This document shows positions 1 to 60,262 of a DNA stretch of 60,262 nucleotides, one piece after another. Position numbers and translations under genes: made by a program. How positions within the stretch are numbered: position 1 is the stretch's first letter; each line of letters opens with the position of its first letter. Location: contig JBBHKE010000266.1 in the NCBI GenBank assembly GCA_037447655.1, positions 1 through 60,262 on the forward strand. The letters are read 5' to 3'. Origin of the DNA: Zygnema cylindricum. Lineage: Eukaryota; Streptophyta; Zygnematophyceae; Zygnematales; Zygnemataceae. Below the pieces are notes generated by a model. It was given only the letters and a program-made list of their open reading frames with translations, had not been told where the DNA came from and made no database searches.

Positions 1-376
1 CTTCGCGTGGCGGCTTTAATGCCGGCCGTCCGATCAAAACATATTTTACACGGTTCAGATTCGCGTACATGCAGAAATTGCTCATTTTGGTTAGTCTGCT
101 GTTAATTAGCTGTTTCGTTAATGTTTACATATTTATGAAACCCGTCACGTGTATCGTTTCGTAACGCCTTAATGGTTAAGGCGTTAGTCTACAAAGAACC
201 TAGAGGTCACAGGTTCAAATCAGACATATGTATCATTTTAGCCAAAATACCCTTAACTGCAAAAACTGCCACTTTCTAAATATGGCGGCAGCCATGGCGC
301 GCCTTTGATCCTTACTCTCTTTCTTTAAAACAAAACTAAAATAGGGAAGTGAACTATTAATTTCCTATTTTCAACA
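1..376 (-). repeat. copia LTR fragment (subfamily 1), minus strand
   Basis: This is the reverse complement of the first ~375 bp of the LTR at 5567-6455, with small differences. It ends at 376 with the complement of the LTR start TGTTGAAAA. The window edge cuts off the rest. No polypurine tract follows 376, so it is a solo LTR or a 5' LTR. On the plus strand it carries a tRNA-like module at 163-239: a perfect 10-bp hairpin (163-185), a B-box-like GGTTCAAATCA (212-222) and a TTTT run (236-239). Confidence 0.85.
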
Positions 377-468
377 GAAGCTAATCTAGATAGTACCGAC
401 TCCAAGTTGATATAAACCCAAATGACTAACCCCTTCACAGTCAAAACCCCAATATAGATTCACCCTTG
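377..468. other. Unassigned spacer between two copia LTRs
   Basis: These 92 bp lie between two minus-strand copia LTRs and match neither. They may be a remnant of the gypsy element that resumes at 1521, or leader sequence of a copia element. No motif decides between these. Confidence 0.3.
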
Positions 469-1520
469 TGAAATAACACATTCTGCGTGCTTAGTTCCAC
501 CACAGAATGCAAAGTTAGAATATGAGATTTGGACACATTCACCTACTTTGACTTTCCCTTAGAAATGCAGCCACCCAAGCAGGCAAAAACTTTGACCGAC
601 TACACCCCTGTGTAGCCTGGACTCCCCTGAGTCCGAAGCAAAAAGAATCACTGAAATTGGTCAATCGAATTGATAGTTATGGCTGGCCAAAGTTTGCCAT
701 TTGTACAAGGTGCTCTCTGGGAGAGGCAGCTACCTACCCAAAAAATTTGAAGTCCTATTCCCCCTCTAAAACTCTATCTACTGAAGTACGGCACCAATCA
801 AATTATTGTGTCGTACATAAAAGTACAGGTGTCGGTGTACTTTCTGTACGACCATTGTACGACATGGCAAAAATGTCCACATGTATCATAGCCGGATTTG
901 TTCCCGCAATCTTCGGAGTCGCCGCAATTCAACATTGTCGCGCCATATGTCACATGACGTGGCAATGGCTGAAAAACGCCAAAAGTACATATTATGTGAT
1001 CGGGACGCCTATCGTGGGCGTCCGATCAAATCGGATACAATTGTAGCCGTTGAAAATACACGCGCGATATTTGTTTCCCGTTCGAAACAAATGCGCGGTA
1101 TCCGTTTCATAAAATACATTAAATCGTACTCTATACTATATAAAATTGTATCTATGCATTACGTATCTATTTACCGTTATACGAACTAGTCTACGTGTAA
1201 AAGTATAAATATCTGTCAAACGTATAATACTCCAGCATTGGATTTAGACTTATTAGTTAAAGCTAACGGCTAGTTTGACGGACGGCAGGTACCCGGATCA
1301 AATCCTGGGTCCGACAAACCTTTTAGATAACTCTATCAAAATTTGCCTTCCTGTCCTCTTTGGACAGCCTAGGCAGCCATGGATCCAACTCCTCTTCAAG
1401 TCTTCAGTGACTACGACAAGTGTGGAAACTTGAGTGAAGAGTTAGAGGTAGGCTGTCACTGTCCCCTTTTTGCCTTTTATTTTACAATCTCTAGACCTAG
1501 AATAAACTTAAATTTCAACA
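469..1520 (-). repeat. Solo copia LTR (subfamily 2), minus strand, inside the gypsy element
   Basis: It is homologous in patches to the copia LTRs at 5567 and 45535: the gactccc(c/t)tgagtcc palindrome near 625, the tgccacccaa/gcag block near 570, and the ttagacctaga block near 1495. The LTR start reads TGTTGAAATTT in reverse complement at 1520, and gypsy pol coding resumes directly after it. The outer end is placed at 469, where an imperfect inverted repeat matches the hairpin at the end of the intact copia LTR. A tRNA-like module lies on the plus strand at 1273-1324. No target duplication was found, so the 469 end is approximate. Confidence 0.65.
1270..1324 (+). promoter_or_regulatory. tRNA-like Pol III module in copia LTR 2
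   Basis: GTTTGACGGA (1273-1282) pairs with TCCGACAAAC (1310-1319) with one A-A mismatch. They enclose a T-arm-like hairpin carrying GGATCAAATCC (1295-1305), one or two changes from a B box. A TTTT run follows at 1321. The same arrangement occurs at 46258-46320 in another LTR subfamily. The module runs antisense to the LTR. Pol III promoter activity is inferred from the motifs only. Confidence 0.5.
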
Positions 1521-1521
1521 A

Positions 1522-2389
1522 GATGAACAGCTAGCATTTGCACAAGCCATGGAAGCCATGACCATTAACACGCCTGAAAAACCGACATGGAAATTCGGAA
1601 CAGGACTAACAGAAACTGAACACGAACTATTAGATGAAGTCATAAACCGAAACGTGGACGCATTTGCTTTCTCCATGAAAGACTTAGGTCGACACACCAC
1701 TTACAAAATATCTATTGAATTAGAAGATGACACACCTATATTTTAGCCCAAGCATCGTCTATCCCAAACCGACTGGGAATCTGTTGACAAACGATGCGCA
1801 GAGTTAGAAGAGGCAAGTCTGATTTATAGGTCCGATGCCACTTTTGTGGCACCCACCGTCATGCCTCGTAAAAAAGACGCGGAGGGGAACTTTAGAGAAC
1901 GTCGCATGTGTGGGGACTATCGAGAACTGAATTCACGTACAATCTAGGACCGACATCAAATGCCGTTGGCCGAGGACAATTTTGATCACGTGGGCAGAGC
2001 TAAATATTTTAGCATCCTAGATCTGCGACACGGATTTAATCAAATCGAAATAAAGGAAAAAGATTGACACAAAACTGCATTTTGCGGTAGTGACGGACGT
2101 TATGAATGGGCGGTTATGCCTTTTGGACTGAAAAAATGCACCAGCGGTATTCCTAAAAGTCATGGACTCAGTCTTGGGGGGATTTAAGTTTGCCCGTTGC
2201 TATATTGACGATCTAATCCTCGCTTCAGCCTCTATAAAGGAACATGCAGTGCATATAGAGTGGGTGTCGAAGGAATTAAAAAAGGTAGGACTTAAATGTC
2301 ATCCTGCCTAATGTACCTTTGGGGCCGAAGGGGTTCCATACCTTGGGCACTTTATCTCATCTGAGGGAATTACTCCGCTAGAAGTAAAA
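1522..2389 (+). pseudogene. Ty3/gypsy reverse transcriptase, N-terminal part (broken)
   Basis: This is the first surviving stretch of the PHD-finger gypsy element's pol. It has the usual RT order: the approach to the fingers (around 1730-1780), an MPRKKD-like strand with the REL-N region (around 1860-1940), SILDLRHGFNQIEI with the first catalytic Asp (near 2020), MPFGL (near 2117) and YIDD (near 2200) holding the catalytic Asp pair. The frame is broken by TAG near 1744 and 1945, TGA near 2066, a one-base slip in an A-run near 2133, and TAA near 2309. Upstream gag and protease are absent, replaced by the solo copia LTR at 469-1520. Non-functional as read with the standard code. Confidence 0.85.
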
Positions 2390-3214
2390 GTGGAAGCAAT
2401 TAGTAAACTATCGGCCCCAACCAATTTGACTAGCCTGCGTGCATTTCTCGGGTTAGCCAATTATTACCTACGGTTTGCTCCTAGTTTCAGCATACTTGCA
2501 TCTCCATTAAATGAACTCTTGAAGAAATCAGTCTCGTTCACGTGGGGACCCTCTCGGATCGAGGCATTTCAGGGATTAAAGGACGCATTGTCCACCGCTC
2601 TTATTCTCCGTCCCCCAAATCATAAGTTGCGATTTTGCCTACAGACAGACTTTGGTAAGCCCGGTATTGCAGCCATCCTAACTCAGCGTGAACTCACAGG
2701 TGAGGAATATTTGGTGGCTTATGTCAGTCGGAGCAACAATCAAGCGGAATCAAATTACAATAGTTATGAGGGGGAGTGCCTTGCCGCAGTTTGGGGAATT
2801 GTGCATTTCAATCATTATCTCTATGGCAAACCTTCTACCCTTCTTACTGACCATCAACCATTGCATTCGCTCAGGACTAATGACAAGCTATCCGACAAAT
2901 TAGCCCGTTGGGCTCTTATTTTACAGAAATATGACATGGAAATAATCCATCGACCCGGGCTCCTCAGTTTGAATGCCGACGGCCTTTCTAAGAACCCTTT
3001 GCCCCACTTCAATGATAATGGTGTGCGACAGGATTTTGATAACAGATCAGTTGCCTCCTTATCAGCTGGAGCACATCTGATTTGCAGTTTTTGCAACACC
3101 TACAAGCCACAAAACCGAACCCGATCCGTGGCGGGACAATGCTTTAATTCTTTTTCTATTTACACAGTCTTTCCGAGCGGGCACCCTACCAATGGAAGAG
3201 GAGCGTGTTCGTAA
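2390..3214 (+). pseudogene. Ty3/gypsy RT thumb, connection and RNase H
   Basis: This open stretch of 274 codons continues the RT from the preceding broken frame. It starts with the typical post-YIDD segment (FLGLANYYLRF around residue 25). A Ty3-type RNase H follows with a catalytic Asp in LQTDFG (around residue 89), the SNNQAESNYNSYEGECLA block with its Glu (around 115-130) and the conserved TDHQPL (around 153). Because the upstream part is in the same frame after the slip near 2133, the listed start is not a biological start codon. The last ~40 residues drift out of frame into the integrase region. Confidence 0.85.
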
Positions 3215-3939
3215 GAGGGCCCAAAGTTACCTATGGATGGGGGGCTCACTTATTCTTCTTCTCTCAGACGGAAGTCACCGGCATGTCCCTCGGCCGACGG
3301 AACGACTATCACTTATCAACCAAATTCATACTGACCTTGGACACTATGGCACCAAACGAACTTTGAGTTTGGTACAGGCACGGTATTGGTGGTCTGGCAT
3401 GCAGGCTGATGTGGCGGCTGTGTTGCAAGAATGCAGCACATGTGACCAGCTACGAACCTCGTTTTCTAACCGGCAAACCACCCTTCAACCCTTGCCTATT
3501 CGAGGGCTCTTCTACAGATGGTTGTGTGACTTGGCAGGTCCCTTTCCAATTTCTCGAAAGGGGCAAGCAGTACATTATGATTATGATCGAAAATTTCAGC
3601 AAATGGGTGGAAGTTGTGGCCCTCTCGCAGAAAACTGCCAAACTCACCACTACAACTTTCAAAGAGCATGTGCTTCTCCGATACGGAGCCCCCGCAAAAG
3701 TACTTACCGACCAAAGAACCGACTTCTGCGGCGAATTTCAGGGGATGCTGGACGAGGCCTTAATCGATCACTGGAGGACGAGCCGAGATCATTCTCAAGC
3801 AGACAGTTTGGCAAAGAGAGCTGTACAAACCTTTAAGCGTGCTTTGCGTAAACATTGCTTGGAAAAACAAATTACGGTGTGGGATGAATCATTGGGATAT
3901 ATTGTCATGGGTTATCACATGTTGTACAGGCAAGTCTAG
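3192..3939 (+). pseudogene. Ty3/gypsy integrase (two overlapping frames)
   Basis: Two overlapping frames together cover the integrase. The first (3192-3570) has the HHCC zinc-binding domain: HTDLGHYGTKRTL, then CSTCDQLR. The second (from ~3540) has the core: a Trp-rich segment WVEVVALSQKTA, LTDQRTDFCGEFQ with the second Asp of D,D-35-E, and a degraded region where the catalytic Glu should be (ADSLAKRAVQTF). A frameshift near 3550 joins them. The altered Glu segment and the shifts make this an inactive copy. Confidence 0.8.
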
Positions 3940-3959
3940 CAAATTTTAGCCCCTATTAT

Positions 3960-4598
3960 GTGTTGTTTCGTCGAAAACCACTACTAGGTAGGAATGTACA
4001 GAAAGTCGCGAGCTTACCTCTACCTCTCATGTTTGATTCTCTGTTTTTGGAAGAACTAACTAACCGAGCGTTGCTTTTTGCTAGAGAAATGCCCATTGCC
4101 TTTGAAAACTTGCAGATTGCCCAACATCGCGACTGCTTACGGTTTGCGACAACTTGCACTGGCAGCTACCGGCCACAACAAAAACCCTTCCGGGTGGGGG
4201 ACTACGTTTATTTGCGGCGGCAAACTTTTGACACACTCGACACGGATGTTTCGGCTCACATTTTGAGGAAAACCAAAATCGACGCCAATGGATTATTAAG
4301 CTTACAAGGGGCTGACCCGCGAAATTTGCGGGAGCATTCAAAAAATTCTTCTCCTTGCTATCTACCTGACCTTTCCCACAACATGGACCCGTGGCGGATG
4401 TCGATTACCGAGGCCACTGAGTGCCAATTATGCCGGCGATCTGATGGAGAAACAACAATGCTCCTCTGTGACTATTGCAATCTGAGATCCCATATGGTGT
4501 GTTTGGTTCCACCTCTGCATACTATCCCGACTGGAAATTGGTTTTGCCACGGATGTCGCTACCTACCAGCAGTTTTTACCAGCTCCTCCGAAGGCTAA
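3960..4598 (+). CDS. Integrase C-terminal domain fused to a PHD finger
   Basis: These 212 residues are the C-terminal end of the gypsy pol. Residues ~78-90 (PFRVGDYVYLRR) resemble the integrase C-terminal SH3-like fold, followed by a LLSLQGADPR strand typical of this region. Residues 155-199 form a PHD finger with complete C4-H-C3 spacing: Cys155, 158, 170, 173, His178, Cys181, 196, 199, plus the Trp two residues before the last Cys pair. PHD fingers commonly read histone H3 tails, so a role in targeting integration is a reasonable inference, as for chromodomains in chromoviruses. The frame continues from a broken integrase. A G-rich tract just after the stop (4602-4617) is the likely polypurine tract. 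Confidence 0.8.
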   Translation: MLFRRKPLLGRNVQKVASLPLPLMFDSLFLEELTNRALLFAREMPIAFENLQIAQHRDCLRFATTCTGSYRPQQKPFRVGDYVYLRRQTFDTLDTDVSAHILRKTKIDANGLLSLQGADPRNLREHSKNSSPCYLPDLSHNMDPWRMSITEATECQLCRRSDGETTMLLCDYCNLRSHMVCLVPPLHTIPTGNWFCHGCRYLPAVFTSSSEG

Positions 4599-4611
4599 GG
4601 AGCTGGGGGGG

Positions 4612-5566
4612 GGGGAATTCCATCCTTACTTACCTGATCTTGCTTTGTCTTTTATTTTCTTGCCAGGTCCATGTGTTTGGAATAATTAGTTTTTCCAGGC
4701 AGATTCATTTATTGTTTCTTGCGATATATATGATTTGTACTCCGATTGTGGTCACAAATACTGTACATATGTAATGGCCATTCATTTTCTGGTATTTTTC
4801 GGCCACCCACGCGGGATGTGATGCATGCCATTCATGGTTGTACTGTCATGCACGACAGCTGTCATGCTGTAAGACGTCAGCGGGTATTGTGATTATATCG
4901 TGTACTAATTGAAGTTTTGGTGACGTGACAGGTACATATCTGAAAGTACAACTACAAATTCGTACGGGATAAAGGTCGAAATATACTCTCGTACAGCACC
5001 ACGGGAACACAATGTGAAATCAGCGTGGAATTCGACCACGGTACGGCATACGACGTCAGAAATTCAAACGGATACAAACCTGATAGGTGTTTGAAGTCAT
5101 GTACCCTTGGAGGTTCATGCATCATTTTTGCTTAGCTTAGGGAGGGTTTTTATCCTCGAGGTGTAGATGTAAGGCAGTCCGAGGCGGCCACGCAGCGGTC
5201 GTCTCTTGAAACTGACAGCGTTTTAACATACAAACCTGCCTCCTCAAAGACATGTAGGAATTAGTGTTGACGTACAGATTTGTGAAAGCATAGGATAAAT
5301 GCCATTTGGCAAGATAGTAACTTTTGCAAATTTAGTACAGGAATCCAACATTGGAAGGTTGTCGTTTTTTGGCAGCCTTTTTCTCGGGATTTGTCGAACA
5401 TTGTGATCTTAGGGTTTCCACCCTAATATTTAGTGACAAGTTAGTTTTGAGTTAGGGTTTTTGCTTTTCCAGACCCATGGTCTATCCCAGTAATTGTCTC
5501 TGAGTTTTTCCTTCTCTTTGTACTAAGACCTTACCTAATCTACCTGCGCAAGCCAGCCAGCAAGGT
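4612..5566 (+). repeat. 3' LTR of the PHD gypsy element (interrupted by copia)
   Basis: It starts right after the G-rich tract that follows the PHD-finger stop codon. Its first ~245 bp recur at 12011-12257, beginning at the same GAATTCC sequence, which fixes the LTR start. The LTR is cut at 5566, where the intact copia element begins. Its remaining part probably lies beyond that element, at 11778-12010. It contains no coding sequence. Confidence 0.65.
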
Positions 5567-6455
5567 TGTTGAAAAGAGGTAATTAATAGTTCACTTCCCT
5601 ATTTTAGTTTTGTTTTAAAGAAAGAGAGTGAGGATCAAAGGCGCGCCATGGCTGCCGCCATATTTAGAAAGTGGCAGTTTTTGCAGATAAGGGTATTTTG
5701 GATAAAATGATGCCTAGGTCTAGATTTGAACCTGTGACCTCTAGATCTTTATAGCCTAAACGCCTTAACCATTAAGGCGTTACGAAACGATACACGTGAC
5801 GGGTTTCATAAATATATAAACATTAACGAAACAGCTAATTAACAGCAGACTAACCAAAATGAGCAATTTCTGCATGTACGCGAATCTGAACCGTGTAAAA
5901 TATGTTTTGATCGGACGGCCGGCATTAAAGCCGCCACGCGAAGTGAGCTTTTCGGCGGCATACGGATATAGCGTCACGCGGTGCCACGTGGCGCCACATT
6001 ATTTGATACCGGAGAAGATGGGAGGAGGAACCATGGCTTCCGATATGATAGGTGTCACCTTGTAGACCTTGTCGTACAATAGTTGTACAATAAGTACATC
6101 GCCCATTGTACCTTCTTGTACTTTATAGTGTTCCTATTGGACTAGGGTTTAATAGTAGGTAGTCGTGAGTAGGCAGACCGAGACTCAGTAATATTTAGGT
6201 ACCTCTCTCTAAGAGAGCTTGTAACTATAAAGGTCGTCTTTGACCAGCCATAACTTACTGCTCGGGTGAGCAAATTCAGTGATTCTTTTTGCGTTTGACT
6301 CAGGGGAGTCTTGTCCTCACAAGGGTGAGAGTGGTCAGAATATTTGTGTGCCTGGGCGGCGCTTATTCAGCGGGAAAGTAGAAGGGGGAAATATTATCCT
6401 AGAGGCTTTACATAGGCTGCTCATTCTGTGGGTCAATGGAGACCACAGAATTTCA
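5567..6455 (+). repeat. 5' LTR of the intact copia element
   Basis: 889 bp, from TGTTGAAAAG to TTTCA. An antisense tRNA-like module lies at ~5718-5781 (B-box complement, then a perfect 10-bp hairpin at 5759-5781). The last ~35 bp form a hairpin (attctgtgg pairing with ccacagaat, 6423-6450) next to the PBS. Many GTAC-containing motifs lie around 6070-6120. The gag frame starts inside the LTR at 6436. Confidence 0.92.
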
Positions 6456-9400
6456 GGTTATGGGCCCACCCTCTAGGGTGCCCATATTTGATGGATCAGA
6501 CTTTCTTTATTGGGAAATGATGATGGAGGGAGAACTATTTGAGAAGCATTTATGGGGCATAGTGTCTAGACAAATTCGATGCCCACCTCCACCTGGGTTT
6601 GGAGGGACACGTTTTTCTGGCACCTCCGCCTCTACAGTTGGTAGAACAGTTGCCACCATCACCGAGGATGAAGATGAGGAAGCAGAAGAGATTGTCATGG
6701 AAGGAGAAAAGGAAAGAGTTGCAACTCAAGTAACACCATTGCCGAAGGCGATACCGGCAGCAGCACCACCAGCAACAACGACAAGGGTTCAGTCCGAAAG
6801 ATCAGAGTATGAAAAGTGGAACTACAAAGACAAGGTTGCTAAGCTCTTAATTCTTAAAAGTGTAGCAAAGGGCATTGCCATTCCCCTTATGCATGTCAAA
6901 TCTTCATCTCAGATTTGGATATCACTAGTTAACAAATATAAGAGTGGATCATTGCAGCAGCAACAGTTGGCAGAAAATAAGATTGCAGCTTATACTTATA
7001 AGGGAGGAAGTATGGATAATTATTGTAATGATTTAGGAGCATTGTTTGGAGAGTTAGAGAGTGCAGGTAACTCATGGTCTGAGAGACAAAGAGTGAACAC
7101 ATTAATGATGAAACTACCTGAAGAGTATGAGAATATCATTAACCGATTGCAGGACATAGGAGATAGCAATTGGAATTGGGATGACACTGTGGGAATGATT
7201 TTAGTGAAAAAAAGCACCATAGAGCTTAGGAGAGGGAGTCCAAGTGTTCAAGCATTGTCTGCACAAGCTGATTGGCGGAAGCGTGATGAGGAGAGAGGGA
7301 AAGATCCTTATCGAAACTTTGGTGGAAGAGGACAAGGAGGTGGCAGGTTTGATAGACATGGGAGAGGAACTTCTCGAGGAGGATTATGTCACTTCTGCAA
7401 GAAACCGGGACACTATATGGCAGATTGTGTCAGACTTGCAAATCTTCGACTGAAAGATGGTCAAGGAACTTCAAAGGACGGAGGAAAGAAAAAGGCTTTC
7501 CTGACTCAAGTTCTTGATGAGGAAGTGGAAGGAAAAACTGAACCTGAAGAGGAGCTTGAGGAGCTTCTCCTTAATCCGAAAAACACTGAAAAGCATGTCG
7601 ACATTCCACGGAGACAAAAGTGTGCTTTCGGAGGTAAGAGGGATCCACCCGAGGATGGGTGGATCATAGACTCAGGGGCTTCAATGCATATGTGCAAAGA
7701 TAAGCGGTGGTTCACTAAACTGAGAAAGATCCCAACAGTTGAGATAGAGTACGGAGATGGTAGAGTAGAAACCACAAGTCTTGTTGGAACTGTTGACTTG
7801 AAGGTTCTAGTTGATGGAAAGGCCTCAATTGTAACACTCTCAGACGTTCTTTACATTCCACAACTTAGCAAGAACCTAGTCTCAACAGCTGTCCTAGATG
7901 AAAAGGAGTTTGAAACAGGAACTAGGAAAGGAATCTTCACAGCAAGCTTTGATAATGAGGTTTATTTCATAGCTGAGAAGGGCAGTCAAGGAATGTTCAG
8001 AATTGTACTTTGCAATGAAAAGAGTGTTCTCTACTCGTGTGCAAGTGAGATGATGCTTTGGCATAAAAGGTTGGGGCATGTGCATCTAGATAGATTAAAG
8101 AAAATGAAGAAAAATGGAATAGTGGAGGGTATTACTTTTGAAGATGATGAGACCTTTGATGATTGTAGTGGATGTGCCCAAGGGAAGATTCATAGACTTC
8201 CATTTCCAAAGGCAACCACATTTAGGAGAGAGAAAGTATTAGATCTAGTTCACACTGATATTTGGGGACCTGCTAGGTATGCCTCACATGGGGGGAAAAG
8301 ATGGATGTTAACTATCACAGATGATTGGTCTAGATACACGAAGGTATACTTTCTCAGACATAAGTCAGAGGTATTAAGATGTTTCAAAGAGTATAAAGTA
8401 TGGAGTGAAAAGCTACATGAAACCTCAATAAAAGAGATAAGAAGTGATAATGGGAAAGAATACACCTCAAGGGATTTTGAGGAATATCTTAAAGAAGAAG
8501 GAATTCATCATGAGAAAACTATTCCCTATAATCCGGAACAAAATGGGGTAGCAGAAAGAGTGAATAGAACTTTAGGAGATATGTCCAGAAGTATGTTAAG
8601 TGATAAGAGGATAGGGCTGCAGTTTTGGGCTGAGTCTATGAACTATGCTAATTTCATCAAAAATAGAGTCCTAACTTCAGCAAATAAAGAGAAAACTCCG
8701 TATGAGAGGTGGACAGGAAGAAAGCCTGATTTGTCTAGTTTGAGAGTGTTCGGAAGTCAAGTCTACAGTTTGGATTCCGATAAGACTAAATGGAAGTTAG
8801 AGGGAAGAGGGAAACCAGGATATCTTGTAGGATATGATGAGAGCACAAAAGGATACCGAGTGTATGACTTGAAAAAGAGAGATATAATTTTGGTAAAACA
8901 CATAGTGGTGATGAATGAAGAGAAGTCCATTGATCCATTCAAATATAATAAGGAAGTCAAAATCAGATTTGAAACGGATCAGTTTTCTGACTTTGACTTT
9001 GAAAATGAAGAGAGGGAAGAGGGAGAAAAAGAAAAATCTACAGATCTACCAAAGGAGAAGGAGGAAAGGACAACATCCGAGGCAACGCCACAATACGAAG
9101 TGGAAACCGATGAGGAACTTTATGAGACACCGGAATCGGAAGATAGGGAAGCTGAAAATCTCCCAAAACGAAACCCAAGGATGCCTTCCATACCAGCGTC
9201 AGATTTTGAAGGGGGAAGAAGAAGTAGTAAACGACTTCAAGAAAGACAAGTAAATAACCAACTCACAAAGATGTCTCACCCAGATGAACCTCAAACATAC
9301 TTAGAGGCCATAAACAGTCCAGAAAGTAGCCGGTGGATCACAGCTATAAATGAAGAAATGGCCTCTATCATGGAAGCCAATACATGGGAGTTGGTAGATT

Positions 9401-9618
9401 GTCCACCGGACCGAAAACCGATCGGATGTAAGTGGGTGTTTAAACTTAAATTAAACCCGGATAATACCATTGAGAGGTACAAAGCTAGGTTAGTTGCAAA
9501 AGGTTATACACAGAAAGAGGGGATAGACTACGAAGAAACCTTTGCACCTGTAGTCAGATTTCCTTCTGTTAGAATCCTTTTAAGTATAGCCGCAGCGGAG
9601 GATATGGAAATCCACTAG
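6436..9618 (+). CDS. Copia gag-protease-integrase-RT polyprotein, first part
   Basis: 1,060 codons covering gag, protease, integrase and the start of RT. Visible motifs: gag zinc knuckle C-x2-C-x4-H-x4-C (CHFCKKPGHYMADC, near residue 318); aspartic protease DSGAS (near 411); integrase HHCC domain (WHKRLGHVHL near 541, CSGCAQGK near 577); D,D-35-E core with Asp in HTDIWGP (near 607), Asp in RSDNGKEYT (near 669) and Glu in PEQNGVAER (near 706); acidic Glu-rich linker (850-930); RT fingers KWVFKLKLNPD (near 999). It stops at TAG 9616-9618, at the Gln of the conserved H-Q-M-D-I-K-T-A-F block, and the frame continues unchanged into the next entry. The start could be 6436 (inside the LTR) or the PBS ATG at 6460; the latter gives a gag starting MGPPSR. 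Confidence 0.93.
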   Translation: METTEFQVMGPPSRVPIFDGSDFLYWEMMMEGELFEKHLWGIVSRQIRCPPPPGFGGTRFSGTSASTVGRTVATITEDEDEEAEEIVMEGEKERVATQVTPLPKAIPAAAPPATTTRVQSERSEYEKWNYKDKVAKLLILKSVAKGIAIPLMHVKSSSQIWISLVNKYKSGSLQQQQLAENKIAAYTYKGGSMDNYCNDLGALFGELESAGNSWSERQRVNTLMMKLPEEYENIINRLQDIGDSNWNWDDTVGMILVKKSTIELRRGSPSVQALSAQADWRKRDEERGKDPYRNFGGRGQGGGRFDRHGRGTSRGGLCHFCKKPGHYMADCVRLANLRLKDGQGTSKDGGKKKAFLTQVLDEEVEGKTEPEEELEELLLNPKNTEKHVDIPRRQKCAFGGKRDPPEDGWIIDSGASMHMCKDKRWFTKLRKIPTVEIEYGDGRVETTSLVGTVDLKVLVDGKASIVTLSDVLYIPQLSKNLVSTAVLDEKEFETGTRKGIFTASFDNEVYFIAEKGSQGMFRIVLCNEKSVLYSCASEMMLWHKRLGHVHLDRLKKMKKNGIVEGITFEDDETFDDCSGCAQGKIHRLPFPKATTFRREKVLDLVHTDIWGPARYASHGGKRWMLTITDDWSRYTKVYFLRHKSEVLRCFKEYKVWSEKLHETSIKEIRSDNGKEYTSRDFEEYLKEEGIHHEKTIPYNPEQNGVAERVNRTLGDMSRSMLSDKRIGLQFWAESMNYANFIKNRVLTSANKEKTPYERWTGRKPDLSSLRVFGSQVYSLDSDKTKWKLEGRGKPGYLVGYDESTKGYRVYDLKKRDIILVKHIVVMNEEKSIDPFKYNKEVKIRFETDQFSDFDFENEEREEGEKEKSTDLPKEKEERTTSEATPQYEVETDEELYETPESEDREAENLPKRNPRMPSIPASDFEGGRRSSKRLQERQVNNQLTKMSHPDEPQTYLEAINSPESSRWITAINEEMASIMEANTWELVDCPPDRKPIGCKWVFKLKLNPDNTIERYKARLVAKGYTQKEGIDYEETFAPVVRFPSVRILLSIAAAEDMEIH
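6456..6470 (+). promoter_or_regulatory. Primer-binding site for an initiator tRNA-Met 5' half
   Basis: GGTTATGGGCCCACC directly follows the LTR. It is complementary to the anticodon-arm segment of initiator tRNA-Met, not to its 3' CCA end. Drosophila copia uses the same kind of site, primed by a 5'-half fragment of initiator tRNA-Met. The 15-nt match fits the plant version of this tRNA. The ATG at 6460-6462, complement of the CAU anticodon, is in frame with gag. Confidence 0.85.
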
Positions 9619-10872
9619 ATGGATATTAAAACTGCCTTTTTGCACGGAGAGTTGGAAGAAGAAATTTACATGAGGCAACCGGAAGGATTCGTGGAAAGTG
9701 GGGAAGAAAACAAAGTTTGCAAACTGATAAAATCACTCTATGGGCTTAAGCAAGCCCCGCGACAGTGGAATATAAAGCTTGACGAATTTTCGACCGGTTT
9801 GGGGTATATCAGAATTAGTTCAGATCACTCTATATATTTATTTGAGGATGAGAATGGAGTGATATTTATTGCTATTTATGTGGATGATTTGTTGGTCTTA
9901 AGCAAGTCGTTAGATAAAATTAACAAACTAAAACGGGATCTTAGAAGCAGTTTTGATATGAAAGATCTTGGCGAAGCAAAGTACATTTTGGGAATTCAGA
10001 TGGAGAGAGATAGAGGGAATAGAATTATAAGACTCACTCAAAAAGAAGCAATCGGTAATATGCTAGAAAAATTTCAAATGGAGAAAGCAAACGGATGTAC
10101 TACTCCCATGGATTTGAAGAAAGTGAGTGAGGGGAGTGAAGAGGGAGGAATATTCATCATTAATGATGAGATGGACGAGATAGAAAGAAAATTTATGGAA
10201 AATATCCCTTATCGGCAGATTGTAGGCAGTTTAATTTATTTTATGAACTGTACCCGTCCGGATATAGATGCAGCTGTAGGTGTCCTTAGTAGAAATCTAA
10301 ATGAACCAAGAAAGAGAGATTGGGAGGCTGCCAAAAGGGTGATGAGGTATCTGGTGGGGACAAGGGAATTATGGTTGCATTTGGGAGGGGAGCACACTGA
10401 CATCACCACTTGGAGTGATGCCAGTTATGGAGATGTGCCTTTAAGAAGGTGTACGACTGGATATGTGTTGCAAATTGGATCCGGTGCATGTTGTTGGAGT
10501 AGCAAGCAACAAAAAGTAGTTGCTCAGTCCACTATGGAGGCTGAATACATGGCTTCCTGTGCTGCCACCAAAGAATTAATGTGGGTTAAATCTCTACTTG
10601 AAGAACTTGGGTTCATGAAGTCTAGAACTCAAAATGTTTTTTGTGATAATCAAGCTGCTATCTCAATTGCAGCTAATCCGAAACATCACTTCAAAGCTAA
10701 GCATATGGATATTAGACTAAGCTTTGTCAAAGAGAAGGTAGAAAATAAAATTATTAAACTGGTTCATAAAACTGATAGAGAAATGATTGCAGACATGATG
10801 ACAAAAGCAGTGCCTTCCCCTAAGTTGATTTATTGCAGAGAAAACTGTGGATTAAAATTGAAAAGTGACTAG
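9619..10872 (+). CDS. Copia RT catalytic part and RNase H (same frame, after TAG)
   Basis: 417 codons directly downstream of the TAG and in the same frame. It opens with MDIKTAFLHGELEEEIYM, the RT motif with the first catalytic Asp. The motif YGLKQAPRQW (41-50) and the catalytic YVDDLL box (87-92) follow. RNase H shows WSDASYGD (near 270), the TMEAEYMA block with its Glu (near 310), the CDNQAA Asp (near 345) and the KHMDIR His region (near 367). It is the continuation of the preceding polyprotein, not a separate gene. It ends at TAG just before the polypurine tract, the normal position for copia elements. Confidence 0.93.
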   Translation: MDIKTAFLHGELEEEIYMRQPEGFVESGEENKVCKLIKSLYGLKQAPRQWNIKLDEFSTGLGYIRISSDHSIYLFEDENGVIFIAIYVDDLLVLSKSLDKINKLKRDLRSSFDMKDLGEAKYILGIQMERDRGNRIIRLTQKEAIGNMLEKFQMEKANGCTTPMDLKKVSEGSEEGGIFIINDEMDEIERKFMENIPYRQIVGSLIYFMNCTRPDIDAAVGVLSRNLNEPRKRDWEAAKRVMRYLVGTRELWLHLGGEHTDITTWSDASYGDVPLRRCTTGYVLQIGSGACCWSSKQQKVVAQSTMEAEYMASCAATKELMWVKSLLEELGFMKSRTQNVFCDNQAAISIAANPKHHFKAKHMDIRLSFVKEKVENKIIKLVHKTDREMIADMMTKAVPSPKLIYCRENCGLKLKSD

Positions 10873-10885
10873 GAATTAAGGGGAG
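10873..10885 (+). promoter_or_regulatory. Polypurine tract of the copia element
   Basis: The purine-rich aattaaggggag lies immediately before the 3' LTR start TGTTGAAAAG. The related minus-strand copia element has the equivalent aaaataaggggag at 46528-46540. This tract primes plus-strand DNA synthesis. Confidence 0.85.
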
Positions 10886-11777
10886 TGTTGAAAAGAGGTA
10901 ATTAATAGTTCACTTCCCTATTTTAGTTTTCTTTTAAAGAAAGAGAGTGAGGATCAAAGGCGCGCCATGGCTGCCGCCATATTTAGAAAGTGGCAGTTTT
11001 TGCAGATAAGGGTATTTTGGATAAAATGATGCCTAGGTCTAGATTTGAACCTGTGATCTCTACACCCTTTATAGCCTAAACACCTTAACCATTAAGGCGT
11101 TACGAAACGATACACGTGACGGGTTTCATAAATATATAAACATTAACGAAACAGCTAATTAACAGCAGACTAACCAAAATGAGCAATTTCTGCATGTACG
11201 CGAATCTGAACCGTGTAAAATATGTTTTGATCGGACGGCCGGCATTAAAGCCGCCACGGGAAGTGAGCTTTTCGGCGGCATACGGATATAGCGTCACGCG
11301 GTGCCACGTGGCGCCACATTATTTGATACCGGAGAAGATGGGAGGAGGAACCATGGCTTCCGATATGACAGGTGTCACCTTGTAGACCTTGTCGTACAAT
11401 AGTTGTACAATAAGTACATCGCCCATTGTACCTTCTTGTACTTTATAGTGTTCCTATTGGACTAGGGTTTAATAGTAGGTAGTCGTGAGTAGGCAGACCG
11501 AGACTCAGTAATATTTAGGTACCTCTCTCTCTAAGAGAGCTTGTAACTATAAAGGTCGTCTTTGACCAGCCATAACTTACTGCTCCGGTGAGCAAATTCA
11601 GTGATTCTTTTTGCGTTTGACTCAGGGGAGTCTTGTCCTCACAAGGGTGAGAGTGGTCAGAATATTTGTGTGCCTGGGTGGCGCTTATTCAGCGGGAAAT
11701 TAGAAGGGGCAAATATTATCCTAGAGGCTTTACATAGGCTGCTCATTCTGTGGGTCAATGGAGACCACAGAATTTCA
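10886..11777 (+). repeat. 3' LTR of the intact copia element
   Basis: 892 bp, about 98.6% identical to the 5' LTR by eye. Differences include a CT-dinucleotide expansion near 11525 and several substitutions around 11060-11100, where the A-box side of the antisense tRNA-like module has changed. It ends TTTCA, followed by unrelated sequence. Confidence 0.92.
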
Positions 11778-12010
11778 GTTTCCCTCCAGACTGTCTTCTA
11801 CTTGCTGTGATTTGTGAATTGTGTCTGTGGAGTTGGTGTTTTCTTGCTGTTTGGACGCTGAGCGTACGGGCTAGTACTCACCTTGTCTGGCCTTCGAGAA
11901 ATACCGGTTATCTCGGCTCTTTCATCCGGCTAAGGAAGGGTTCTTACCAGCTGATTGGACTCCTGTAGGGAATATTGATGACTTCAGGGCCTAGTGGCTA
12001 CTGTCGCAAA
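11778..12010 (+). other. Non-coding remnant, probably the rest of the interrupted gypsy LTR
   Basis: This sequence lies between the copia 3' LTR and a new start of the gypsy LTR. I see no coding motif. By position it could be the distal part of the gypsy LTR cut at 5566, but there is no second copy here to align it with. Confidence 0.35.
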
Positions 12011-12257
12011 TATGAATTCCATCCTTACTTACCTGATCTTGCTTTGTCTTTTATTTTCTTGCCAGGTCCATGTGTTTGGAATAATTTGTTTTTCCGGGCA
12101 GATTCATTTATTGTTTCTTGCGTTATATAGTCTTTGTACTCCGATTGTGGTCACAAATACTGTACATATGTAATGGTCATTCATTTTCTGGTGTTTTTCC
12201 GGCGACCCACGCGGGATGTGATGCATGCCATTCACGGTTGTACTGTCATGCACGACA
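12011..12257 (+). repeat. Second start of the PHD-gypsy LTR
   Basis: About 245 bp align with 4613-4858 at roughly 95% identity, including the ccacgcgggatgtgatgcat block. The match stops at 12257 where another LTR begins. Two LTR starts separated by a copia insertion suggest tandem or recombined gypsy copies. Confidence 0.75.
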
Positions 12258-13133
12258 TGATTTAGAGTTGTATTTTAAAAAATATAGCGATTGGTGTATT
12301 TAGGCGACAGCGCAAGGTCAAAATAACGAATGGGTGTTCATTCTATTGGCTGAAGGGTCAAACTAGCCGCGGAATTTTAAGCGCACATTTATAAAGTACC
12401 AAATGAATCAATATTTCGTTTGGTACGCACGATGGTTCGTCTCATACAATTTTTAGTACGAAACGTTAGTTTCACTTTATGGAATTTCGTAGGTAGTTTG
12501 CGTGTGAAATTGGTGACGCACATCCATGAAAGTCGCGTTTCGATTCGCGCGCACTTTTGCACGTAAATGTTATGTAGTGAAAAGTAGCGTTCGATTGGTT
12601 ATGTATGCTACATAGTTAGTGAGTGATTTCGCACGTTTTTGCATTGGTTAGTCTGAGTCCTAGCTCATCAATGATTGGCCCAGTTCAACGTAGGGTTCAA
12701 CAGAGCGTGGACTCTGGCCTGGCTAGTCTAGGGCGATGATGGATGAATAGTGAAGTCTAAGATAAGAGTAGGCATCTTTTCCTTTGGAAAATTTTGTGGA
12801 AATTTTGACTGATCTGGGTCGTGAGCGAATAATAGCAAATTGGAGCAATAGCATTTTTGCACGGAAATCACTTACTAACTAACTAGTGTTTTAGTAGTTT
12901 AGAGATAAAATTATTTAAGAGTGGAGGGCAGTGGAAAACACTTTAAAGGAAGGGTTGAGCCAAGAGGGCAAGAGACCAAGCTGAATGTCATGTGGATTGA
13001 AGCTTCTTATAATTAAAAGTTGATCTTTATGTGAGTGAATTCAATGTGAATGTGTAATTTCCAATGTGTGGAATGTGTGGTTGAAATTGGTTGGAGTAAT
13101 GGGATTTTTTGAGAGGAAGGAAATCATATTATA
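12258..13133 (+). repeat. Degraded gypsy-2 LTR, plus orientation, 5'-truncated
   Basis: It is the reverse-complement homologue of the LTRs at 27373 and 34176. Shared blocks include the atttaggcgaca block (12299), gtacgcacgatggttcg (12423), gcacttttgcacgtaaatg (12551), gattggcccagttcaacg (12673) and the final gtgtggaatgtgtgg stretch (13064). About 100 bp of the LTR start are missing, and divergence is high, so this is an old copy. Confidence 0.8.
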
Positions 13134-13321
13134 CGTAGCACTCACCTCTTTGCAATATTCGATGCGCTTTTCTAATAAATAGATGTTGAAAGTCATCGTT
13201 AAAAAACGTATTGAGCACGCTGTAACGATATTAGCTCGATATTCGACACAATATTTGTGATGGAGTTTTCTTCTCCTACGTTGACACTCAAGAACCACAA
13301 AGCAAAACGTTTTGTTGGTGG

Positions 13322-14448
13322 TAATGTTGTCTATCGGGTAAAAGTTTATCACGATAAATTGGATATTTCGAATATCGACTGGTTAGAGGCTTCAATATAT
13401 CGTACTCGGACCAACAAATTATATCGCGATATATTTAACAATATATAAAACTGTTGAAATCTAATACAATATATATTATAGTATTTTTATCGAAAACAAT
13501 AAAAAATATGGTACGCGCCATGTATGACTTTCATTTTGTTACGTAACTTCAATTTAGACGGCGCAACATGTAACCGCAAAAAAACAGTACGTTATATAAT
13601 TAGAACGTTGTTACGTACAAAACTTAAATTTTTGAAACGAAAAAATCACACCTAGTTCGTCAAATGAAAATGATGATTTGACAACATTTTTTTTTGCAAA
13701 CTGTTCGTTTTTTAACAATTTGCTGCATCGAAAAACACTTACCAAGATGCTTATTGAATTTAATCAAGTAGTATTATAAAAAGATTACATTATATTGGTT
13801 ATTGGCATTATATTGCATTTAAATATAAAGTAAAAATAAATAAATCACAATAAATAAAAAACAAATAATAATATGTTTTATCGCAACACTAAATATAAAG
13901 CCATGTATAAACCACACATGTGAGTTGAATGACATTTGTTTCAGCGGTCAAAATACGAAAATATTATTTTAACTATTTATTAGTTAAGTTTTATGGTAGT
14001 GAATTAAATGCATGGATTATTTGCAACTTTATGTTTTTTGTAGGCGGCGATACAAACATGTTGTTTTTAACTTTTTGTATCACAAACTAATCCAGTCCAC
14101 ATTACATGAAACTTATAAATACTCCAGTTTTCTACCTGCCCGACCACTACAGTAGCATGACAAACCACTGCAATAAAATGTAAAAAAAAAATGCACAAAT
14201 AACTATGAAAACTATAAAAGACAATAAAGAACGAGTGTTAGGGCACAAACACATGCGAATAATTACAAAAAACAAAAAATCCGACTTGAATATATCGCGA
14301 TATATAATATCGGCATATCGGCCGAATATACCGGCAAACTATTGCAATATTTAGCTCCTTGATTTATCAAAGCGATATATCGATTATCCGGTACTTACAA
14401 TTAGGTACATATCGAATATCGGCAAGTGGTCCTCGATACACAACACTA
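13322..14448. repeat. TA-flanked TIR element (GTGTTGTGTATCG family), copy a
   Basis: The right terminus CGATACACAACACTA (ending 14448) is shared exactly with other copies. The left terminus is a decayed version, TAATGTTGTCTATCGGG, at 13322. The interior is AT-rich with many tatatcg/cgatata motifs near both ends and no coding sequence. It fits a non-autonomous DNA transposon with a TA target duplication. Confidence 0.6.
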
Positions 14449-14489
14449 GTTGGTGGAATGATAGATTCACTGTACAATACTATATACGT

Positions 14490-16838
14490 TTAGTCGTTAT
14501 TAGCGTTATTAACGCTAATTTGATGCCCCCAAATTTTTACTCTCAAAAATAAAATAGAGTTAATAACTTATTTTTTACGTTAATATAGCAACTGTCGAAT
14601 TAGCGCTAGCGTTAATAACTGTAATTTGGATAGTTTCTAAATAATGTAATGTACAAAATAGGTCAAACCGTACTAAAATTGCTCATTAGTTTGTACAGTC
14701 GTACAAACTGTGTATCAGAAAATGGCGTCAATACACGAAAGTGAGTGCGTCGACACGAAAAAGCGCACACATATTTGATTCCCAATGATAAATACGGTGG
14801 AAAATCATGCAAACTTGTTCTCACGTGTCCAAACGTCGTCTATGTGAACACGAGCTAATGCGGTTATACTATGGGGAAAATGTAGTGTTGTGTATCGATA
14901 AGGATTTGTCGATAACCGATATGGGCATTTTTTCGGTTTGCCGATAATCAATATATTGGTAGCATATATTGCTATTGGTGATATCGCCGATAATTAACCG
15001 ATACTATCGGTTGTTTATTGGCGATAACACCGATATCGATAACAATCGGAGATAGCTCTACGGACTGTAAAGATAAATAAACGGCATGTACACTCCACTG
15101 TACGGGTTATTCCCCTGACGCGACGCATACCCCCTTGCCCCCGATTTCGGTAAAAAATCACGATATTTGCTACATTATTTATAATTTACAGGGTTTTACT
15201 TGGGTTCCACGCTCCCATACCCTTTAAAAATGTCTTTTTGACAGTAAAAATTTTATAAATGGTAGTTAGTGGCGGCACTCTAACACATTTGTACGTCAGG
15301 TCAATTTCGTCTATTCATCAGGTTTTTGAAAAAGTTTGATATTAAAAATTTACCATGTAACTTATTTTTTTTGTTTCGGTACAATACTGTAGTTTTATAA
15401 CTATAACCCATTATTTTAAATTTCAAAATTTGTCAACGTTTATGTGCCGCGCTGGCCGTAATATACTTTAGGTGAATAGCGTACGGAACCGATTCTTACA
15501 CGTGACATACCACGCTATATAAAGTCAATAATATAATACAGTATATTATAAAGTATTGTTGTATGCATTCTACATTTTTTTTAAGTTATCGTCGATATGG
15601 AATTTGTGGTCTCGGACCGACATATCGGTACCTATGACCGTTCGATATCCGATAATTATTGGTATCGTTGTTACCGCGGTAAATATTTTCTTGATACACA
15701 ACACTAGGAAAAAATACCCAAATCAGAGTTATAGATAAGTTAGAGTAAATGCCTTGAACCCAAATTATAATTTATAACACTAATTGTTTTTTCACACAAA
15801 TTATTTCTTAACGCTAATAGGGATTCACGGTGCGCTGAATCTTGCAAATTTTGCCCTACGGAGGCCGTGTCAGAACGTGGGACAAGGAACTGGACGCGTC
15901 TCCCACACACGGGTGAAACTTGTAAGGAACCTAACCTGTAATTTAGAGAATCAGGGTACGTCCCCATGTATTAAAGTATCTACTTTTCTCTGTCTTTTTG
16001 CCCTAAAATTCAAGGAACTTTGACAAAAACTTTAGCCATACGAGAAAATCATTTTTATCAAAGTAGAGTAAACGTCAATTCATACTTTAGATGTATGGCG
16101 TGTTTGTCGTCATGTGAACGCATTTTGGCGTTTTTTTTTTTTTGACCCTCGGGCAAGAGAATCTAGCCCAAAATAAAACTTTATCCAAAATCACCTCGAT
16201 AGGGTGATTTTAGTTAAAGTACCCTCCAAACAGTGAATGAAAAATGACCGACACACACGCTTCCAGAGTGGGAAAATTCTAGGACGACGGAGAGTCCTCT
16301 CTATTTTTATTTGTGCTTGTCATGCGCATGTACGGAATAAACAATTGCAGCGGTCTCGGACCTCCACTTTTATCTATGGGGTCCTTTGCAAAATTTTGCG
16401 CCGTCGTCTCCTCTCCCCTCTCCCTCTCACACTCTCGCTTTTATCTCACACTATTTAGAATGAGACACGACAATATTGGTATAAAATGAAAGATATTCTA
16501 AAAATATTATTTTTGACAATTTTTAGGTTTTTTTTAATGGCAAATCAAGTGAGAAAAGTAAAAAAAACGAAATCGGGAAACCATGGCGGAAAGTTATTGA
16601 ATCAGTGACGTCGACGTTGTCACAAGTGAGCATGACGTCACAAAGTCACCAAACCCTAAACATCTACGATTTCACAAAAATCTAGACGTCTACTACTGTC
16701 GTTGTTTTTGTTGGCTTCACTAATCGTCGGAAGTTTCGTAGTTGGCTTCAATCGTCACAAGTTGTACCTATATCTACAACCGTCACATTTAAAAGTTCCG
16801 ATATCATTTCGCACATAGGGACGCTCTTCGAGTCTGGT
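14490..16838 (+). repeat. Long direct repeat R, left copy
   Basis: From about 14571 this sequence repeats at 22505-24766 (~2.26 kb) on the other side of the Helentron. A partial inverted copy of its distal end lies at 59187-59700, and a copy of its first ~350 bp at 39480-39838. It contains a nested TA-flanked element (14883-15706) and the palindromic aaaatcacct...gggtgatttt motif (16190). No coding motif. Short ORFs here are not conserved as protein. Confidence 0.8.
14883..15706. repeat. TA-flanked TIR element, copy b
   Basis: TAGTGTTGTGTATCG at the left end and its inverted counterpart at the right end (15692-15706) bound 824 bp. The interior near both ends is rich in gataaccgat and cgatatcgg repeats. 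It lies inside repeat R, and copy c lies at the same place in the other R copy, so the insertion predates the R duplication. Confidence 0.8.
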
Positions 16839-16994
16839 ATGTTACAGATACTTTAGTTGAATGTGATGAGGATTTTTTTTCCCCTAATACTATAATAGAA
16901 GTAGCGCCTGGCGATGGTCAAATACCTAAAAGTATTTTTCAAGATACGTATTCAGAAGGGCTAAGTTATCGAAGTATTTTTGTTTTAGGCTAAA

Positions 16995-17435
16995 ATGTCG
17001 TTAAACGATAGACTACGAAAAAATACTACATATAGAGATGTATGCAAGTTGGAACTACGTAATGATGATCGTCGTGTAGCTTGTCATATTTCAAATATCA
17101 TTTTTATATTTTGTAGGTATCAACTCGGTCAAATTCGTAATGTTATACATATAAAATTAAGAAAAAGTTTTATTAAACATTTAAATGAAAATAAAATCAA
17201 TATTGGTAATCTCTTTAATGAAGAAAAATGGTTAGAATTTTTTCAAAATGATTTTTTATATCAAGAGTTTAACAAAATTAGAGGAACACCTCAATATTGG
17301 ACATCAACTAAACGTGATATTTTTTCAATGTTCAGACAACTTGGTCGACCTACTTTCTTTATGTCATTCTGTATGGCAGATACAAATCGTATGAATTACA
17401 TCAAATTTTGTCAAAAACTATTAATGATAAAATAA
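16995..17435 (+). pseudogene. Helitron-like N-terminal domain
   Basis: 146 open codons. The segment RGTPQYWTSTKRDIFSMFRQ (near residues 95-114), followed by LGRPTFFMSFCMAD (around 115-128), is the characteristic helitron_like_N signature preceding the Rep active site. The start NDRLRKNTTYRDVCKLELRN also resembles the N-terminal region of Helitron proteins. A slip just after residue 130 moves the continuation to another frame. Confidence 0.82.
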
Positions 17436-18275
17436 TCTCTTCACTAGAGGCTAAAAATTGATTTTTTGATGAAATATGTCGATTAGTTCGTTTAGATATT
17501 GTTACTTATTCTCATTATTATCGGTATAGAATTCAATTATTTTTTAATGTGGTTCTTAAAAATTGTTGTGAAATTATAGGGGTCTAATTGATTAGTTTAC
17601 TGTCGATGAGTTCCAAAATCGAGGATCTCCTCATACACATTTAATTTGTTATGTTAATACATTTCAAAATTTATTTTACTCTTTAGGTGTTTTAGATAAA
17701 ACAAAAATGATTGCTTTTATTGATTTATATGTTACTTGTTCAAAAGATAGTGTTAATGAGTCTTTAATAAGTGTCTAAATCTATATATATATATATAAAT
17801 ATATATATCGAAAAAATTATTGCTTGAGAAAAAACAAAACAATTATCCTTGTCATTTTGGTTATCCTATTCCTCCAATGCCTAAAACAGTAATTTAAGAT
17901 CCTATAAAAAAATATGATCATATTGATGTAGATAAAACAAAAAAGATATTGAAAGTAATACATGATTGGTTAGAGACTTTTGGTGTTACTTTTGATTGTC
18001 ACATGTCACTTGACGATGTGTTAATTAAATTTAATTTAAATGAGAATGAGTATTTGGATGTTATTCGTTGTACTATAAATAAAACTACTTTATTTATCAA
18101 ACGTAACCCTGATGAATGCAAAATAAATGCTTATAATATTAAAGCTTTATCATTATGGCAAACTAATATGGATATACAATTTTATTTATATCACTTTGCG
18201 TGTGCTAAGTATGTTGTTAGTTATATGACGAAAGGACAACAAAGGATGAGTAATATAATGGAGAAAGACATCTGA
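17436..18275 (+). pseudogene. Rep (rolling-circle) nuclease domain of the Helentron
   Basis: The remainder of the Rep domain is spread over frames. Around 17608-17660 EFQNRGSPHTHLICY contains the His-x-His metal-binding motif. The open stretch 17949-18275 ends with KRNPDECKINAYNIKALSLW and CAKYVVSYMTKGQQRMS, where two Tyr separated by three residues match the Rep catalytic Tyr pair. TAA, TAG and TGA all interrupt it, and an AT microsatellite lies at ~17780-17812. Confidence 0.8.
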
Positions 18276-18415
18276 GAAGCACTGCATGATCACCCACTCT
18301 CAGTTGCGTACTCCTTGCATGTACTACCTCGCTGTGATATTCACCAATGCCAAGGTCACCTGGTAGTCCCTCATCAGCTCTCCATGACACCAGCCTGATC
18401 TTAGAAATCCAGGCT

Positions 18416-20740
18416 TGTAATGAAGCTCGAAATGAAAATTTAAATATAAAAGAACAATTCAAACTAATTGGCAATAGTTTTATTTATGCACATGAAATGT
18501 CAGCACAAGAAGCGTGTTACATTTTTTTAGGGTTACCGTTTAGAAATAGTTCAAGAGGTAATATTTATATTAATACAAATATACATGAAAATAGGGTGTG
18601 TTTGATAAAATCGTTTTCTGAATTACAACAAATGGATAAAGATGATACTAATGTTGCTAAACCAAATGATTTATTGAAACGATATGTGTTACGTCTAAAT
18701 TGATTAGAAGTTGTTTGTTTAATTCGTTTTGCTGCTTTGTATGATGAAGTTTCTTCGACTAATTTGATAAAAAAATATGATGCTGAAGATATTGCTGATG
18801 AACTTGTCGAAGATAAATTTATAGATTATCTGAATGATATTTCTTATGGTCCAAGTTTATCTAAAGGGAAAAAATATTAGAAAAAAAAACCATATATAGT
18901 GCGATATTAAAAATGTTTTAATAAAGACGCAGAAGATGATTTTAAACGATGTGAACTTATGTTGTATGTACCATGGCGTGATGAAAACACAATGCTTGAT
19001 CGAAACTTTTTATAAGTTATACATGAATTGTATTTGGATAAAATAGAGACCATTAAGTTTGAATTCGAGGCTGAAAAAGTTGATTGGAGTAATTTAGAAA
19101 ATGAGGTTTTAAGTGATCTTAAAGTTGACAAAAGAGATGATGAAGTACTGAATGATACTCTAGTCGATTAAGAAAAAATGATTGATGAATTTGATATTTG
19201 TTTGCACCTTGGAATGAATCCATCTGTTTCAATTATTCGGTTTGTTACTAACAATAAAATGCGTTATGATGATGAATTTAAATGAATGGCTCGCTCTTTG
19301 AATACTAAGCAAAGACTATTTTTTTATCATGTTATACGAAAAATTCAGACTTTTTGTGAACCAATACGTGTGATTTTAACTGGTGGAGTTGGTGTTGGTA
19401 AATTTTTATTGTTCAACACACTATATAGGTTATTGTAAGAATTTTCATGAATAAAAATAATAAAGATTTTGATAAGCCTTCAGTATTACGATTAAACCCC
19501 CACAAAAACAGCTGCTTTTCAAAGTAATGGTAACACTTGTCATAGTGGTTTACATATTTCACCCAAAGAATCAACGTCTCCATCAAGTTTGACTTTTGAT
19601 AAATTAAACATATTTATTTCTAAATTAACTAGTATTAAAGTTGTTATGATTGATGAAGTTTCTATGGTTGGTTGAAAGATGTTTCATTGAAATGATTTTC
19701 TTTTGAGGGAACCAACGGGTAAAAAAATATTCTTTTTGGGGGTTTGCACATTATTGCTTGTGGTGATATTTTTCAATTAAAACCTGTTGGTGATGGTTTT
19801 ATTTTTGAGTATCCTCATGTTCTTTACTCAAGTTTAAGTACAAATTTATGGAAATCAAATTTTGAAGTGTTTGAATTAACCTAAATTATGTGACAAAAAG
19901 ATGAGATTTTTTTTGCAAAATTACTAAATAGACTAAAGGAAAGTAACCATATTAAAGTTGATATTAAAGAATTAAAAAAACATGAAATATCAAAAAAGAA
20001 AAATAAACCTTCAATAAAGATGCCCATTTATTTCGATTAAATAATTTAGTTGATAAACATAATGAATCTGTTTTTTAATTCATTAAATCTGATGGATATA
20101 TAATCGATGTTATCGATAAAACTAAAAAAAAAGATGGAAGTGAAGATTTAATAATTTTATCTGATGCATTTTACAAAAAAAAATAAAATGAAGTAACAAC
20201 TAAAAAAATAATTGAGATTGAAAATATGCATGAAAGTGGAAGTTTGTTTAAACATTGATATTAATGATGGGCTGACAAACAATGCTGATGGGGAACTTTG
20301 TCATTTCATAGGATTAGATAATGATGTAAAAATGATTTGGGTTAATTTTGAAAATGATCGAATTGGTTATAAAACTCGTGATTTGGTAAAAAATCATAAT
20401 TTCAAAGAGTTTATTTCTAAAAGATGGACCCTTATTACTTGAGTTACTAAATCATTTAATATTTCAGAAAATAATATTGAAATAGAAAGAAAACAATTTT
20501 CGTTAAGCCCTAGTAATGCTATAACAATTCATAGATCCCAAAGTCAAAAATTTCTTGAATGTGTTGTTAATTTAGATAGACACAAACATCATGGTGTTCA
20601 TTACGTGGGATTAAGTTGTTTTTATAGTTTGGTTAATTTGTTTATTGATAATTAAAATGAAAATCATATAAATGTATTTAATGATGTAAAAGATGAAATG
20701 TTAAGGTTACGTAGTAGTAAACAATTGGTTTAATCTTCAA
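18416..20740 (+). pseudogene. Pif1-family helicase domain of the Helentron
   Basis: Broken frames contain the full motif order. ACNEARNENLNIKEQFKLIG and the QEACYIFLGLPFRNSSRG region link Rep to the helicase. LNTKQRLFFYHVI precedes Walker A LTGGVGVGK (near 19378-19403). Walker B VVMIDEVSMVG lies near 19641, followed by CGDIFQLKPVGDG (near 19758) and the C-terminal NAITIHRSQSQK (near 20517). Stops of all three kinds and several slips show long decay. Confidence 0.82.
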
Positions 20741-20750
20741 ATTATCTATC

Positions 20751-20949
20751 AAAATGCAAGGTATTTAAACAAAATTGTACAATAAATTAAATCTTCTGTA
20801 ATTTTTTCACAATGTGATTTATTGATCTTTGTAAAATCTTGATGACAGATGTTGAGGCTCTTTGTTTTGAAGATTTAGGCTATAAATTTCACACGAATAA
20901 TTCTCCCTCTACAATCTTGCTGTTGAGATCTCATCAAGGAATTATCAAT

Positions 20950-20989
<40 letters not shown>

Positions 20990-21400
20990 TATAGACGAGT
21001 TTTCTTCTAATTCTTTGCAATGGTTTTTTTTTTAAATGTTATGTAGGAGATAAAGATCAATCATTATATGTGTTTGTTGTATATCGATCCCCAAAATCCA
21101 TTCAAATTACCTAATTTATTGCAAAATATGCTTAGATGTTTAAAACTACCCCTTAAAGAAAACATTGTAATTATTGGGGATTGTAACTTTGATATAACAA
21201 ATGAAATTCTTAAAAATTTGAAGACTAATTTTTCAACAAGTTTACAAAGTTTTGGGTTGAACAATTTATTTCATAATATACAACTATATACAAAGCCATC
21301 ATTGATCATTTATGGACTAACATAAAAAAAAAAAAAATGATTTCAAAATTATTGTTTAGTTCAAGAGGCGTATTAGAGTGATCATAAACCGCTATTCATT
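20751..21400 (+). pseudogene. Endonuclease (EEP fold) domain of the Helentron
   Basis: The start IIYQNARYLNK (near 20743) matches the N-terminal strand of endonuclease/exonuclease/phosphatase domains. The open stretch 21068-21325 has YRSPQNPFKLPNLLQNMLRC and the GDCNFDITNE motif, equivalent to GDFN. The downstream SDHKPLFI (near 21379-21402) supplies the catalytic Asp-His. A long A-run (~20958-20985) interrupts the middle. Helentron proteins carry this domain at the C-terminus. Confidence 0.72.
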
Positions 21401-21611
21401 AATTTACATTAATGCGGTTTTCTTTAGTAATAATAGTCATCCATTTCATTTAAAAATTTGGTTTTTAAAGATTTTCAAAAACAAGGAAAATTTGATAGCA
21501 AAATAAAAAAATATTAAAGTATGAAGTATTACAAAAATATGAGATCAAGTTTTTTTTTGTATTTTTACTAATTATTGTTGTTTTTTTTTGCAAATAATAA
21601 AATAAAACGAG

Positions 21612-22459
21612 ATGGATAACTTGGATTTAAACGTTAAAAAGGTAGTGGATGAAGTTTTGGTTTCATCTTCATTTTCCACGGAACCACTAAGTTCTTCATC
21701 ATACCTTAACTATCCAGTAAGAGGATATTCCAATGAAATTAAGACAACTTTTCATCCTCCTTCTAATATTTCAATTCCTTCTCATGGTTCACCTTCCTAT
21801 ATTAATTTGCCAAGTTCAACAACGACTCCATCGTTGAAGATTACTTCTCAATTTGAAAAAGGTAAAAAAACATTGCATCAATTTTTATTTTTTTAAGTAT
21901 TTTCATCATAATTTTTGTTTTTAAAGTAATATAAAAGTATAATTAATGTGTTTTTTTTTCTATATTTTCACAAGGATCAAATTCGAATGTACAACAAGTA
22001 CTCTTCAAAAACACACCTATTGATACGAGAGCAATCCGTATTTTCCAAAAAACCAATGTTGAGGTATGTTTGATTACTTATTAAACACTAACACTTCAGA
22101 CTTTTCTTTCATGCTTCTGTTTTCTAATTTTCTCTTCCCATTTCACTATTCTTCCCTTTATCTTGTATTTCAACCCAATTTTTATCAAAGTAAACGATTT
22201 TTCAACAGCTCCACGTCACTTTAATATGATACTAAAATGTCATCATGTCGGGTTCGATCATTAAATAGGACCAAGTTCTTTTTTGCTTCAGATTATAATG
22301 TATGATGAGAGTGGAGCCCATGTTAACATAAAGTGTTGGGCTTCAAATCAAGGTGATTTTGATTCGGTTTTAGAAAAATGTGCAATTTTCAAAGAGGCAA
22401 GAGTCGACAAACTTATAAACCGTTTACCGGGTAAAGATCGTGATGATAAAAGAACGTAA
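21612..22459 (+). pseudogene. RPA1-like single-strand DNA-binding protein, three exons, truncated
   Basis: Exon 1 (21612-~21861) encodes a Ser/Pro-rich N-terminus beginning MDNLDLNVKKVVDEVL. After a GT-AG intron, exon 2 (~21976-22064) encodes a short basic segment. Exon 3 (~22290-22459) encodes IIMYDESGAHVNIKCWAS and the KCAIFKEARVDKLI strand pattern, resembling an RPA70 OB-fold. RPA-like genes are common Helitron passengers, and the position downstream of the endonuclease fits. The gene is cut short where repeat R begins, so later OB folds are missing. Confidence 0.6.
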
Positions 22460-22504
22460 ACACATGCTTATTTCAAAGTTTAATAGGTAAATAGTTTAAA
22501 CATA

Positions 22505-24766
22505 CTTTTTTTTTACGTTAATATAGGTACTGTCGAATTAGCGTTAATAACTGTAATTTGGACAATTTTTAAATAATGTAGTGTACAAAATGCGTCAATC
22601 CGTACTAAAACTGCTCATTAGTTCGTACAGTCGTACAAAAGTGTATCAAATTATGGCGTCGACACGCGAAAGTGAGTGCGTGGACACGAAAAGCGCACAC
22701 AGATTTGATTCCCAGTGATAAAGACGGTGGAAAATCATGCGAACGTATTCTCACGTGTCCAAACGTCGTCTATGTGAACAAGGGCTAAGGCGGCTACACT
22801 ATGGATAAAATGTAGTGTTGTGTATCGGTAAGGATTTGCCGATAACCGATATGGGCATTTTTTCGGTTTGTCGATAATCGATTTATTGGTACGATATATC
22901 GTTATTAGTGCTATCGCCGATAATCAACCGATAACATCGGTTTTTTATCAACAATAACACCGATATAGATAACTATCGGCGATAACCGTACGGACTGTAC
23001 AGATAAATATACGGCATGTACACTCCACTGTACGGGTTATTCCCCTGACGCGACGCATACCCCCTTGCCCCCGATTTTGGTAAAAAATCACGATATTTGT
23101 TCCATTATTTCTAATTTAAGGGGGTTTTACTTGGGTTCCACGCTCCCATACCTTTCCAAAATGTCCTTTTGACTATTAAATTTTTATAAATGGTTGTTAA
23201 TGGCGACAATTTTACAAATTTGTTCGTCTGGTCTGTTCGTCTGGTTTTTGAAAAAGTTTGATATTAAAAATTTACCATGTAACTTATTTTTTTTGTTTCG
23301 GTACAATACTGTAGTTTTATAACTATAACCCATTATTTTAAATTTCAAAATTTGTCAACGTTTATGTGCCGCGCTGGCCGTAATATACTTTAGGTGAATA
23401 GCGTACGGAACCGATTCTTACACGTGACATACCACGCTATATAAAGTCAATAATATAATACAGTATATTATAAAGTATTGTTGTATGCATTCTACATTTT
23501 TTTTAAGTTATCGTCGATATGGAATTTGTGGTCTCGGACCGACATATCGGTACCTATGACCGTTCGATATCCGATAATTATTGGTATCGTTGTTACCGCG
23601 GTAAATATTTTCTTGATACACAACACTAGGAAAAAATACCCAAATCAGAGTTATAGATAAGTTAGAGTAAATGCCTTGAACCCAAATTATAATTTATAAC
23701 ACTAATTGTTTTTTCACACAAATTATTTCTTAACGCTAATAGGGATTCACGGTGCGCTGAATCTTGCAAATTTTGCCCTACGGAGGCCGTGTCAGAACGT
23801 GGGACAAGGAACTGGAAGCGTCTCCCACACACGGGTGAAACTTGTAAGGAACCTAACCTGTAATTTAGAGAATCAGGGTACGTCCCCATGTATTAAAGTA
23901 TCTACTTTTCTCTGTCTTTTTGCCCTAAAATTCAAGGAACTTTGACAAAAACTTTAGCCATACGAGAAAATCATTTTTACCAAAGTAGAGTTAACGTCAA
24001 TTCATACTTTGGATGTACGGCGTGTTTGTCGTCATGTGAACGCATTTTGGTGTTTTCTTCTTTTTGACCCTCGGGCAAGAGAATCTAGCCCAAAAGAAAA
24101 CTTCATCCAAAATCACCTCGATGGGGTGATTTTAGTTAAAGTACCCTCCAAACAGCGAATGAAAAATGACCCACGCACACGCTACAAGAGTGGGAAAATT
24201 CTAGGACGAGGGAGAGTCCTATCTATTTTTATCAGTGCCCGTCACGCGCATGTACGTAAAAAAAAATTGCAGCGATCTTTGACCTCCACTTTCATTCATG
24301 GGGTTTTTTGCAAAATTTTGCGCCGTTGTCGCCTCTCCCCTCTCCCTCTCACACTATCGCTTTTATCTCACACTATTTAGAATGAGACACGGCAATATTG
24401 GTATAAAATGAAAGATATTTTAAAAATATTATTTTTAACAATTTTTAGGTTTTTTTTTAATGGCAAATCGAATGAGAAAAGTAAAAAAAAACGAAATCGG
24501 AAAACCATGGAGGAAAGTTATTGAATCAGTGACGTCGACGACGTTGTCACAAGTGAGCGACGTCACAATGCCACCAAACCTTAAACATCTACGATTTCAC
24601 AAAAATCTAGACGTTTACTACTGTCGCTGTTTTTGTTGGCGTCACTAATCGTCGAAAGTTTTGTAGTTGGCTTCAATCGTCACAAGTTGTACCTATGTCT
24701 ACAAGCGTCACATTCAAAGTTCTGATATCATTTTTCGCACATAGGGACACTCTTCGAAGTAGTATG
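22505..24766 (+). repeat. Long direct repeat R, right copy
   Basis: Aligns with 14571-16838. The stretch 23247-23977 is almost identical to 15325-16055, with one difference seen in the first ~560 bp. Sequence on either side has clearly more differences. It contains TA-flanked element copy c (22813-23628). Beyond 24766 the natural continuation of the repeat appears, which the left copy lacks. Confidence 0.82.
22813..23628. repeat. TA-flanked TIR element, copy c
   Basis: Same termini (TAGTGTTGTGTATCGG and ATACACAACACTA) and interior as copy b, at the homologous position in the right R repeat. 816 bp, no coding capacity. Confidence 0.8.
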
Positions 24767-24905
24767 GAGAATCTTCACCACAGTCCAAAATACTTTATCA
24801 AAGTATCGATTACATGGGGACATACCCTCAACGTACTCTGACTTTTGACACGCAGTCAACAAAAACGTTTTGAGGTTTTTTGTACTCTCGAGTACTTATC
24901 TGAAG

Positions 24906-25210
24906 CATAGTTCAAAAGTAGGTGAAAGTAGGCTCATACAATATGCCTATTGTATGTAAAACATACAATATGAGCTTAAGACCCATATTGTATTTGGACC
25001 TATTCGGACCAATTAAAACATTCGGACCAAAAATTGAAGCAATTAAAACATTCGAACCAAAAAAAATATTTACACCGCCAGATTCGGACGGTCGGACGGT
25101 CGCTGATCAAAGTAGCGATCTAAGAAGATCACATAAAAAGCCCATAACACAACTTACGATAAAGGTGCCGACCAAAGGCCTACCATAAAAACGCCTACTT
25201 TTGAACTATG
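24906..25210. repeat. MITE, TTCAAAAGTAGG family, copy 1
   Basis: Perfect terminal inverted repeat CATAGTTCAAAAGTAGG and its complement. Inside are a palindromic catacaatatg pair, about two units of a ~30-bp ggaccaattaaaacattcg repeat, and a palindromic cggacgg/cgctgatcaaagtagcg block. 305 bp, non-coding. Confidence 0.88.
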
Positions 25211-25830
25211 ATCTGACGCGATCATTATGCCAGTACAAGTGACTTGGTCATGTTACTTTCACTATTTTTAATTGTTTATTGATTTTTGTACAGCAGAAAA
25301 ATCATGGTAGGATTTGCCTTGATACACGATGCGTTATATTTTTATTTTTTTATTGATTTTTGTACAGCAGAAAAATCATGGTAGGATTTGCCTTGATACA
25401 CCATGCGTTATGTTGCTCAATGTTGACAGAAAACTATGATGCGCAATTGAATGAGTATCAGACGAGATATTTCGTGACCTCGGACGCTACGATATAAATC
25501 ACTAAATAAAAGGCCATTGCACATTAATCATGTCAATTTTGTTAATCTCGTATGAAACAGCCGAAAGTTCCAAGCCAAACTTAGGTCTGTGCCAGTGTCC
25601 CAACCAGATGAATGGTTCGGACGGTCAGGATCACATCGGAAAAATCTGGTGGCGCTTGAAGGATCTTTTTCCTGAAAGGGTTTCTGTACGCCGGTGCTTG
25701 GGGTCGCCCTCAGCCGAGAAAGCCCCAACCGTCGAGCAGTTATTCAACGCTCGCCCGGAAGACGCTGTAGCGGCCTGGCGCGTAGCGCGGCGCATTGTGT
25801 TACACTGACCCACCTTCCTAATTCTGTGCC
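25211..25830. other. Unassigned sequence with a 74-bp tandem duplication
   Basis: 25277-25350 and 25351-25420 are two direct copies of a ~74-bp unit beginning tattgatttttgtacagcag, nearly identical. The GC-richer part (25530-25808) is open for 92 codons on the plus strand, but the predicted protein has no motif I recognise and the reverse strand is also partly open. Confidence 0.4.
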
Positions 25831-26391
25831 ACACTACACCGCGCATCGTTATTAGTGTCAACGACACTAGTTTGGGTTCTTAAAATTTTGATTTTTTTCC
25901 CCAAATAGGATACATGATTTTAATTTTTCCTTGACGTTAATTAAGGTACCGTACAAAATAACGTAAAGGACGAATTACAATAATATCTAAATAGTGTGGT
26001 GTACGGTCGATGCCAGACCGTACATAAATGTATCTTTTCAAGTGAAAATTTTACAAAAAATGAGTTAAATCAGACGCGCACGAATAGGATAGTGCGATAA
26101 AAAACGGGATTGTTCTAACATGTAAATTAGTCTTACATGTACGGATATTTAAATTTCACAACGGCGTACGATTTTTAATATTTTGTACGGATACATATAT
26201 TAATGTATATAATCGTACAACGAATATTCCATTTTTGTTGTTCCCAAATTAGCATAAACGTCGAAATAAGAATACACCTTTAAAAAAAAAAAAAAAATCT
26301 TAATTAGCGTCAATGACGCTATATTTACTTCCACACTATTTAAACTTTGACACTAATAACGATGCGGTGATGCGATGCGGTGTAGCGTGTC
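25831..26391. repeat. TIR element of the CACCG-ended group
   Basis: The left end ctacaccgcgcatcgttat is the inverted match of the right end ataacgatgcggtg...gcggtgtag, continuing inward as ttagtgtcaa. The right end carries an extra gatgcggt unit. Inner palindromes (gtcaacgac, gcgtcaatgacgc) recur in other elements of this group. About 560 bp, AT-rich, non-coding. Confidence 0.7.
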
Positions 26392-26654
26392 GTGATACGA
26401 GCCACTTGCCCGTACAAAAAAGGAAACGCTTTACGGACATGATATGTACGAATCCTTCCAAACCAAAATGTATTGCCACGCAAGCGATTGTATAGACCGA
26501 AAATAACCGCGAAGGAACTTTGGACATGCCCTTTGTTTTTTTTTCCATCGGTGTTTTTTTTTTTTTTACATTACGTGTTCTCTTATGTGATTGGTCCCCT
26601 AGTTTGTTCATAAGTTTGCAACGGAATGAATTCCTGTACGGTTCCTGTCCGTGC
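26392..26654. other. Unassigned AT-rich spacer
   Basis: Contains poly-T runs near 26540 and 26555. No coding or repeat signature was recognised. Confidence 0.4.
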
Positions 26655-26925
26655 CATAGTTCAAAAGTAGGTGAAAGTAGGCCCATACAATATGCCTATT
26701 GTATGCAAAACATACAATATGACCTTAAGACCCATATTGTATTCGGACCTATTCGGACCAATTAAAACATTCAGACCAAAAATGTTTATTTACACCGTCA
26801 CATTCGGACGATCGGACGGTCGCTGATCAAAGTAGCGATCTAAGATGATCACATGAAAAGCCCATAACACAACTTACGATAAAGGCTCCAACCAAAGGCC
26901 TACCATAAAAACGCCTACTTTTGAA
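26655..26925. repeat. MITE, TTCAAAAGTAGG family, copy 2
   Basis: Same left terminus and interior as copy 1 with a single ~30-bp internal unit. The right end CCTACTTTTGAA is present, but the outer five bases have diverged. Confidence 0.85.
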
Positions 26926-27372
26926 TTGGTCTGTGCGCTTCGTTTCAAAATTCTTAAAAAACAAAAAAGTGCATTCCGAACATGATGTCTGATGGCGAAC
27001 GGCAGTTGCCGTTTGCTTTACGCAACTGTCAAGTTTTGACGCATAGAACTGCATCTTTTGTCCGCCGCTACGCTCCAAAACGGTCGAAACCAACCGCCCT
27101 AACCGTCACCGCCGCGTTTTTTGTCATTTTATGAAATTTGGCGTACGGATCCCAAAATTTATGACATCGTTTTCCCATTTTCCAAATGTGAACCACGCAA
27201 TATGAAACCCAAAGTCCTTTCTACGAAGGTCAATAGATGGCAAAGGGAGCGTCAAAGAATATCCTACGGCAAAGATTTTCTCGTGGCTTTTGGTGGATTT
27301 GCATCCATCCTGTCCGGAGGCACATGGCCTGAGCCACGTGTGAGGTTGTCATCGATCGTCTATCGCTAGAAC
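26926..27372. other. Unassigned sequence left of the gypsy-2 element
   Basis: A plus-strand frame at 27121-27369 encodes 82 residues rich in Arg and Lys with no recognised motif. It ends at the target site of the gypsy-2 element (gaac, 27369-27372). Not supported as a gene. Confidence 0.35.
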
Positions 27373-28337
27373 TGTAACAGAATCTCCTACCTCTCAAAAA
27401 ATTCCATTACTACTCACAATCCCAACCACACATTCCACACATTGGAAAATACACATCCACATTGGACCACACTCACATAAGGATAAACTTTAAATTAGAA
27501 TAAGCTTCTGTCCACATAACATTAGCTTGGTCTCTTGCCCTCGTGGCTCAACCCTTCTTATTAAAGTGTTTTCCACTACTCTCCACTCTTAATAATTCTA
27601 TCTCATAACTACTAAAACACTATTTAGTTAGCAAGAGATTTCAATGCAAAATGCCTTTTCTCCAATTTGGTATTAATCGCTCTGGACCAAGATCAACCGG
27701 AATTTCCACAAACTTTTCCCAAAGGAAAAGATGTCTACTCTCCTCTTACACTTCACTATTTATCCATCATCGCCCTGGACTCGCCAGGCCAGAGCGCTCC
27801 GTTTTAACAGGCTTTTACCTGGGCCAATCATTGATCAACAAAGACTCAGACTGACCAATGCAAAAACGTGCGAAATCTCTTACTAACTACTTAGCACTTT
27901 ACTAACCAATCAAAAGTTACGTTTCACTACGTAACATTTACGTGCAAAAGTGCGCGCCAAACGAAAAGCGACTTCGCACGATCGTGCGTAACAAATTTCG
28001 CACGCGAAACTTCCTTCGAAATTCCCTTAAGTAAAAGTTACGTTTTGTACTAAAATTTGTATGAAACGAACCACCGTGCATACTAAACGTTTCGTTAGAA
28101 CTTTATGAAATGTACACGCGTAATTTCGGTACTAATTTGACCCTTAACCCGTTTCAATGATACCCACTTGTTATTTAGACCCCACGCTGTCACCTAAATA
28201 CACCCATCGCTATAACTTTTAAAATATAACTCCAAATAGCGTGATTATTTCGCGGACGTCTACCAAATTTAGTACTCTATAATCATAATACCTAAATACT
28301 CATTTATAAACAAGTTCGATCCGCTATTGCTGTTACA
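27373..28337 (-). repeat. 3' LTR of gypsy-2
   Basis: 965 bp, close to the 5' LTR by eye (about 95%). The 5' LTR has one extra copy of the cattccacacattg unit. Next to it on the internal side is the purine tract (minus strand aaggagggga). Confidence 0.9.
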
Positions 28338-28355
28338 TCATCCCCTCCTTATTTT

Positions 28356-29228
28356 TAACTGACCTCAGTTAATCACCTTTAATTCTAAAGACGGGACTTC
28401 TATATTATTATCCCTCCAATACCTCTGTAAAAACTCAGAATTTTTATCCTCTAAAGTCAACTCATCCTCAGGCCTTCCTAGATAATGCACTTGCGAGAAT
28501 ATATTATCGCTGACCCTAAACCGTTGACCAACCCAATCTATTACCTATCTGTGGACTTCAGGTTCTATAATTATTGAGGGATCCAATTCCAATTCTCCTT
28601 CCATTGGTCGAAGATTTGCTGGTTTCAATTGCCTGATGTGTATCACTGGATGAATTTTTGTTGAAGGCGGAAAGTCCAATTTGGCAACAACTGACGATAT
28701 CATCTCGATTACAGTAAATGGTCCAATGTACTTAGGAGCAAATTTCCCCGTAGGATCTGATTGTCCCTCAATCTTGCACCTGTAATGAGTTGAAGAAAGC
28801 CAAACCTTGTCACCTGTGCGTAACACCCAATCACCCCTTTTGCGGTTAGCATTTAATTCTTGCCTCCTTTGTGCCTCCACTAATGCACCTCGGACAGTTT
28901 TCCAAACTGTGTGAACGTATTCCCAAAACTCTGTTCCAGAACCTCTATTCACTTGAGTGACATTTGTTATTAAGTCCAATGCTTCTGTAGGTTGGTATCC
29001 GTATGCAAATTTAAATGGTGAGAATCCTGTACTAGCATGTTTACATGAATTGTATGCAAATTCCATTATAGGCAATTTAGATTCCCATGTGTTTTGAACT
29101 CCACTGGAAACAGTCCTAAACATTTCCCATAGTGTACGGTTCATCCGTTCTGTCTGTCCATCTGTTTGAGGATGATAAGCGGTACTCATTTTCAATTCAG
29201 AGCCTAAATTTTGTGTAATTCTTTCCAA
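28356..29228 (-). pseudogene. Gypsy-2 integrase, distal core and C-terminal domain
   Basis: It begins LGSELKMSTAYHPQTDGQTER, where the Glu of PQTDGQTE completes the D,D-35-E triad, followed by EFAYNSCKHASTGFSPF. Residues ~130-215 contain GDKVWLSS, the integrase C-terminal SH3-like domain, and the FTVIEMISSVVAKLDFP strand pattern. A TAG at ~28543 interrupts the frame. It then stays open for ~65 further codons to a TGA at ~28356, just before the polypurine tract; this tail resembles the position of a chromodomain. Translation past the TAG is not established. Confidence 0.85.
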
Positions 29229-30445
29229 AAAGCAGTCGTAAATTTGGAATCTCTATCAATGAGTATAGATAGAGGGACTCCATGATGTCTGACCACGTTG
29301 TCAAAATATAACTTTCCAACATCTACAACTAAATGAGTGGTTTTGCAAGGGATAAAGATTACCATTTTACTGAACATATCGATACGACCATGATACTGTC
29401 ATTCTTTTTAGATGTAGCAGGCAACGTGGCAATAAAATCCATACTGACAGATTCCCACGGTCTTTCGGGGATATCCAAAGGTTTTAAGAGACCTTTAGGT
29501 TTTTGGGTACTGGGTTTACTCTATTGGCAAGGGACACAACTTTCCACGTGTTTTGACACCTCCTTTGCCATCCCAAGCCAAAACAATCTACTTTGCAATC
29601 GACTAAGAGTTTTATCTCGACCTAGATGTCCTAAATGCTTATGAGCTTCCCGTAAAATTTGTTTTCTTAAGTCTCCCACTTCAAGAATGCATAATCTATC
29701 CCCAATTTGCAAATAGAGTAAACCATCTTCTAGTCTAAAGTTTTTGACATGCATCTCATTCAATGGGTCAGAATTCCCTCCCGAAATATTCTCGTAAATC
29801 ACAACAAAATAAGGATCTTTATCATAACCATTTCTAACTGTATCTAAAAACAATTCATCTTGAACCATAACACTTATTTCAAAACATCTACTTAAAGGAT
29901 TTGCGACTACATTTGTCTTCCCAGGAATATCTTTGACATTAAATTTGAAATATGCTAATTTATGCATCCACCTAACCTGTCTGCCAGTCATAATCTGCGC
30001 ATCACTTAATCTTTGTAAATAAGATAGCGCTTTATTATCACAGTGAACTGTAAATTCTTTATTGTGCAAATAACAACGCCATTTCACCAATGCATGTACA
30101 ATTGCAAGTAATTCCTTTTCCTGTGCTGTATAGTTATTTTCAGCATCATTGAATTTTTCTGGACTCAAAAGCAATAGGATGAAAGTGTTTGCCGACTTTT
30201 TGACTTATGGCTGCACCTAAACCTTTATCAGATGCATCTGTAGTGATCATAACTTCAAATTCCCCGGCAAGGTCAAGATACACCAGTGTAGGGGCAGAGG
30301 TCAACATCCCTTTTAATTCCTCGAATGCTCCCTGCTGATCAGCTCCCCACACAAACGTCTCCTTCTCCCGAAGTAAATTAGTCAAAGGTGCGGCGATCAT
30401 AGTGAAATTCCTGATAAATTTCCTGTAATAAGTGGCCAATCCCAA
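29229..30445 (-). pseudogene. Gypsy-2 RNase H and integrase zinc-finger/core
   Basis: Starting at 30445 it covers the end of RT (GLATYYRKFIRNF), then RNase H with TTDASDKGLGA (first catalytic Asp), the NYTAQEKELLAIVHAL block (Glu) and VHCDNKALSYL (Asp). The HHCC finger follows (HKHLGHLGRDKTL, then CVPCQ). The core begins with SVSMDFIATLP and ILIDRDSKF, supplying the first two catalytic Asp. Two slips, one in an A-run near 30160 and one near 29390, and a TAG after CVPCQ split the frame. Confidence 0.87.
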
Positions 30446-30467
30446 AAACGATCTAACTTCTGTGACA

Positions 30468-31400
30468 TTAGTAGGTTGTTTCTAATTTTGGATTGCTAAA
30501 TTTGGATGGATCTGTTTTAACACCTTCCCCACTAACTATATGTCCTAAAAATAATTGTTCACTTTTAAGAAAACTAGATTTTGACAATTTTCCATATAAT
30601 TTTCTTTCTCTTAACCTTTCCAACACTTTTTTTAAATGAGTTATATTTTGTTCTTTAGATTCACTGTAAACTAAAATATCATCTATAAACACTTGGACAA
30701 ACTCATTTATGTAATCAGAAAAGGTTTGGTTCATTAATCTTTAGTAAGTAGGCGGTGCATTCGTTAAGCCGAATGGCATCACTATCCATTCGAAATGACC
30801 CACCCTAGTCCTGAAAGCAGTTTTATCAACATCTTCAATTCTAATTGGCACCTGATTAAAGCCACTACGTAGGTCAATCAACGAACATACTTTAGCACCT
30901 TTTAAACGATCTATCAAATCAGAAATTAAAGGTAACGGATACTTATCCTTCACTGTAATCTTATTCAGACTACGATAATCGACACAGATTCTCAACGTTC
31001 CGTCTTTCTTTTTGACGAAGAGAACGGGTGCTGCATACGGTGATTTGCTGGGCTGAATATGTCCTTTCTCTTGGAGTTCTGTGAACTGTTTCTTTAACTC
31101 CTCCTGCTCAAAAAAACTGTGTTTATAAATTCCTGTGACAGGAGGATTACATCCACGTTCAAGGTTAATAACACGTTGTACATCTCGGGAAGGTGGCCTT
31201 CCCGAGGGTAAATCACTAGGGAAAACATCTTGAAATTCAAAAATCAAATCCTTAACAGCAACATCAGATGTATTAATGTCAGTTACAAAATCAGATTTTA
31301 GTTTTTCGAAAGTTTTAGTGGTGTCTGATTTAGTGATGACATCAATGTTAGTGTTTTCTCCCCTCCTTTCTTCAGTAACTGCCTCAGTTACTAATAACAA
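30468..31400 (-). pseudogene. Gypsy-2 reverse transcriptase
   Basis: From 31400: a linker, then the RT domain. [20 protein letters not shown] opens it. The region [20 protein letters not shown], with the [12 protein letters not shown] strand, is the fingers. [14 protein letters not shown] has the first catalytic Asp, MPFGLTNAP follows, and FIDDILVYS holds the catalytic Asp pair. A TAA at ~30738 replaces the Gln of the normally invariant F-Q-R-L-M-N block. A slip near 30510 and a TAG at the usual A-I-Q-N-W Trp follow. All catalytic residues are present. Confidence 0.9.
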
Positions 31401-32080
31401 GAAATCATGATTTGTTTTATCTTTTAAGTGTTTTTTAAATTGTTTAGCAGATATCTAACCTTCCACTGCCAATCTGGTTATGTTATTTATATGATTCCTA
31501 TGCATTTTTTTAGGAGATAATGCTTGCAAAGCCTTCCAACCGTTTTTCATAACTCACTTTCAATGTGTTAATTTCCCAATTAATTTGAGGATTGTGTTCA
31601 GTTAACCAAGGCTTTCCCAAAATTAGTTATTCACTTCCCAAATTCATTATTTCACACACAACTTTCATTTTATGACCCTGGATATCAACTTTTATCGTGT
31701 CAGTTTGTAAGTCTAATGTGGACTTATTACCATTTGCCACTTGAACATGTAAAGCCTTTTCCCTTATGACAGTAGGAATTTTATTTTCCTCTACAAACAA
31801 ATATGAAATAAAATTATGTGTGGCACCTGAATCAACCATTACTCTCAACGGTTTTCTTTCCACTAATGACTCGAATCTAATCAAACTGTGTCTGGTGTCA
31901 TCATTACTTAACTGTCCTAACATAAGTCTGTTGTTGAGAATTTCATCACAAGGATTCTTTAAACTATGTAGTGTAGTGAGAATCATAATAAATTCAGCTA
32001 TCCTAACTTTTCCATTCATTAATTTGCCCTCCAAAGTTAACTCTTTAACTTCTCGATCCGGTTGACTCAACTGAGGACTT
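31401..32080 (-). pseudogene. Gypsy-2 aspartic protease and linker
   Basis: Residues ~75-90 of the open stretch 32070-31627 read RVMVDSGATHNFIS, the retroviral-type aspartic protease active site D-S-G-A. The downstream LGSE-x-LILGKPWL resembles the second protease strand (usually I-L-G-M-D-W-L), with TAA at the x. A second TAG lies before [11 protein letters not shown]. The entry to this frame from gag is shifted by one base, so gag and protease are in different frames here. Confidence 0.85.
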
Positions 32081-33406
32081 TCAATTAGTCCTTTCCGTTT
32101 CCCACCTCTTGGGCTTCTTGCTCAGCTAGGTATAATGCAATATCTTCTTGGAGACCTTCATTTACATCGACTAATTTGAGAGAACTTTTATTTGTACAGT
32201 CTTTAGCGTAATGATCTGGACCTCCGCATTTAAAACAAGTGACTTTCTTTTTGGATTTTATGCACTCTCTACTAAAATGTCCCTCCTCTCCACAATTATA
32301 ACAATTAATCTTTTTCAGTTGTGCACTTTAAATGCTCTATGACCCTTTTTCTGACAAATAGTGCATGTGGGGATGGTAAGGTTAAGCTTCTAGGCATTAA
32401 TGCTTGGTTTAGGACTTTTAATGTACCTCCCTCTATTGTTAAATTTATTTCCTGCATTAACACTATGTCCACCCCTTTGATTTCCCTTGAAGATATTTTG
32501 CCTCTTCACCAGACCAACATTCAGACCCTGTTCAACAAATTCCTCCTCATCCCACTCTGATATTTCATTCAAATTACCCCTGAGTGATCGAGTTTCCCGA
32601 TTATACCCTAACTGATCCTCTAATTCTAATGACTTATCTTGTAATTCCTTCAAATTATTAAATTTTTGATGTTTTAGTTCTGATTTCAATATAGGATTCA
32701 AATAGTTCAAGAAATGCAGTTTAGCCATTTCACCAGTCAAACCTATGACATGAATGCTAGATGAGTCAAATTCCACAATATAATCCTTCACAAATCCAGT
32801 CTGTTTACAATTCAACCACTTTTCTTCCATTCTGGATTTAAAAGTGACAGACAAGAAACGCGATTTGATCGCGGTTTTAAAAGTTTCCCAATCAATATTA
32901 TCAGGAATCAATTTAGACCTTCTCTAAGTATAATACCAAATCTGAGCATCGCCTTTCAGACAGTTAACAGCAAAAAAAGTGTAATCATCACGATCGCAAT
33001 TTCTTGACTCCAAATAATATTCCATATGAAAAATCCAAGCATCCAACTCATCGATACTCTTACCATCAAACGATGGTGCTTCACTAATAGACAATTTCAT
33101 ATCCCTTATCTTCTTAGGTCTATCATGATCATCCTCCCTAAAACTGGCATTCCTTTTACTACTCTCACCCTTTTGGTCATTCATATCATTCTTGGTCTGA
33201 ATTAAGTTAATAAGTTCATCTAATTTCTCATTTGAAACATTTCCATTTTCTTTGACAACTTTCAATTCACTTTTCAATTCGGAAATGGTTTCATCCACAG
33301 CGGCAGCATGATTATTAAATCTTTTGACCAATTTCACAGTCCGCTTCTTCAACACATTCAACGCATTCTCCATTTCGCGTTTCCATGCAGAATTTGCCAT
33401 TATCAC
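32081..33406 (-). pseudogene. Gypsy-2 gag with zinc knuckles
   Basis: It starts at MIMANSAWKREMENALNVLK (33406). A coiled-coil-like N-terminus is followed by the capsid-like region LDAWIFHMEYYLESRNC (~residues 125-141), which resembles retrotransposon gag. After a TAG at ~32922 the same protein continues as IPDNIDWETFKTAIKSRF (around residue 163). The C-terminus has CTICQKKGHRAF and two complete CCHC knuckles, CYNCGEEGHFSREC (near 32280) and CFKCGGPDHYAKDC (near 32220). One slip separates the first knuckle-like motif from the next. Confidence 0.87.
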
Positions 33407-34157
33407 ACAATGAAATCAAGCAAAAGAAAGATAGAGTATAATTTCCCAATGAAATTTGATGCAGATTTGAAGTCCTCAGATTGCTCCAATCCAAGACTTC
33501 TTCTCCTTAACAAATCCTTTGAAAAGATTAAGATCTGAGAAATTAAAAAGACATTGACAGTTAGTTAGTACAAATTTCGAATTTTCAATTTCCCAACATT
33601 GAAATAGAAGGTAAGAATTTCTCCACAAATTTTGCAATAGCAAAATTGAAAGCTCTCAAAGGTAAGATTTAACTATAAATTTCGCAACAGCAAATTTGAA
33701 ATCAATCAAAAGTAACAATTTAGAGTTTGAAAAGTTTTGAGTCATTTTTGGACTCCTTTGCTCTTGAAGAAGTAAAGTACTCCACTTTCCTTCTCCTCCA
33801 TTAGCAAATTTCCCACTTCCCACTTCATCAGGATCTTTTACCCTCCAATCCTCACATCCTCACCCTTGATGGCTTCAAGCCCCCCCTCTACACATGAATC
33901 ATTGCTAAGAGAAGGCAAGTTTGTTTGGCCTCTACGTAATTGGAGTGAGCTTCAGCGGTGGCTACACTACCTACCCCGCCTTAGTCCTGAGGACCTAAGC
34001 GCGCCCCACATCTAACCAGCGTCCGCTGGCAGTGTGGTCACTTAGTTTCCCTCCAATCCCCTACCACTCACATTGTGGTTCCACTAACCCGGGTCAGAGC
34101 ACTCTCACTGGTCACGGCAGTCAATTTCGGGTGAGCAAGCTTCTCTTTGGCTTTAAA
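33407..34157 (-). other. Gypsy-2 untranslated leader
   Basis: About 750 bp between the PBS and gag. Its gag-proximal half has imperfect repeats of caaattttgcaa/ttgaaa type (33580-33720); the LTR-proximal part is more GC-rich. No open frame with recognisable motifs. Confidence 0.6.
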
Positions 34158-34173
34158 CCAAGCTTTGATACCA
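34158..34173 (-). promoter_or_regulatory. PBS of gypsy-2 (initiator tRNA-Met 3' end)
   Basis: The minus strand reads TGGTATCAAAGCTTGG two bases inside the 5' LTR. It is complementary to the 3' end of initiator tRNA-Met with one difference from the common plant PBS TGGTATCAGAGC. Confidence 0.85.
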
Positions 34174-34175
34174 TA

Positions 34176-35154
34176 TGTAACAAGATCTCCTACCTCTCAG
34201 AAAATCCCATTACTACTCACAATCTCAACCACACATTCCACACATTCCACACATTGGAAAATACACATCGTCATTGGACCACACTCACATAAGGATAAAC
34301 TTTAAATTAGAAAAAGCTTCTGTCTACATAACATTAGCTTGGTTTCTTGCCCTCGTGGCTCAACCCTTCTTATTAAAGTGTTTTCCACTACTCACCACTC
34401 TTTATAATTCTATCTTTTAACTACTAAAACACTATTTAGTTAGTAAGAGATTTCAATGCAAAATGCCTTTTCTCCAATTTGGTATTCATCGCTCAGGACC
34501 AAGATCAGCCGGAATTTCCACAAACTTTTCCCAAAGGAAAAGATGTCTGGTCTCCTCTTACACTTCACTATTTATTCATCATTGCCTTGGACTCGCCAGG
34601 CCAGAGTCAACGCTGTGTTTTAACAGGCTATTACCTGGGCCAATCATTGATCAACAAAGACTCAGACTGACCCATGCAAAAACGTGTGAAATCTCTTACT
34701 AACTACTTAGCACTTTACTAACCAATCAAAAGTTACGTTTCGCTACGTAACATTTACGTGCAAAAGTGCGCGCCAAACGAAAAGCGACTTCCCACGATCG
34801 TGCGTAACAAATTTCGCACGCGAAACTTCCTTCGAAATCCCCTTAAGTAAAAGTGACGTTTTGTACTAAAATTTGTACGAAACGAAACACCGTGCATACT
34901 AAGCGTTTCGTTAGAACTTTATGAAATGTACACGCGTAATTTCGGTACTAATTTGACCCTTAACCCGATTCAATGATACCCACTTGTTATTTAGACCCCA
35001 CGCTGTCACCTAAATACACCCATCGCTATTAACTTTTAAAATATAACTCCAAATAGCGTGATTCTTTCGCGGACGTCTACCAAATTTAGTACTCTATAAT
35101 CATAATACCTAAATACCCCTTTATAAACAAGTTCGATCCGCTATTGCTGTTACA
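34176..35154 (-). repeat. 5' LTR of gypsy-2
   Basis: 979 bp bounded by TGTAAC and GTTACA. It shares all blocks with the 3' LTR and with older copies at 12258 and 39841. Confidence 0.9.
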
Positions 35155-35544
35155 GGAACGTATATCAAATTTCCAAGTGGACTAATGAATACGTTTGATA
35201 TGTGGCTAACTTGATGGATGGACTGGATGGATTGGGCGATTAGGAAAAAAACAAAAAATCGGACGGTCAACGTTTTCGCTTATAAAATTGAAGAATTCTG
35301 GCAAATCTCCGATAAACATGTTTTATTACAAAAAAATAATGAGTAATATGGAATGGTACAAAAATGTATGTTGTCCAATAAACAACCTTACTTTTTCGCC
35401 AACGGAGGTCCATCCCCATAGTTTTAGTTTTTTTTTCTTTTTAGGATTCCAAGAGGGATGACCTGTCGCAGGTGAGAAGACAACGGCATATAAATGCCAG
35501 TTTTACGAAACTGGAAAATTGTTGTTAACTTGCAAGTCTGAGTG
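35155..35544. other. Unassigned sequence, weakly related to 39040-39190
   Basis: The block around 35305-35330 (ggcaaatctccgataaacatg) and the following ~120 bp resemble 39043-39190 and, more weakly, 48820-48930. This suggests an old interspersed repeat. Not coding. Confidence 0.35.
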
Positions 35545-35990
35545 TACTTTCGCATGTGCTAAAGTTACAGTTATTTCTCGGTCGTTTTCCTCCATAACTT
35601 GGAAAAAATCGAGAAAATCCGCAGCCGTACCAAAAAAATGAAATTACCACCGTACAAGTTGCGTTACTTTGAAACTTTATACGTACAGTAGTTTGTCGTC
35701 TAGCCTGATGCAATTTGTCGTTTAACGCATTTCGACCCAGTTTCGCGTCTTTTCAGCACATGTTCAAACTTTTACGTCAAATCACCTCGCGAGGTGGTTT
35801 GAAATAAAGTCCAATAAGGTGAGTGAATAGGCAGACGCTGTCGCACGTGTCTAAAGATTTTTACAATTTTTGTGCGCGGAGTAACAAAAAAAAAACACAC
35901 TGCACGTTTACAGCCTGTGCGTACTGTTTTCCGTGCGCTGATACCTGTACAGGGGCCGTCTCTCAAACACACGTGTTTTCACACATAACG
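35545..35990. repeat. Interspersed ~450-bp repeat, copy 1
   Basis: Aligns with 43028-43445 over nearly its whole length. Shared features are cgcatgtgctaaagttacag, the palindrome cacctcgcgaggtg (35782), the gtgcgcgga block and ggggccgtctct. The same palindrome type occurs in repeat R. No coding function is seen. Confidence 0.75.
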
Positions 35991-36004
35991 TGTAGTTAAA
36001 ACAT

Positions 36005-36336
36005 CATAGTTCAAAATTAGGTGAAAGTAGGCCCATACAATATGCCTATTGTATGTAAAACATACAATATGACCTTAAGACCCATATTGTATTCGAACCT
36101 ATTCGGACCAATTAAAGCATTCGGACCAAAAATTGGACCAATTAAAACATTCGAACCAAAAATTGGACCAATTAAAATATTCGGACCAAAAATATTTATT
36201 TACACCGTCAGATTCGGACGATCGGACGATCGCTGATCAAAGTAGTGATCTAAGAAGATCACGTGAAAAGCCCATAACACAACTTACGATAAAGGCGGCG
36301 ACCAAAGGCCTACCATAAATACGCCTACTTTTGAAC
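36005..36336. repeat. MITE, TTCAAAAGTAGG family, copy 3
   Basis: Carries about three internal ~30-bp ggaccaattaaaacattcg units, more than the other copies. Its right end abuts the left end of copy 4, the two sharing the catag boundary. Confidence 0.85.
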
Positions 36337-36708
36337 CATAGTTCAAAAGTAGGTGAAAGCACACCCATACAATATGCCTATTGTACGCAAAAAATACAAT
36401 ATACCCTTAAGACCCATATTGTATTGGCTGCAAAATCAAATAAAATAGTAACAAGGTTGAGTTGCACATGGATCGATAGAGAATTAAATGTCATGTCTAA
36501 ATTTGAAAAAAATAACGGACAAAAAATTATTTTTCTGTGCGTTTTGAGTGACTTTTTATTTAAACCGTCAGATTCGGACGATCGGACGATCGGACGGTCG
36601 CTGATCAAAGTAGCGACTTAAGACGATCACATGAAAAGCCCATAACACAACTTACGATGAAGGCGCCGACAAAAGACCTACAATAGAAACGCCTACTTTT
36701 GAACAATG
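36337..36708. repeat. MITE, TTCAAAAGTAGG family, copy 4
   Basis: Same termini. The internal ~30-bp units are replaced by a different AT-rich segment (36426-36560), while the right block with cggacgatcggacgatcggacgg is retained and expanded. Confidence 0.82.
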
Positions 36709-36713
36709 TTTTG

Positions 36714-37000
36714 TAGTGTTGTGTATCGGTAAAAACTTATCGCGATAACACCGATACCGATAGTTCTCGGTTATCGAACGGTCAGAGGTACCGATATATC
36801 GGTCCGAGACCAAAAATTCCATATCGGCGATAACTATACAAATATATAGTACGCATACTATAGTACCTTATTAAATACTGTATTATACTATTTACATTAT
36901 ACAGCGTGTCATGCCACGTGTACAATTCTGTTCCGTAACTATTAACTGCGAATAATTACGGAAAACGCAGCACAGAAAACGTTAGCCGGTTAAATGAACA
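36714..37000. repeat. TA-flanked TIR element, copy d, inverted and truncated
   Basis: Starts TAGTGTTGTGTATCGG and matches the reverse complement of the right part of copies b and c, including gtaccgatatatcggtccgag. The far end is not found, so it is truncated near 37000. Confidence 0.7.
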
Positions 37001-39479
37001 AACATTTTTTACGGCGACGTACGGAATTTACTGAAAAACTGGTGAACATGGAACGGAAAAAGGACGGCGGACACAAAGTTCAACGGACGCAAAATAATAT
37101 TTTGCGCGCCGCCGGAATCGAATGGACGACTTGGAATGAAAAAGTACGAGCGGACGGCCAGCGTGAGCGCTGGCATCCCGGAATGGCTCTTTTGGCAGCT
37201 TTTGCCAAAAAAGCTGACAGATTGACACGTGGCAGGTGTCTAGTGGATCCCAAGGAATAAAGGGACAAAGCTATGGCGTCGGATGTGAAAGGTACATTGC
37301 TTATATTGGATCCGTATCAAAACCGTACAGACATCATGGAGGCTACTGTACTTTCTGCGCGTCCGGGGAATAAGTCGTACATTTGAGTGTACAAGCCGTA
37401 CATTTATCTGTTTGTCTCGCACATTTATTTGTACGGCCCGTACATTNNNNNNNNNNGCAGATGGTACAGTAGGTTTCTGTACACTCAATGGTTTTGCAAA
37501 GTTTTTTATGGTACACAAAACGCTGCATGATTTTCTAAAGTTTTTTATGCCACACAGTTCTGTTTAAAAGCTGCAACTGTCGTAACAGCTACATTTCTTA
37601 GCAATGTTGTAATACACTGTTATATTAACAATGCGTAGCCCTGTGAACTTTTTGCACATGTCTCTTAGAAGCGATGTTATATTTCATTCTAGGAATTCAA
37701 TGTTAATGTACCCCGGCATGCAAATGAGGATCATTTGCACAGACATGCTAATAACCTTTCCGAACTACCTGTTCTCGGGAATAGTGCGGCAACCCATATT
37801 ATTCAATGCGATTTTGACGTGAATCGTGTCAAAATGCGCTTTCTAAGAATAAGGGCTCTTGTCCATCAAGCCTTTCCAATAATCGTACAGACACGTTTAC
37901 TAGGAGTAAACGTACGGCCCCATGTAATTGTAACTTAAGGATCTTACTTTATATTGTAGCGAAGATTCTCTGTACACGTTTTTCAAGTGTCCCGATGCGT
38001 AACAATTATATTGTCACATAATGTTGTAACGATTCTTTACATCGACAATGCTGTCAACGTCGAAAATTTGTCTTGACACACCGTATTTTTTGAAATCTTT
38101 TAGTACGTCGCAAAACACATGGTATTTTTTGAAACGTTTTGGTAACTCACATGTCTTTGGATGACATGGTAGACGTACAACCTTCTAAACTATATTGTTG
38201 ATGAGTGAACAAGATCTTTTTGTGTTTGCCCCTCTTATCCTATCATCATGAATGGACATAGAGTTATTGAGGCCCCTACAAAATAAAAACATTTTTTTTT
38301 CTAACGTTTGTTAGAATCGTCACAAAGTGACTTGGTTCCCGCATGTTCGATCGCCATCACCATTGTGCCTACCTCCACTGGTGCCGCGAATTAGTGATGT
38401 TTGAAGGAGAGGTAAGGTGAGCAAGGTGAGAGAGGCGCGAGTTGTAATGACGCCTTCACAACTCTTTCCCTTTCCGTGAAATGGCATTAAAACCTTTTGA
38501 CCCTGCAAAAAAAAAGTACAAACTAGATGCAAACGGACAAAAACAAACAATCGTGACCTTCTCCTCGTCGAATTTTTTTGACACATGTGAATGTGTTATT
38601 CTATTTTAAGAGCGGTGTCACTTTATTTCAAACCACATCTTTGATGTGTTTTAAGATAAAGTTTGAAGATGACATGGTCGTGGTTCGAAAAACACAAGAC
38701 GACAACTTGTTGAATATCCTTAGGTGGAATATGATGCAAATTGTACTTAACATTTTTTCACTTTCTCCGGACGATTGCAACTTTACCAGTATGTCACTAT
38801 GTTTTCGAGGAAAACTATAGGAAACAACACTTACTTTGGCGCATGAGGCAGTCCCCTAATATTTTGATCACTCATCCATCAGTTCCTACCAACAATGCAG
38901 TTATTGTTTACGTTATTTATTTCGAATGGTGGTGTCCTGCTTGAAAACACTTGCGAACACTAGCTAGGCTTTGGACAAAATTAGCGTTTGCTTCGAAAAC
39001 ACATAATCAGATGGTCAAATTTGTCACCCAAAAGCTTGGAGAATCTTGCCAAATCTTTAGTAAACATGTTTTATATATATGTATATATATATATAAAAAC
39101 AGTAAGGCCTTTATACGAAATGTGTGTTTTCTAGCAAACACCCTCACTTTTTGTCTGATTGAGTTTTACCCTAAGGGTGAGGTTCACCCTAACTCCTTCA
39201 ATGGAAAAGTGAGGTTGTTTATATAATTCCATACGTTTTTTTAACATGTGGTAGAGTTTTTTTACTTCAAAATAAACGTTATTGGAGATCCGAACTAGAT
39301 TCTCCAAGGGCCAGGCACAAACTTTGATTGTTCGATTATTTTTTGGGTCCCCTTCGCGAAACGATCACTCCATCCTGCTCGAGACACGACTAACACACTG
39401 GGGGAAGTGGCCAACCACCTATGCAATGTGTAAAATTGCTACACCTTGATGATATAGGTTCATGCAACGATGGACTACA
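37001..39479. other. Gene-poor stretch with an assembly gap
   Basis: Contains N bases at 37447-37456. An 88-codon plus-strand frame (36994-37260, Lys/Arg-rich) has no recognised motif. GTAC-containing motifs are frequent around the gap. An AT microsatellite lies at 39073-39096. I find no RNA gene or conserved domain here. Confidence 0.4.
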
Positions 39480-39838
39480 CTGAGTATTTCTATTAGAGTT
39501 AAACGATACTGATTGGACGCCCCCAAATTTTGATCCCCGAAGTTAAAATAAAATTTAGAACTATGATTTTTTGTTGACGTTGATATAGGCAAATCTTTAA
39601 TTAGCGTTAACAACTCTAATTTGGATTTATTTTGTAGATATTGTCGTGGCAGTCTTTACTGAAATTGCTCTTTATTTCGTACAATCATACAAAAAGAGTG
39701 CCATGTAAAGGCGTCGCCACCAGAAAGTGAGTGCGTCGACACTAAAAAGCGCATTCAAATTTGATTCCCAATGATAAAGGCGACGGAAATTCACGCAAAC
39801 TTCTTCTCACTTGTTCAAACGTAGACTATGTGAACTCA
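39480..39838. repeat. Fragment of repeat R (left part)
   Basis: Aligns with ~14500-14860: gcccccaaattttgat, ttagcgttaacaactc, agtgagtgcgtcgacac and aatttgattcccaatgata occur in the same order. Cut by the gypsy-2-type LTR at 39841. Confidence 0.75.
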
Positions 39839-39840
39839 TG

Positions 39841-41373
39841 TGTAATAGGATCTCCAACCTCTCAGAAAATCCCATTACTACAACCAATTTCAACCACACA
39901 TTCCACACATTGGAAAATACACATCCACATCGGAAAGCACACTCATAAGGATAAACTTTAAATTAGAGGAAGCTTCTATCCACATAACATGAGCTTGGTC
40001 TCTTGCCCTCATGGCTCAACCCTTTTTATTAAAGTACTTTTCACTACTCTCCACTCTTAAATATTCTATGTCTTAAACACTACTTAGTTTGTAAGAGATT
40101 TTAAGCCCAAAAATGCCATTGCTCCAATTTGGTATTTTTCGCTAAAGACTAAGATAAGTAAGAATTTCCACAAACTTTTCCAAAGGAAAAGATGTTTACT
40201 TTTCTCATAGACTTCACTATTTATCTATCATGGCCCTATACTCGCCAGGCTAGAGTCAACGCTCCGTTGAACATGTTTTACCTGTGCCAATCATTGATCA
40301 ACAAGGACAAATACTGACCAATGCAAAAGCGTGCGATATCTTTTACTAACTACATAGGATTTACTAAACAAACAAACGGTACATTTCACTACGTAACATT
40401 TACGTGCAAAAGTGTGCGCCAAACAAAACGCGACTTCGCACGAACGTGTGTCGCAAATTTCACATGCGAAACTACCTATGAAATTCCATAAAGTGAAAGT
40501 GACGTTTCATACTAAAAATTGTACCAAATGAACAATCGTGCGTACCAAACGAAGTATTGATTCATTTGGTACTTTTAAACGTGCGCATGAAATTCCGTGG
40601 CTATTTTGACCCTTATCCCGTTACAATGAACACCCACTCATTGTTTTGACATTGCGTAGTCGCCTAATTTTTTTTTTAAATAAATATACTAATTAATCCC
40701 TAACTGTAATTTGGGTTGTCCTGAATAATAAATGCTCGCCCTTTCGATGTCTACAGTAATATGTGTACACATACAAAATCTGACAATTCGTACGACGTCA
40801 CGCAGTTCACACGGTCGACGAACGAACATATGAGAACGTGATTTTTGACGACGAGTTTGCGTCTCTTTCTTCCAGTGCAAATTCACATGTGTGCGCAATA
40901 ATGTTAAGTGTCTTTTTATGCCTTTGTAATTAAAAAAGTACCATTTCGTACGGAAATACCATGTCCGTACGCCACACTATTTCCATCGCAGTGTACTTCC
41001 GTTATTGACGCTAATTAAAAAAACACCCTAATTAGAATAATGGAAAAAATAGAATTATGGATTATATTTGAGTTTTTTTTTTTTGAAAAAAAGACACCGA
41101 ATTGGCGTTATTTACTCTAATAGTGATTGGCGGTGTACTTTATAAACGTACGCCATAAATTCCGCGGCTCGTTTGACCCTTAACTTGTAACAATGAACAC
41201 CCATTCTTATTTTGACCTCGCGTTGTCGCCTAAATACATCAATCACTATATCTTTGAAAATACTAACTCCAAATCCTGCGATTCTTTCGCGGACGTCTAT
41301 CAAATTCACAACTCTATATTCGTAACACTTAAATAAGCATTTACGAACAAGTTCGATCCACTATTACTGTTAC
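39841..41373 (-). repeat. Solo gypsy-2 LTR in two overlapping pieces with nested insertion
   Basis: 39841-40665 and 41136-41373 match the gypsy-2 LTR in the same orientation, but ~100 bp (gacccttat...gtcgcctaa) occur in both pieces. Between them, 40666-41135 is an AT-rich element with TIR-type motifs (ttattgacgctaatt, ctctaatagtgattggcggtgtac). At 41374 a TA-flanked element begins exactly at the LTR end. Confidence 0.75.
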
Positions 41374-41590
41374 TAGTGTTGGGTATCGGGTAAATTCATA
41401 TGGCGATAACTTCGATATTCGATATATCAAATATCGATCGAGCAGACTCCTCGATATATCGTACCAGGACCAACATAAATTATCGCGAAATATATTGCAA
41501 AAAATGGGTGTCCGTACAGCTAAAGTACATAATTTCATACGGAAAATTGTACGAAAAATCATACGGAAAGTCGTACGGAACCCCGTCCCC
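41374..41590. repeat. TA-flanked TIR element, copy e, truncated
   Basis: Starts TAGTGTTGGGTATCGGG with the gatatatcaaatatcgat interior of the family. No right terminus before the copia LTR fragment at 41591. Its last part has tandem (a/t)catacggaaa-type units. Confidence 0.65.
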
Positions 41591-41720
41591 TGTTGAAATA
41601 AGAAGTATTTTCTAGGTCTATAAAGAAAATGCAGGCAGCCTGCCTCCATCTCTTCTCTTTTGCCCCCATACTTGCTGTAGTCACTGAAGGAGAGAGAGAG
41701 CGATGGAGCTGCCTCAGGGG
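41591..41720 (+). repeat. Copia LTR fragment (subfamily 3), plus strand
   Basis: Begins TGTTGAAATAAG and matches, in reverse, the end of the LTR at 46385-46527: ttttctaggtct, caggcagcctgcctcca and tagtcactgaaggagagagag. It then passes into a purine-rich tract (to ~41880). Confidence 0.75.
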
Positions 41721-42184
41721 GGAGAGGGGGGAGACGGGAGAGGAGAGAGAGGGGGAGCGAGATGAGAGAGAGAAATGAGAGAGAGGGAGAGAAAACCACA
41801 CCTTGTCCAAAGATATCGTGAATTCTCGAGACCTCGTTGCTGGACATCCTCTTCTCTCCATCTGTCCAAATCCCAGGATAAAAAAAAGAGAAGAGATAAA
41901 GAGGCCCTGAAATCCTCATTCAAATCTTAAAATTAAATTTTTTAATTCCCAAACTTAAAGCAATAAAACAATAGCCCAAAAAACCTGTTACCCTAACCCT
42001 AAAAATCCCAATCCCAAATTCTACACTAGAAAGAAGCACAGCTTTAAGTCCTCCAAATCTGAACCCAGTCTTTTCAAATCCGTACAGAATCTAAACCAGA
42101 ATCTTCAGTAAAAACCAAAACGTGGCCCCAAAAATCCGACCCCTGTAAACCAGTTTTTCAAAGGCTAAAGGGTATAAATTCTGA

Positions 42185-42445
42185 TTTTAAAACACATTGG
42201 ATGCTTAACCCTAACCCTAAAATTAACCCTAATTCTACCTCAACTCTACCCTAAGCCTACTCATAATCCTATCCTTAACCCTAACCCTAAACCTAGCTCA
42301 GATCCTAACCCTAACCTTAACCCTCATCCTAACCCTACTTCTAATCTAGCCCTAACCCGAACCCTAACCCTAACCCTAACCCTAATCATAATCCTAATCT
42401 TAACCCTAGCCCTAACCCAAACCCTCACCAAAACCCTAACCCGGA
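42185..42445. repeat. Degenerate telomere-like (CCCTAA) repeat block
   Basis: Dozens of CCCTAA/CCCTAAA-type units with variants such as cctaagc, cctcat and cctagc. The longest uninterrupted hexamer run is about four units (~42361-42384). The register is CCCTAA (TTAGGG type), not the CCCTAAA of most land plants. It is interstitial here, with unrelated sequence on both sides. Confidence 0.8.
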
Positions 42446-42717
42446 CATAATTCGCGCACCGACCTACGCCGGATTTTCCGATACTCTTGCGCTTCGTCGG
42501 CCATTGTACGGACAAGTTGTCGGTACTCCATATCCTCCAAACGCCATCCCACCCTCTCCCTCCGGAAAGCCCGCTCCTTTTGTCGCCACTCGCTATTCAG
42601 CCAAGTGTCGACTGACAACAGACCGGCTTGCGCCATTCCGTACAATGTCGCGTTACCAGGAACCGAATCCCCTTTTCCATGTGATGCTCGCGGTTTCAGT
42701 GAGGAACCAGAAGTCAA
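42436..42717 (-). CDS. Hypothetical protein, 93 residues, doubtful
   Basis: An open minus-strand frame next to the telomere-like block. The predicted protein is Arg/Glu-rich (QKERAFRRERVGWRLEDMEY near residues 46-65) and could form a coiled coil. The plus strand is also open here, and no family is recognised. May be a fragment of a retroelement gag or chance. Confidence 0.2.
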   Translation of the reverse strand: MTSGSSLKPRASHGKGDSVPGNATLYGMAQAGLLSVDTWLNSEWRQKERAFRRERVGWRLEDMEYRQLVRTMADEAQEYRKIRRRSVRELCPG

Positions 42718-43027
42718 ACCAAGTCTACCGACATGTGAGAGAAACGGAAATTTCGTAATTTCGTGCGTGAACGGCGGCGTGCGAACATATGGTAAATTTC
42801 TAAATTGAAAATTCAGTGCGTAGTTAGTGCGCTATGGGCTGTAAATATTTATCTCCGGTGTGGAATCTACAGTACGTCTGGACGAACTTCGTCCGATTTC
42901 CGAATTCGCTAGGAATTTCTGCAGTATTCGAACTTTTTGATGTTTAGTCTTACGATCCGATACGGGCGGCAAGTTGAAGGTTTTGTAAATTATTAGGCGG
43001 CATTCTCACACAACAGAAAGCACGTTT

Positions 43028-43445
43028 AGGGTATTTTCGCATGTGCTAAAGTTACAGTTATTTTCTGTCGTTTTCCTCCATAATTTAGAAAAAAACGATA
43101 AAATCTGCAGCCGTACCAAAAAATAGAAATTACCACCGTACAAGCTGCGTTACCCCGAAACTTTATACGTACAGTGGTTCGTAGTTTAGCGTGATATAAT
43201 TTGTCGTTTAGCGCATTTCGACCCACTTTCGCGTCCTTTCAACACGTTCAAACTTTACATCAAATCACCTTGCGAGGTGATTTGAAATAAAGTCCAATAC
43301 GGTGAGCGAATAGGCAGACAATTTCGCACATGTCTGCAGTTTTTTACAATTTTTGTGCGCGGAGCCTGTGCATACTGTTTTCCGTACGCTGTTTTGTATA
43401 GGGGCCGTCTCTTTCAAAAACACGTGTCTTCACACATACCGCGAA
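43028..43445. repeat. Interspersed ~450-bp repeat, copy 2
   Basis: Second copy of the repeat at 35545-35990 in the same orientation, with the imperfect palindrome cacctTgcgaggtg (43266). Confidence 0.75.
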
Positions 43446-43936
43446 TGAATAAAACTGGCCACCTGTCGGCAAGTGGGAAGACAGTAAACGAAACCGCAAA
43501 TTTGTGCGACAGCGAAACGTATTTCAGGGTTTTGACACGTCGACAATGTTGCGTACGGACATTATGAAGTTACAAAAATTGTACAGCGTGCGGAGAAACG
43601 CCTCAAATTGAAGGCGAGTGGAAGTTTCGTCTCATTTAATGTACCACTTCCATCTGTCACAATTCTTCGTACATGTCTACGTAATCACTTTTTTAAGTGA
43701 CAAGTTATTTGCGTTTACATCCGAATGCTCTGAAATCTGTACGGAGAATTTTCGCTAAAAAGCAAAGTAGCAAGACTAAGTTTCGGTAACATGCGAAAAT
43801 ACCCTTATAAAAATGAATTTGTGATAATGGCAACGACACTATCGCTACTTCTTCCACGTTTGCTTGGGTTGCCACTTTTTTCCTTTTCGGTTGCTCCTAT
43901 TTCTTATTTTTTAAGTAATATTAAGTGTTTGAAAGT

Positions 43937-44309
43937 ATGTGGACCCTTAATAGAATTTGGGGCGCCAACCCTGGCAATAACAACAACAATCCCCATAACG
44001 CTCAGGTTCAACAAGATGAGGAAAATGAAAGGAACAATGAGGAAAACGCATTTCCAAATGAGGAAGAGAGTGAGGCGGAAGTCGAAACCTCGGTAGACCC
44101 GGCGGTCATTGTGGAAGGGTTTTTTCCGTCCTCGGCCAATAGGAAAGGACGTGTCTCCCACCCTAAAGTTCAACACGTGTCGACTAAGGTAACTCGGATG
44201 CGAGTAATAAACTCGATGTTGAAGGACTGTGAAAATAACGGCTCAGCTGAACTCATTACAAGTACCATAAGGAAGTTTCCCGAGCATGTTACCGAAGTGT
44301 ACGGTACAA
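43937..44309 (+). pseudogene. Transposase exon 1, copy A
   Basis: Open without stops through the inferred donor (ACAA|gtaagc at 44309/44310); the frame runs on to a TGA at 44348. Asn-rich and Glu-rich N-terminus (NNNNNPHNAQ, EENERNNEENAFPNEEESEAE), then a helical region TRMRVINSMLKDCENNGS and IRKFPEHVTEVYG typical of the first helix-turn-helix of pogo-like transposases. No later exons survive in this copy. Confidence 0.6.
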
Positions 44310-45084
44310 GTAAGCCATTTCAACCAAACGTTCTCCCATTTAATAAATGATTTCGTTTCGTCCTTCCTTTTGTATTATTATTCCCATTCACAATTCGTTG
44401 TTATATTTTAATTTTGTTGTGCTTTTAAATTATTTGTACAGTATTATTTTGGAACGTCGCCTTTCTCTCTCAAACTATAGACTGACTTCTCACTAACTCA
44501 CCATTAGTGTGTGTTTTTCTATGTTGTCGACTAGTATGCATTGTTTTGTTATTTTTTAGTATTATTTTCTACGTGGCTTGCGATTTCCTCATGGCGACAT
44601 CGTACTAGCGATGACGTGTCTTTGTCGCAGTGTATGCGACGACATCATGTTGTCGCTTCAATGATGGGTACGACAAAATAATTGAATGGATGACGATAGC
44701 TCGTTAGGTCGAAAGTGCGAATGACGGACGACAGTGGTTCGTCGTTTCGACTAAACCACCAACGACATCACTTCGGACAATCCAACGTTGGTATCCTCGA
44801 ATGTAATTCGCGGACGACGACGTTGTTTCGTTAATTCAATACTGGGAAACTCGAATACAGTCGAACGCTCGACGACATTGTGTTGTCGCTTGAATTTTGG
44901 GTTGTAAGTCGAAGGACCAACGATTTAATTTTCCAGTTGCGAACAGTGGACTACGTTCACAGTTGGACAATCTAAGTAAATACCGGGGTAAAAGTGCGTG
45001 TTTTAAGGTTTTTTTGTCTCCGTTGACCGTGTATTTGTTTTTTTCTTGTTAACCAATCTTTGTTTTTCAACGGAGGGCGGCCGA

Positions 45085-45534
45085 CGACCATTCAAACGAC
45101 TTCGCTCTGCCATTCGGCAGCGATATCGTCCACTAGCAACGACAATCGAAATGGGGGTTCACATACCTATAAGGGAAAACTTCGAGAGGGAAAGGGGTGC
45201 AACCGGAGGAGTGTAGGGGAATAAGGTGGAACCGCAAGAGGGTGGTAGGAAAAGGGTTGAAATAGAGTTGGTTTTGAGGGAGGGAGAGGAATCGGGTGCT
45301 GAAATGGATGAGATGGAGGAAACAGAGGCGGTGGTGAGGGAAGGGACGGGAACTGATAAAGTAGCAACGGGAAGTGTGCCGGAGGGGGAGATACTGGTTG
45401 AAGGGATTGGAGCGGACGAAGAAGGTGTCTGCGAAGTAGAAGGTGATAAAAAAGTAGACGAAGAGTACGAACCCTCGTGAACCGCGTTGGACGAGCCTAT
45501 AGAGGAAGGGGAGAGCCTACGGAAGAGGAAGAAG
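45085..45534 (+). pseudogene. Intronic second frame, copy A (partial)
   Basis: Same frame and same length as the copy-B protein from 51624: an Arg-rich start (RRPFKRLRSAIRQR) and an acidic middle (VLREGEESGAEMDEMEETEA). The start codon ATG of copy B is ACG here. A TAG stands where B has TTG and a TGA where B has CGA, so this copy is degraded. Cut by the copia LTR at 45535. Confidence 0.55.
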
Positions 45535-46527
45535 TGCAATTCTGTGTCCCCCATTTGGACCAAAATTGAGGAAGCCTCTAGGTAATTTTTAACTGAACCA
45601 CTTTCAATTACAGCAACTGCCACCCAAACAGACAAATATATAATCTGACTGCACCCCTGTACAGTCTGGACTCCCTTGAGTCCACAGCAAAAAGAATTAC
45701 TGAAAACGCCCAAACAGGCGATTAGTTATGGAGTGGCCAAGATGCCAATATTTATACAAACTTATTGGGAGAGAGGCGGCTACCTTCTCAATCTACTAAG
45801 TCCTAAACCCTCTCACAACTTCAATCTACTGAGGTACGGAACCAATCAGAAGATTGTACAGTACAGAAAGGTACTACGACCGATGTACTTTCTGTACGGT
45901 CTGTGTACGACAAGGCCATGGAGTGGACGCCTGTCTGCTTCGGACTTGTCCTCATGTTCTCCGGGATTTCCTATTCTCAATGACATCGTGCCACGTTTCG
46001 CCAGGTCATCTAACGACCGAAAACCGCCAAGGCGGCCATTTCGGGATCTCGGCGATGGTGCTGGGCGTCGGATCAAAACCGACTTTAAGCGATAGCCGTT
46101 CAAAAACAAATGTCCGGTACATTTGTCTCGTGCGCACTAAAAACTCCAACTAGTTTCTATGTATTCTATTCCGTTAATCGGATTAGTCGCCTATCTATTG
46201 TTTAAATAGCTATCAAACCTTAACTATCCTAACGGACTACTACGACAGACTGGTAAGGGTTGACGGCTACGCCTCGCCCTACCGGTCGGAGGTTCGAGTC
46301 CTGCCGGACTCAACCTTTTTGGTTGAGAATGACTTAGGTCACTTTTAAGCCCTGCCTATGGAGCTAAGGCAGCCATAGCTCCACCGCCCTCTCTCTCCTT
46401 CAGTGACTACAACAAGTATGGGGGCTAGAGAGAGAAGGTGGAGGCAGGCTGCCTGTGCTTTCTTTTTCCTTTCTTTATTTTAATTTAGACCTAGAAAACA
46501 CCTCCCCTAAATTTAGTGATTTCAACA
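45535..46527 (-). repeat. 3' LTR of copia-2 (subfamily 3), minus strand
   Basis: 993 bp. The outer boundary is fixed by loss of homology between the two pogo-like copies. The inner boundary is the LTR start TGTTGAAATCAC in reverse complement, preceded on the minus strand by the tract aaaataaggggag. Carries a plus-strand tRNA-like module at 46258-46320. Confidence 0.88.
46258..46320 (+). promoter_or_regulatory. tRNA-like Pol III module in copia LTR 3
   Basis: A perfect B box GGTTCGAGTCC (46291-46301) lies between GGTTGA (46258-46263) and TCAACC (46310-46315), which can pair, followed at once by TTTTT. Same layout as 1270-1324 and antisense to the LTR. Confidence 0.55.
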
Positions 46528-46539
46528 CTCCCCTTATTT

Positions 46540-48650
46540 TCTAGTCTAATTCTAGTTTCTCTTTTAATCCACACTTTTCTCTATAGTACTTTAGCTTGGA
46601 GATGGCACAGGCTTTGTCATCATATCAGCCACCATTTCCCCATCACTCCTATACACCAAATTCACAATTTTATTTTCTACCTTTTCCCTCACAAAACTCT
46701 ATCTTATGTCCATATGCTTCGCTTTGAAATGATATTTTGGATTGGCTACAATTGCAAATTGCAGTCTGATTATCACAAAACACTTCATGCACCCCAATTC
46801 TTGCAACAAAGACTTCACCCACATCAACTCTTTCACAGCTTAACAAGAGGCCATGTACTCAGCCTCCATATTGGACTGGGCAACAACCTTTTGTTGCTTG
46901 TTGCTCCAACAGCAAGCACCTTCTCCCACATACAATACATACCTAGAAGTGCATCTTCTCATAGGTGCATCCCCATAACTGGCATCACTCCAAGTAGTGA
47001 TGTCAGTGTGCTCCCCTCCCAAATGCAACCTCAAAATCCTAGTTCCCACCAGGTATCTCATTACTCTCTTGGTTGCCTCCCAGTCTCTCTTTCTGGGATC
47101 ATTAAGACTCTTACTGAGGACTTCAACTGCTGCAGCTATGTCAAGTCTGGTACAATTCATAAAGTAAATCAAACATCCTACAACCTGTCTGTAAGGAATA
47201 GACTACATAAAATGCCTCTCTTCTGGACTCATCTGACCATCCAGCATTATCACTCCTCCTTCTACACTCCCATCACTTACTTTCTTGAAGTCCATGGGAT
47301 TGGTACAACTGTTAGCATTTTCCATCAGAAATTTCTCCAACATATTACCTATAGCCTCTTTCTGAGGAAGTCTGATTATCCTCTTCCCCCTATCCCTTTC
47401 AATTTGAATTCCCATAATATATTTAGCCTCCCCTAAATCCTTCATGTCAAATCTACTTTTAAGATCTTTCTTTAGCCTTTATCTTTTCCATAGACTTTTT
47501 CAATACCAGCAAATCATCCACATAAATTGCAATAAAAATCACACCATTCTCATCCTCAAACATATAAATAGAATTGTCAAAAGGGATCCGAATATATCCC
47601 AGACCGGTGAGAAACTCATCTAGTTTCTTGTTCCATTGTCTATGAGCCTGCTTTAGTCCATATAAGGACTCTATGAGCCAGCTGACTTTGGTTTCTTCTC
47701 CTTCCTTTATAAATTCCTCTGGTTGTTGCATAAAGATTTCTTCCTCTAGTTCACCGTTGAGGAAAGCGGTCTTGATATCCATCTGGTGAATTTCCATGTC
47801 TTCCGCTGCTGCTAGACTAAGGAGAATCCTTACAGATGGGAACCAAACCACTAGAGGAAAAGCCTCCTAATAATCTATCCCTTCTTTTTGGGTGAACCCC
47901 TTTGCCACCAACCAAGCCTTATATCTCTCAATGGTATTATCTGGATTTAGTTTCAGGTTAAATACCCATTTATAGCAAATAGGTTTTCTATCAGGTGGAG
48001 AGTCCACCAGCTCCCAAGTATTTGCCTCCATGATTGAGGGCATCTCATCATTTATGGCTCTGACCCATCTCTCTTTCTCCGGACTGTCCATTGCCTCCAA
48101 GTATGACTGAGGCTCATTTGGGTGAGAAAGCTTTGTTACCTTGTGAGCAGCCTGTTTTTTTTGAAGCCTTTTGCTGCTCCTTCGTCCTCCCTCAAAGTCC
48201 AAAGCTAGAATGGAGGGAAGTCTTGTATTCCTCCGCACTGTCTCATCAGCTCCCCTATCCATGGAAACCGGTTCTGACTCCTCTTCCTCTCTCTCCTCAA
48301 AGTGTGTAGTTATATGAGGGGATTCCGGTATATCTCCCCCATCTTTTATCTCCCTTGGATTTGCAATCATGTTTTCACTAGTGTCCTTTCTGAGAAGATC
48401 TAAGTCCTCCTCACTCTCGGACTCAAAACTGATTCTGATTTTCTTAGCGTATTTGAAGGGATCAAAAGACTTCCCTTCATTCATGACAACTCGATGTTTT
48501 ACCAGAATGATATCTTATTTAGCTAAGTCATAGACTCTATATCCCTTGACATCCTCATCATATCCCACAAAATATCCCCGTTTCCCTTTAGCATCTAATT
48601 TCCAGTTTTTCTTATCTGTGTCAAGACTGTAAACTTGACTACTGAATACT
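46540..48650 (-). pseudogene. Copia-2 pol: RNase H, RT and end of integrase
   Basis: Reading on the minus strand from 48650: the end of integrase (SQVYSLDTDKKNWKL, GYFVGYDEDVKGYRVYDL), an acidic linker, RT fingers (CYKWVFNLKLNPDNTIERYK), the catalytic block QMDIKTAFLNGELEEEIFM (here with Gln), YGLKQAHRQW, YVDDLLVL, then RNase H (WSDASYGDAPMRR, NMEAEYMASC). Clearly the same lineage as the intact copia element. In-frame TAG/TAA codons (near 47865, 48523, 46836) and slips break it. Everything upstream of the integrase C-terminus is missing. Confidence 0.88.
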
Positions 48651-49017
48651 TTCAAGTGAGAGATATTCAGTTTGCTTGCGGCCCAACACCGCGCTCCTTT
48701 GTCCCCCCTCCCCCTTCGCTGCCGAGCGAGGTAGGCAATACCGAGGGGGGGGGGGGGCTGCCGGGGCCGTGCTTCACGAAAAAATATCCAACGGTCATTC
48801 TTTCCTCCCAGACCTTTGGAGAATATTGGCAAGATTCTCTGTAATGTTGTTCGCGTGTAAAAACAAAATAGCAGGTACGGCGTGGTACGGAGGGGCCCCG
48901 ATTTTTGTCAAGAACCTCACTTTTCATCTGATGGAACGCCACCCTGATTCTAATTTAGTGCCTGGAGACGTGGCAGATCATGGTCCATGTTCTTAAATAG
49001 TGTAATTTATTCTGTTT
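48651..49017. other. Unassigned sequence replacing the 5' part of copia-2
   Basis: Contains a C-rich run followed by 13 G in a row (~48748-48760) and a block (48820-48940) weakly related to 39043-39190. No coding motif. Confidence 0.4.
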
Positions 49018-50336
49018 AAGGTATCAATGTCAAAATTTTGGGGTGCCGATATAGAGTACATAAAGGCTAAATAACGATTCACGGTGTACACCGTGAATCA
49101 TTGTTAGCGTATAAAAATTATCAGTGTGAATAAAGAATTAGTGTCATTTACGCTAAATTGTGTATCGATCCCATTTTCAAAAAAATGTTTAATTGTAATT
49201 TCTCCATAACGCTGATTTAGGTATACATGATCCGTCGTCATAACATATACGTTAAAATAGGTGGAAGCACAAATTCTGACAATCCGTACGACGGCGAGTC
49301 CTTCCAGTGTAAAAATCCATAATTCTATTTTGGGTTTGCGGATATACGATCATTAAGCCGTTCATAATTATACACTAAAATAGGTACAAATAAAAACCGT
49401 CGAAACGTACGGTTTTATGTACTTTCATTTAAGTTCATTCATGATTCTATTAAGCGAATGTTTCGCAAGCGGTGAATGATATCAGTAAAAAAGGTGCGAG
49501 GACAACATAGGGCGAAACGTACATTGTCGCATCATAAAGTAGATTCCATGCATCAGGTTGTAAAACGCAGTTACGTTATAGTGCTACGTAACCCTACAAT
49601 TTTAATATGTTCATTCAGTTCAGATATGTGTTGTATAATCAACGAAACTATAACAGAGGGTATTACATGTTTACGTTTTGTTTTACATAATGTACATTGA
49701 ACTCAGTGATTGATTTTTATTTCCTTGTCGTTCGCGGGGTGAACGAACGTTGTACGGCGTTAAATAAGGACCCATTAACCTTAATAAAGTGCACGGTGGG
49801 ATACTTTATTATAATAAATGCATTGTAATATTGGGACATAAGACTAATAAGGATGCGTTTACTTAGATCAAACGTAAAAAAACCTCTTATTAGTATCACT
49901 ATTAATTATAATTGAACGTAAAACGAAAAAGACCACTTATTAGGATACATGTTAATTATAATTGGCGGTAATTCAACGACGAAAGCTGATCAGGCGCCGT
50001 CGTAAGATTATCATTAGTTGTTGTCGAAAATACGTGGTATGTTTACCATCCAGGCATTCCTAAAGCTGGTCGCGTTTCATAGATGACGTTAGAACAACCG
50101 ATTGTCGGGGTTACGACGCTGCATTTTTTCCCATCATCTTTTTGCCATGCAACATGTAAGCTGGAGGTGTTTCCATGGTGCTATCAACATTACACCGACG
50201 ACATAAGTTTTGAAATATTTTGGCAATTTTGAACCAACTTTTATGTGATCCCGCTTCTATTCCCGCGTTTTGAAATATTTTTAAATTGAAAGCGTTGCTA
50301 AAGTTCAAAATTTGAATTTTAAACGAAAAAAATAAA
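49018..50336. repeat. Abutting TIR-element ends and AT-rich non-coding sequence
   Basis: 49018-49090 matches 58430-58495 (tcaatgtcaaaattttggggtgccgata...) and ends cgattcacggtgtac. It is followed head-to-head by acaccgtgaatcattgttagcgt, a second terminus of the same CACCG-ended group. The remainder is AT-rich with occasional TIR-type motifs and no coding signature. Confidence 0.5.
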
Positions 50337-50524
50337 ATGGCAAATCCCTCCATTATTACCGAGCAAATTCACTTTCACTTACATCTCGTGGATTATATAA
50401 ATGCATTTGTGATAATGACAATGACACTATCGCTACTTCTTCCTCGTTTGCTTGGGTTGCCATTTTCTTCCTTTTCGTCTTTTCTTACTTCTATTTTTTA
50501 TAGTGATATTAAGTCTTTGAAATT

Positions 50525-53500
50525 ATGTGGATCCTTAATATAATTTGGGGTGCCAACCGTGCCAATAACAACAACAATCCCCATAACGCTCAGACTGAAC
50601 AAAACGAAGAAAACGAGAGGAACGACGAGGAAAACGCATTTCCGAACGAGGAAGAGAGTGAGGCGAAAGTTGAAACCTCGGTTGACCCGGCGGCCATGGT
50701 GGAAGGGTTTTTTCCGTCCTCGGCCAACACGAGAGGACGTGTGTCCCACCGTAAGGTTCAACACGTGTCGACTAAGGCAACTCGGATGCGAGTAATAAAC
50801 TGGATGTTGAAGGACTAAAAAAATAACGGCTCGACTGAACTCATTCCAAGGACAACAAAGAAGTTTTCCGAGCATTTTACCGGAGTGTACGATACAAGTA
50901 AGCCATTTCAAGCAAACGTTCTCCCATTTATAATTGGTTTCGTTGCATCTTTCCATTTCTGTTATTATTCCCATTCACAATGCGTTGATATATTTTAATT
51001 TTGTTTATGGTTTTAAATTATTTGTATAGTAATATTTTGGACCGTCGCCTTTCCCTCTCAATCTATATCCCGACTTCTCACTAACTCTCCATTAGTGCGT
51101 GTCTTTCTATGTTGTTGACTGGCATGCATTGTTTTGTTATATTTTAATATTATTTTCCGCGTATCTTGTGATCTCCTTATGGGGACAGCGTACTAGCAAC
51201 GACAGGTATTTGTCGCGGTGTATGCGACGACATCATGTCGTAGCTTCAATGATGGGTACGACAAAATAATTGAATGGATGAGGATACCTCGTTAGGTCAA
51301 AAGTGTGAATGACGGACGACAGTGGTTAGTCGTTTCGACTAAACCACCGACAACATCAGTTCAGACAATCCAGCGTTGGTATTATTGAATGTAATTCGCA
51401 GGCGACAACGTTGTTTCGTCGATTCAATATTAGGAAACTCGAATACAGTCGAGCTCTTGATGACATTGTGTGGTTGCTTGAATGTCGGTTTATAACATGC
51501 ACGGCCAATGGTTCAATTTTCCAATTGTGAACAGTGGACGTTTACTACGTCTTTTAGGGTGTTTTTATCTCCCCTAACTGTGTATTTGTTTTGTTTTTTG
51601 TTAGCCAACAGTTTTTTTTTTCAATGGAGAGCGGCCGACGACCATTCAAACGACTTCGCTCTGCCATTCGGCGGCGATATTGTCCACTACCAGCGGCAAC
51701 TGAGATCGGGGGTCCTATACCTAGAGGGGAGAACTTAGAGAGGAAAGGGGTTGCAATCGGAGGAGTGTTGGGGAATAGGGTGGAACTGGAAAAGGGTAGT
51801 AGGGAAAGGGTTAGAATGGAGTTGGTTTTGAGGGAGGGGGAGTTATCGGGTGCTGAAATAGATGAGATCGAGGAAACAGAGACGGTGGGGAGGGAAGGGA
51901 CGCAAACAGAAAGGGTAGTAAGGGGAAGTGTGCCGGAGGGGGAGTTACCAGATGAAGGGATTGGAGCAGACGAATAAGGTGTCCGCAAAGTAGAAGGGGG
52001 TAAGGAAGTAGACGAATAGTACGAACCCTCTCGAACTGCGTCGGAGGAGCCTGTAGAGGAAGGGGAAGAGCCTGCAGAAGAGGAGGAAGTACAGGAAGAA
52101 ACCGAATCGTCGGACATTCCGATGACGAAATACGACGACAATCCCTCAACCTAAGACCAGCAATCCTTGAAGAGCCAGGAGAGACGCATGGAGGAAGAAT
52201 ATGGAGACGAAGACGAGGTTGTGTCGTTTCCACCATCACCAAACCGTGATAGAGCTCTCGTGGTGGTACAAAGACCTCAATTTACGGCCGAGCGTGATGT
52301 GGTAATTCGAGAGGAAAAACACGATTGGTTTTTCTCGCCTCACGTCGGAGATAAGGCAATGGATGGCTTGCAACCAACCGTTGCCCATTACATACAGGTC
52401 GAGGATTAGCCGGACTATTGGCGTAATGGGGAGGCTCGTCCTATTGACCGGTGGTTGAACCCCGTCCCTAAAATTCTTGACATCCCTTCGGATGTCCCCG
52501 CCCACCCAACATGGTTGCGCATCGCATCATACAACCGTGTGTCAAATTTCCCATACATTAGGCATTTTCAACCTAATGATGAATGTTTCACATGGATTGT
52601 ACGTCGACCGATTGGATTCAAAATTGATGTGCCGAAATTAATATGGCAATATCACCCTTAGGACCCATGGTTATTCACCATTCTACGTCTTGCAATTCGT
52701 ACTCCGAAGCTAAAGGATTTTTTAGAGGCTTAAAGTGCGGTTTTACAACACTTTCGAAATGTGCAAGTGAGGCGTACGTATCTTTAGGAAATTTCGAGGG
52801 TCCCACATGTCGATGAGCGCCCTTCACCACCGGAAGTATAACAATTGAGGAATGAAGTTTAAAATCTCAATCGTCGTTTGGAGGCTTAAGAAATAGCGAT
52901 GATATCGGTTCGTCGCCTAATTAACAATCTATCTCGAGAGCTTGCTAGTATTAGGCGACGTTGATGGGAGATGATGAGAGTTGTTTTCATGGCCTTCGTT
53001 CAAAAGAGAGGTATCCCGATTTACCCCTAAGCCTACATTACGTGCCACAATGTTTTGTTGTTTTTATTTATTTATTATATAAGTGTGAATTTAATATTTC
53101 TCTCCCATTTTTTCACTGAATGCATGTAAATTCAACTTTAAGTCATACATTTGGTTTTGTTGATGTCGTCATTGTGTTTAATAATCCTCTTTCCCGGCTT
53201 TACGATAAGACAGGGTCGTCGCTGGTTCGTCGACGAAGTGAGGATTTCTCATTGGTGGTCGACAACTGACTACGTATCAACGGTGTTGATGAAAAAAATA
53301 ATAACTTTGAAGATATAAAGACGAGCTTCTGTCGTTGCTGAATCTGCGACAGCGACACTTCGTCGTTCAATATTTCCGTTTCTTTTTAGAGTCGTTTCAA
53401 TTTGTTATATGGCTTTCCATTAAAGAAACTCATTGTGTCTTTTGACATTGTTTATTTTTTACAGGGTACCAAAAGGCCAAGCGATGGTGGGTGGAGAGGA

Positions 53501-55260
53501 GGTCCACGCTTGACGGAATACGAGAGACAACCCGGACGTTCTCTACTTCTAGTTTTGGGACGAGATCAGTGGCGGTTACCAAAGCTTTGCCGGGACGAGG
53601 AAGGAAGGAAGCCGCTTGGGTGAGTGTTATACACAAGGAGTTGCTTTCAGATTTTGAACGTTTTAAAAAAGTGGGTATGAAGATGTCCACCTCAATTCTC
53701 GGGGACATCGCTTGGGACAAAATAACAGAAAGGAGGAAAGAGTACTGCCGGGAATGGTTAAACAATCACGGGTCCTAAATACATCCAATCATCAATAAAA
53801 GGTGGGTGCAAAGGTGTCAAGAGAAGCACAACATCGTTGTGCGTGCACAAAAGTGGAAACTACAATGTAGTCTCGAGAAAGAGGAATACATTGAGCATAC
53901 CGTAGCCTTCCACATGGGCGTTCTGAAGCGGGGGTTTTAATCCGGTGAGTCTCTTTCCATTACAAATATAGTATAATGATGTCTCTTTTTTTTTATTATG
54001 TTTTGTTTTCGTTGTGTTCCTTACTCAACGACATATACTAAAAAGAACTAAGTTTGTTTCGGTTCTGGTAAGTATACCACATATCAACCTAAGACCCTAT
54101 GGAAAACATGGATGAAACTCACATGATCGTCAACACCGATAATAGAAAGACTTTGGGGTTTCCAGGGGATGATGTGGTGAAATACGCCGACGTCACCGGA
54201 GGAGGTGAATCCATGACTCTCATGGTGCGAATCAGTGGACGGGTGAACGCTCGTATCAAAAACCCAATGATAATTTTTACAGATCGTGGCAGAAATTACC
54301 CGATACAAGGTTTACCGAACAACGTCCCGAGTGTGTTTTTTCTTCCTCATTTAATGTTTTCATTTTTTTTTATGTCTTTTTGTCTTTGATGAATGTTTCT
54401 CTATTTCTCTCTATCTATGTTTTTTTGTTTCATCTTTTTATCTATATCTATCTACATTGACCTTTCATACCTCCCCCCCCATTCTCCTACTACAAAATAA
54501 GGAATTTTTTGTTCTTTAAATCTCTAACATCTCTTATCTCAAACAATGACTCCTATTTTAAGCTACTTATGGTACACGTAGCTTGCTTTCCCTCTAATGG
54601 GAATGTAAGCAAGCAATACAAAATGTTATTTTTTTTCATTTTTTGGTTTATTATATATCTTTGCAGGTGTTTGTTACCGGACTGGTCCGAAGGTTTGAAG
54701 TGATAAAACGGTGTTCCCACAATGGGTCGAAGAGGCAATGTCTTACCAAGGGGATCGAGATGGACGTAAAAAATTCTCTTCCTGGACAACTACCGTGGTC
54801 ACAACACGCCCGATGAGTTGGAACGAGTTCTAGAGGCCAAAAACACCGTGCTACACTATTTTCCACCTAATGCAACGCATCTTGTTTAACCGGCATACTC
54901 TTTCGTGATTTCTAAAATTAATGACTTGTGGAGTCGCATTTGGGACAGTTGGAAGGCGAAAGGAATTGAGAACGGTCAATGGGCTAAACCTTCGAGTCGT
55001 GGATGGTCCAGGAAATTGGTTAGACCCGATAAAGCATTTTTTCTAAGATTGGCAAGGGACTCTATTGGAGAGGTTAATGCGACGAGGGACAAAAACGGGA
55101 TGAGTTATGCGAGAAAAGCAATGATTCAATGTGGCTTGTCTTTACGTGACGGAAGGTGGGAAGAAGACATGCTCACACAACTTTTGCAAGGCATAATCAA
55201 CAAATATCGCAACCACTTCAAAGGCGAGGTTGTGGAACCTCTTTGCCCGAGGGCAAGGTA
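50525..55260 (+). pseudogene. Pogo-like DDE transposase, four exons, inactivated
   Basis: Exons 50525-50897, 53465-53944, 54094-54330 and 54667-55260, each joined by GT-AG introns whose phases all agree (phase 1). Exon 1 and the start of exon 2 give the first HTH (YQKAKRWWVERR). Exon 2 holds a CENP-B/Tc5-type HTH (PGRGRKEAAWVSVIHKELL, then FKKVGMKMSTSIL). Exon 3 has the first catalytic Asp (NMDETHMIV). Exon 4 has FPQWVEEAM, the second Asp in LDNYRGHNTP, and a degraded third site where the usual Q-P-x-D reads stop-P-A-Y. Defects: TAA in exon 1, two TAA in exon 2, TGA (Trp site), TAA and a slip in exon 4. After 55260 the frame stays open beyond a TAA for about 40 codons. Confidence 0.78.
51624..52963 (+). 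CDS. Unknown protein frame inside the transposase intron
   Basis: About 446 codons in a single frame, without any slip, interrupted by ten TAA/TAG codons and ended by TGA (52962-52964). N-terminus Arg-rich (RRPFKRLRSAIRRR), then acidic Glu/Gly-rich (~residues 45-180). A globular part follows with VEEKHDW-like and WLRIASYNRVSNFPYIRHF segments (~290-320) and IWQYHP. The end (~400-446) has heptad-spaced Leu (LNRRLEA, LINNLSREL) typical of a coiled coil. Copy A preserves the frame and length over the shared part, so the frame was once selected. I recognise no family. Either a heavily mutated gene or one decoded with TAA/TAG as sense codons. Confidence 0.5.
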
Positions 55261-56080
55261 ATTCCTCCAAAATATTGAAGATGCCGACAGTCAACAAGAT
55301 AGCATTTTCAACGAGAGTGGGATGAGCGGCAGCGAGTTTTTAAGATATTCTATAACCGCCTATTGTTTTTTTGTTTTTATATATTAGATTGGGAATGGTA
55401 GTTTAAATATAGAGTGGGAAACGCAGTTAAACTTGTGCGAGATTAATCTACACAGTTCATGGAGTCCAGTATTCATTGACTTCATAGGATAAAACAGATT
55501 TCGTATGTGTGTATGGTTTTTTTATGGGATAATACAATTTCGGTTTTTATGAAAAATTCTTATGTATTTACCTTCAGATGTTGTTAATATGGTGTTCAAA
55601 ATTTGAGTGTGCTTTTGATATGGAATTATATATTTTGTTGCAATGTACATCCTACCCTAATCAGCGACGACTATGCTTCGTCGTTTGTTGGTCATCCTTC
55701 TCGGAAATTGATAAATTATTAGTTTTCTAAACAGCATATTCATCGCACTTAGTAATGGTTGCCCTTTCAGCGACGAGAACATGTCATCGCAGCATGGAAA
55801 TTCAGCGGCGAAAATACTTTCTTATCATATCTAACAAAGGAGAGGCTGTGTTGTCGCTAAATGGAAATCCAGCGACACAACTTCATCATCATCTCCGAGA
55901 AAACAAAGGGTGTTTCGTCGCTAGACAGAAATCCAGGGACAAAACAATTTTCTTATCATCTTCGACAAAGCAGAGAGTTTAAAGTCGTTGAATTCAAATC
56001 ATAGAAGCCTTTGTTACTATGTTTCTATCTCTTTTAATAGCTTTTCAGCGCCGAGGTTGTTTCGTCGCTGGTTCATGAAG
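55261..56080 (+). repeat. 3' region of the pogo-like element with CGAC repeats
   Basis: Non-coding AT-rich sequence, then from 55655 a series of imperfect ~60-bp units containing tcagcgacga / tcgtcgct pairs (55663, 55771, 55849, 55911, 56048). The paired arms can form hairpins. Similar motifs occur at 44590-44890, 51190-51500 and 53215-53360. Confidence 0.55.
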
Positions 56081-58660
56081 TTTCAGTTTTCATATACATG
56101 GATATTGTTATGTTTATGACCAAATTAGAGGCTTTTTCCTATATCAAAAAAACACATAAAAAGTAGACCGAAACCATTAAAATAGTAGTGAAAAATGAAA
56201 CCAAAGTATTCCGGGTTGGAAAAGCAAAGATCAAGAAAGATACGCTGCAAGAAGTAAAATAAAAGAAGTCATGTTTTTAGCATTTACATATGATTCACAA
56301 ACGAAAAAATGCCAAGTACATTTAACATATTTAAATGTGATAATGTCATCGAAACAACATGAAAGCAATAAAAAAAACACACAATGAATAAGATTTTTAT
56401 AAAAAGTTGACACAAAAAATCATTCATTAACAACAATGGGAATATAAATACCAAATTTATATATCATGATAAACTCTTTTTACAACATTAAACTAAAACA
56501 AAAAGTTATCTAGGGCATATTAATCTATAATAGCCAAAAGCTCTAAATAGTATTTAACTCTTAACGTTTATGCTTCTAGCTCGGAAATCCGCTTTACAAA
56601 ACTTTAAAACCCTCGTATTTTACACACACTAAGTATCAACGATTTGTGATAACAAGTATAGATCCATGAAAAGCTCCTCACGGTATATTCCATGCGCTTT
56701 CGTATGGTCGAATAACTTCAATATGATTTTTTCTTCATCCTCACGATCGTATGATTCCGCAAGGTGCTCTCCAATACAACAGGCAATCAGATATAAGTTC
56801 ATTGTCGATGACAATTCAAAATATAAAAAAGATATAAAGATAACGGATTCGTAGGGGGTATATGGGCTTGACAAATATAACGTGAAAAAGAGGGACAGAG
56901 AGAGAGAGACTAAAAGAGTATGTTATATTCGGGGATTCCAATGAAATATATGGAGACATAGCGACAAAGTGATGGTGGATGGTTAACGATCAGGGAGATA
57001 AATAAGGCCAAGGGGCAAGAAGGGAGATAATATGAAAGAGGGAGTGACAAAAAATCAGAGAGGGCACGAGAGACACAAGTGGGGAGAAATGAAAAATGAT
57101 AGATTGAAAGAGTTAGATAACAGGATGGAGAGCAATGATGAGAGAGAAACAAGTGTCGAAGGATGAGCAAATATTTAAGAGGGAAGATTTACCGGTGAGT
57201 TAATGAGAGACGAACTAAGAGGGACACAGAACGAAAAAGAGAGTAAAATGGGGAAAAAACGAGTCAGAAAGAAAAACAGAGAAAGGATATACGACAGAGA
57301 GAGAGTGGGAAGAAGAGAGTGGGAGAGAAGAGTAAGGAAAGGGAATGGGAAAAAATGTGGGAGATGGACAATTCGTAGAGGGAGAAGTTAAGGGATATTG
57401 AGGAAGAAATAATTAATGAGGAAGAATAAGGAGGTAGAGAGCGCAGGAGAGATGAATAAACATACTGAGATGCGCACTTACCAATGATTTCCTAATAATC
57501 TCGGAAAAATATAGCGACGATGTTGGATCGGACTTCCTTGTTGTTCCGCCATATTACAGTCTACCCTACTAGTGTTGTAAACCCTAAAAAGAGGTATACA
57601 TTATTGGATGCCGCAAGACTAAGCAAGGCGGTGAGGCGATGATCCGCATCCTGCCCAAAAAATGGCGACATCGTGTAAAAATGGATCTGCGAGATTCAAA
57701 AGCCTGCCGCCGGGAAATGAGGGTGTGGTTGGGATTTGTTTGACCGCAAAATCTTTTTTTTGTTTTTTGTCTGCATATGCCGTTGGTTTGTTATCAGTTC
57801 TCGTTTTCAAGGCGCCGCGTTTTTTCAATTCTAAATTTTGTAACGTCACTCTAATGTTTACACAATATGACACTAATTTGTTGTCGTTTTGTGAAACATA
57901 TCCCATTTTAAAGTCAAACTTAACTCTAATAAGCGTCTCTTTCGTTTAAAGGTCTGGTATTACCGTATGTTTCCTTTTAACCCTTTTATAGAGTAAATGT
58001 ATACTCTAATAATCTCGCAGGATCTCAAATAGAGTTAAAAAGGCACCGTATTAGACTTAACTTTCCGCGACTATCAACATGTGTAAGTATGCAACACTAC
58101 GTTTACGTAATATGGACAGTTTTTAGCATGTGCACATGTTATCCGTTCACACTGTCACACACAAAAACGAACGTCTGAATGTATGCGAACGCCTATTTTA
58201 CAAACTCGACTCCATTGTTTTTCTAAACGCAGCTTTGTATGCGACCGACATAAGTTAACAACAATTTCCGGACAAATTTTGGTAACGAAGTACACTGTTG
58301 TACGAACAAACTACTTCCGTACACCACATTATTCATGAATCCAGTACGGTATTACCATTGACGCTAATTTACTTGAACCATAATTAACGTCAAAGATAAA
58401 TTAGATTCATTCACTGTATTTCGGGTATCAATGTCAAAATTTTGGGGTGCCGATATAGCGTACATAAGGCTAATAACGATTCGCGGTGTACCACGCAAGT
58501 CCGAACACAACAGACTGCAAGATGGCTTAGGGCGTGTCCCAATGTAACCGAAACTTTGAAACGTTACTTTGGATTTTAGCGCCGATTTTACGGTGTACTT
58601 TTCAAAGTGTGCCTATGTCAATCGTTACTTTTGCGTTCATTACTTCGAATGTGTGACAAT
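56081..58660. other. Gene-poor stretch with a purine-rich tract
   Basis: 56885-57445 is strongly purine-rich on the plus strand (gagagag, aaagag). A minus-strand frame at 56629-56874 (81 residues, ending EELFMDLYLLSQIVDT) looks protein-like but matches nothing I know. 57960-58500 has TIR-element motifs (ctctaataatctcg, ttgacgctaattt, cgattcgcggtgtac) of the CACCG-ended group. No confirmed gene. Confidence 0.4.
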
Positions 58661-58662
58661 TG

Positions 58663-58893
58663 TGTTGGATTGGCACGTGAATGCCGGTTCAATACAGGGT
58701 AGAATGTGATACGTCACAGTTGAACCCGCCTAAAAAGAAATAGGTACGGACCCGCCAGGCTCTACATCGAGCTGGTGGCACAGTGGTTAGTGCGCTGACA
58801 GCTCAAGTCAGAGGTCCCAGGTTCGAGCCCTGGCCGGCTCACTTTTCCCTAGTATGGGACATACCGAATCCCGGATTTCTAGGAAATCTAACA
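58663..58893 (+). repeat. TRIM 5' LTR
   Basis: 231 bp, same length as the 3' LTR, with only a few differences concentrated in the 3' half. Contains the intact tRNA-like gene at 58769-58841 and a short inverted-repeat end (TGTTGGATT / AATCTAACA). Confidence 0.95.
58769..58841 (+). tRNA. tRNA-like gene in the TRIM 5' LTR
   Basis: Folds as a complete cloverleaf. The acceptor stem GAGCTGG/CCGGCTC has 7 pairs including one G-U. The D stem is GCAC/GTGC with the A14, G18-G19 and A21 positions in place. The anticodon stem is CTGAC/GTCAG (5 pairs) and the T stem CCAGG/CCTGG encloses loop TTCGAGC. Variable loop 5 nt, discriminator A, then TTTT (58843-58846). A and B boxes are near consensus. The anticodon loop AGCTCAA puts CTC at the anticodon (nominally Glu), but position 33 is G, not the near-universal U. 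Translational use is therefore doubtful, while Pol III transcription is plausible. Confidence 0.75.
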
Positions 58894-58950
58894 TGGTATC
58901 GGAGCGAGCGGGATTGCGGATGGTGTGACCGGCCTTCCCGTGAGGGGGGG
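58894..58950 (+). other. TRIM internal region with PBS and PPT
   Basis: 57 bp. PBS TGGTATCGGAGC at 58894-58905 is complementary to the initiator tRNA-Met 3' end with one change. The polypurine tract occupies 58941-58950. Nothing else is encoded. Confidence 0.92.
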
Positions 58951-59181
58951 TGTTGGATTGGCACGTGAATGCCGGTTCAATACGGGGTAGAATGTGATAC
59001 GTCACACTTGAACCCGCCTAAAAAGAAATAGGTACGGACCCGCCAGGCTCTACATCGAGCTGGTGGCACAGTGGTTAGTGCGCTGACAGCTCAAGTCAGA
59101 GGTCCCAGGTTCGAGTCCTAGCCAACTCACTTTTCCCTAGTATGGGACATACTGAAGCCCCGATTTCTAGGAAATCTAACA
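58951..59181 (+). repeat. TRIM 3' LTR
   Basis: 231 bp. Its tRNA-like part (59057-59129) keeps the D and anticodon arms exactly but has changes in the 3' acceptor strand (CCAACTC) and the T stem (CCTAG), weakening both stems. The B box GGTTCGAGTCC is perfect. Confidence 0.95.
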
Positions 59182-59186
59182 AATTG

Positions 59187-59700
59187 TAGACGTCTACAAA
59201 ATGTGCGACAGTCTTCGAAACGAAATGTAGACGAGTACAAAACTACGAAACTTCCTAAAAACGGCGACGATTGTAGACGTCGAGGTTTTTGTGACGTTGT
59301 AGATGTTTAAGGTTTTGTGACATAGCGAAGTCATGCTACCATGTGGCGTCATCAGTACGTACATTTTCCGCCATGGCTTCCCGATTTCGTTTTCTTATCT
59401 TTTATCATTCGAAATGCCATCAAACTTAGACAAAAAATATTCAAAAAATATAAAAAAAAATATACCTTTCATTTTATACTATTATTGCTGCATCTCGTGT
59501 AAATATGAGAGAAAGAGGAGTGGTCGAGTGAGAAAGAGGGGGAGAGACGAGGACGCCGTAAATTTTGCAAAGGACCCATGAAGGAAAGTGGAGGTCCGCG
59601 ACCCCTGCGAATTTTTTTCCGTACATGTTTGTCATTTTCCTATGTGCACGCGCGTGACGAGGAGTGAAAAAAATAGCGTGTACTTTCCTTCGTGCAATTT
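59187..59700 (-). repeat. Inverted fragment of repeat R
   Basis: Reverse complement of the distal part of R (around 16290-16740). Shared: tagacgtctac, gccatggcttcccgatttcg, caaaattttgcgcc (as complement) and ggacctccactttt (as complement). The TRIM inserted at its edge. Confidence 0.7.
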
Positions 59701-60262
59701 TTTTTGAAAATGTTTGACACGTTCAATACAAGTTTTCTATTCGTCAATAGGGTAGTATTTTGATAAAAATCAGGTTGCGATTTGATTCTAGTGCAAGTGT
59801 GAAGATGAGGTGGAAGTGGGTCGCCATGATAATAACGCCAAATTGCTGTACCCTCCAAGTTCCAAGAAGACGCAAAATGTACTTGTGTTTTTGCCCATTT
59901 TTCGTACGGTGTAATATTTTCTCGTTACAAGTCCCGTTTTCTGTGAAAACGACGGAAAAAAACCCTTACTTGAACACATGGGGAAACGCCCTAACTAAGA
60001 TGCAAGTAACGTTTTCGTACAATTACAGAAGCCTCCCGACTACAAGGCGGAGCGTCCCACCTATGAAGTCAGACACGCGGCGAGACATTATTGGAAGATC
60101 AGTACACCGTCGATCGTTTTTAGCGTGTATGTTTTTTTTGTCTCTTAAAACTTCTTTTATCCGTACATACATGTCGGATTGTGGATCTGACGGTTGCGAT
60201 TGAAAGGCTGTATTCTCAGCTTACGAATGGCGGTCTTAAATTGAAAATTGGACAAATGTGTA
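59701..60262. other. Unassigned end of window
   Basis: A 147-codon plus-strand frame at 59760-60203 has no recognised motif, and its composition does not suggest a conserved protein. Not supported as a gene. Confidence 0.35.

Follow-up and report, generated by a model that had tools for sequence, protein, structure and literature searches.

What a tRNA-like sequence does in the LTRs of a small retrotransposon is the question raised by an element of the streptophyte alga Zygnema cylindricum, on contig JBBHKE010000266.1 (GenBank assembly GCA_037447655.1), the whole stretch of which, 60,262 nucleotides, was analysed and is referred to below as the window. The element (positions 58663–59181; 231 + 57 + 231 = 519 bp) is a TRIM, i.e., a non-autonomous LTR retrotransposon (Table 1). 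An earlier note on this DNA described LTRs of equal length, a primer-binding site (PBS), a polypurine tract (PPT), and an AATTG duplication, and this structure is correct to the base. The two LTRs differ at nine positions over 231 bp, and no stop-to-stop open reading frame of at least 110 amino acids overlaps the element or its internal region.

Table 1. Features of the element and its flanks, in window coordinates.
Feature	Positions	Strand	Description
Target-site duplication, left	58658–58662		AATTG, perfect
5' LTR (LTR1)	58663–58893	+	231 bp, TGTTGG...CTAACA
tRNA-like sequence, 5' LTR	58769–58841	+	RF00005, 54.6 bits, E 5.1e-9; ARAGORN Glu-CTC
Box A, 5' LTR	58776–58786	+	TGGCACAGTGG
Box B, 5' LTR	58820–58830	+	GGTTCGAGCCC
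T4, minimal Pol III terminator, 5' LTR	58843–58846	+	
Internal region	58894–58950	+	57 bp, non-coding; starts TGGTATCGGAGC, ends GTGAGGGGGGG
Primer-binding site (PBS)	58894–58907	+	TGGTATCGGAGCGA in the window element
Polypurine tract (PPT)	58940–58950	+	GTGAGGGGGGG, directly before the 3' LTR
3' LTR (LTR2)	58951–59181	+	231 bp
tRNA-like sequence, 3' LTR	59057–59129	+	RF00005, 48.5 bits, E 2.4e-7; ARAGORN Glu-CTC
Box A, 3' LTR	59064–59074	+	TGGCACAGTGG, same as in the 5' LTR
Box B, 3' LTR	59108–59118	+	GGTTCGAGTCC
T4, minimal Pol III terminator, 3' LTR	59131–59134	+	
Target-site duplication, right	59182–59186		AATTG, perfect

The Rfam tRNA model RF00005 (gathering score 29) matches both LTRs, and no further match to any Rfam family with an E-value of 1 or less is seen anywhere in the 60-kb window; ARAGORN likewise calls tRNAs at these two sites of the window only. 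The tRNA-like sequence of 73 nt that had been noticed in each LTR, together with its two boxes and the T4, is confirmed. The two T4 runs are the only runs of at least four T on the plus strand of the element.

Mobile genes for working tRNAs, dispersed by an LTR element, are one conceivable reading, and the Rfam score far above the gathering score and the acceptance of copies by ARAGORN as Glu, Gln, Ala, and other types speak for it. U at position 33 is universal in tRNAs. The anticodon loop of the sequence at 58769–58841 is AGCUCAA, with G at position 33; G is found there in the usual loops of A and B, the two subfamilies described below, and C in those of family E. Since the usual loops of A, B, and E have no U33, the tRNA-like parts are unlikely to be working tRNAs, and, since the ARAGORN isotype also wanders between similar copies, a role in translation is very unlikely. 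By its sequence, the tRNA-like part probably does not act as a translational tRNA, and we regard dispersed working tRNA genes as scarcely credible.

Family A, to which the window element belongs, is repetitive in the genome (352.8 Mb, 2689 contigs searched), and all copies used were found through similarity to known copies. The search with the whole element gave 44 matches from the best 40 of 928 first-look candidates, 43 of these 44 being longer than 400 bases, at 87–100% identity. The genome contains 63 exact instances of a box A-to-box B pattern and none of its reversed control. Of 39 regions fetched for family A, 31 have both outer LTR ends, and exact 5-bp duplications flank 18 of these 31 complete elements, compared to 1 of 272 shifted controls; with the same-flank locus pairs L029/L030 and L043/L044 counted once, 17 of 29 elements have an exact duplication. 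An exact scan of viral contigs gave no match.

Among the pattern-found loci, 21 have a single LTR match, and exact duplications are present in 4 of the 14 that were tested. In the other ten, the end of the internal part lies directly before the LTRs of L090, L091, and L115, and a similar G-run before that of L093; these four are hence truncated elements, not solo LTRs. Family A thus has solo LTRs, as does Helenus, a group of TRIMs considered below. Tandem arrays of the form LTR–internal–LTR–internal–LTR are seen in L028, L032, and L039. Three of 36 two-LTR A-type elements show no difference between their LTRs and are apparently, from this identity, very recent insertions; all six of their LTRs score 54.6 bits with RF00005. 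Across the 39 fetched loci, 44 of 82 LTR matches reach the gathering score of this model.

The middle LTR of the tandem L039 represents a second subfamily, B. The search for B gave 84 matches from 40 of 975 first-look candidates, most at 94–98% identity. Exact 5-bp duplications are present in 9 of 12 fetched B elements; 6 of the 12 show no LTR–LTR difference, and 3 were left uncompared, as their LTRs are of unequal length. Judging by these sequences, subfamily B is young. Lineages intermediate between A and B are represented by L119 and L138–L144. The earlier note had proposed a search for dispersed copies with target duplications; many copies exist in the genome, with exact 5-bp duplications in both subfamilies.

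Several B LTRs form tandem arrays (contigs C683, C2060, and C346), with steps of 286 bp in C683 (five LTRs) and C346 (three LTRs); these arrays resemble tandem TRIMs in other plants. At a smaller scale, the 5' part of the tRNA-like sequence is partially duplicated in tandem within single LTRs of L114, L119, L143, L147, and L097; slippage, or template jumps that recurred close to box A, may be the cause.

One B element, L134, has a chimeric LTR1 (L134:49–279), in which the 5' half of the tRNA-like part is swapped for E-like sequence; its LTR2 is an ordinary B LTR, and an exact target duplication is present. The chimera suggests, at the level of sequence, gene conversion or template exchange between families. 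Family E was discovered with the chimeric stretch as the query, which gave 40 matches from 40 of 628 candidates, several of them about 307 bp apart. Two or more LTRs are present in four of six fetched regions; the LTR is 246 bp long and the internal part 61 bp, with the PBS TGGTATCAGAGC and the PPT CGTGAGGGGGCG. An exact duplication is seen in one of four copies (L146, AACTG). Between A and E, BLAST aligns nothing outside the tRNA-like part (73 positions at 74%, E 1e-5); the first seven bases of the LTR are also alike.

The near-complete conservation of the D and anticodon arms in both LTRs of the window element had been offered as a sign of selection. We reject this argument: the LTRs differ at 4 of 73 positions in the tRNA-like part and at 5 of 158 in the rest (Fisher p 0.47), and, because both LTRs of an insertion are made from a single template, their agreement is no evidence of selection. 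Relative to LTR1, two of the four differences in the tRNA-like part of LTR2 disrupt a pair in a stem, one replaces G-U by A-U, and one lies in the T loop.

The LTR pair does provide a yardstick. Both LTRs are identical at insertion, so differences between them reflect decay after insertion, and states common to both LTRs, compared across elements, reflect change in the transposing lineage, i.e., before insertion. This comparison was made on 34 elements obtained by whole-element similarity, with the duplicated-flank loci L030 and L044 dropped; the set excludes loci fetched later (tRNA-pattern finds among them), and no reference copy was used. LTR–LTR decay affects 195 of 2468 sites (7.9%) in the tRNA-like part and 331 of 5279 (6.3%) in the rest, whereas the diversity of agreed states between elements is about six-fold lower in the tRNA-like part (0.0065 vs. 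0.0379); normalised by decay, the ratio of the tRNA-like part to the rest is 0.14 (bootstrap 0.05–0.25). Since the elements are related and not independent, tests on alignment columns give the safer figures: any agreed minor state is seen in 6 of 73 tRNA-like columns and 32 of 158 others (p 0.022), and the same agreed minor state in at least two elements in 1 of 73 and 14 of 158, respectively (p 0.041). A version with a single young copy as the reference showed a stronger contrast (10/2468 vs. 203/5273) and was set aside, being inflated by reference-specific states.

As decay after insertion is commoner in the tRNA-like part and diversity before insertion is lower, this part seems to be selected during transposition. 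It appears to be under purifying selection while the family transposes, not after insertion; the pattern suggests a sequence that is kept in the jumping lineage and decays after a copy lands. The expectation that the tRNA-like part would be better conserved across copies than the rest of the LTR is borne out in this sense only: before insertion it belongs to the most strongly constrained stretches of the LTR, whereas the plain copy-to-copy pairwise difference (0.080 in the tRNA-like part vs. 0.092 elsewhere) is not significant (p 0.30). Neither of the two outcomes named in the earlier note as refuting the promoter hypothesis, a lack of other copies or a tRNA-like part that is the least conserved, is seen. 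Columns with variants shared by at least 10% of copies, 4 of 73 vs. 17 of 158, are not significantly different either (p 0.23). The quietest 73-nt blocks start at LTR positions 122–126 (0.0054, vs. 0.0065 for the tRNA block at 107), i.e., they begin 15–19 positions within the tRNA-like part and extend beyond the terminator. Between A and B, differences are found at 26 of 105 aligned sites of U3, 7 of 72 of the tRNA-like part, and 7 of 51 of the post-tRNA part.

Such constraint may act on the promoter boxes or, beyond them, on the folded tRNA-like RNA of the R region, which could aid dimerisation, strand transfer, or packaging, make the RNA more stable, or be recognised by factors that bind tRNA. 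The segment with the lowest agreed-state diversity of nine LTR segments (0.0025) is the anticodon arm (LTR 126–150), which internal Pol III promoters are not known to require. The anticodon stem is fully paired as CUGAC/GUCAG in A, UUGAC/GUCAA in L138 and L139, UUCAC/GUGAA in L141, and UUCGC/GUGAA in B; five random changes in the stem would preserve all five pairs with p 0.009. A broken pair is seen in some rows of L140, L119, and L144, and a ready-made paired stem could arrive by recombination with another tRNA-like sequence, as in L134.

Pairing was also counted over the whole cloverleaf in 14 hand-picked rows, 13 from the 71 distinct tRNA-like stretches plus the second LTR of L119, with the chimera L134 included: 92.9% of cells are paired, a level that none of 500 shuffles reaches, and five pairs are doubly changed (4 of 500 as high). 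The count was repeated with 17 rows, with the chimera and that L119 row out, and L118 and four B rows in. Here, the paired fraction holds at 93.2% (0 of 500 as high), but only two doubly changed pairs are left, both in the anticodon stem, and 458 of 500 shuffles are as high; moreover, doubly changed pairs may trace to one single line of descent. The minimum-free-energy fold (RNAfold) of either tRNA-like stretch of the window element, taken in isolation, is not a cloverleaf (z -1.1 and -0.05). Selection on the RNA fold is possible; that the fold, beyond the boxes, is the target of selection we consider rather doubtful. A fuller proposal, in which the cloverleaf acts as RNA in addition to its promoter role, the R region being a needed folded tRNA mimic whose stem is rebuilt by compensating changes and whose halves are exchangeable, as in L134, is conceivable, though less likely than not. 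A promoter function of the tRNA-like part is likely on the sequence evidence.

We consider it probable that the element is a Helenus-type TRIM with a tRNA-derived internal Pol III promoter in its LTRs, and a leaky promoter–terminator would be the likeliest role of the tRNA-like part. TFIIIC would bind box A and box B of the 5' LTR, and Pol III would start just upstream of the tRNA-like part. At a leaky T4, some transcripts would end as tRNA-like RNAs of about 80 nt; others would pass through the 57-bp internal part before stopping at the second T4, in LTR2. The R region would then roughly coincide with the tRNA-like sequence itself and lie at both ends of the RNA, as strand transfer requires. 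A tRNA with an initiator-Met-like 3' end would prime at the PBS, the PPT would prime the second strand, and the proteins of an autonomous LTR element would carry out reverse transcription and insertion. A single leaky-T4 design in both LTRs would thus yield two products, the short tRNA-like RNA and the element RNA. Of this picture, the sequences themselves show the LTRs, the PBS-like site, the PPT, and the 5-bp duplications (in two subfamilies and one E copy), together with recent insertions with identical LTRs and a tRNA-like part that is constrained while the lineage transposes and not after insertion.

The terminator is a difficult point for this model. The T4 of the 5' LTR lies about 75 nt past the start of the tRNA-like part and should halt many Pol III transcripts ahead of the PBS, which counts against the model. 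In mammalian assays, the share of transcripts terminated by TTTT is about 65% for the B2 SINE, compared to about 95% for a tRNA gene; both TTTT and TVTTT are described as the shortest terminators of moderate efficiency (PMC8466645). In A copies, ACTTTTCC is kept in 67 of 78 A-type LTRs, T4 being the usual state; for comparison, the exact box A is kept in 53 of 78 and the commonest box B in 42 of 78. T4 follows the tRNA-like part in all 24 B LTRs and all 9 E LTRs examined, and longer T-runs are rare at this place in the examined LTRs of A, B, and E. A run held at four T in all three, neither lost nor lengthened, would fit a leaky T4.

The same obstacle to a full-length Pol III transcript would be of no concern if the TRIM were driven by Pol II and the tRNA-like part were a captured SINE, an LTR passenger conserved for another reason or by chance. 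An origin by insertion of a SINE into an LTR is indeed what Kojima proposes for Helenus (PMC10886601), and an antisense tRNA-like box pair is also present in the LTRs of the Copia element of the window. A passenger, however, would not rank among the slowest-changing LTR parts of the transposing lineage, and A and E, whose BLAST alignment covers the tRNA-like part and nothing else, the first seven bases of their LTRs being alike as well, both retain a tRNA-like core. We therefore judge the Pol II reading improbable, and prefer the tRNA-derived Pol III promoter.

As for the primer, the PBS TGGTATC[G/A]GAGCCAGC is found in 28 of 40 pattern-caught internal parts, with G at position 8 in 22 and A in 6. 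It resembles a sequence that would pair with a plant initiator-Met tRNA at its 3' end, the G form by way of a G-U pair. In seven young B elements (L126–L132; LTRs with 0 or 1 differences), the PBS varies at positions 1, 8, and 9, the forms being GG, AG, and AA; such variation is expected if the PBS is re-copied in each round from varying primer tRNAs. Fungal Helenus share a PBS or internal region with an autonomous Copia element. The larger elements of the window have other sites, half-tRNA-like in the Copia element and TGGTATCAAAGC in the Gypsy-type one, and no autonomous partner was found, these two elements included.

The LTRs of the Copia element (5567–6459 and 10886–11781) are 98.3% identical. 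Their opposite strand has a box A and box B pair with a spacing of about 40 bases and TTTT after it (5771–5732 and 11091–11051, minus strand), and a related pair lies at 173–212 on the plus strand; the antisense boxes of the Copia LTRs were rejected as a tRNA, as they give no tRNA covariance match. Within 6436–6470 of this element, the PBS-like GGTTATGGGCCCACC presumably pairs with the anticodon half of plant initiator-Met tRNA, fitting 15 of 15 bases, and an ATG of the long open reading frame (6436) lies within the LTR, upstream of the PBS. A decayed Gypsy-type element occupies 27400–35150 on the minus strand, with pieces of gag, protease, and RT, and with TGGTATCAAAGC at 34173. At 2312–4598, a Gypsy-type RNase H frame comes before one that encodes a PHD finger (PF00628, E 2e-9), and an A+T-rich stretch at 16989–18703 has a weak match to Helitron_like_N (E 1.9e-5), below the cut-off.

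Among known systems, tRNA-derived SINEs (SINE2) share with the element the tRNA-derived boxes A and B and a presumed Pol III transcription. Such SINEs have no LTRs, a LINE-type 3' tail, and variable duplications. The element described here differs in having LTRs, a PBS, a PPT, and fixed 5-bp duplications, all of which point to LTR-type reverse transcription and insertion by an integrase, not to mobilisation by a LINE.

Cassandra, by contrast, is a TRIM whose LTRs hold an internal Pol III promoter and whose PBS is of the methionine type (PMC10853983); tandem arrays are described for it as well (PMC4717578). The element shares with it the Pol III-type LTR promoter (predicted here), a putative Met-type PBS, and the tandem arrays. 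The LTRs of Cassandra, however, carry 5S rRNA sequence, and those of the window element are tRNA-like; no Rfam match to 5S rRNA is found in the 60-kb window, only tRNA matches.

The closest likeness is to Helenus, described by Kojima (2024; PMC10886601) as TRIMs with tRNA-derived LTR sequence from fungi, animals, and one plant (Selaginella), and grouped there with Cassandra and Ajax as TRIMp3. The view of the earlier note that Cassandra had no well-described tRNA counterpart was thus wrong, although in other respects the note comes near to Kojima's account (PMC10886601). As described in that account, the likeness extends to the architecture of two LTRs and a short internal part, with 519 bp falling within the 311–1263 bp of the described families; tRNA-derived LTR sequence with boxes A and B; a PBS-like site, a PPT, and no coding capacity; target duplications of 5 bp, a trait of Helenus in fungi and plants; the presence of several families in one genome; and an isotype often inconsistent with a working tRNA (PMC10886601). 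Pol III transcription of Helenus is taken there from motif conservation and described as experimentally unvalidated (PMC10886601). The host here, a streptophyte alga, is different; a report of Helenus in streptophyte algae was not found in the literature listings searched. Ribosomal protein L4 from locus L073 is 85% identical to a sequence labelled jgi/Mesen1, presumably Mesotaenium, 85–86% to four others, 81% to ferns, Riccia, Marchantia, and Sphagnum, and 76–77% to sequences labelled SM0001..., presumably from the zygnematophyte Spirogloea; this protein suggests a streptophyte alga, probably a zygnematophyte, and the tRNA genes of the genome resemble those of plants. A rust fungus, from a group with many Helenus, was rejected as the host after the PBS, the tRNA genes, and L4 had pointed to green plants. 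Searches with two Copia proteins were unspecific as to the host, with plants but also a spider and a fly among the named matches. The element is probably a member of Helenus, present as several families in what is probably a new host lineage.

The comparison of selection within and between elements and the compensated anticodon stem are reported here and are absent from the text of Kojima's paper that was consulted (PMC10886601). What is added is a test of constraint made within a single genome, along with a first clue to a role of the RNA fold. For annotators of tRNAs, the genome of Z. cylindricum calls for caution, containing many sequences that score as tRNA and do not resemble working tRNA genes. 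For Helenus, the LTR pair of each insertion is a built-in neutral yardstick that points to purifying selection during transposition, and the promoter claim can now be put to the test in a green alga whose insertions are in part apparently very recent. These families also raise the separate question of a role for the RNA fold; if the tRNA mimic is true, the R region would be needed for strand transfer, packaging, or survival of the RNA.
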